DNA of 34,618 bases from Patulibacter medicamentivorans (GTDB lineage: Bacteria > Actinomycetota > Thermoleophilia > Solirubrobacterales > Solirubrobacteraceae). Positions within the stretch are counted from its first letter, which is position 1; the number at the start of each line of letters is the position of its first letter. Made by a program: the position numbers and the translations under genes. Positions 1-34,618 of this stretch are shown here, piece by piece. Under the pieces are notes generated by a model. It did not search any database, was not told the DNA's origin, and saw only the letters and a program-made list of their open reading frames with translations. Location: positions 1-34,618 of the forward strand of contig NZ_AGUD01000196.1 in NCBI RefSeq assembly GCF_000240225.1, read 5' to 3'.

Positions 1-1134
1 GGTCGGCTCGGCGACGGGGGCGGGCGTCTCGACCTCGGACGCCTCGACCTGCGACTCGGGATCGGGTGCCTGGGCGGCCTCGGCCTCGGCGAGCGCGGCG
101 CGCAGCTTGGCGCCCAGCTCGCCGCCGATGCCGGACTCGCCGAGCGAGTAGACGCCGCCGGGGATCCCCGGCTCGCGGCGGCGACGCTCGCGGCGGTCGT
201 CGCCACCGGGCCCGCGGCGGCCACGGTCGGGCCGCTGATCGCGGGGCGGCGCCATCGCCGAGCGCACGTCCTGGGTCCGGGCGAGCGAGAGCAGCGCCCA
301 GGCGGCCTTCTGGTCCTCGCCGCCCTCGCCGCTGACGTCGACGCGGCGGGCGCGCTCGGCGAACACCTGCTGGGTCGGGCGGTCGCCCTGGAGCGCGGTG
401 TTGACGCGCGCGACGCCGAGCCGCTCGGCGGCGGCGCGGACCTGCTCGCGCTGGTCGCTGGTGCCGGCGACGGCGGTGCGGGCGATCGGCAGGATGTCGC
501 GGGCGCGGACGGCCGCGAGGATGATCCAGGCGGCCTGGTCGTCGGTCTCGGGCTCGGCGCGGTAGGCGCGCCGCCCGAACTCGCGTCCCGAGGAGCCCTC
601 GCCGGCGAGGATGTCCGCGACGACGAAGCGCCCGGCGGCGTCGACCGCCCACGCGATCGCCTCTGGATCGGGGTCCATCGCTCGCAGCAGCTCGAGCCGC
701 TGGCGCAGGAAGATCTCGTCCCAGGCGAACCGCCGGGGACCCTGGAACTGCTGGCGCCGGCGGCGGGGGCGGCGCTTGCCGCGGCGACCCTCGCCCTTGG
801 GCTGGTCCTCGCTGCCGTCGGCCTGCTCGCTGCCGTCGACCTGTTCGCTGCCGTCGGCCTGCTGCTGGTCGACCTCGGCCGGCGTGCCTGCGTCTTCGGC
901 GGGAGCGACCTCGACGGGCGCGGACTCGGGCGCGGCCGACGGAGCGCTCGCGTCGGCGTCGCCGGACGGGCCCTCCGGGGCCGGCGCCTCGGCCGGCGGA
1001 TCTGCCACTGCCCGCAGGGCGTCGCCCGGCGCCTGAGGCGTCGGCGGCTCCGGAGCCGGCGTGGGCTCCGGGCGATGGTCCTCCGCAGGGGCGGGGACGC
1101 TGCGCTGCGGCTCGGTGTCGTCGGGCGCCACCAC
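1..1134 (-). CDS. Hypothetical protein, C-terminus cut by window edge
   Basis: The minus-strand frame is open from a GTG at 1134 to base 1 with no stop, so at least 378 residues are coded and the C-terminus is missing. An in-frame TAG sits just four codons upstream, which fixes the start to GTG 1134 or the adjacent GTG 1131. Residues 1 to about 110 are Pro/Ala/Glu-rich and look disordered, including three DGSEQ-type repeats. A basic stretch (GRRGKRRPRRR) follows. A more ordered helical region begins near FAWDEIFLRQRLELL and continues through QAAWIILAAV and KAAWALLSLA. A charged Arg/Gly patch and another Pro/Glu-rich tail end the visible part. There is no signal peptide. I do not recognise the family; the basic patches could bind nucleic acid, which is speculation. 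It is divergent from the glycosyltransferase at 1214. Confidence 0.75.
   Translation of the reverse strand, partial: MVAPDDTEPQRSVPAPAEDHRPEPTPAPEPPTPQAPGDALRAVADPPAEAPAPEGPSGDADASAPSAAPESAPVEVAPAEDAGTPAEVDQQQADGSEQVDGSEQADGSEDQPKGEGRRGKRRPRRRRQQFQGPRRFAWDEIFLRQRLELLRAMDPDPEAIAWAVDAAGRFVVADILAGEGSSGREFGRRAYRAEPETDDQAAWIILAAVRARDILPIARTAVAGTSDQREQVRAAAERLGVARVNTALQGDRPTQQVFAERARRVDVSGEGGEDQKAAWALLSLARTQDVRSAMAPPRDQRPDRGRRGPGGDDRRERRRREPGIPGGVYSLGESGIGGELGAKLRAALAEAEAAQAPDPESQVEASEVETPAPVAEPT
808..861 (-). repeat. Three tandem 18-bp units inside the hypothetical gene
   Basis: Units lie at 808-825, 826-843 and 844-861 and differ at one or two positions. Each codes on the minus strand for a hexapeptide of the form Q-A/V-D-G-S-E. 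It is an in-frame repeat within the disordered acidic segment, so copy number can vary without breaking the frame. Confidence 0.8.
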
Positions 1135-1213
1135 GGGAGGCGAACGCTACCGGGAAGGCGGGTCGGACGCAGCCGTCACCGATCGAGGTCGTGGCCGGAT
1201 AGGCTCGGGCGCC

Positions 1214-2131
1214 GTGCGTGCCGGCGTCGTCCTCCCCGTTCGCGGGTTCAGTCCGTACCTGATCCAGACGCTCGACGCGGTTCTGGCCCAGACCCGCCCG
1301 GCCGCCGCCGTGGTGGTCGTCGACGACGGCTCGACGCGTCCGGTCGCGCTCCATCCCGATCACGTCGGGCGGGTCCAGCTGCTGCGGCTCGATCGCTCGC
1401 GGGGACCGGGAGCGGCGCGCAACGCCGGCGTCGCCGCCCTGCCCGAGGACGTCGACTTCGTCGCCTTCTGCGATCACGACGACGTCTGGGATCCGGGGCA
1501 CCTGGCCGCCCACGCCCGCGCGATCCAGCGCCATCCCGAGGCGTCGATCCTGACCGGCGACACGACGATCGTCGGCCCCGACGACCGGCCGACCGGCGAG
1601 CGGTGGAACGCGCTCCACCCCGGCGCGCACCGCTCGTTCCTGGTGCTGCCGCTGGTCTACGAGCGCCATCCACTCTGCACCTCGGCGACGGTCGTCCGCC
1701 GCGCTGCGCTCGAGGCGGTCGGGGGCTTCGACGAGGAGCTGCCACAGGCCGAGGACCTCGACCTGTGGCTGAGGCTGCTCGAGGCTGGATCGGACCTCGT
1801 CGCGGTGCTCGGCGCCACGGTCCGCTACCGCCGTCATCCGGGCGGCCTGACCCATGACCTGATCACGCTCGCGGAGTCGCTGCTGCGGGTTCACCGCGCG
1901 CACGCCGAGCAGGTCCAGGCGCCCGTCGTCCGTCGCGCCACGGCCGCCGACCTGCGCGGCATGGCCACCGGCCTCGCGCGGGTCGGCGCGCACGAGCGCG
2001 CCCGCGCGGTCCTGGCGGAGGCCGACGCGCTGCTGCCCCCGCGCCCGGTCGAGCGACTGCGGCGCGCGCTGCTCGCGGTCCCGCTGCTGCGGACGCGGAT
2101 CGGACGCGGAGATCCCTACGGCGCAGGCTGA
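1214..2131 (+). CDS. Glycosyltransferase family 2 (GT-A fold)
   Basis: This 305-residue protein carries the landmarks of a GT-A family 2 enzyme, which transfers a sugar from a nucleotide-sugar donor. They are an N-terminal beta strand (VVLPVRG), the nucleotide-binding VVVVDDGS at residues 33-40, the metal-binding DHDD at 87-90 (DxD motif), and an ED-x-D motif (EDLDLWLRL) from residue 180 near the catalytic base. No membrane segment is visible, so it is probably cytosolic or peripheral. The GTG at 1214 is chosen because longer starts would run into the divergent gene at 1134. A -10-like TAGGCT lies at 1200-1205, suggesting a very short leader. The acceptor and glycan cannot be inferred, and neighbouring genes give no pathway hint. 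Confidence 0.85.
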   Translation: MRAGVVLPVRGFSPYLIQTLDAVLAQTRPAAAVVVVDDGSTRPVALHPDHVGRVQLLRLDRSRGPGAARNAGVAALPEDVDFVAFCDHDDVWDPGHLAAHARAIQRHPEASILTGDTTIVGPDDRPTGERWNALHPGAHRSFLVLPLVYERHPLCTSATVVRRAALEAVGGFDEELPQAEDLDLWLRLLEAGSDLVAVLGATVRYRRHPGGLTHDLITLAESLLRVHRAHAEQVQAPVVRRATAADLRGMATGLARVGAHERARAVLAEADALLPPRPVERLRRALLAVPLLRTRIGRGDPYGAG

Positions 2132-2164
2132 GGAACCCGCTCCGGCGGCATCCGCGGGGCCGGC

Positions 2165-2193
2165 TGACGTCGCCCGGTCGATTCGTGCATACT
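2165..2193 (+). promoter_or_regulatory. Candidate promoter of tRNA-Asp
   Basis: A TGACGT element (2165-2170) and a CATACT -10-like element (2188-2193) are separated by 17 bases and end 12 bases before the tRNA. This fits sigma-70-type spacing with imperfect hexamers. Confidence 0.45.
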
Positions 2194-2205
2194 TCTCAGC
2201 CCCCA

Positions 2206-3823
<1,618 letters not shown>

Positions 3824-3922
3824 CGCAGGGCCTCCGCTCGGTGACGAGCCGTCGGCGTTGCGGGTCGGCGCGACGGCGCTGGCGATCGCATGCAGCAGCT
3901 CTAGCTGGATCGGGCGAGGTTC

Positions 3923-4828
3923 TCAACTCTCTGGCTCCTCGTCGTCCCTGGGCCGCACCCAGGCCCGCTGGCTGCCGGGGTCCTCGATCGGCGTGAAGAT
4001 CGGCGCCTCTGGGCCGTCGGCGAGCAGATCCTCCAGCAGGCAGCAGGAGACCAGCCCGGCCAGCCGGTCGCCCTCGAAGGAGCGCGCGAGCGCCAGCGCC
4101 CGGTGGCCGCGCCGCCGCAGCTGGCCCCGCGGGCGGTGCGCAAGCACGACCAGGACGTGCGGGAACACCGGAAAATGGCGCCGCCACAGCGGCTGCTCGC
4201 CGGGCGCCGCCTTCGCACCGCGATAGTCGAGCAGCCGCGAGTAGCGCACGAGCTTCTGCGCCAGCGCGTCCGTGGCCATCGTGCCGCGGTCCAGCTCGAT
4301 GAAGCGGTAGTCGACGGTCACCCGGCCAGCGGTCACGGTGGTGTAGGTGAGCACCGCGTCGGCGATCAGCAGCTCGCCCTTGCCGCGCTGCGCCCCGCCG
4401 CCGATCGGGTGCGCGATCTCATGCCGCCAGGCAAGCGGCGGGCAGTCATCGTCGTGCCGGCGCGCGTTGCGCACGAACGCCAGCCCGACATCGTTGACAG
4501 CCAGCGTGTGCTGCTGCAACGGACCGGCCGCCTGCTCACGACGCACGAGCTTGCGCCGCAGCTCCCCGCGGCTGGGGATCGTCTCGACGGCATCGGCGCC
4601 GCGCGCGGTGAGGAAGTGCAGCTTCTCGCCGCCGGGCCGCCGAACGCTCTCGGTCAACCCGGCCTGCTCGGTGTCGAAGAGCAGGCGCTGGCACCACCGC
4701 AGCGAGGTATCGGGCGTGTGCAGTTCATGCACCTGCGCGGTCGACAGCAGCCGGTGCTGGTACAAGCTCTCCAGGATCTCCACCGCCGTCGCGCTGAGCC
4801 TGCGCACCTGGGCCGCCGCGACCGTCAT
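3923..4828 (-). CDS. Replication-relaxation family protein
   Basis: This 301-residue protein matches the layout of the Replic_Relax family found on actinobacterial and firmicute mobile elements. An N-terminal winged-helix-like part contains VEILESLYQHRLLSTAQVHEL and QRLLFDTEQAGL. A central part contains QQHTLAVNDVGLAFV and a nuclease-like core with ADAVLTY, then FIELDRGTM. The family is thought to act in plasmid or element replication or DNA relaxation, but its biochemistry is poorly defined. The ATG at 4828 is chosen because the conserved part begins directly after it; further upstream the frame runs into repeat-rich non-coding DNA. It sits 99 bases upstream of the recombinase on the same strand and may be co-transcribed with it. 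Confidence 0.75.
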   Translation of the reverse strand: MTVAAAQVRRLSATAVEILESLYQHRLLSTAQVHELHTPDTSLRWCQRLLFDTEQAGLTESVRRPGGEKLHFLTARGADAVETIPSRGELRRKLVRREQAAGPLQQHTLAVNDVGLAFVRNARRHDDDCPPLAWRHEIAHPIGGGAQRGKGELLIADAVLTYTTVTAGRVTVDYRFIELDRGTMATDALAQKLVRYSRLLDYRGAKAAPGEQPLWRRHFPVFPHVLVVLAHRPRGQLRRRGHRALALARSFEGDRLAGLVSCCLLEDLLADGPEAPIFTPIEDPGSQRAWVRPRDDEEPES

Positions 4829-5334
4829 AGCCGCCCCCGACCTGGGAAGAGCGCAGGCGAGCGCGGTTCGCAGGGGGAGAGTTGTCGGTAGATAGATGTC
4901 GCCGCCGTCAACGGCGCGAACGAGCCGATGAACACGCGCCCTGGCGCAGATTGCGCCACGCCCGGCGACGAACACACGGGCGAACCGAACCGCGAACCGG
5001 GGATCGACCCACGGCGCGAACCGGAGAGCGAACAGCGCCGACCGTGCGGTTGGCGTTGAGTAACGTGGAGGTGCCTCATACCGCCTTCTCTGGCACGAGA
5101 AGCTGATCCGTTGTCGGACGGGTGTGCGGTGGTAGCGAGCGGCGTCGCTCGTACGCCTTGCGCTGTCGGTGCTGATGTCCCCTCGCACGCGCGCGATGGA
5201 GCGACGGCCTCACAGCGGCGCGTCGCAGACAGCGCCTGGACCGCCGCGCCCAGCAACCCGACGGCAAACCTGGACGGATCGGCCAGCGTCCGAGATAGAG
5301 TCGGGTCGCTCGTCACTTCAATCTTGGGAGCGGG
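4829..5334. other. Divergent intergenic region with GCGAAC repeats
   Basis: About 500 bases separate the replication-relaxation gene from the AriA-like gene, and no convincing gene is seen. GCGAAC occurs at 4916-4921, 4980-4985, 4992-4997, 5016-5021 and 5028-5033, its reverse complement at 4866-4871, and a variant ACGAAC at 4968-4973. The longer form ACGGCGCGAAC appears twice (4911 and 5011). The clustering next to a replication-associated gene suggests protein-binding sites such as an origin or operator. A weak -10-like TAGAGT at 5296-5301 could serve the downstream ATPase. Confidence 0.45.
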
Positions 5335-6696
5335 ATGCCGCAACTGACCTCCGTGGAGGTTGAGGGACTCCTCGGCCGGTTTGACCACGAGATTCAGTTC
5401 GACGCCGATTGGGACTTCGTGATCGTTCATGGCCCAAACGGAATCGGGAAGACAAAACTCCTCGAACTGGTCTACTCGCTGTGTGGAGGCCGGCTCCATC
5501 GCGTGTTTCGCCTGCCCTTCGATACCGCAGAGCTGAAATACGACGACGGGACGTCGCTGCGCGTAGTGAAGTCCGGCCAACAAGCGCTTCCCGGTATGGA
5601 GGAGGCGCCTGATCTTCCGCGCCTGCACATCGCGGTATCCGGGCCGCTCGGCGATATCGAATTCGATATGGGGCCGGAGGCGACGGTCCCCGAGTCGCGG
5701 CTGCGCATGATCGAGAGGGAGTTGCCTCTAGACAGAATTGGGCCGGAGCTCTGGTACGACTTCGAACTCGGCGACAACATCTCGCTACCCGAGGTAGTGC
5801 ACCGCTACGGAGGTATGTTTCCTGATGACTTCTTCGGTCGAATCCGCGGCTCTCTCCCAGAGCAGTATCAAGCCCTCGTCGACGCGAATCCCGTACATCT
5901 CATTGAGACACAGCGCCTGTTGGCGCCTCGGGTAGATCGCTCGGCGCAGGGGCGGCGAGCGCCCTCGCCGATGACCGTCGTCCGGTATTCCGCCGACATG
6001 AAAAGCCGGATTAGCGACGCTCTGGCGCGAAACTCAACCACGACCCAGCGTCTTGACCGCAGCTTCCCGAGGCGCGTCATGACCGCGCAAGATCCGGAGG
6101 TAACCGACGAGCAGATCCGCGACCGATACAGGGAGCAGGGCGCACTTCGGGACCGGCTTACGGCCGTGTCGCTGATCGACGCAGCTGAAGCCGACCTGCC
6201 GCTACCTGACCGCGAATTGGAGGCGTGGGAGCGCCGATTCCTGTGGATCTACCTTGAGGACACGGACGAAAAGCTGGCCACGTTCGTCCCTTTGCTACAG
6301 CGACTTCAGTTGTTCAGCGAGATCGTCAACGCGCGCTTTCTCTTCAAGGACCTGAGGATCGATCGAGAGCGCGGATTCCACTTTGTCACCGACGACCTCA
6401 AGGAGATCGGTCCGGCTTCTCTCTCGTCGGGTGAGCAGCATGAACTCGTACTTGCCTACGACCTGCTGTTCAACGTCTCGTCTGGGAGCCTCGTGCTCAT
6501 CGACGAGCCTGAGATATCGCTGCACGTTTCGTGGCAGCAGGAGTTTCTCAACGACCTAACCCGCGTATCGGAACTTCAGTCTCTCCGATTCATGATCGCC
6601 ACGCACTCCCCGCAGGTGATTCACAAATGGTGGCATAGAGCCAAGGCCTTGTACGACACCCCACCACACGGCCTTGAGCGGCCGACTGACGCCTGA
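5335..6696 (+). CDS. AriA-like ABC-type AAA ATPase (PARIS-type defence)
   Basis: The protein is 453 residues long. It has Walker A GPNGIGKT at residues 33-40, an ABC-type signature LSSGEQ at 363-368, Walker B SLVLIDEPE at 385-393 and an H-loop ATHSPQ near 422-427, the arrangement of OLD/RecF-like ATPases. The DUF4435 protein starts two bases after its stop. This ATPase plus DUF4435 pairing and size match PARIS, in which AriA forms a scaffold that holds AriB inactive until a phage anti-restriction protein is sensed. A GGGAG ribosome site lies six bases before ATG 5335. Codon use is less GC-biased than in the flanking genes, suggesting transfer. It could instead belong to a related ATPase/TOPRIM family; membership in PARIS itself is inferred from domain pairing. 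Confidence 0.8.
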   Translation: MPQLTSVEVEGLLGRFDHEIQFDADWDFVIVHGPNGIGKTKLLELVYSLCGGRLHRVFRLPFDTAELKYDDGTSLRVVKSGQQALPGMEEAPDLPRLHIAVSGPLGDIEFDMGPEATVPESRLRMIERELPLDRIGPELWYDFELGDNISLPEVVHRYGGMFPDDFFGRIRGSLPEQYQALVDANPVHLIETQRLLAPRVDRSAQGRRAPSPMTVVRYSADMKSRISDALARNSTTTQRLDRSFPRRVMTAQDPEVTDEQIRDRYREQGALRDRLTAVSLIDAAEADLPLPDRELEAWERRFLWIYLEDTDEKLATFVPLLQRLQLFSEIVNARFLFKDLRIDRERGFHFVTDDLKEIGPASLSSGEQHELVLAYDLLFNVSSGSLVLIDEPEISLHVSWQQEFLNDLTRVSELQSLRFMIATHSPQVIHKWWHRAKALYDTPPHGLERPTDA

Positions 6697-6698
6697 GC

Positions 6699-7550
6699 AT
6701 GCAGGGCATCCTCACCGGCCACGACCTCGCCAACTGGTTGAGCATGCTTCGATCGACCGATCGTCGGACGTTCGTCATCGTCGAGGGCCCGACGGACGCA
6801 CAGGCGCTCGACCCGCACATCAACGAGGCGCTCGCGGTCACGTTCCCGGCGCACGGGAAGGACAAGGCCGACGAGGCCATCAATCTGCTGGAGGCGCGGA
6901 GCTTCGGTCGCGTGCTCGCGGTTCTTGACCGCGACTGGGTCGGAATGCTCGACCAACCCTCAGCCGCGGCCAATGTCGTGTACACGGACGACTACGACCT
7001 CGACTCGACTGTCTTCTTCAGCGGGAGCGTCCTCGAGCGCGTGGTGACGGCTCATTCTGATCGTGACTCACGTCATGCACATCTCGCGCAGTGCGGAAGC
7101 TCGACCGTCGAAGCCATCGTGATCCGCCTCGCGGGCCCGATAGGCCTTGTGCGGTACTTCAGCGACCGCCACGGTCACGGCGTGAACTGCCAGCGATTTC
7201 CGGTTCACGCGGCGATGACCGCGAGCAAGGATGAACTTGACATCCCACTCCTCGCGCGGATCACGATCAGCCGATCAGGTGACGCCAAAGTCACTGCCGC
7301 AGTCGTCGAACGGCATGTGCAAACCGAGATGGCCAACCGCCCTGCGTTGCGCGACTTCTCGTGCGGGCACGACGTTGCGACTGCGGTCGCCGCGCTTCTC
7401 CGCCACTGGGGTACCTCGATGAGCCCTGATGCTGTGGAGGCCGCGGCGCGCGCCGCGTTCTCGTGTGCAGACCTCAAGACGACTGCCCTTCACCAGCGAG
7501 TCTCGGCTTGGTCCAATGCACATGCCGCCCCAATTTGGGCCTGTACGTGA
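6699..7550 (+). CDS. AriB-like DUF4435 (TOPRIM-type) effector
   Basis: This 283-residue protein begins two bases after the ATPase stop with no clear ribosome site of its own, so it is probably translationally coupled. TOPRIM-like acidic residues are in place: VIVEGPTDAQAL (Glu29, Asp33), VLAVLDRDW (Asp77, Asp79) and a following YTDDYDLDS. This order is typical of DUF4435 proteins. In characterised PARIS systems AriB is the nuclease toxin that cuts host tRNA after release from AriA; that role here is inference. The C-terminal half is helical (VATAVAALLRHW) with no recognised domain. Lower GC than the flanks matches its partner. Confidence 0.8.
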   Translation: MQGILTGHDLANWLSMLRSTDRRTFVIVEGPTDAQALDPHINEALAVTFPAHGKDKADEAINLLEARSFGRVLAVLDRDWVGMLDQPSAAANVVYTDDYDLDSTVFFSGSVLERVVTAHSDRDSRHAHLAQCGSSTVEAIVIRLAGPIGLVRYFSDRHGHGVNCQRFPVHAAMTASKDELDIPLLARITISRSGDAKVTAAVVERHVQTEMANRPALRDFSCGHDVATAVAALLRHWGTSMSPDAVEAAARAAFSCADLKTTALHQRVSAWSNAHAAPIWACT

Positions 7551-7572
7551 CGTGGCGTCATGGGATGCCACG
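7551..7572 (+). terminator. Candidate terminator after the AriA/AriB pair
   Basis: Immediately after the TGA stop, CGTGGCGT (7551-7558) pairs with ATGCCACG (7565-7572), including one G-T pair, across a six-base loop. There is no T tract, so strength is uncertain. Confidence 0.4.
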
Positions 7573-7640
7573 GGCTACGCCGGGCGCTGTCGTGGACGGC
7601 GGTGCCCGTGTTTCGTCTGGCGCCGGTCGACGCCGAACTC

Positions 7641-7696
7641 CCAGGGGTAGATCCGCGACTCCATCAATCCAGGGGTAGATCCAGGTCTCCGTCAAA
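7641..7696. repeat. Two tandem 28-bp repeats upstream of the broken regulator
   Basis: Units 7641-7668 and 7669-7696 share the first 14 bases exactly (CCAGGGGTAGATCC) and about 23 of 28 overall. They sit directly before the XRE-like remnant, where an autoregulatory operator would be expected. Confidence 0.6.
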
Positions 7697-7707
7697 CCCA
7701 GCCCGCC

Positions 7708-7935
7708 TCAGTCGGCGCGGTCGTTCGCAACCTGCGCAAGTAGGCCAACCTCAAGCAGGCAGAGCTGGACAACGGCGCCGCGCTGTCGCGCAACAGCATC
7801 GTCGAGATGGGGCCGGCCGGGTTGACCCGACGGTCAGCACTTTGTCTGCTGATCGCCGACCAGTTCGGGATGGCCTGCTCCGAGGTGCTCGCGCGCGTTG
7901 AGCGCGAGCGCGAGCAACCGTCGCGCCCCGGGCGC
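7708..7935 (+). pseudogene. Broken XRE-family helix-turn-helix regulator
   Basis: Reading the frame through a TAG at 7741-7743 gives a nearly complete XRE domain. VGAVVRNLRK lies before the stop. After it come ANLKQAELDNGAALSRNS, IVEM, and then LLIADQFGMACSEVLARVE, which matches the usual recognition-helix and terminal-helix pattern. The amber codon falls where a Gln or Glu codon is usual, a single-base change. No start codon is obvious upstream in frame. This is probably a decayed regulator of the downstream three-gene operon or of the neighbouring pair. A sequencing error or a readthrough codon is less likely but possible. Confidence 0.6.
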
Positions 7936-8034
7936 TGCGCTTGGCCGGCCCTGCCGTCGTGGTCGCCTGCCCCGGGTGATTCTGTGGAAGCTGGGGTGCA
8001 GGCGGTGCGGCGCTGGGCGGTGTTGCATACGCTC

Positions 8035-8934
8035 ATGCGTGTCATGTCACGCGGTGACCAGGCGCTCGACTTCGAGGGCAACGAGTGGGAGGAGTTCTGC
8101 CGGCAGGCGCTGAGTCGCAAGTTCGGCGCGGCGTGGCAGAAGATCCCTGCGAAGAACCGCGGCGACTGGGGACTCGAGGGGTTCGTCCGACAGCAGGGCA
8201 TCGTCGTGCAGTGCTACGCCGACGACTCGGTCTCAAACCAGGACCGCACGACCAAGCAGAAGGCCAAGCTGACCGCCGACGTGCCCAAGCTGCAGCGCAA
8301 CACCACGGTGTTGGAGGCGGTGCTCGACATGCAGGTCGACAGCTACGTCTTCCTCGTCCCGCGGTTCGACGACAAGGAGCTGCTTCCGCACGCCAAGACC
8401 AAGTCCGACCTCGCACGCGGCTGGGGCCTCCCGTGGATCGCGCCGTCGTTCGCGATCACCGTCAACGACATCGACTTCCTCAAAGAGGAGTGGGAGGCGC
8501 TTCGCGGCGCGATGCGCCCGGTCATCGAACTCGCGCCCGCTGCGGCGTTTGCGCCGAACGCGGCGCTGGTCGAGACGCTCGTCCGCAAGCTCGACGTGAT
8601 CCCGCGCCTCGCCGCGGATGCGGGGCGTGCCGACACCTGGCGGCAGATGCTGGTGCGCAACTACGTCGACGGCAACGGCATCCTGCTGCGCCTGGACGAG
8701 ATCAGCCCCGACTACCACGACCGCATCACCCGGATCGTCGCGGGCCGCGAGAAGCACCTCGCGCTGCGCACCGACGCCTCGGAGCCGCTCGACGATCTGA
8801 TGGAGCTGACCAGCTCGCTCGCGGAGGCGATCCACCGCGACATCTCGGCCATTGACGACGCCGACGTGCAGAGCATCGCGGGGAACATCGTCGCGGACTG
8901 GCTGATGCGCTGCCCCCTGGAGTACGCACCGTGA
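8035..8934 (+). CDS. Nuclease-like effector of a three-gene SMC defence operon
   Basis: Counting from ATG 8035 the protein has 299 residues. The N-terminal part has FEGNEWEEFCRQAL (Glu14 and Glu19 among its acidic residues), IPAKNRGDWGLEGF (Asp44) and GIVVQCYA (residues 55-62). This spacing resembles a restriction-endonuclease-like fold, though the usual lysine of the E/Q-x-K motif is replaced by QCY. The rest is helical with no recognised domain. Its stop overlaps the next gene by 4 bp. The frame is open upstream, but that part is the remnant of an XRE regulator, so ATG 8035 or 8044 is preferred; no good ribosome site decides between them. Position and partners suggest the effector subunit of a Lamassu/ABC-three-component-like system. 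Confidence 0.6.
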   Translation: MRVMSRGDQALDFEGNEWEEFCRQALSRKFGAAWQKIPAKNRGDWGLEGFVRQQGIVVQCYADDSVSNQDRTTKQKAKLTADVPKLQRNTTVLEAVLDMQVDSYVFLVPRFDDKELLPHAKTKSDLARGWGLPWIAPSFAITVNDIDFLKEEWEALRGAMRPVIELAPAAAFAPNAALVETLVRKLDVIPRLAADAGRADTWRQMLVRNYVDGNGILLRLDEISPDYHDRITRIVAGREKHLALRTDASEPLDDLMELTSSLAEAIHRDISAIDDADVQSIAGNIVADWLMRCPLEYAP

Positions 8935-9383
8935 GCACCCCCGACACCGGACGTCTGATCTTCACTCCCCGGCCGGCACCGGTGTCGCCGCGCCTGCGCC
9001 CGGCACACCGCGTCGCGCTGCTGCTGGAAATGATCGACAAGTGCCACGGCGCAAAGGCCACGCTGCTGCAGTTGCACGCCATCGACACCGCCCTGGCCGA
9101 TCCCGACGCGCGTCGCCGACTCGCCGGCGACGACTCCCGCGACGTGGCGCTGTCGGCCGTCCGGGTCGACCCGGCGCTCAACCGCGCCGTCGACCGCGCG
9201 ATCGGTGAAGGCCTGCTGTCGATGAACACCAACGCGACGGTCGAGCTCACCCCCGCGGGGCGCAACGCGCTGGAAGCCGTCCGCGGCGCAGACATCCTGC
9301 GCGCAGAGCGCGCCGCCCTCGCCGAGATCCCCGGGAAGATCACCCGGGGCAAGGCCCGGGCGGCGGCGGGGGCCCGCCCGTGA
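8931..9383 (+). CDS. Small middle component, winged-helix-like
   Basis: This 150-residue protein is translated from a GTG that overlaps the preceding stop (GTGA), and its own stop overlaps the SMC gene in the same way. It begins with a Pro-rich stretch. The predicted core, HRVALLLEMIDKC to VDRAIGEGLLSMNTNATVEL, ends in a beta-hairpin-like wing followed by TPAGRNALEAV, as in winged-helix domains. A basic tail (KITRGKARAAAGARP) follows. Size and position between a nuclease-like gene and an SMC gene match the middle component of ABC-three-component systems and LmuC of Lamassu. Assignment is by context and fold pattern only. Confidence 0.6.
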   Translation: MSTPDTGRLIFTPRPAPVSPRLRPAHRVALLLEMIDKCHGAKATLLQLHAIDTALADPDARRRLAGDDSRDVALSAVRVDPALNRAVDRAIGEGLLSMNTNATVELTPAGRNALEAVRGADILRAERAALAEIPGKITRGKARAAAGARP

Positions 9384-11395
9384 GCCTTCGCCTGCGCGCG
9401 CTGCGGCTGGTCGCGCACACCGAGGACGGGGCCTTCGGGCGCGATCTGCGCTTCGGCGACGGCCTGATCGTCCTGCGCGCCGAGAACTCGATGGGCAAGA
9501 CCACCGCGATCAACTCGATCCTCTACGCGATGGGGATGGAGGGGCTGATCACCGAGCGCCACGCGGTGCCCCTAACGGCGGCGATGACCCAGCAGCTGCA
9601 GGCCCCCGACGGCCGGGTGCTCAACGTCAGCGAGTCGGTGGTGTCCCTGCAGATCGAGAACGACCGCGGGCAGGTCGCCACGCTGGAGCGCTACGCCAAA
9701 CGGCAGACGGGGGACACGCGGACGATCCGCGCCTGGGATGCGCCGCGTCTGACCGCGCCAACACCCGACGACACCTTCCGCGACATGCTCGCCCGCGTCC
9801 AGGGGTCGGGCGTCGGGCAGATGGCGATCGGGCAGTGGCTGGAGCAGTTCATCGGCTGGGAGCTGCCGGTGATCGTGATGCCCGACGGCACCGAGCGGCG
9901 CCTGTACCCGGAGCTGATCATGGCCCTGATGTTCGTCGAGCAGCGAGGCGGCTGGGGCGGCATCCAAGCGGCGATGCCGACCTACGGCATCCCCGACGTG
10001 CGCAAGCGCGCCCGCGAGTACATCCTCGGCCTGACCGTCTACGAACGCCAGCGTCGCCGGCTGGAGCTGCGCCGCGCACTGGAGGAGCTGAAGCGCGACT
10101 GGACCGCGACGGTGCGCGCCGCGGAGTCCCAGCTGGGGGCAGTGGGCATCCGGCTGCAAGCTCCGGCCGACATCGACCCCGACTTCGGCGCCGACTCGCC
10201 GCTGCAAGCCTTCGACCTGCGCTCCTCGCGACCGCTCCCCGAGGAACTCTCCTCGGTCCGCAACGAGCTCGCGCAGCTCTCGGACGCGGCGGACACCGAC
10301 CGCAGCGACGCGACGCTGTCCATCGATGAGGCCCGCTTGCGAACCCTGGAGTCTCAGCTTCAGAACGCGATGTTCGACGTGCGTCAGCGCGAACGCGACC
10401 TGCAGCGCCTCCGTCGCGAGCAGGCCGACCTCGCCGAGCAGACCGACCGCCTCGACGAGGACCTCGTCCGCAACAAGGACGCTCAGCGCCTACAGGGATT
10501 CGGCGGCGAGCCCTGGACCGACGACGATCGCGACTGCCCAACCTGTCATCAGGTGCTACCGCCCACGCTGTTGGGGACCCTGGACCGCCCGACGATGACC
10601 GTCGAGCAGAACATCGCCTACATCGAGCAGCAGAAGGAGGTGGTCCGCGCCGCGCAGGACCGCGCCGCCGCGGAGATCCAGCGGACCTTCGAGGTGCAGA
10701 CCGCCGCACGGCAGGCGATCGCCGACACGCGCGCGGAGGTACGCGCGCTCCGCGACGCCCTCGTCCGGGCCCGCGGGGTGCCGTCGGCGGCCGACGTTCA
10801 GCGCCGCTTGAACCTCGAGCGGCGCATTGAGAGCCTAGCCGCGGCGGAGATCGAGCTTGGGGTGCTGCGCGACACCCTGACAGACGTCGCCGCGCGCGCC
10901 GCCGCCAACCGCGCCGAGATGACCGCGCTGCCCTCGGCCACGTTCACGCCGGCGGACGAGGCCCGCATCGCCCGCCTTCAGGAGGTCTTTCTCGACCAGC
11001 TGGGCTTCTACCACCCGGAGTCCCTGCCGCTGGGCGACCTCGAGATCTCGCGTGACAGCTACCTGCCGGCGGCCGGCAATGTCGACCTCGGCTTTCAGAT
11101 CTCCGCCAGCGATGGCATCCGGCTGATTTGGGCCTACCTGCTCGGGCTGCTCGAGACGTCGCGCACAGTCGCGACGCCGCACCCCGGACTGCTGATCTTC
11201 GATGAGCCCAGGCAGCAGTCGGCCAAGGAACGCAGCCTCGAGATGCTCCTTCAGCGTGCCGCCCGCGCCCGGGAGTACGGCGAGCAGGTGCTGTTCGCGA
11301 CCAGCGAGCCGCGCGCGAACCTCGACGCGATGCTCGCCGACATCGATGTGCAGTACGAGCCGATTGACGGGCGCCTGCTCATCCCGCGCAACTGA
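9380..11395 (+). CDS. Rad50/SMC-like ATPase with zinc hook
   Basis: The 671-residue protein has a split ATPase head. Walker A is AENSMGKTT at residues 34-42, with Ala in place of the first Gly of the P-loop. Walker B is LLIFDEP at 604-610, preceded by a degenerate signature (SASDGIRL) and followed by FATSEP where an H-loop His would be. The middle is long helix, with a CPTC zinc hook at residues 386-389 between charged coiled-coil arms, as in Rad50. Such proteins sense or tether DNA ends and dimerise through the hook. It is coupled to the upstream genes by a 4-bp overlap and is the likely sensor or motor of the operon. The altered P-loop and missing His suggest unusual ATP handling. Confidence 0.85.
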   Translation: MSLRLRALRLVAHTEDGAFGRDLRFGDGLIVLRAENSMGKTTAINSILYAMGMEGLITERHAVPLTAAMTQQLQAPDGRVLNVSESVVSLQIENDRGQVATLERYAKRQTGDTRTIRAWDAPRLTAPTPDDTFRDMLARVQGSGVGQMAIGQWLEQFIGWELPVIVMPDGTERRLYPELIMALMFVEQRGGWGGIQAAMPTYGIPDVRKRAREYILGLTVYERQRRRLELRRALEELKRDWTATVRAAESQLGAVGIRLQAPADIDPDFGADSPLQAFDLRSSRPLPEELSSVRNELAQLSDAADTDRSDATLSIDEARLRTLESQLQNAMFDVRQRERDLQRLRREQADLAEQTDRLDEDLVRNKDAQRLQGFGGEPWTDDDRDCPTCHQVLPPTLLGTLDRPTMTVEQNIAYIEQQKEVVRAAQDRAAAEIQRTFEVQTAARQAIADTRAEVRALRDALVRARGVPSAADVQRRLNLERRIESLAAAEIELGVLRDTLTDVAARAAANRAEMTALPSATFTPADEARIARLQEVFLDQLGFYHPESLPLGDLEISRDSYLPAAGNVDLGFQISASDGIRLIWAYLLGLLETSRTVATPHPGLLIFDEPRQQSAKERSLEMLLQRAARAREYGEQVLFATSEPRANLDAMLADIDVQYEPIDGRLLIPRN

Positions 11396-11759
11396 GCGCG
11401 CGCGGCGTGGGCCACGGGCTGATCGGCTCGCGTGGCTCTGTGTCGGCGCACACGTTGAGTGCCGCGGTCGGCGCGTCCGTGCCCAGTTGGACCGACGCAC
11501 GGCTGTCGTAGAGGTCGTTGAGCGTCGATGACTGCGGCGCCGGCGTTCACTGCCAGCGCCGCGGCGTCGCCGGTGTCGGGGGACGCCGCGGGGTGCTCTA
11601 CGCTTCCCTGAGCGCCACAGCCCAGGCGCCTCCTCCGAGCCGGTGTGCCCCACGCGCACAGGTGCCGGTGACGACGAGCAAGAGCTTCGCTCCGGGTGCA
11701 GGACCTTCCATTCCTCAGGGCTGGAGGGCGTGGGACTCCGGCAAGAAACGAGGACTGAG
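11396..11759. other. Intergenic region with terminator-like inverted repeat
   Basis: No gene is supported here. A perfect 10-bp inverted repeat (CCGCGGCGTC at 11559-11568, GACGCCGCGG at 11582-11591) with a 13-base loop could end transcription of the SMC operon. No promoter is convincing for the following gene. Confidence 0.4.
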
Positions 11760-12269
11760 ATGAATCACCGGAGCAGGAAGCAGGACGTGCGTCGCATCGC
11801 GTCGCGGGACGGCCTGAGCTACACCACGGCGCTGCGCACGCTCGAGGCTCAGGAGCGGCTGCTCGCTGGCCTCGAGGAGATGCTCAAGCGGCTGAGAGAT
11901 TTCCTGAACGAGCGGCCGCTGCACCGCCTGTGGCTGGTGCACGGCTTCGAGGAGGGCGACATCACGCTCGTCGACATCGACCAGGTGCCGCTCGGCGGCG
12001 GCGGGCGGCACGGCGTGCAGATGACGCTGATGCAGCCGGTGGTCTGGGAGGTCCTGCCGAAGGTCATCCCGGCCCGGGCCAGCGACGTCCCGTCGACCAA
12101 GGAGGTCGACAACCTCAAGCTGTTGCTGACCAACTACATCGACAGTGGCGAGCTCGGCAACGCGCGCGTGGCCGAGTGGCGCGTGGAGCGCGACGAGAGC
12201 GAGGTGCCCAGCGCGGGCACCGCGCGCGACGCGCAGTGGACGGTCACGTTGACGGTTGTGCCCGAGTAG
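11760..12269 (+). CDS. Hypothetical island protein
   Basis: This is 169 residues from ATG 11760, which has GAGG about seven bases upstream. The N-terminus (RKQDVRRIASRDGLSYTTAL) is Lys/Arg-rich and reads like a short helix-turn-helix segment often seen at the start of actinobacterial mobile-element proteins. A helical stretch (LEAQERLLAGLEEMLKRL) follows. The remainder alternates hydrophobic residues as in beta strands (WLVHGFEEGDITLVDI, QWTVTLTVVPE). There is no signal peptide or membrane segment. I do not recognise the family. It converges on the HEPN-like gene and lies downstream of the SMC operon, so it may be an accessory part of the island. Confidence 0.65.
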   Translation: MNHRSRKQDVRRIASRDGLSYTTALRTLEAQERLLAGLEEMLKRLRDFLNERPLHRLWLVHGFEEGDITLVDIDQVPLGGGGRHGVQMTLMQPVVWEVLPKVIPARASDVPSTKEVDNLKLLLTNYIDSGELGNARVAEWRVERDESEVPSAGTARDAQWTVTLTVVPE

Positions 12270-12388
12270 AGCGAGACCGTCGGCGCCTAGGCTGACGCCG
12301 CTTCGGGCGGTGTCGGCCCGGCGGGTCCGGTCACGCACGGAGTCGACTCGGACTCGGCGAGCAGGCACTGCCGGGAGTCGGTGATCTC

Positions 12389-13537
12389 TTATTTGACGGC
12401 GGACTGAGGCGCACGTATCGCCGCGCCGTTGCGCTGACCCATCGAGCCGGCATAGTCTGCTGATCGCGTCGGGTAGGCCGCTGTCGCGGCCCCCGTGGCG
12501 GCGCGGCGGCGCGCCTTGGCGATCGGTCCGAAGTCGCGCATGAGGGTGGCGTCGGTCATCTCGTGCGTCGATGCGCGCAGGCCGACGGGGCCGTCGAACG
12601 TCTCGGCTAGCGCGATGATGACCATCAGCACGCGGACGGCGTTCTCGCGTGTGCCGAAGCCGCCGGTGACGCCGTGCAGGATGGTATGGCGGTTGAGGCC
12701 GGGGTCGTCTGGGGCGGTGGTCGCGAAGCCGCGCTTGGCGAAGATCTCGGCGTCGATGACCTTCAGCGCGGGGTAGGTGACCATGCCGACGATGAGGTCG
12801 TCGGGGGTGCCCTCCTGGTCGGAGTCCAGTAGCTGCTCGAGCCGCCGGCCGACGCGCATGTTCTCGAGCACGCCGGACTTCTCGGCGATGACGCCCTCGA
12901 TGATCGGCAGCAGGGTGGAGACGGATGCGTGCCAGCGCTCGTCCTCCATGCAGTCGAGCGCCTCCGCCAGCTGGTCCTTCCAGCGTGCCAGCGACGGGGA
13001 CGCCAACAGGCCCTCACAGATCCACGTCCATGCCGCAGAGGCCGGGGCGACGGAGTCGACGCTGCGGCGCAGGTCGTGCGGGGCGTGGGCCTCGACCTGC
13101 TCGAGGACGTCGCGCAGGAAGGTCGCGTCCAGCGGCCGGTAGATCCCGGCGCGCGCGTAGAAGTCGCCGATCTCGCGGGCGACCATCATGACGTCCAGGC
13201 CGTCGAAGACGCGCTGGCCGGCAGGGCTCTCGGCCCACGTCCGGACGCGCTCGGCGCTCTGGTCGAGCGCGAGCTGCGCGGACTGCGCGAACTGGTGGAT
13301 CTCGGCCGCGGTCTTGAGGACCGACTTGCCCTGCGGGGTCTCCGACCAGCGCTCGTAGCTGTCGGCAAACGCGCGCGCCCTGTTCTTGGCCCGCTCTACG
13401 AACCCGATCATCGTCTGCAGCGCGGGCGTCAGCGCGCCAGCGAGATTGTCGGTACGCAATGCGGACTCCTCCAGAGATGACTCGGGCTCGTCGGCCTGTT
13501 CGTCGATGGGCATTGCCTCCAGGGTAGGCACCGACAT
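12389..13537 (-). CDS. Protein with HEPN-like R-x4-H motif
   Basis: From ATG 13537 the protein has 382 residues; ATG 13513 (374 residues), with GGAGG very close to it, is an alternative start. The N-terminal third is helical with two similar segments, RWSETPQGKSV and TWAESPAGQRV. The middle is mostly helical. Near the C-terminus LNRHTILHGV contains Arg283 and His288, fitting the R-[polar]-x3-H signature of HEPN ribonucleases, followed by a conserved-looking GFGTRENAVRVLMVI helix. HEPN proteins are frequent toxins and abortive-infection effectors, so a defence role is plausible. It is the last gene before the right attachment repeat and runs convergent to the 11760 gene. Function is inferred from this motif and context only. 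Confidence 0.65.
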   Translation of the reverse strand: MSVPTLEAMPIDEQADEPESSLEESALRTDNLAGALTPALQTMIGFVERAKNRARAFADSYERWSETPQGKSVLKTAAEIHQFAQSAQLALDQSAERVRTWAESPAGQRVFDGLDVMMVAREIGDFYARAGIYRPLDATFLRDVLEQVEAHAPHDLRRSVDSVAPASAAWTWICEGLLASPSLARWKDQLAEALDCMEDERWHASVSTLLPIIEGVIAEKSGVLENMRVGRRLEQLLDSDQEGTPDDLIVGMVTYPALKVIDAEIFAKRGFATTAPDDPGLNRHTILHGVTGGFGTRENAVRVLMVIIALAETFDGPVGLRASTHEMTDATLMRDFGPIAKARRRAATGAATAAYPTRSADYAGSMGQRNGAAIRAPQSAVK

Positions 13538-13680
13538 CCGGTCATTCGGACACCGGCAAGTGATGCAGTCGGCGGGGCGCCCGTGGGTTGCGTCCCGGTC
13601 GGAGCGCCGCCCAACCGCAACCACGCTTCCCCCGGCCTCGCCTCCATGATCCCAGTCACGCCGGCTTCAGCTTTGCGCGA

Positions 13681-13696
13681 CACGCGCAAGCGCGTG
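13681..13696. repeat. Palindrome near the right island end
   Basis: CACGCGC (13681-13687) and GCGCGTG (13690-13696) form a perfect 7-bp inverted repeat with two bases between, 52 bases inside the right boundary. It could be a recombinase accessory site or a small hairpin. The surrounding 13538-13747 stretch holds no gene I can support. Confidence 0.35.
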
Positions 13697-13747
13697 GACG
13701 CGACGCTAGACCCGAATCTCAACCCCACGCCAAACGCGTGTCCCACG

Positions 13748-13760
13748 CCCGTCGCTCCCG
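13748..13760. repeat. attR: second copy of the tRNA-Asp 3' end
   Basis: This is identical to 2267-2279 over 13 bases and then diverges on both sides. No other part of a tRNA precedes it, as expected if insertion regenerated the tRNA at the left end. A strong terminator starts 11 bases later, in the position expected for the host tRNA's original terminator. Confidence 0.65.
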
Positions 13761-13770
13761 CCTTCAGGGG

Positions 13771-13794
13771 AACCCCGCTACGGCGGGGTTTTTT
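13771..13794 (+). terminator. Strong rho-independent terminator
   Basis: AACCCCGC (13771-13778), loop TACG, GCGGGGTT (13783-13790) and TTTT form a perfect 8-bp stem with a T tract. On the reverse strand the flanking sequence is less T-rich, so it fits plus-strand termination, most likely of the ancestral tRNA-Asp transcript. It may also serve the AraC-type gene ending at 13821. Confidence 0.8.
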
Positions 13795-13820
13795 CGTTCC
13801 GGGTTCCGGCCCGCCGGCGC

Positions 13821-14891
13821 TCAGGACGTGGAGATGCGCACCGCGCTCGGCGGCTGGCCGTGCCAGCGCTTGAACGCGTGCGTGAACGCCGTAGGATCGG
13901 CGTAGCCGACACGCCCGGCGACCTCGCAGACCGGCAGCCCGACGGTCTGCAGCAGCTCCAGCGCGAGCGTCATCGCGACCTCTTGGCGCAGCGCGCGGTA
14001 GCTCGTGCCCTCGGCGGCGAGGTGGCGGCGCAACGTGCGGACGTCGAAGTTGAGCCGCGTTGCGATCCGCGCGAGGGTCGGCATCGCCGAGGGGGTCTCG
14101 AGCAGCAGCGCGCGCACGTGCGCCGACGTCCCCGCGCGGCGCCGGCGCGCGTCCAGCAGCCGCACGCACTCCTGCTCGCACGCGCGGCGGGTCGCCGCGT
14201 CGGCCTGCTGCGGTGCCAGGTCGAGGTCGGCGGCTTCCATTTCGAGCACGTTGCAGGGTCCGCCGGCGAGGACCGGCACGGCGGGCTCGACTGCGGCGAG
14301 CGCCTGCGCGCGCGCCGCGCGCAACCGTGTCCGCAGCCGCAGATGCGCCTGTCGCGGATCGCCGAGGATCATGCGCAGGAAGACGAGGATCGCCGCCAGA
14401 TCGCGCTCGATCAGCAGATCGCGGACGTCGGCGGGGATCTCGTCGTCGTCGGCGTGCAGCAGGATGCGTCGCCCGTCGCGCTCCAGGCTGACCCGTGCGA
14501 AGCCGGAGCTGAGCTCCCAGAACCGCATGGCGATCGCGAGCGTGTCGCCGAGCGTGGCAGAGGTCAGCAGCGCGAAGCCGAACACGCCGAACGTGCTGAT
14601 CGTCGTCCGCACGCCGGCGTCCACTCCCAGTCCCGGGAGGTCGCCGAGGGCCGCGATCAGGTTGCGCGCGATCGCGATCTCCTGTCCCGCCTCGACCCGG
14701 ACCTCGGGGTCGTCGACGTCGGCGTGGGTCAGTCCGGTGCCCGCCACGACCTGCTCGACCGTCAGCCCGTGGGCGCACCCCGACTCGACCAGCATCCGCA
14801 GGCCGGCCCCGGCGCGCACGAAGTCCCAGCTCGGCGTGGGCACGCTGCGCATCATGTCCGATTCGACCAGGTCGGCGTCCGATCCCGTCAT
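13821..14891 (-). CDS. AraC-family transcriptional regulator
   Basis: This 356-residue protein has an N-terminal ligand-sensing domain of the AraC 'arabinose-binding' (OruR/ArgR-like) type, including GLGVDAGVRTTISTFGVFGFALL near residues 87-110. A C-terminal double helix-turn-helix contains ARIATRLNFDVRTLRRHL, VAGRVGYADPTAFTHAF and KRWHGQPPSAVR, which is diagnostic for the family. It is divergent from the flavin monooxygenase with only 26 bases between the longest starts, so it very likely controls that gene. A shorter start at the Met pair near 14855 would widen the shared promoter region and is quite possible. No good ribosome site decides. Confidence 0.92.
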   Translation of the reverse strand: MTGSDADLVESDMMRSVPTPSWDFVRAGAGLRMLVESGCAHGLTVEQVVAGTGLTHADVDDPEVRVEAGQEIAIARNLIAALGDLPGLGVDAGVRTTISTFGVFGFALLTSATLGDTLAIAMRFWELSSGFARVSLERDGRRILLHADDDEIPADVRDLLIERDLAAILVFLRMILGDPRQAHLRLRTRLRAARAQALAAVEPAVPVLAGGPCNVLEMEAADLDLAPQQADAATRRACEQECVRLLDARRRRAGTSAHVRALLLETPSAMPTLARIATRLNFDVRTLRRHLAAEGTSYRALRQEVAMTLALELLQTVGLPVCEVAGRVGYADPTAFTHAFKRWHGQPPSAVRISTS

Positions 14892-14911
14892 TCACGCCGC
14901 GCCACGCTCCT

Positions 14912-14922
14912 GACACGGTGTC
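14912..14922. promoter_or_regulatory. Dyad GACAC-G-GTGTC in the divergent promoter
   Basis: This perfect 5-bp dyad with one central base lies between the AraC regulator and the monooxygenase and covers the latter's possible GTG start. Its position suits a regulator-binding site. AraC proteins usually bind direct repeats, so it may serve another factor. Confidence 0.35.
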
Positions 14923-16402
14923 CAGCATGAAGCGCACTCCCACGATCGCGATCATCGGCGGCGCCATGTCGGGCTTGTGCATGGCGGCCAAGCTCAAGGC
15001 GGCGGGCATCACCACCTTCACGATCTACGAGCAGGGCTCCCAGCTCGGTGGCACCTGGCGCGACAACACCTACCCGGGCCTCACCTGCGACGTGCCGTCC
15101 CGCTTCTACCAGTTCCGGTTCGCGCCCAACCCGGACTGGTCGCGGTGGTTCTCGGGCGGCGCGGAGATCTGGCGCTACTTCGACGGGATCGCCGACCGGC
15201 TCGGCCTGCGCGAGCACGTCGAGCTGAACAGCGAGGTCGTAGACGCGCGCTTCGAGGGCCAGCGGTGGACCGTGGCGTTCGCCGACGGTCGCGAGATCGA
15301 GGTGGACTTCCTGATCTCCGCGTGCGGCCTGCTGCGGGTGCCGCGCTACCCGGACATCCCGGGCCTCGACAGCTTCGACGGCGCGGCCTTCCACTCGGCC
15401 CGCTGGGACCACGAGGTGCCCGTCGCCGGCCGGCGCGTGGGCCTGATCGGGACCGGCTCGACCGGTGCCCAGATCGTCGGCGCGCTCGGCGGCGTCGCGG
15501 GCGACCTGAAGATGTTCCAGCGGACCGCGCAGTGGGTCTTCCCGATGTACAACCCGCGCTTCTCGCGGCTCACGCGCGCGCTCCACCGCCGCTTCCCGAA
15601 GCTCGACACGCTCGCCTACGACGCCTGCCGGGCCACGATCGACTGGGTGGCCATGGCGCTCGTCGCCCCGGGGCGACGTCGTGACGCGATCCAGGCCATC
15701 TGCCGCCGGCACCTGCGCAAGAAGGTGGCCGACCCGGACCTGCGCGTCGCGCTGACCCCCGGCTACGAGCCGATGTGCAAGCGGATCGTGATCTCGTCGG
15801 ACTTCTACCCGGCGATCCAGCGCGACGACGTCCACCTGATCACCGACGGCATCGAGCGGGTCGAGCCCCGGGGCGTTCGCACGGCGGACGGCACGCTGCA
15901 CGAGCTCGACGTGCTCGTGCTCGCCACCGGCTTCGACGCGCACGCCTACTTCCAGCCGATGACGCTGACCGGCCGCGACGGTCTGACGCTCCGGGAGGCG
16001 TGGGCGGACGGTCCCCGCGGCTACATGACCGTCGCGCTGCCCGGGTTCCCGAACTTCTTCATGCTCATGGGTCCGCACAGCCCGGTCGGCAACTACAGCC
16101 TCACGGAGATCGCCGAGACGCAGGCCGGCTACGTCGTGCAGTGGATCGAGTTGTGGCGCGACGGCCGCTACGGGGCCGCCGAGCCGCGCCAGGACGCGAC
16201 CGATCGCTTCAACGCGCGGCTGCGCGAGGCGATCCCGGGCACCGTCTGGGCGAGCGGCTGCAACAGCTGGTACCTGGACGAGGACGGGATCCCGGAGCTG
16301 TGGGCGTGGGCGCCCAAGCGCCACCGGCAGGAGCTCAGCGCCCCGCGGCTCCACGACTTCGAACTCGAGCCGGTCGCCGTGCCGGCGGTCGCTCCGGGTT
16401 GA
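14918..16402 (+). CDS. Flavin-containing monooxygenase, Baeyer-Villiger type
   Basis: From GTG 14918 the protein has 494 residues; ATG 14927 is three codons shorter and equally plausible. The FAD-binding motif is GGAMSG (residues 14-19), with Ala at the second glycine position. The Baeyer-Villiger fingerprint FDGAAFHSARWD starts at residue 153 (F-x-G-x3-H-x3-W). The NADPH-binding motif GTGSTGAQI follows. GGTWRDNTYPG and CDVPSRFYQF are typical of this group. The enzymes use NADPH and O2 to insert oxygen into ketones or to oxidise heteroatoms; the substrate cannot be told from sequence. Divergent transcription from an AraC regulator suggests induction by a substrate-like ligand, as in steroid or alkane catabolism. 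Confidence 0.92.
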   Translation: MSSMKRTPTIAIIGGAMSGLCMAAKLKAAGITTFTIYEQGSQLGGTWRDNTYPGLTCDVPSRFYQFRFAPNPDWSRWFSGGAEIWRYFDGIADRLGLREHVELNSEVVDARFEGQRWTVAFADGREIEVDFLISACGLLRVPRYPDIPGLDSFDGAAFHSARWDHEVPVAGRRVGLIGTGSTGAQIVGALGGVAGDLKMFQRTAQWVFPMYNPRFSRLTRALHRRFPKLDTLAYDACRATIDWVAMALVAPGRRRDAIQAICRRHLRKKVADPDLRVALTPGYEPMCKRIVISSDFYPAIQRDDVHLITDGIERVEPRGVRTADGTLHELDVLVLATGFDAHAYFQPMTLTGRDGLTLREAWADGPRGYMTVALPGFPNFFMLMGPHSPVGNYSLTEIAETQAGYVVQWIELWRDGRYGAAEPRQDATDRFNARLREAIPGTVWASGCNSWYLDEDGIPELWAWAPKRHRQELSAPRLHDFELEPVAVPAVAPG

Positions 16403-16436
16403 CCGTCGCGCGGGTCTCGCGGTCCGGTCGCCCGGC

Positions 16437-16465
16437 CTGACAGGCTCGACGGCCGCCGCTACGAT
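16437..16465 (+). promoter_or_regulatory. Promoter of the HhH-GPD gene, leaderless type
   Basis: CTGACA (16437-16442), a 17-base spacer and TACGAT (16460-16465) closely fit sigma-70 consensus. The GTG start at 16472 is six bases after the -10, so transcription should begin at or next to the start codon. Confidence 0.7.
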
Positions 16466-16471
16466 CGATTC

Positions 16472-17038
16472 GTGTCCGGTCCCGATCGCCTCTACTTCAC
16501 GGAGTCCGACGAGGCGAACGCGCTGATCGCCGCCGATCCGATGGCGCTGCTGGTCGGCTTCGTGCTCGACCAGCAGGTGACGGTCCAGAAGGCGTTCATG
16601 GGGCCGCTGGTGCTGCGGGAGCGGCTCGGGTCGCTCGACGCGGACGCGATCGCCAGCGCCGATCTCGAGGCGATCTTCCGGGAGAAGCCGGCGATCCACC
16701 GCTTCCCCGGATCGATGGCCGAACGGGTCCAGGCGATGGCCGCGCACGTCCGCGACCACTACGACGGCGACGCCGCGCGGGTCTGGACCGACGCCGCCGA
16801 CGCGGCGGCGCTGCGGGCCAACCTCGCCGCGCTGCCGGGCTTCGGCGAGATGAAGATCAAGTCGCTCGGCTCGGTGCTGGCTCACCGCTTCGGGGTCGCG
16901 GCCGCCGAGGAGCTGGTGCCGTGGCACCCGACGCTCGGCAACGTCGACTCGCCGCAGGCGCTGTCCGACTACCAGGCGATGAAGAAGCTCCACAAGGCCG
17001 AGTGGACGAAGGCCGCCGGCCCGCCGGCGTCGGCATGA
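16472..17038 (+). CDS. HhH-GPD-type base-excision DNA glycosylase
   Basis: This 188-residue protein matches the small actinobacterial HhH-GPD family. The N-terminal half has DPMALLVGFVLDQQVTVQKA, and the helix-hairpin-helix is LPGFGEMKIKSLGSVL. A downstream HPTLGNVDS supplies the conserved catalytic Asp (about residue 159). The lysine of bifunctional enzymes and the C-terminal Cys cluster for an iron-sulfur centre are absent, so it is likely a monofunctional glycosylase that removes damaged bases in the cytoplasm. Substrate is unknown. The GTG start is supported by an excellent promoter ending six bases upstream and no room for a ribosome site, implying a leaderless mRNA. The thioesterase follows after 79 bases. 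Confidence 0.88.
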   Translation: MSGPDRLYFTESDEANALIAADPMALLVGFVLDQQVTVQKAFMGPLVLRERLGSLDADAIASADLEAIFREKPAIHRFPGSMAERVQAMAAHVRDHYDGDAARVWTDAADAAALRANLAALPGFGEMKIKSLGSVLAHRFGVAAAEELVPWHPTLGNVDSPQALSDYQAMKKLHKAEWTKAAGPPASA

Positions 17039-17117
17039 TGGCGTGAGGGCCGGCCGCGCCGCCGGGCCGCGCCGTCTCCCGCGATCGCCGGCGGCGCGGG
17101 CCTGCTAGGAATCGCCG

Positions 17118-17549
17118 ATGCCCGACGCCGCGCCGCCGACCCTCGCGGACTTCCCCTTCGCCAGCACGATCACGACGCGCTGGAAGGACAACGACGTCTA
17201 CGGCCACGTCAACAACGTCGAGTACTACTCGTACTTCGACAGCGCGATCAACAGCTTCCTGATCCGCGAGGGCGGGCTCGAGATCGCCACCGGCGACGCG
17301 ATCGGCGTCTGCGCCCAGTCCCAGTGCCGCTTCCTGGCCTCGGTCAGCTTCCCCGGCGACGTCCGCTGCGGAGTCCGGGTCGGCCGGCTCGGCACCTCCA
17401 GCGTCACCTACGAGCTGGGCCTCTTCGACGACGCCGCGACGCTCGTCGCCGAGGGCACGTTCACCCACGTCTTCGTCGACCGCGAGACGCGGCGGCCGGT
17501 GCCGATCCCGGCGGGGTTGCGGGAGGCGCTGGGGCGGCTGGTGGGGTGA
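17118..17549 (+). CDS. Acyl-CoA thioesterase, 4HBT/YbgC-like hot-dog fold
   Basis: This 143-residue single hot-dog domain contains RWKDNDVYGHVNNVEYYSYFD near residues 18-38, with the acidic residue and GHVNN motif that define 4-hydroxybenzoyl-CoA-type thioesterases. The remaining strands (CRFLASVSFPGDVRCGVRV, EGTFTHVFVDRETRRPVPIP) fit the fold through to the end. It should hydrolyse an acyl-CoA in the cytoplasm; the acyl group is not predictable. A -10-like TAGGAA starts 12 bases before the ATG, the same distance as in two neighbouring genes, so it may also be leaderless. Confidence 0.9.
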   Translation: MPDAAPPTLADFPFASTITTRWKDNDVYGHVNNVEYYSYFDSAINSFLIREGGLEIATGDAIGVCAQSQCRFLASVSFPGDVRCGVRVGRLGTSSVTYELGLFDDAATLVAEGTFTHVFVDRETRRPVPIPAGLREALGRLVG

Positions 17550-17642
17550 GGTGGGCTGACCCCGAGTGGGGGAGGGACGGGGGACGCGCCGGCAGCGTGA
17601 CCCGCGCGTGCGCGGCACCCTGGGGCCGGTCTAGTGGCAGGC

Positions 17643-17660
17643 CAGGCCACCGGTGTGGCC
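17643..17660 (+). terminator. Hairpin after the thioesterase gene
   Basis: AGGCCAC (17643-17649), loop CGGT, GTGGCCT (17654-17660), then TCC. The 7-bp stem is perfect but there is only a weak T tract. Confidence 0.45.
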
Positions 17661-17713
17661 TTCCGCTCGCGGACCGAGGCTAGGTCGATGCGCTGTGCTC
17701 ACCCCTGGGTGGA

Positions 17714-17730
17714 GCCTGTGGACCACAGGC
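17714..17730. promoter_or_regulatory. Perfect 8+1+8 dyad, candidate operator
   Basis: GCCTGTGG-A-CCACAGGC is a perfect palindrome with one central base, about 80 bases upstream of the secreted-protein gene at 17812. The absence of a loop favours a protein-binding site over a terminator. The rest of 17550-17811 holds no gene. Confidence 0.5.
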
Positions 17731-17811
17731 GAATATGGACACGTGAGAAGGTCTTAGGTGGACGCCGACGTATTGGAAATGTAAATAGCTCTGAGGTGCT
17801 ACGGTGCGCGC

Positions 17812-18252
17812 ATGCTTGATGTGCTCAGCAAGAAGAAGCTCGCCTCGTTGGCGACTGGTCTGGCATTGGGGCTCGCCGGTGCCGGCGCTGCGGCGCCGCC
17901 GGCGAGCGCGACGGTTGTCGGAGAGTTCTGCTCCTACACGTCCGTCGCTCCCGGCGGTCGGTGCGTCGGGCCGAAGCGCGACTATCGCTATATCGCGGTC
18001 CAGGCGCTGCCGTTCGACGACGCCGGCTCGGGGACGGTCTGCGTCGGCGGCAAAGGGCAGGCCGATGGCTTCGGCCCGGACACCATCACCTTCGGGTGCA
18101 TCTACGCGTGGCAGTTCAACGAGGGCACGTTCACGACCACCTACACCGGCTTCTATGGCTCGGGAGACAAGCCGCGGAGTTACGCAACCATCGTGAACAA
18201 CTCGACCTCGAGTCTGCATCTGTTCGGCTCGTACGAGTACTACCCTGCGTGA
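17812..18252 (+). CDS. Small secreted protein, unknown function
   Basis: This 146-residue precursor has a basic start (LSKKK), a hydrophobic core (LASLATGLALGLAGAGAAA) and a probable signal-peptidase I site near ASA-TVV around residue 34. The mature part of about 110 residues has four cysteines and is rich in Gly, Thr, Tyr and Phe, ending FGSYEYYPA. This suggests a compact, disulfide-stabilised extracellular beta protein. I do not recognise the family. TACGGT begins 12 bases before the ATG and may be a leaderless-type -10. Its stop overlaps the GTG of the foldase gene (GTGA), so the two are coupled, and the foldase may assist its maturation. Confidence 0.75.
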   Translation: MLDVLSKKKLASLATGLALGLAGAGAAAPPASATVVGEFCSYTSVAPGGRCVGPKRDYRYIAVQALPFDDAGSGTVCVGGKGQADGFGPDTITFGCIYAWQFNEGTFTTTYTGFYGSGDKPRSYATIVNNSTSSLHLFGSYEYYPA

Positions 18253-19310
18253 CGGGGCGCCGCTCGGGTGCTCCGCTACCGATCCGCACTGGTCTGGCGC
18301 TTGCGGCGCTGATCGCTGTCGCTGGATCGGTTGGGTGCACCGATTCCGGCGATCGATCGTCGGTGACCGCCGCAGGTCGGATCGCGACGGTCGACGGTCA
18401 GCGGATCCCGGTCTCGAAGTTCTCGGCATGGTTTCCCGAGTTCTCTGGCGGGCTCGCCTGGCAGGACACCGCCGATTGGCGAGGCCCGCGCACCGTTGCG
18501 GTCTGCGAGCGGAGGATGCCGGGGCGGCCACCTCAGGCGGGCGCGCCGCGTTGTGCGGACCGCGTTCGGCTCGCCCGCGTCGAGACGGTCCGCTACCTGA
18601 TTGGCACGACGTGGCTTCGGCTGCACGCGCGGCGGATCGGCGCCGCCCTGAGGCCGTCCGAGCGACGTGACGTGGAGAAGAGAGCGGCTGCGCGCATGGC
18701 CACCTCCGGCGGTCCGGTCGGGGATGCCTGGCGGCGACGCGAACGGGCGCTCGTCGATGCGCAGGGACGCAAGCTCGCCCACATGATCTTCGGGCGGCCG
18801 GCAACGCCGAGCCTGCTGGCTGCCCGCCGCTACTACGAGGGCAATCGCGCGGCCTTCGGGCGGCCGGCGTCGCGCGATATCCGTGCGATCGTGGTGCGCG
18901 ACCTGCAGGCCGCGCACCGCGCGGCCGCGGCCGTCCGAGGGGACGACTGGGCCGTCGCGGCCCGCCGCTTCTCCATCGAGCCGTCGGCACGCCGCGGGGG
19001 ATGGATGACGATCGACCGCCGGAACGCCCTCGCTCAACTCCGCGGGGCCGTGTTCGCCGCTCCGCTGCACCGGCCGGTCGGGCCGTTCCGGGTCCTCGAC
19101 ACCTGGTGGATCATCGAGATCGTCCGCGACCGTCCTGCCGGTCGAACCTCATTCACGAGCGCGCGTGCGAGCATCGACCGGTTGCTTCGCGAGGAGCAGG
19201 AGGAGCGGAACCTGACGCGGCTCTCCGCCGAGCTGCGACGGATCTATCGCCCGCGGACGCGGTGCGTCGCGGGCCTCGTCGTTCCACGTATGTGCGCTGA
19301 CGGGCGCTAG
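18249..19310 (+). CDS. PpiC/SurA-like peptidyl-prolyl isomerase, exported foldase
   Basis: From the GTG overlapping the upstream stop, the protein has 353 residues. The N-terminal hydrophobic segment (GLALAALIAVAGSVGC) ends in Cys30. This resembles a lipoprotein signal, although Ser at -3 is not the usual Leu/Val/Ile, so a plain membrane anchor is possible. RIATVDGQRIPVSKFSAWF matches the start of SurA/PrsA-like chaperone domains. Residues about 210-305 (DIRAIVV..., WAVAARRFSIEPSARRGG, GPFRVLDTWWIIEI) match a parvulin rotamase. The final Arg-rich tail has two cysteines. It should act outside the membrane, helping secreted proteins fold. A longer in-frame start exists upstream but would overlap the small secreted gene entirely. 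Confidence 0.82.
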   Translation: MTGRRSGAPLPIRTGLALAALIAVAGSVGCTDSGDRSSVTAAGRIATVDGQRIPVSKFSAWFPEFSGGLAWQDTADWRGPRTVAVCERRMPGRPPQAGAPRCADRVRLARVETVRYLIGTTWLRLHARRIGAALRPSERRDVEKRAAARMATSGGPVGDAWRRRERALVDAQGRKLAHMIFGRPATPSLLAARRYYEGNRAAFGRPASRDIRAIVVRDLQAAHRAAAAVRGDDWAVAARRFSIEPSARRGGWMTIDRRNALAQLRGAVFAAPLHRPVGPFRVLDTWWIIEIVRDRPAGRTSFTSARASIDRLLREEQEERNLTRLSAELRRIYRPRTRCVAGLVVPRMCADGR

Positions 19311-19356
19311 CTCTGGCCGCCCCCGCCCCGCACGGGACGGCGGGAACCGAGACGAC

Positions 19357-19388
19357 GACGGGCCCCTCGCAGTCGGGAGGGGCCCGTC
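19357..19388. terminator. Strong bidirectional hairpin between convergent genes
   Basis: GACGGGCCCCTC (19357-19368) and GAGGGGCCCGTC (19377-19388) form a perfect 12-bp stem with an 8-base loop. It lies between the foldase stop and the stop of the convergent secreted gene and would serve both strands. Confidence 0.75.
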
Positions 19389-19429
19389 GGCCATCCAAGA
19401 CGCCTCGGTGAGGCGGGTCAGCGATACCC

Positions 19430-20170
19430 CTACTTGCAGGGCGTGCTGTCCACCGTCTTCGTGGTGCCGAGCGGCGCGCCGGTGTCCTGATCCTCGAGGT
19501 ACGCGGTGACCTCGAACGGCCACTTCTTGTCCTTCGGGCAGGACGACGTCGCCAGGATGCTGCCCTTGCCGGCGCTGACGGCCAGGTCGGTCACGGCGAT
19601 CGGGACGCCACCGACGATCTGCAACTCGTCCGGGATCGTGACGTCGAGCTGGTAGGCCCACTTGCCGGACTTCTTCGTCAGCTTGCCCGGGGCGGGGGCG
19701 CGCACGACGGCCGGGTTGTCCAGCTCGGTGTAGAAGTAGATGTTCTTCGCGCCGCCGTTGACGACGGTGATCTTCGCGACGGTCGGGGTCGTGTCGGCCA
19801 TCGCGTTGGCCTTGCCCGAGCCGAAGACGGCCTTGCTGCACTTCGACTTCGGGAACTCCTGCGTCGAGGTCAGCTGCGACTGCGAGCACTTCGGGTACTT
19901 GGCGCCGTTCCAGACCGAGCCCTTGGGGAACAGCACGGAGATCTTGTTGATCACCGGCCGCTTCTGGCCGTCCGGCACGTTGACCTTGGCGGCGACCGAC
20001 AGCTTCTTGACCGCCTTCGGCTTCTTCTTGGTGCCGGCCTTGTTCGGCGACACCGACACCTTGGTGACCTCGATGGTCGTGCCCGAGCTGGTCTGAGCGG
20101 CGACGGGACCGGCGACCACGGCAAGGCCGAGCAGGGCGGCGGCCGTGGCGGCGAGCTTGCGATGAGCCAT
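19430..20170 (-). CDS. Secreted protein, unknown function
   Basis: This 246-residue precursor starts at ATG 20170, with AGGAG nine bases upstream. A classical signal peptide (MAHRKLAATAAALLGLAVVAG) is followed by PVAAQ and probable cleavage after AQ or AA near residue 25. The mature protein is Lys- and Thr-rich and beta-strand-like. It has cysteines in CSQSQL, KCSKAVFGSG, SSCPKDKKW and a C-terminal CK, suggesting disulfides. I do not recognise the family; similar unnamed exported proteins are common in this bacterial order. It is divergent from the MCE operon, with 325 bases between, and may share regulation with it. Confidence 0.82.
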   Translation of the reverse strand: MAHRKLAATAAALLGLAVVAGPVAAQTSSGTTIEVTKVSVSPNKAGTKKKPKAVKKLSVAAKVNVPDGQKRPVINKISVLFPKGSVWNGAKYPKCSQSQLTSTQEFPKSKCSKAVFGSGKANAMADTTPTVAKITVVNGGAKNIYFYTELDNPAVVRAPAPGKLTKKSGKWAYQLDVTIPDELQIVGGVPIAVTDLAVSAGKGSILATSSCPKDKKWPFEVTAYLEDQDTGAPLGTTKTVDSTPCK

Positions 20171-20453
20171 GGACTCTCTCTCCTGGGGTTGCGGTTGGGA
20201 TCCGGCCATCCGGGCGCGACAAGCGACGCCCGCCCACGACTGGACCCTCGATCAGCGCACCGTACACGCTGGCCGACCTCTATGCGCAGGTTCGTCTGTC
20301 GAGCACGTGCACGCGGACCCGCTGGTGTCCCTACACCAACCGGCATCGCCTGTCGCGGATTCTGGACCGGTGTTCTACACGGGCGCGAGATGCGGTTCTG
20401 GCTGGGCGAGCGCGCTGTTGGGCCCCGACGGGCGAGGCGCAACCGAAACGCAA

Positions 20454-20484
20454 CCACCGGTGGCGGTATGGGCATGTGTATAGT
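20454..20484 (+). promoter_or_regulatory. Candidate MCE operon promoter with palindromic site
   Basis: A perfect 10-bp palindrome CCACCGGTGG (20454-20463) lies where a -35 would be, and TATAGT (20479-20484) is a good -10. The ATG at 20496 follows 11 bases later, so the leader is at most a few bases. The palindrome overlapping the -35 region would suit a repressor or an activator. The rest of 20171-20495 holds no gene. Confidence 0.55.
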
Positions 20485-20495
20485 CGTCGCGACCG

Positions 20496-21911
20496 ATGCG
20501 TCGCCCGTTCGGCGCGCTCGGAGGAGAGAACCCCCTGTCGTCGATGTCCCCCAACGCCCGGCGTGCGCGCCGTCTGGCGCCATTCGCGCTCGCCCTCGCC
20601 GTCGGCATCGTGGTGGCCGTCCTGCTCGGTGGCGGCAGCTCGCGCGAGTACCGGCTGGTGTTCGACAACGCCAGCCAGATCGTCAAGGGCGGCGCGGTGC
20701 GGATCGGCGGCGTCCAGGTCGGCACGGTCCAGTCGATCGATCTGACCGACGACGACCTAGCCCAGGTCCGGATCTCGATCGACGACGCCTACGGGCCTCT
20801 CCGCGACGGCTCGACGGCGACGATCCGCGTCAGCGGCCTCGGCAGCGTCGCGGGGCGCTACGTCGACGTCTCGCCGGCCCCCGACAACCGCCGGGCGCTT
20901 GCCGACGGCGCCGTGATCCCGATCGACAAGACCACCTCGACCGTCGACATCGACGCGCTGCTGAACGCGCTCGACGGCAAGACCCGCAAGGGCCTGCAGC
21001 GGATGGTCGGTGGCTTCGCCGACTGGTACGCAGGGCGCGAGCAGAACGCCAACGAGTCGGCGCGCATGCTCCCGGCCGCCCTCGGTGGCCTGCGCCGCCT
21101 GAGCCAGGAGATCACCGGCGAGAGCGCCCAGTTCCAGCAGTTCCTGGTCCAGAGCGGTCGCGCCACCAGCGCGCTCGCCCGCGAGCCCGAGCGCCTGACC
21201 AGCCTGGTCGGCGGCGCGCGGCGGACGATGGAGGCGCTCGCCTCCGAGACCGCTGGCCTCAACGGCGTCCTGCGCGACCTGCCGACCGCGCTGCGGGAGG
21301 GCGGCGCGGGACTGGCCGAGCTGCGCGCGACGATCCCGGACCTGCGTGGCCTGCTGCGGTCGGCGGACCTCTCCAGCGGAGAGCTGCCCGACTTCCTCCG
21401 CCAGCTGCGTCCGGTGACCGAGCGAGCGGTCCCCGTGGTGACGCGCCTGCGCGACCTCGTCGACCGGCCGGGCCCCGGCAACGACGGGCTCGACGCGCTC
21501 CGCGACCTGCCGCCGTTGGCCGACAAGGCCCACGCGGCGCTTCCGCGCTCCAGCCGCGCGCTGAAGGACAGCACCCCGATCTTCTCGTTCATCCGGCCCT
21601 ACATCCCCGACCTGGTCGGCTGGTTCCGGGGCTATGGCGCCGCCGCTGCGACCTACGACGCGCGCGGGCACTACGTTCGCTCGCTGCCGCTGTTCGACGC
21701 CTTCCGGGCGGTCGACGGGGCCGGCGGGACCATGCTCGAGCCGAAGGCGCTCGCCGATCGCGGCAAGAGCGACGCCGTCACCAACGGCAACCTGCGCCGC
21801 TGCCCGGGGACGGCCGCCGCGTCGCCCGACGGGTCTGCGCCGTTCGTCGACGACGGCCCGCTGGCCAACCCGGACTGCGCGCCCGCGCAGCGGATCGGCG
21901 GCGGCGGATGA
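20496..21911 (+). CDS. MCE family protein 1 (MlaD domain)
   Basis: This 471-residue protein opens the six-gene MCE set. A single N-terminal membrane helix (about 27-45, LAPFALALAVGIVVAVLLGG) is followed by an MCE/MlaD domain (about 50-135, with GGAVRIGGVQVGTVQSIDL). A long alpha-helical region with repeated Leu/Ala/Arg heptads comes next, then a C-terminal segment with only two cysteines (LRRCPGTA and NPDCAPAQ). In known systems MCE proteins assemble into hexameric tunnels that carry lipids across the envelope. The start at 20496 is favoured by the nearby -10. ATG 20544 is an alternative, but its GGAGGAG is 18 bases away, too far. The stop overlaps the next ATG by 4 bp. Confidence 0.9.
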   Translation: MRRPFGALGGENPLSSMSPNARRARRLAPFALALAVGIVVAVLLGGGSSREYRLVFDNASQIVKGGAVRIGGVQVGTVQSIDLTDDDLAQVRISIDDAYGPLRDGSTATIRVSGLGSVAGRYVDVSPAPDNRRALADGAVIPIDKTTSTVDIDALLNALDGKTRKGLQRMVGGFADWYAGREQNANESARMLPAALGGLRRLSQEITGESAQFQQFLVQSGRATSALAREPERLTSLVGGARRTMEALASETAGLNGVLRDLPTALREGGAGLAELRATIPDLRGLLRSADLSSGELPDFLRQLRPVTERAVPVVTRLRDLVDRPGPGNDGLDALRDLPPLADKAHAALPRSSRALKDSTPIFSFIRPYIPDLVGWFRGYGAAAATYDARGHYVRSLPLFDAFRAVDGAGGTMLEPKALADRGKSDAVTNGNLRRCPGTAAASPDGSAPFVDDGPLANPDCAPAQRIGGGG

Positions 21912-23506
21912 GCAACGGGACCTTCCCGACCGCGCAGCAGGCGAACCGCCGCGCCCTGGTGCCGCTGCTGGCCGCGCTCGTCGCACTGCTGCTGCTCGGC
22001 ATCGGCGTCGCGGTCGTCCGCGGCGACGGCGGAGACGACGGCGCCTACCGCGTGCGCGCCGAGTTCGACAACGGCAGCTTCCTCGTGACCGGCGAGGACG
22101 TGAAGGTCGCGGGCGTCCTCGCGGGCACGATCGAGAAGCTCGAGCTGAGCCCGCAGAATCGCGCGGTCGCGGTGCTGAAGATCGACGACCCGGCGTTCGT
22201 CCCGTTCCGCGCCGACGCCACCTGCGCGATCGGCCTGCAGTCGCTGATCGGCGAGCAGTACGTCGACTGCAAGCCGACCCAGCCGCGTGCCGAGGGGCGC
22301 CCGCTGCCCCCGAAGTTGGCGGCGATCGGGAGCGGCGACGGCAAGGGCCAGCACCTGCTGCCGGTCGAGCAGACGACCAGCGCCGTCGGCATCGACCTGA
22401 TCGGCAACATCAACCAGTTGCCCCAGCGCGAGCGGCTGCGGCTGATCGTGGCCGAGTTCGGCGCCGGCGTCGCGGGCAACGGCGAGACCCTGCGCAAGGC
22501 GATCATCCGGGCCAACCCCGCGCTGCAGCAGGCCGACAAGCTGGTCTCGGTCCTGGCGCGGCAGAACCAGACGCTCGATCGCCTGGTCGCCGACTCCGAC
22601 GCCGTGCTGCGACCGCTGGCCGAGCGCCGCAAGGACCTGACGGGGGCGATCGACCGGATCGGCGACGTCTCGGCGGCAACGGCCGAGCGGGGCGACGACC
22701 TCGAGCGCGACATCGAGCGGCTGCCGGCCTTCCTGGCCCAGCTCGAGCCGGGGGCCAAGCGGATCTCGGCGCTGATCGACCAGGCCGACCCGGCGATCGC
22801 CAACCTCTCGCGCAACGCGCCGCAGATCACCGACGCGATCCAGCGGCTCGGGCCGTTCTCGAAGGCCGCGACGCCGGCCTTCGTCTCGCTCGGCAAGCTG
22901 GCCGAGCGCGGTCGCACGACGTTCCCGCGGATCCGTTCGCTGGTCGATCGCTTCGCCGGCCTCGGGACGCCGCTGCGCCCGGCGGCCAAGGAGCTGAGCG
23001 ATCTCTTCGGCAGCCTCGAGCGGGCGGGCGGCATCGAGTCGCTGATGCAGCTCATCTACTTCTACACCGGCGCGCTCAACGGGTTCGACGGGACCAGCCA
23101 CTACATGCGGGCGAGCCTGCTGGTCAACAACTGCATCGACCGGCTGTACAAGGTGTCGGGGTCCGACACGTGCTCTGCGCGGCTCAAGACGAGCAACGGT
23201 GATGACGAAGACGGTGCGGCCGCTCGCGCCTCCTACCTGCGGATGCTCCGCGACGCCCCGCCGGTCCCGGTGCTGCCGACCTCGGCATCGATGAAGGCTG
23301 AACGTGCCGCCCAGCGCGCGGCTCGACGTGGCGAGGACCCGGCTGCGGCCGCCAGGGCGGCGGAACGTCAGAACACCGACCCCACAGGCGGTCACGAGGA
23401 CGGCGCGCCCGCGCGGCGGGCTCTGCCGGGAGACGACCCGGCCCGGGTCAAGCGGGCTCTCGACGCGCTCCTGGGCGACCCGCCCGCGAAGGACGGCAAG
23501 CGATGA
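21908..23506 (+). CDS. MCE family protein 2 (MlaD domain)
   Basis: This 532-residue protein has a membrane helix at about 16-37 (ALVPLLAALVALLLLGIGVA). The MCE domain follows (GEDVKVAGVLAGTIEKLEL), with two extra cysteines (ATCAIG, VDCKPT) not found in the sister proteins. A long helical region ends near NNCIDRL and DTCSARL. A charged Ala/Arg/Asp-rich tail of about 100 residues, unique in the set, probably is disordered. The reading frame stays open far upstream of 21908 by high GC alone; the ATG overlapping the previous stop is the credible start. Confidence 0.9.
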   Translation: MSNGTFPTAQQANRRALVPLLAALVALLLLGIGVAVVRGDGGDDGAYRVRAEFDNGSFLVTGEDVKVAGVLAGTIEKLELSPQNRAVAVLKIDDPAFVPFRADATCAIGLQSLIGEQYVDCKPTQPRAEGRPLPPKLAAIGSGDGKGQHLLPVEQTTSAVGIDLIGNINQLPQRERLRLIVAEFGAGVAGNGETLRKAIIRANPALQQADKLVSVLARQNQTLDRLVADSDAVLRPLAERRKDLTGAIDRIGDVSAATAERGDDLERDIERLPAFLAQLEPGAKRISALIDQADPAIANLSRNAPQITDAIQRLGPFSKAATPAFVSLGKLAERGRTTFPRIRSLVDRFAGLGTPLRPAAKELSDLFGSLERAGGIESLMQLIYFYTGALNGFDGTSHYMRASLLVNNCIDRLYKVSGSDTCSARLKTSNGDDEDGAAARASYLRMLRDAPPVPVLPTSASMKAERAAQRAARRGEDPAAAARAAERQNTDPTGGHEDGAPARRALPGDDPARVKRALDALLGDPPAKDGKR

Positions 23507-24966
23507 GCGAGCGGATGCCCCTCCGTGGCCGCTCCTCGATCGTGGCCAATCCGGTGCTGGTCGGCGCGGCCGGGATCCTGATCGCGCTGGTCGCGTTCGT
23601 CCTGGCCTACAACGCCAACAGCGGGCTGCCGTTCGTCAAGACCTACGACGTCTCCGTCGACGTCCGCGACGCGGCCGGGCTGGTCGCCGGCAACGACGTG
23701 CGCAAGGGCGGCGCGCGGATCGGTCAGCTCGGCTCGATCACCCCGATCGTGCGACCCGACGGCAGCGCTGGCGCGCGGCTGCACCTGAAGCTCGACCGGA
23801 CCTCAGGCAAGCTCCCGGTCGACTCGCGGATCGCGATCCGGCCGAAGTCGCCGCTCGGCCTGCGCTACGTCGAGGTCACCGCCGGAGCCTCGTCGCGGAC
23901 GGTGCCGCAGGGCGGGACGATCCCGTTGCGCTACGCCGCGCCCGAGCCGGTCGACTTCGACGACTTCTTCAACACGTTCGACGAGCCGACCCGCCGCGCG
24001 TCGCAGGAGAACCTGCTCGAGTTCGGCGGCGGCCTCGCCGGGCGCGGCGCCGCGCTCAACCGGGCGATCGTCGGCCTGCTGCCGCTGGTCACCCACCTGG
24101 AGCCGGCGGCGCGCAACCTGGTCAGCGCGCAGACCGGGTTCGATCGGCTGTTCCCCGCGTTGGCCCGCGCCGCGGCCGAGGTCGCGCCGGTCGCCCGTGA
24201 GCAGGCGCAGCTGTTCACGGCGCTGCGCCAGACGTTCGGGGCGCTCAGCGACGTCCGCGGCGACCTGATGGCCTCGATCAGCTACGGGCCGCGGGCGCTC
24301 AAGGCGGGGACCGACGAGCTGCCGAGGCAGGCGCCCTTCATGCGCAGCTCGACCGAGTTGCTGCGGCTGCTGCGCCCGGCGTTCGCGTCGCTGTCGGCAG
24401 CGTCGCCGGACATGGCCGCGGCGCTCGAGGCCGGCACGCCTGCCCTGCGCCGGTCGCCCGCGCTCAACCGGCGCCTGATCGGGACGCTCGGCGATCTCGA
24501 GCGGTTCGACGACGACCAGCGCGTCCACACCGGGCTGCAGGCGCTGACCAACACCGCCACCACGTTGCGCCCGCTGACGTCGTTCATCACCCCGGCGCAG
24601 ACGGTCTGCAACTACGGCGGGCTGATCCTGCGGAACCTCGCCAACGCACTGTCCGAAGCAGACGCCGTTGGATCCATGCTTCGCGTCTCGGCGGTCGTCG
24701 CCAGCCAGGTACCGGGGAGCGAAGCCGGGCCATCGGCCACGCCGGCGACCGGTATCGACCCCGACCAACGCCAGCCCAAGGACAGCTACCTCCACAGCAA
24801 CCCGTACCCGAACACCGCCGCTCCGGGGCAGCCGCGCGAGTGCGAGGCAGGCAGCGAGGGGTACCTGATGGATCGCCAGCTGATCGGCAACGTGCCCGGG
24901 ATTCAAGGGGTCGGAACGACGAAGACCGGGCGCTGGGCCCCGGCCAAGGCGAAGGCGGGCGACTGA
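23503..24966 (+). CDS. MCE family protein 3 (MlaD domain)
   Basis: This 487-residue protein starts at an ATG overlapping the previous stop (ATGA). The membrane helix is about 17-36 (PVLVGAAGILIALVAFVLAY), the MCE domain about 47-125 (GNDVRKGGARIGQLGSI, LGLRYVEVTAG), and a helical region follows. The C-terminal part has just two cysteines (TVCNYGG and RECEAGS), and VCNYGG resembles the conserved cysteine site of actinobacterial Mce proteins. The tail after about residue 400 is Pro/Gly-rich. Its place as third of six matches the MceC slot by order only. Confidence 0.9.
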   Translation: MSERMPLRGRSSIVANPVLVGAAGILIALVAFVLAYNANSGLPFVKTYDVSVDVRDAAGLVAGNDVRKGGARIGQLGSITPIVRPDGSAGARLHLKLDRTSGKLPVDSRIAIRPKSPLGLRYVEVTAGASSRTVPQGGTIPLRYAAPEPVDFDDFFNTFDEPTRRASQENLLEFGGGLAGRGAALNRAIVGLLPLVTHLEPAARNLVSAQTGFDRLFPALARAAAEVAPVAREQAQLFTALRQTFGALSDVRGDLMASISYGPRALKAGTDELPRQAPFMRSSTELLRLLRPAFASLSAASPDMAAALEAGTPALRRSPALNRRLIGTLGDLERFDDDQRVHTGLQALTNTATTLRPLTSFITPAQTVCNYGGLILRNLANALSEADAVGSMLRVSAVVASQVPGSEAGPSATPATGIDPDQRQPKDSYLHSNPYPNTAAPGQPRECEAGSEGYLMDRQLIGNVPGIQGVGTTKTGRWAPAKAKAGD

Positions 24967-26492
24967 TGGCGCAGACCACCAAGGGCGTCTGGATCGAGCG
25001 CTTCGGCGACGTCAAGGCCGGGATCTTCACGATCGTCCTGGCGCTCGTCGTCGTGTACTTCATCTTCAGCCAGGCGATCCCGTTCCAGTCGCATTACGAG
25101 GTCAAGGCGGTCGTCAACACGTCGAACCTGCTCGTGCCCGGCAGCCAGGTGAGGATCGCCGGCGTCAACGTCGGCAAGGTCACCGCCGTCGAGCGCTACA
25201 AGAAGACGGACCTCGCGCAGATCACGATGCGGATCGACGACGAAGGGCGCCCGATCCGCCGCGACGCCGAGCTCAAGATCCGGCCCAAGCTGTTCCTCGA
25301 GGGCAACTTCTACGTCGACCTGCGGCCGGGACGACCCGGCAGTCCCGAGTTGGCCAGCGGCGGCACGATCCCGATCGCCCAGACGACGACGCCGGTGCAG
25401 CTCGACCAGGTCCTGAGCCCGCTGCGCGGCAACGTCCGCACCGGGCTCCAGCAGACGCTGCAGGGCCTCGGCGACGCGCTCGGGTCGACCCCGACAGCGG
25501 CCGAGGACGCCACCCAGGCCCCGGTCGTGCGCGGCCTGTCCGGCGGTCAGGCGATGAACGAGACCCTGCGCACCAGCGTCCCCGCCCTGCGCGACGGCGC
25601 GATCGTGACCGACGCGCTGCGCGGGACCCAGCCCGGCGACCTGGCCCGGGTCCTGCGGGGCTTCGGCCGGGCGACGGGTGCGCTCGCCCGCGACGAGGGA
25701 GCGCTGACCTCGCTGGTCCGCGACTTCGACACCACCGTCGGCACCACGGCGCTGCACGCCGCCGGTCTGCGCAACACCGTTCGCGAGCTGGCGGCGGTCG
25801 CCGCCACCGGCCGCACGGCGTTCGCCAACCTGCGCCAGGCGCTGCCGGCGTCCCGCCAGCTGGCCCGCGCCCTCGGCGTCGGCCTGCGCGAGCTGCCGGC
25901 CACGATCGAGGCCGCGCGGCCCTGGCTCGCCCAAGCCCTGCCGCTGCTGGGCCAGCCCGAGCTCGGCGGGCTCTCGAGGGACCTGGCTCCCGCGGTCGGC
26001 GACCTGGCTCGCGTCACCCACGAGAGCCGCAATCTGGTCCGCAACGCCGACCTGCTGGCACGCTGCGCCAGCAACACGCTGGTGCCGACGGCGAAGCTGC
26101 CGGTCCCCGACGGCGCGCTCTCGACCGGCTCCGAGAACTACAAGGAGCTGTGGTACGCGATGATCGGCCAGGCGTCCGAGGCCCAGAGCTTCGACGGCAA
26201 CGGCGCGCTGCTGCGGCTGCCGACCATCGGTGGAGACGAAGTCATCCGCAGCGGCAACACGATCGCCAAGAACCGCGCCTCCCGCAGCAGCTCGGCGATC
26301 CGCTCGAGCGGCACGAGCCCGGTGTTCCCGGGCGGAGCTACCCCGCCCCTTCGTCGGGATGTGCCGTGCTATCGGTCCGGAGTGCCTGACCTGAGCAGCG
26401 CCGTTGGCGCGGCCGACGGGTCGCGGCCGAACGCTCCCCGCCCAGCGCTGCCGAACCGCACGCCGATGCCGCCGAAGGAGCTGGCACCGTGA
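24966..26492 (+). CDS. MCE family protein 4 (MlaD domain)
   Basis: This 508-residue protein starts at the ATG sharing one base with the previous stop (TGATG). The membrane helix is about 17-35 (AGIFTIVLALVVVYFIFSQ). The MCE domain is the most canonical of the six (GSQVRIAGVNVGKVTAVE, KLFLEGNFYVDLRPG). A helical domain begins with LSPLRGNVRTGLQQTLQGLG, a pattern shared with the sister proteins. The two C-terminal cysteines are in ARCASN and VPCYRS, followed by a Pro-rich tail. It is co-transcribed with its neighbours by overlap. Confidence 0.92.
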   Translation: MAQTTKGVWIERFGDVKAGIFTIVLALVVVYFIFSQAIPFQSHYEVKAVVNTSNLLVPGSQVRIAGVNVGKVTAVERYKKTDLAQITMRIDDEGRPIRRDAELKIRPKLFLEGNFYVDLRPGRPGSPELASGGTIPIAQTTTPVQLDQVLSPLRGNVRTGLQQTLQGLGDALGSTPTAAEDATQAPVVRGLSGGQAMNETLRTSVPALRDGAIVTDALRGTQPGDLARVLRGFGRATGALARDEGALTSLVRDFDTTVGTTALHAAGLRNTVRELAAVAATGRTAFANLRQALPASRQLARALGVGLRELPATIEAARPWLAQALPLLGQPELGGLSRDLAPAVGDLARVTHESRNLVRNADLLARCASNTLVPTAKLPVPDGALSTGSENYKELWYAMIGQASEAQSFDGNGALLRLPTIGGDEVIRSGNTIAKNRASRSSSAIRSSGTSPVFPGGATPPLRRDVPCYRSGVPDLSSAVGAADGSRPNAPRPALPNRTPMPPKELAP

Positions 26493-27820
26493 AGCGCGCC
26501 ATCCGCTTCCACGGCTCGCAGGCGGTGAAGCTCGTCCTGCTGATGGTCCTCGGCGTCGTCGTCGGCGGCTACATCTTCGGCCACCAGAACTTCGTGCCGC
26601 CGAGCTGGGTGCCGTTCGTCGGCAAGGAGCACTTCTACCTCAACGCGCGGTTCCAGACCGCGAACGGCGTCGCACCGGGCCAGGGGCAGGCGGTGACGAT
26701 CTCGGGCATCCGGGTCGGCGACGTGGCCGCGGTCAAGCTCGACCGCGGGGCGGCGGTCGTGCGGTTGCGGATGAACCCGAAGTACGCCCACGTCTATCCG
26801 GACGCGAGCTTCCTGCTGCGGCCGAAGACCGGGCTCAAGGACATGGTCGTCGAGATCGATCCGGGCACCCGTGCCGCGGGGCCGGCCCTGAAGAACGGCG
26901 CGACGGTCAGCTCGGCGCTCACCGCACCCGACGTCAACCTGGACGAGGTCCTGGCCAGCCTCGACAGCGACACCCGCACCGAGCTGGCCAACCTGGTCAG
27001 CCAGGCCGGGGTCGCCCTCGGCGGCAAGGGCGGCCGGGCGCTCGCCCGCGACCTGCGCCGGTTCACCCCCCTGTCGTACCACTCGGCCGAGGCGACGCGG
27101 CTGGTCGCGCGACGCAGCGGGCAGCTCAAGCGGCTGGTCCACAACCTGGGCCTGATCGCCGACGAGCTCGGCGGCCGCGACGAGCAGCTGGCGCGATTCG
27201 TCCGCGCCAACGCCGACGTCTTCCGGCGCTTCGCCAACCAGAACCGCAACCTGGGGCAGGCGCTCGATCGCTTCCCCGGCGCCCTGAAGGCCAGCGACGA
27301 GGCGCTGCGCAAGGCCGACCACTTCGCCAAGACGCTGCAGGTCGGGGCGCCCCGCCTGCTGCCCGGTGCCCGGGCCCTGCCGTCCGCGCTGCGCGAGTTC
27401 CGCCCGTTCCTCGAGCAGACGACCCCGGTCCTGCGCGAGCAGCTGCGACCGTTCTCGCGCGAGGCGCAGCCGACCGTGCGGGCGCTGGCGCCCGCCGCTC
27501 GCGATCTCGCCGCGGCGGCACCGAACATCGACCGCGTGCTGCGGGTCTTCAACGCCCTGACCGACACGCTGGCCTTCGATCCGCCGGGCGCGGGCAAGGG
27601 CTACCTCTACTACCTGCCGTGGGCGAACCACAACACGAACTCGGCGCTCTCGAGCCAGGACGGAGTCGGGGCGACCCGACGGTCCATGATCTACATCCCG
27701 TGCGGCGTCTTGCAGTTCGCCGATTCGCTCTACACGCGCAACCCGCCGGTCGGCACGCTCCTTCGCCTGATCAACATCCCGACCTACCAGGCGCAGTGCG
27801 CCGGGACTCCGGACAAGTAG
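26489..27820 (+). CDS. MCE family protein 5 (MlaD domain)
   Basis: This 443-residue protein is the shortest of the set. It starts at a GTG overlapping the previous stop. The membrane helix is about 12-31 (AVKLVLLMVLGVVVGGYIFG). The MCE domain (GQAVTISGIRVGDVAAVKL, FLLRPKTGLKDMVVEIDPG) and a helical region follow (LASLDSDTRTELANLVSQAG onwards). The C-terminal region has a pair of cysteines (YIPCGVL and QAQCAGT) and no disordered tail. A lipoprotein signal, found in the mycobacterial MceE slot, is not present. Confidence 0.9.
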   Translation: MKRAIRFHGSQAVKLVLLMVLGVVVGGYIFGHQNFVPPSWVPFVGKEHFYLNARFQTANGVAPGQGQAVTISGIRVGDVAAVKLDRGAAVVRLRMNPKYAHVYPDASFLLRPKTGLKDMVVEIDPGTRAAGPALKNGATVSSALTAPDVNLDEVLASLDSDTRTELANLVSQAGVALGGKGGRALARDLRRFTPLSYHSAEATRLVARRSGQLKRLVHNLGLIADELGGRDEQLARFVRANADVFRRFANQNRNLGQALDRFPGALKASDEALRKADHFAKTLQVGAPRLLPGARALPSALREFRPFLEQTTPVLREQLRPFSREAQPTVRALAPAARDLAAAAPNIDRVLRVFNALTDTLAFDPPGAGKGYLYYLPWANHNTNSALSSQDGVGATRRSMIYIPCGVLQFADSLYTRNPPVGTLLRLINIPTYQAQCAGTPDK

Positions 27821-27829
27821 GGCCGGTCG

Positions 27830-29326
27830 ATGATCAAGAAGCGCCCCACCGTTCCGCAGATCCTGGCGATGGTCGTCTTCGCCCTCTCGAGCTTCGGCTG
27901 CCTGCTGTTCCTGTGGATCTCGTTCGGCGGCCCCGTGCCGCTGAAGCCCGAGGGCTACCGGTTCCAGGTCCTGCTGCCCGAGGCGACGCAGCTGGCGACG
28001 ACCGCCGACGTGCGGATCTCGGGCGTCAACGTCGGCAAGGTCGTCGAGATCGAGCCGGGAGTCCAGAACAAGACCCGGGCGACCATCGAGCTGCAGGGCA
28101 AGTTCGCCCCGATCCCTCGCAACACGCGGGCGATGCTGCGCTCCAAGACGCTGCTCGGCGAGACGTACATCGAGCTGGCCCCGAGTCGCAACGACCCCGG
28201 CGGCGAGCTGCCCGAGGGCGGTTCGCTGCAGAGCTCGCGGGTCGAGTCGACGGTCGAGCTGGACGAGATCCTCAAGACCTTCGACGCCAAGACCCGGGCG
28301 GCGTTCCGCGTCTGGATGCAGTCGCAGGCCCAGGCGGTGCGGGGGCGCGCCGCCGACTTCAGCGCCACGCTGGCGGAACTGCCCGAGTTCGTCGACGAGA
28401 TGGGCAAGCTGAGCGCGATCCTCGACGCCCAGCAGGGAGCGGTCCGGCAGTCGGTGTCGGGCACCGGCAAGGTCTTCGGCGCGATCAGCGCCCGCGACGG
28501 GGATCTGCGGGGGCTGGTCCGGGCGAGCGAGCGGACGTTCTCGACCCTCGGCGCGCGCAACCGGGACCTGGCCGCGATCTTCCAGCAGCTGCCGCGGTTC
28601 GAGCGCGAGACCGCCGCCACCCTGCCGGCGTTCACGAAGCTGGCGCGCGAGGGCCGGCCGATCGTCGAGCGCCTGAAGCCGGCCGCGCGCGAGCTGGGGC
28701 CGACCTTCGACGCGTTGCGCCGCCTGAGCGGTCCGCTCAAGGGCTTCATGCAGCGACTCGGCCCGGTGATCACCGCGTCCGAGCGCGGCGTGCCGGCCCT
28801 GCACCAGCTGCTGAGCGACCTGCCGCCGGTGCTGGAGGACTTCCAGCCGTTCCTGCGCCAGCTCGACCCGATGGTCCGCTACCTGGGGAACAACCGCCGC
28901 GAGATCACGGCCTTCGTCGGCAACCTGACCGCGGCCAGCCAGGCCCGGGAGGCGACGATCGACGGTCCGCCGGTCAACTACCTGCGCGTCTCACAGACCC
29001 TCAGCCCCGAGGGACTGACATTCCAACAACGGCCGTTCGGCATGTCTCGCCGCAACGCCTACGTCAACCCGGGCGGGATGGGCCTGCTCGGCCAGGGTCT
29101 GGAGTCGCTCTCGACGGCCAGCTGCGGCAACGCCGATCCGATCGCGCCGACGGCCAGCGTGCCCGAGGGCCTACAGGACCTGATCGCCGCCTACGGGTTC
29201 CGGAACCTGACCGGCGGCGAGGTCCTGCGGCCGCCGTGCAAGCAGCAGGGCCCGCAGCCCGGATACGGCACCGCCTACCCGCACCTGACGGCCGACCCGC
29301 CGGTGCAGCTGAAGGGAACGCGATGA
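27830..29326 (+). CDS. MCE family protein 6 (MlaD domain)
   Basis: This 498-residue protein begins nine bases after its predecessor, the only junction in the operon without overlap. The membrane helix is about 10-31 (ILAMVVFALSSFGCLLFLW). The MCE domain carries TADVRISGVNVGKVVEI and SKTLLGETYIELAPS. A helical region begins LKTFDAKTRAAFRVWMQ. C-terminal cysteines are in TASCGNAD and RPPCKQQ. Its last codons overlap the start of the large peptidoglycan hydrolase gene by 4 bp, tying cell-wall processing to the tunnel proteins. Confidence 0.9.
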   Translation: MIKKRPTVPQILAMVVFALSSFGCLLFLWISFGGPVPLKPEGYRFQVLLPEATQLATTADVRISGVNVGKVVEIEPGVQNKTRATIELQGKFAPIPRNTRAMLRSKTLLGETYIELAPSRNDPGGELPEGGSLQSSRVESTVELDEILKTFDAKTRAAFRVWMQSQAQAVRGRAADFSATLAELPEFVDEMGKLSAILDAQQGAVRQSVSGTGKVFGAISARDGDLRGLVRASERTFSTLGARNRDLAAIFQQLPRFERETAATLPAFTKLAREGRPIVERLKPAARELGPTFDALRRLSGPLKGFMQRLGPVITASERGVPALHQLLSDLPPVLEDFQPFLRQLDPMVRYLGNNRREITAFVGNLTAASQAREATIDGPPVNYLRVSQTLSPEGLTFQQRPFGMSRRNAYVNPGGMGLLGQGLESLSTASCGNADPIAPTASVPEGLQDLIAAYGFRNLTGGEVLRPPCKQQGPQPGYGTAYPHLTADPPVQLKGTR

Positions 29327-32300
29327 GCGCCAACGACCCCGCCGACCGCCGTTCGCCGACCCGTCGGGAGCCGGCGGCGTACGCGAACGCACCAGCGGGC
29401 GGGGCGCGGCACCCGCACGCGCGCAACGGCCTGCTCGCCGTCGTCACCGGCGTCGCGCTCGTGACCCCGGCAGCGGTCGTCGAGGCGGCCGACACCACGC
29501 CGCTGCCGGCGGCGTCGACGACCAGCTCGCCGGCGGTGGCAGCCGGCGACGGGGCGTCGCCGCTGGCGGTGGAGCCGACCACGACGGCGGAGCCGCCTGC
29601 GGCGACCGAGACGACGCCGCCTCCGACGACGACCACGCCGGCACCGCCGCCGGGGCGTCGTCCCGGGCGCTCCGATCCGCTCACCGTCGACGGCGGCGGC
29701 GAGGGACGCAAGCAGGCCCGCGATTCGCACGCCGCGGCCCAGGAGCGCCGTGCCGCCGAGCGCAAGCGCGCCCGCGAGGAGGCCGCCAAGCGCCGTGCGA
29801 AGCAGCGCAAGGACAAGGCGCAGAAGGACGGTTCCAAGGCCTCCGGGGGGACGACGCCCGACGCCGCCGGCGACGCGCCGCCGACCGACGGCGGCGACCC
29901 GCTGCCCGATGCCCCGACCGCGGTCCCGAACCTCTTCCTCGACCGCTTCCGGATCCCGCCGTTCCTGCTGCCGATCTACCAGGCCGCGGGCATCCAGTAC
30001 GGGATCCGCTGGGAGGTGCTGGCGGCGATCAACGAGATCGAGACCGACTACGGGCGCAACCTCAGCGTGTCGTCGGCCGGCGCCCTGGGCTGGATGCAGT
30101 TCATGCCGGCGACCTGGGAGACGTACGGCACCGACGCCAACGGCGACGGCAAGGCCGACCCGTTCAACCCGGTCGACGCGATCTTCGCTGCCGCTCGCTA
30201 CCTGCGGGCCGCGGGCGCCGACCAGGACATCCGCAAGGCGATCTTCGCCTACAACCACGCCGACTGGTACGTCCGCTCGGTGCTGCTGCGGGCGCGGCTG
30301 ATCGCCGGGCTGCCGGCCGATCTGGTCTCGTCGCTCGCCGGCCTGACGCAGGGCATGTTCCCGGTCGACCGTGCCGCGACCTACGACGGCGACGACGCCG
30401 TGGCGACCTCGCGACGGAAGGCGACGGGGAGCAACGCGGCCAAGCCGGTCGAGTCGGGCGACCGCCGCTCGATCGAGATCCGCACCGCCCCCGGCGCGGC
30501 CGCCGTCGCCGTCCAGGACGGCGAGGTGACCCGGATCGGCGAGAGCCCGCGCCTGGGCAAGTTCGTCCAGCTGCGCGACGTCTACGGCAACACCTACACC
30601 TACGCGCACCTGAAGTCGGTCGAGTCCTACTACCCGGCTCCCAAGGACCCCGAGGCCGAGGCCGCCCGCGGCGACGAGCCGGGCCAGCCGACCGACGACC
30701 CGAAGCCGACGCGCCCGGCCACCGCCGGGACCGCGCGGCCGGGGGAGGGCGGCGGCGAGCCGGACGGCGCGAGTGGCGGAATCGGACGGGCAGGTGGAAC
30801 GGCGGGCGGCCCTGACGGCGCTGACGACGGACCGCCCGGTCGCGGTGCCGGCGCGACGAGCGGCGCTGGCGGAGCAGCCAGCAGTGGTCAGGGCGCCGAC
30901 GGTACGAGGACCAGCGGGGCGGTTGGTGGCGGAGCCGATCACGCTGGCGCAGCCGAGCCCGCCGGGACGAGCGGCGCCAACAGCGCGGTCGCTGGTACGG
31001 GCCGTGCCCCGGATGCCACGCCCCTCGCCGCAGGCGCTGCGCCGGCGGAGGGAGCGAGCGCGGCCGCCGCCGGCGGACGCGGAGCAGCCCCGAAGCTCCA
31101 GGGTCCGCTCGCCGGCCTGCCGCTGGCCAGGGCCGGCCTCGCCGCGCGGCCGGCCACCGTGGGCGGAGGCTCGACCGCCGGCGCGCCCCGGCCGGACGAT
31201 CCGGCCAATCCGGCGCCCGCCCCTGACGGCACGATCGGCGTCGTCGACACGGCGCCGCGCCCGAAGTACCGCGTCCTCGCGAACCCCGGTCGTCGAGCGA
31301 CCGCAGAGGCCCATCCCGGAGCCCTGCCCGTCGACGCACCGACTCCCGGTGCGGAGGGCGCGGCCGATCGTCGCGGCGAGGGGCGGGAGCGCGTCCGTCG
31401 TGGACGAGCTGGTGGCGCTGCCCGTTTCGCCTCGTCGTCGACCGAGCGGCGAGCGGGACGCGACAGCGGCCCCGAGTCCGTCGGCGGCGCTGCTCCCGAC
31501 GACGTGGCGACTGGCGCCGCGGCAACGGCCGCGGCGGATCACCGGGACGAGGCGACGAGCTCGTCGAGCGCCCCGTCCTCCAGGACGCAGTCCCGCGGCT
31601 CGGCCGCCGACCGGTCCGCCGCGTCGACCAGCCGGCGGTCGCGATCGCACAGCCCGATCCCGCCGCCGACCAGCAGCCTGCCCCCGCTGATGCCGGTTCC
31701 CGGCGTTCCGGCGCCGATCGGCGACACCTCGGGCGAGCAGCAGAGCCGAACCCCGGATCAGACGCCGGTCGAGTCGCAGCAGCCCGCGCCGGGCGCCGAG
31801 GTGGAGACGATCACCCCGGGACCGTACGCGCCGCCGAGCGACAGCCTGGCGACCAGCGGCAGCGACCCGCTGCCGGCGTTGGGGGATCGCCCGGACCTGG
31901 CCGCGCTGCACGGCCTGAAGCCCGATCAGATGACGTACCGGCCGCTCAAGCGCGGGGCGCGGGTGCTGAGCGGGACCAGCCTCGGACGGGTCGGGAGCGC
32001 TCAGACGGCGGCCGGGCGCCGCGATGACGCCGGCCAGGACGGCGATGCGGCGGGATCCGCTGCTCCCGCCGACCAGAGCGGTCGCATGACCTTCCAGATC
32101 CGGCCGGCCGGTCGCGGCGCTCCGAGGATCGATCCGAAGCCGATCCTCGACGGTTGGAAGCTGCTCGAGTCGACGGCGGTCTACCGCGCGAAGGGCCGCT
32201 CGCTGTTCGGCACCGCCGGAGCGGGCCAGGTGCTGCTGATGAGCAAGGCGCAGCTCCAGCAGCGCGTGCTCGCGGACCGGAACCTGAGCATCTACCCGCA

Positions 32301-32826
32301 GGGCCGCGCCGACATCGAGGCCGGCGCCATCGATCGGCGGGTGTTGGCGACCCTCGAGTTCCTGACCGCCAACGGTCTGCGGCTGACCATCACCAGCCTG
32401 CGGTCCGGCCACGGCCTGATGACCGCCTCGGGGAACGTGTCGGAGCACTCGTCCGGCAACGCGGTCGACATCGCGGCGGTCAACGGGATCACGATCACGC
32501 CCAAGACGCAGGGTCCCGGAACGATCACCGAGTCCACGATCCGTCTGCTGCTGCAGCTGCAGGGCGCGATGAAGCCCCACCAGATCATCTCGCTGATGAC
32601 CTTCACCGGGGCAGACAACACCATGTCGCTCCCGGACCACGACGACCACATCCACGTCGGCTTCCGCCCCGAGGTCGCCGACGACCCCAAGCTCGGCCGC
32701 CAGGTCGCCCGGATCCTCAAGCCCGGCCAGTGGACCCGCCTGATCGACCGGATCGGGCAGATCGACAACCCGAAGGTCCTGACGGAGCCGTCGAAGTATG
32801 CGGTGCGGGTGAAGCGGGGGCGGTAG
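29323..32826 (+). CDS. Giant envelope hydrolase: transglycosylase, LytM-like, M15-like
   Basis: From the ATG overlapping the previous stop, the protein has 1167 residues. An N-terminal hydrophobic segment (about 35-55) is followed by a Pro/Thr-rich stretch and a very basic helix rich in Arg, Lys and Glu. A lytic transglycosylase domain (about 209-326) has catalytic Glu240 in INEIETDYG, AGALGWMQFMPATW and FAYNHADWYV. A short M23/LytM-like segment (about 384-439, VQDGEVTRIGE, YGNTYTYAHL) lacks the first zinc-ligand half. A Gly/Ala/Pro-rich linker of over 400 residues is probably disordered. The C-terminal domain has SEHSSGNAVDI (His1042, Asp1049) and DHDDHIHVG (His1109, His1111), the zinc-ligand pattern of M15/VanX-like peptidases. 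It should cut both glycan strands and peptides outside the membrane. Confidence 0.88.
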   Translation: MSANDPADRRSPTRREPAAYANAPAGGARHPHARNGLLAVVTGVALVTPAAVVEAADTTPLPAASTTSSPAVAAGDGASPLAVEPTTTAEPPAATETTPPPTTTTPAPPPGRRPGRSDPLTVDGGGEGRKQARDSHAAAQERRAAERKRAREEAAKRRAKQRKDKAQKDGSKASGGTTPDAAGDAPPTDGGDPLPDAPTAVPNLFLDRFRIPPFLLPIYQAAGIQYGIRWEVLAAINEIETDYGRNLSVSSAGALGWMQFMPATWETYGTDANGDGKADPFNPVDAIFAAARYLRAAGADQDIRKAIFAYNHADWYVRSVLLRARLIAGLPADLVSSLAGLTQGMFPVDRAATYDGDDAVATSRRKATGSNAAKPVESGDRRSIEIRTAPGAAAVAVQDGEVTRIGESPRLGKFVQLRDVYGNTYTYAHLKSVESYYPAPKDPEAEAARGDEPGQPTDDPKPTRPATAGTARPGEGGGEPDGASGGIGRAGGTAGGPDGADDGPPGRGAGATSGAGGAASSGQGADGTRTSGAVGGGADHAGAAEPAGTSGANSAVAGTGRAPDATPLAAGAAPAEGASAAAAGGRGAAPKLQGPLAGLPLARAGLAARPATVGGGSTAGAPRPDDPANPAPAPDGTIGVVDTAPRPKYRVLANPGRRATAEAHPGALPVDAPTPGAEGAADRRGEGRERVRRGRAGGAARFASSSTERRAGRDSGPESVGGAAPDDVATGAAATAAADHRDEATSSSSAPSSRTQSRGSAADRSAASTSRRSRSHSPIPPPTSSLPPLMPVPGVPAPIGDTSGEQQSRTPDQTPVESQQPAPGAEVETITPGPYAPPSDSLATSGSDPLPALGDRPDLAALHGLKPDQMTYRPLKRGARVLSGTSLGRVGSAQTAAGRRDDAGQDGDAAGSAAPADQSGRMTFQIRPAGRGAPRIDPKPILDGWKLLESTAVYRAKGRSLFGTAGAGQVLLMSKAQLQQRVLADRNLSIYPQGRADIEAGAIDRRVLATLEFLTANGLRLTITSLRSGHGLMTASGNVSEHSSGNAVDIAAVNGITITPKTQGPGTITESTIRLLLQLQGAMKPHQIISLMTFTGADNTMSLPDHDDHIHVGFRPEVADDPKLGRQVARILKPGQWTRLIDRIGQIDNPKVLTEPSKYAVRVKRGR

Positions 32827-32842
32827 GCCGACCCTGGGTGTT

Positions 32843-32860
32843 CCGACGCCTATGCGTCGG
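32843..32860 (+). terminator. Terminator hairpin of the MCE operon
   Basis: CCGACGC (32843-32849), loop CTAT, GCGTCGG (32854-32860) is a perfect 7-bp stem 17 bases after the hydrolase stop. No T tract follows. Confidence 0.5.
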
Positions 32861-32969
32861 GCGGCGGCCCCATCGCGTAGACACCCATGTTCTGCCGGTC
32901 CTTACAGGTCTGTGAACCTCAAAGCCCGCGCCTCTGCAGAGTCGGAAACGTCGGCCTTCCTCGATTCAG

Positions 32970-32998
32970 TTGCTCTTGCCACACTGTCGCTGTACAGT
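32970..32998 (+). promoter_or_regulatory. Sigma-70-like promoter of the secreted-protein gene
   Basis: TTGCTC (32970-32975), a 17-base spacer and TACAGT (32993-32998). Transcription would begin near 33005, giving a leader of about 65 bases before ATG 33071. Confidence 0.65.
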
Positions 32999-33007
32999 CG
33001 CGCCTAG

Positions 33008-33023
33008 GCACATATTAATGTGC
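33008..33023. promoter_or_regulatory. Inverted repeat GCACAT-ATTA-ATGTGC at the leader start
   Basis: Perfect 6-bp arms with a 4-base A/T spacer lie just downstream of the predicted transcription start. It is unusually A/T-rich for this genome. It could be an operator or a 5' stabilising hairpin. Confidence 0.5.
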
Positions 33024-33070
33024 ATGTATTGCTCGCGATGGCGCGGGCGACGAACGAGGAGCAGAGGTGC

Positions 33071-33943
33071 ATGATGGTGAGACTCAAGCGATGGGCTGCG
33101 GTGGCCGGTGTGGCCGGTTCGTTGGCTTTGGCTTCGGGCGCGCAGGCAGCAGATCCGACCGGGGTCTGGTCGGACTTCAAGAACTGCCCGCTCTCGAACC
33201 CGGCGACGAGTGTTTGCGTCTTCACGCAGTCGACGTCGGGCAACTTCAAGCTCGGCAATGCCGATGTGCCGATCAACAAGACGATTACGCTGCAGGGCGG
33301 CTACACGCTGGATCCGAATACGGGCGCGACCACATGGATCAACGCTGAGGGCGGGCCGACGTTGTCGAAGACGCCGCTCGACGTCCCAGGCGGCCTGCTC
33401 GGCTTGGTCGACACCAGCGGCTGGGGTGGCTTCTGGCTCGGCTGGTTCTTCGACGCGGTGGCATACGCCAACAACGTGACCGCGACGGCTGAACTCGCCG
33501 GCCCGATCGAGTTCAACGGGAACAACTTCTTCGGTGAGACCGGGACCGCGCTCACGTTGCCGCTTCGCGTGAAGCTGGACAACCCCATCCTGGGCAGCAA
33601 CTGCTACATCGGTTCTGCTGCGAACCCGGTGCTGCTGAAGCTGACCACGGGGGCGACGAGCCCGCCGCCGCCGAACACGAGCATCACCGGAGCACTTGGC
33701 ACCGTGTTCGTCGAGCAGCGCGGTCGGTTGATCCGTAACGAGGGCTTCCGGGTGGTGGACAACGCCTTCGCGGCGCCGAAGGCTGACGGCTGCGGGAACC
33801 TGCTCACCAACTGGCTCCTGGATCCTGCCGTCAACCTGAAGGAAGGCCTGCCGGCGGCCGCCGGCAAGAACACCGCCGTCATGGGCGGCAACCAGAAGAT
33901 CGGCAACGTCATCAACGTGCGGGCGAGCATCCCGACCGGCTGA
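33071..33943 (+). CDS. Secreted protein, unknown function
   Basis: This 290-residue precursor starts at ATG 33071 (or 33074), with AGGAG and AGAGG upstream. The signal peptide is RLKRWAAVAGVAGSLALA followed by SGAQA-A, with probable cleavage near residue 27. The mature protein is beta-rich, with aromatic Gly-rich segments (SGWGGFWLGWFFDAV), four cysteines (KNCPLS, SVCVF, SNCYIG, DGCGN) and Pro-rich TSPPPPNTS. It ends in VINVRASIPTG. It resembles, in general character, the exported protein at 19430, but I cannot align them confidently. The strong promoter and terminator of its own show an independent unit, likely well expressed. Confidence 0.82.
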   Translation: MMVRLKRWAAVAGVAGSLALASGAQAADPTGVWSDFKNCPLSNPATSVCVFTQSTSGNFKLGNADVPINKTITLQGGYTLDPNTGATTWINAEGGPTLSKTPLDVPGGLLGLVDTSGWGGFWLGWFFDAVAYANNVTATAELAGPIEFNGNNFFGETGTALTLPLRVKLDNPILGSNCYIGSAANPVLLKLTTGATSPPPPNTSITGALGTVFVEQRGRLIRNEGFRVVDNAFAAPKADGCGNLLTNWLLDPAVNLKEGLPAAAGKNTAVMGGNQKIGNVINVRASIPTG

Positions 33944-33958
33944 CGAATCGACCAGTCC

Positions 33959-33990
33959 GTCGGCAGCGCACGGCATCGTGCGCTGCCGAC
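33959..33990 (+). terminator. Perfect 14-bp terminator hairpin
   Basis: GTCGGCAGCGCACG (33959-33972), loop GCAT, CGTGCGCTGCCGAC (33977-33990), starting 15 bases after the stop codon. It is very stable although no T tract follows. Confidence 0.75.
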
Positions 33991-34095
33991 AGGCGGTTGC
34001 TCGCCGAGCTTCGGTCGCAAGGAACAGACTGAGGCGGGGCGAAGGATGCTGGGCGGTGTCGCCCTTCGCGACACCTGGGGTTCTGCGTCGGCGGC

Positions 34096-34409
34096 TTGGC
34101 CGGTACTTCGGTATCCCAGGCGTCATGGGATCGAATTACGTTCGTGACCGCGACCGACGGCACGACCGATTCGGCGTCGAGCCCGGCGAAGGGTGCCATT
34201 CACGCCGATCTACACGAGGCTGCCAAGCGCGCGTCGACGGCACCTACTCTGTCAGCGCGACAACGCTCGGCAAGCGGGCGTTCCGGGTCGATACCGACAA
34301 CCACCGAGGCCAGAGGCCAGAGGCCAGAGGCCCGAGGTACGAGGGCACGGTGTGGTTGGCGGTGGCTGCCGGCATGAACAGGATCCAGATCTCGGTCCCG
34401 ACCATCTAG
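34096..34409 (+). pseudogene. Possible frameshifted gene remnant
   Basis: Two partial readings in different frames look protein-like. RITFVTATDGTTDSA and AKGAIHADLHEAAKR occur in one frame. VDGTYSVSATTLGKRAFRV and then TVWLAVAAGMNRIQISVPTI, up to a stop at 34407-34409, occur in another. Together they would resemble a beta-rich extracellular domain broken by a shift near 34225. The link is weak, and the region 33991-34618 may instead be non-coding; no other gene is supported there. Confidence 0.2.
34306..34337. repeat. 7-bp tandem repeat GAGGCCA
   Basis: There are four and a half units from 34306; the fourth ends in C instead of A. Unit length is not a problem for the frame over three copies, but it looks like a simple repeat that can slip. 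Confidence 0.8.
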
Positions 34410-34599
34410 CTGCACGCTCAGCTTGACGCTCGCCAGTCTTCTCCGACGGCGCTCGGCGGCGCTGCGAGTGGTTGCCCCTCGCCGGCGGCGCGTATTGGTG
34501 GTTCTAGGACTCGGTCGATCCGGCAACTGGCGACGGGCTGCTCGGGCGCGACGCTTCATTTGCCCTGACGCGATGGTCTCCGGCGGGGCAAGGGGATCC

Positions 34600-34618
34600 G
34601 GGGGGGGGGGGGGGGGGG
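34600..34618. other. Run of 19 G at the window end
   Basis: The sequence ends in an uninterrupted G run. Such runs at contig ends typically come from dark-cycle base calling or failed assembly rather than genomic DNA. Confidence 0.75.

Follow-up and report, generated by a model that had tools for sequence, protein, structure and literature searches.

A probable Lamassu-type operon with a divergent predicted effector and a sensor that keeps its Walker B glutamate

Lamassu is a bacterial relative of the Rad50-based sensing of DNA breaks. Three tightly packed genes in a 34,618-nucleotide stretch of DNA from Patulibacter medicamentivorans, called here the window, raise the question of whether an operon of this design, in which several residues expected of a nuclease and of an ABC ATPase are replaced, still belongs to this family, and whether it is of a kind already known. 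We consider it highly probable that the locus is an intact Lamassu defence operon of type II, that is of the three-gene form (also ABC-3C), with a sensor, an adaptor and a DNA-cutting effector working as proposed below.

Gene layout and family membership

Three open reading frames follow one another on the forward strand, where all the features described here lie, and the list of open reading frames of the window places their two 4-bp overlaps, already reported in an earlier note on this DNA, at 8931-8934 and 9380-9383. The left edge of that note, position 7708, had to be abandoned: it is not a start, and its frame runs into an in-frame TAG at 7741-7743. The frame of the first gene opens at 7807, and its relatives share the sequence from about 8035 or 8044 onwards. 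Taking 8035 as the start, the effector gene lmuA would extend from 8035 to 8934 (299 residues), and the numbering of Asp44 in its product is then right; that of Asp608 in LmuB is right in any case. LmuC, the small winged-helix adaptor (8931 to 9383, 150 residues), and LmuB, the Rad50/SMC-like ATPase sensor (9380 to 11395, 671 residues), both begin with GTG. A possible remnant of an XRE-like regulator, picked out by eye before lmuA at about 7690-7905, was discarded; its pieces have no Pfam family and, in the relatives of the operon, no match better than E 0.5. In the window an AriA-like gene stands ahead of the operon and a serine recombinase lies nearby; a search of the window for a further copy of the tRNA-Asp end found none.

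The PADLOC profiles account for all three proteins. LmuA matches PDLC03852 over residues 8-289 of 299 (E about 5.4e-21 to 5.6e-21), LmuC matches PDLC03871 (E 7.1e-12) and LmuB matches PDLC03863, its residues 1-669 covering positions 1-608 of the 610 in the model (E 3.8e-87). The same models recognize the relatives, which together form what we call the branch (117 loci): 35 of 36 LmuA scanned (of 115), 35 of 36 LmuC scanned (of 117), and 10 of 10 LmuB scanned plus five more (of 117), the window being included in each set. Because the three Lamassu models match the three proteins, the assignment to Lamassu or ABC-3C that the earlier note had put forward holds, and the kind of system must therefore be taken as known. 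Gene set, gene order and family membership are established: the order LmuA-LmuC-LmuB is found at 115 of the 117 loci, which is beyond chance, and the two that have no LmuA end at a contig edge. In 61 of 115 loci LmuB has a candidate start that overlaps LmuC by 4 bp, and in 33 of 115 LmuC has one that overlaps LmuA to the same extent. In all these counts the genome loci, being the best 80 of 246, favour close relatives; some rows nearly duplicate others, and the distinct ones number 106 for LmuA, 108 for LmuC and 111 for LmuB.

At E <= 1, neither Pfam nor NCBIfam had a match for LmuA or LmuC of the window, and Pfam gave a weak AAA_23 match in LmuB; no NCBIfam 'ABC-three component' model stood among the matches of the three proteins, the content of that library being judged from NCBI names only. 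A search of PDB sequences with the three branch profiles returned no chain named Lamassu.

The effector and its adaptor

The first protein contains the elements FEGNEWEEFC, GDWGLEGF and QCY on which the nuclease-like reading was first built. Its predicted active-site stretch (8164 to 8289) comprises Asp44 of the GDWG motif, Gln59-Cys60-Tyr61, Lys78, Asp82 and Lys85, and the conservation of these residues is established: over 115 rows, Asp44 is kept in 113, Gln59 in 115, Tyr61 in 113, Lys78 in 114, Asp82 in 115 and Lys85 in 115. The C-terminal motif WLMRCPL (8899 to 8919) is similarly constant, with Trp289 in 112 and Cys293 in 113 of 115 rows. Where a QxK lysine is expected there is Tyr (113 of 115) or Phe (2 of 115), and never Lys.

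The question is then whether this protein cuts DNA at all. A dead or non-nuclease PD-(D/E)XK-like binder of DNA or of another target, defending the cell by sequestration or by some other activity, would go well with a QxK place devoid of lysine, with the replacement of the helix residue Glu19 by Gln in 24 of 115 rows, and with structural comparisons in which no significant match emerged. The predicted structure (pLDDT 86.8) shows helix 15-33, strands 34-36, 49-51 and 56-60, helix 68-88 and strand 101-107, an order that fits a PD-(D/E)XK core, while Foldseek searches of the PDB and of a viral library gave no match with E <= 0.001. Rows 1, 3 and 4 of the viral matches are named restriction endonucleases (probability 0.99-1.00, E 0.03-0.06, TM-score at most 0.30). 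Chains of the solved Lamassu structures 9ux7 (LmuAB-DNA), 9ny5 and 9ny1 (LmuABC/LmuA) appear among the LmuA fold matches listed, and are insignificant. In PDB sequences the LmuA profile met unrelated helical proteins. Against a dead protein, however, stands the fact that Asp44, Gln59, Lys78, Asp82 and Lys85 persist although the 35 aligned relatives are only 22-34 % identical to LmuA of the window, as expected of an active centre. Moreover, hhalign aligns the branch protein with LmuA of the Lamassu group having QCK in its effector (E 2.4e-5, probability 75.5), Asp and Gln being in register and Tyr facing the Lys of that group. We therefore hold the dead or non-nuclease binder to be unlikely. 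LmuA would likely be a PD-(D/E)XK nuclease with a relocated lysine, and would cut DNA: catalysis would involve Asp44 and Gln59, with the lysine moved from the QxK place to the next helix, as Lys78 or Lys85. A nuclease of this make would test how PD-(D/E)XK enzymes cope without their usual lysine.

The second gene had been described as coding for a small winged-helix-like protein, and its predicted structure (pLDDT 89.6) indeed has the winged-helix order, the fold of LmuC being shown as a prediction. Foldseek found no PDB match with E <= 0.001 for this model. The insignificant matches comprise MarR folds and a chain of the Salmonella LmuACB complex; chain D of that complex (9hqu) has the top model-normalised TM-score (0.48) for LmuC among the matches listed. 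Over the solved Lamassu complexes as a whole (9hqu, 9ny5, 9ny1 and 9ux7), these matches are insignificant, with E at least 0.53. The LmuC profile had weak winged-helix and ribosomal L23 matches in PDB sequences.

The sensor

LmuB of the window contains CPTC, AENSMGKTT, FDEP and FATSEP, in agreement with the zinc hook, the P-loop without its first Gly and the substituted H-loop reported previously. The P-loop ENSMGKTT (9482 to 9505) keeps Asn36 in 116, Gly39 in 117 and Lys40 in 117 of 117 rows, and both cysteines of the CPTC hook (10535 to 10546) are present in the 116 rows, of 117, that have this column. The motif SASDGIR (11102 to 11122), with Ser577 and Asp578 in 114 of 114 rows having the column (of 117), probably occupies the position of the ABC signature, where LSGGQ would be expected. 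Walker B reads DEPRQ (11201 to 11215) and retains the catalytic Glu, Asp608 and Glu609 being invariant in the 114 rows, of 117, that have the column. The sequence ATSE (11297 to 11308), placed by eye, replaces the H-loop His; Thr641 and Ser642 are each found in 110 of 114 rows having the column (of 117). The residues that had been called unusual are thus the rule across the 117 loci, be it QCY, CPxC, the Gly-less P-loop or the missing H-loop His.

Having ABC heads, a coiled coil and a CPxC hook in common with Rad50 and SbcC, the protein could belong to a housekeeping operon of Rad50/SbcC-like DNA repair endowed with its own nuclease. The weak AAA_23 match fits that reading, as do the PDB sequence matches of the LmuB profile (Rad50/SMC heads, AriA and coiled coils, the best being Rad50 heads at E 0.0009 or weaker) and a midpoint-rooted tree that sets the branch nearer to four rows taken for Rad50-like than to LmuB of the QCK group. 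However, the best model of LmuB is a Lamassu model; its partners are LmuA and LmuC (115 of 117 loci), with no Mre11 or SbcD there; and, unlike Rad50 and SbcC, it is without the first P-loop Gly and the H-loop His (Ser in 110 of 114 readable rows, placed by eye). It is patchiness and genomic context that lead us to reject housekeeping repair as very improbable indeed. Among 396 genomes of the phylum, branch LmuB occurs in 2, one of them that of the window, and branch loci come from one archaeon and from many phyla of bacteria, as well as from plasmids and viral contigs. The open reading frames flanking relatives matched 331 PADLOC families (142 frames) against 11 in controls (122 frames), in a comparison that counts families rather than proteins, one frame being able to match many, and that draws its control stretches solely from the window's phylum. 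The earlier note had pointed to the surroundings of homologues as a possible sign of a housekeeping role, and these flanks, like the AriA-like gene and serine recombinase near the operon of the window, point away from it. PADLOC LmuB models PDLC00262 and PDLC03860, at 1e-20, matched no genome in the phylum samples, an absence that carries no meaning since no control genome was matched either.

Standing of the branch and proposed mechanism

The branch shares with type II Lamassu (LmuABC, DdmABC or ABC-three component) its gene set and order, its zinc-hook LmuB with a short coiled coil, its small LmuC and its effector LmuA. Nuclease effectors in Lamassu are of the Cap4 or PD-(D/E)XK type, and effectors of other kinds occur as well. 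In PMC8565338, one type II system protected E. coli from phage. The branch differs in having QCY rather than QCK in LmuA and in retaining the Walker B Glu of LmuB. At the place of this Glu, 12 other Lamassu LmuB sampled (L152, L171-L179, L181 and L185) have Ser, Thr or Gln, and the 7 sampled from the QCK group have Ser or Thr; four matches of PDLC03859 (L180 and L182-L184), Rad50-like by eye, were left out of the count, three having Asp-Asp and one Asp-Glu. PMC10586767 gives Gln as what LmuB generally carries there; such a replacement is not a defining trait of Lamassu.

Might the locus then be an ordinary member of the best-known group, with its QCK effector and degenerate Walker B, and devoid of special properties? 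Operon design is common to both, as are the three best PADLOC models; LmuB profiles of the two align well (hhalign E 4.8e-20, probability 99.3). The QCK group, exemplified on Azotobacter, Leptolyngbya and Streptomyces plasmids, nevertheless parts from the branch in P-loop, Walker B and nuclease lysine. PADLOC gives one LmuA of that group 348 bits and its LmuB 568, against 74 and 291 in the window. QCK-group profiles find 0 of 115 branch LmuA, 0 of 117 LmuC and 108 of 117 LmuB, profiles of the branch in turn miss LmuA and LmuC of the QCK group, and the two LmuC align with an hhalign probability of 0.6 % only. The LmuB tree, which has long branches and a midpoint root, sets the branch apart. We judge ordinary membership quite improbable. 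By sequence comparison the branch is distinct from the QCK group, which the PADLOC models fit best, and it may already be named in the Lamassu papers of 2025. Of the undescribed subtype first suggested, the separateness from the best-fitted group thus stands, and the novelty of kind does not.

How would such an operon work? The mechanism of related Lamassu, as set out in PMC10586767, PMC12409362 and PMC12904381, offers a template. By analogy, an LmuB dimer, presumably joined by the CPTC zinc hook, would watch for foreign or abnormal DNA, such as ends, hairpins, or replication intermediates of phages or plasmids. The winged-helix adaptor LmuC would keep LmuA bound and inactive; upon recognition LmuA would be released, would oligomerise and, again as in the Lamassu literature, would cut DNA; this would halt the infection, probably at the cost of the cell. 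As it keeps the Walker B Glu, LmuB may hydrolyse ATP and reset, which would set it apart from the 12 other LmuB sampled. It is tempting, and for the time being tentative, to go further and see in the branch a separate Lamassu type, with a fixed effector, a relocated nuclease lysine and a resettable, ATP-hydrolysing LmuB. Sensing could then be reversible, as LmuB would hydrolyse ATP and reset, unlike the one-way trigger proposed for Lamassu of V. cholerae. A sensor keeping its catalytic Glu offers a natural comparison for asking whether Lamassu can do without ATP hydrolysis.

To our knowledge, no member of the branch has been tested in the laboratory. In the public records examined, the label hypothetical protein still prevails in this widespread lineage, which is probably one of defence. 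A single-protein search with LmuB of the QCK group found no viral locus. NCBI names in that group are 'ABC-three component system protein' for LmuA and 'middle component 2' for LmuC, and the annotation of LmuB is generic there as in the branch. The annotated LmuA and LmuC of the branch that we examined are hypothetical proteins, except for one LmuC called a kinase.

A Lamassu operon with a residue signature of its own

The operon carried by the plus strand of the window is of a known kind. Its three open reading frames encode LmuA, the probable nuclease effector (ending at 8934), LmuC, the small adaptor (8931-9383), and LmuB, the Rad50/SMC-like ATPase (9380-11395), which match the PADLOC models PDLC03852 (5.6e-21), PDLC03871 (7.1e-12) and PDLC03863 (3.8e-87, with nearly the full length covered), respectively; neither Pfam nor NCBIfam gave these proteins a specific name. 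The 4-bp overlaps described in an earlier note are seen at both the LmuA/LmuC and the LmuC/LmuB junctions. The start that it proposed, 7708, has to be abandoned: there is no start codon there, and a TAG at 7741-7743 interrupts the reading. The LmuA frame is open from 7807, while the region common to the relatives runs from about 8035 or 8044, and it is translation from 8035 that recovers the Asp44 of that note. The operon belongs to a branch, marked by QCY in LmuA, which has its own residue signature and is mostly without a name in the public annotation examined.

In LmuA, Gln59, Asp82 and Lys85 are kept in all 115 rows, Lys78 in 114, Asp44, Tyr61 and Cys293 in 113 each (Phe replacing Tyr61 in the other two) and Trp289 in 112; position 19 is Glu in 89/115 and Gln in 24/115. 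This conservation suggests a displaced lysine in the probable nuclease. The LmuA model (pLDDT 86.8) displays a helix, three strands, helices, a strand and then a helical C-terminal half, as expected of a predicted PD-(D/E)XK core. Compared with the PDB it had no match with E <= 0.001; against a viral library, rows 1, 3 and 4 were restriction endonucleases (E 0.03-0.06, with low TM-scores). The LmuC model (pLDDT 89.6) has the winged-helix order, and its structure matches, all insignificant, were largely MarR-like and other winged-helix proteins, plus a Salmonella LmuACB chain.

In LmuB, Gly39 and Lys40 are present in 117/117 rows, Asn36 in 116/117, both zinc-hook cysteines in the 116 rows (of 117) reaching the hook, Asp608 and Glu609 of Walker B in the 114 (of 117) reaching that site, and Ser642 in 110 of 114. 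A Walker B pattern was among the three used in the genome scan, hence a bias towards Glu; the viral scan used no such pattern, and Glu is found in 24/24 of its readable rows (of 27). According to the review PMC10586767, Lamassu LmuB is Rad50-like, frequently with a zinc hook, and its Walker B Glu is generally changed to Gln, whereas the branch keeps Glu609; ATP turnover by branch LmuB is, judging from this conservation, possible. By homology, the LmuB of the window would be a Rad50-like sensor triggered by DNA ends or hairpins, as suggested for Lamassu in the review PMC12904381, and its LmuA would, once activated, be liberated and form a tetramer, as the review PMC12409362 has it.

Relation to the QCK group

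Searching the phylum with the PADLOC LmuA model retrieved three other genomes at about 1e-104, and both LmuA sequences inspected from these have QCK. The operon among these with an intact LmuB frame, L152, which represents this other Lamassu group, scores 348, 158 and 568 bits with the LmuA, LmuC and LmuB models, against 74, 44 and 291 for the window. Profiles built from seven QCK systems (cut-off E < 1e-3) found 0/115 branch LmuA, 0/117 branch LmuC and 108/117 branch LmuB; conversely, branch profiles found no QCK LmuA or LmuC, and matched the LmuB of L152 weakly (5.5e-5). Aligned by hhalign, the LmuA of the two groups gave E 2.4e-5 (probability 75.5), with Asp facing Asp, Gln facing Gln and the branch Tyr opposite the QCK Lys. 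Because the PADLOC models detect LmuA and LmuC of the branch, both groups are probably represented in their seed alignments; if so, the branch would already lie inside PADLOC's Lamassu set, without a separate name.

At NCBI, QCK LmuA is named ABC-three component system protein and QCK LmuC middle component 2, whereas the branch LmuA listed are hypothetical proteins, as are the LmuC, bar one named serine/threonine protein kinase; some branch records carry no annotation. LmuB is generically named in both groups (hypothetical, ATP-binding or AAA proteins in the QCK group, hypothetical or AAA family ATPase in the branch), so that the naming difference is confined to LmuA and LmuC.

The residue following the Walker B Asp is Ser in six and Thr in one of the seven QCK LmuB, Gln in loci L177 and L178, and Ser in L179, L181 and L185, four rows taken for Rad50-like (three Asp-Asp, one Asp-Glu) being excluded from this comparison. 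In a midpoint-rooted tree of 53 LmuB-like rows, the 37 of the branch make a single group (94/99, not starred), adjoined by the very long row L185 and separate from the QCK group, its exact placement being unsure given the long branches and the midpoint root.

Distribution and gene order

LmuB was found in 2/396 genomes of the phylum, the window's own included, in 24/72,556 plasmid records and in 0/50,697 phage records. Among pattern hits, it was present in 246/386 from the genome collection (the 80 best loci were retained) and in 27/52 from the viral one. We examined 117 loci: besides the window's own and that of one phylum genome, 80 came from the genome collection, 27 from the viral collection and 8 from plasmids. 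The order LmuA-LmuC-LmuB on a single strand holds in 115; in L058 and L097 the contig edge is reached before LmuA. No effector swap was seen among the 115 loci with all three genes. At 33/115 LmuA-to-LmuC and 61/115 LmuC-to-LmuB junctions, a potential start is placed so that the overlap with the preceding gene would be exactly 4 bp. LmuA is split over two overlapping frames in L012 and L024, and LmuB is broken in L114-L116. In Azospirillum ramasamyi (L008, 2773-3578) an IS5-like element separates LmuA from a shortened LmuC. On a Roseibium (L004) and an Agrobacterium plasmid (L006) the operon lies 3' of repC, a recombinase and a gene of the RHE_PE00001 family, a position that may be a defence spot shared between plasmids. 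Of 5426 complete E. coli genomes, 32 contain a DNA stretch that resembles a portion of the LmuB of L090 (Citrobacter) at 60-80 % similarity, 80 % of this LmuB being covered in none; the eight matches listed are all annotated hypothetical protein.

Genomic neighbourhood

The 142 nearest flanking ORFs, taken from 79 of the 80 genome relatives, matched 331 PADLOC families at 1e-10, against 11 for 122 ORFs of 20 other stretches of the phylum (122 of 128 chosen, six long ones left out for size), both figures counting families, not ORFs.

Upstream of the operon in the window lie a tRNA-Asp gene (2206-2279), a large serine recombinase on the minus strand (2225-3823), the listed frame of which terminates within the oppositely oriented tRNA gene, and a replication-relaxation protein (3923-5188, minus strand); a second copy of the tRNA-Asp end was not found in the window. 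Directly 5' of the operon (5335-7550, plus strand), an AriA-like AAA ATPase (PADLOC AriA, 2e-21, PtuA models near behind; 4.9e-14 against solved AriA chains) precedes a 283-aa gene without Pfam or PADLOC match, the sole hit being PHROG 20954 of unknown function (3.6e-8). By eye the latter resembles a TOPRIM/DUF4435 protein, and the two may constitute a divergent PARIS-like pair. The stretch 7651-7908 (plus strand), 5' of LmuA, looks by eye like an XRE regulator interrupted by an in-frame stop, a reading that neither Pfam nor comparison with the relatives confirmed. Downstream, two genes, 11643-12269 (plus strand) and 12389-13624 (minus strand), had no convincing match in Pfam, PADLOC, NCBIfam or PHROGs; further on (20162-29326, plus strand), three of the plus-strand genes scanned have MlaD domains, in the manner of an actinobacterial Mce operon.
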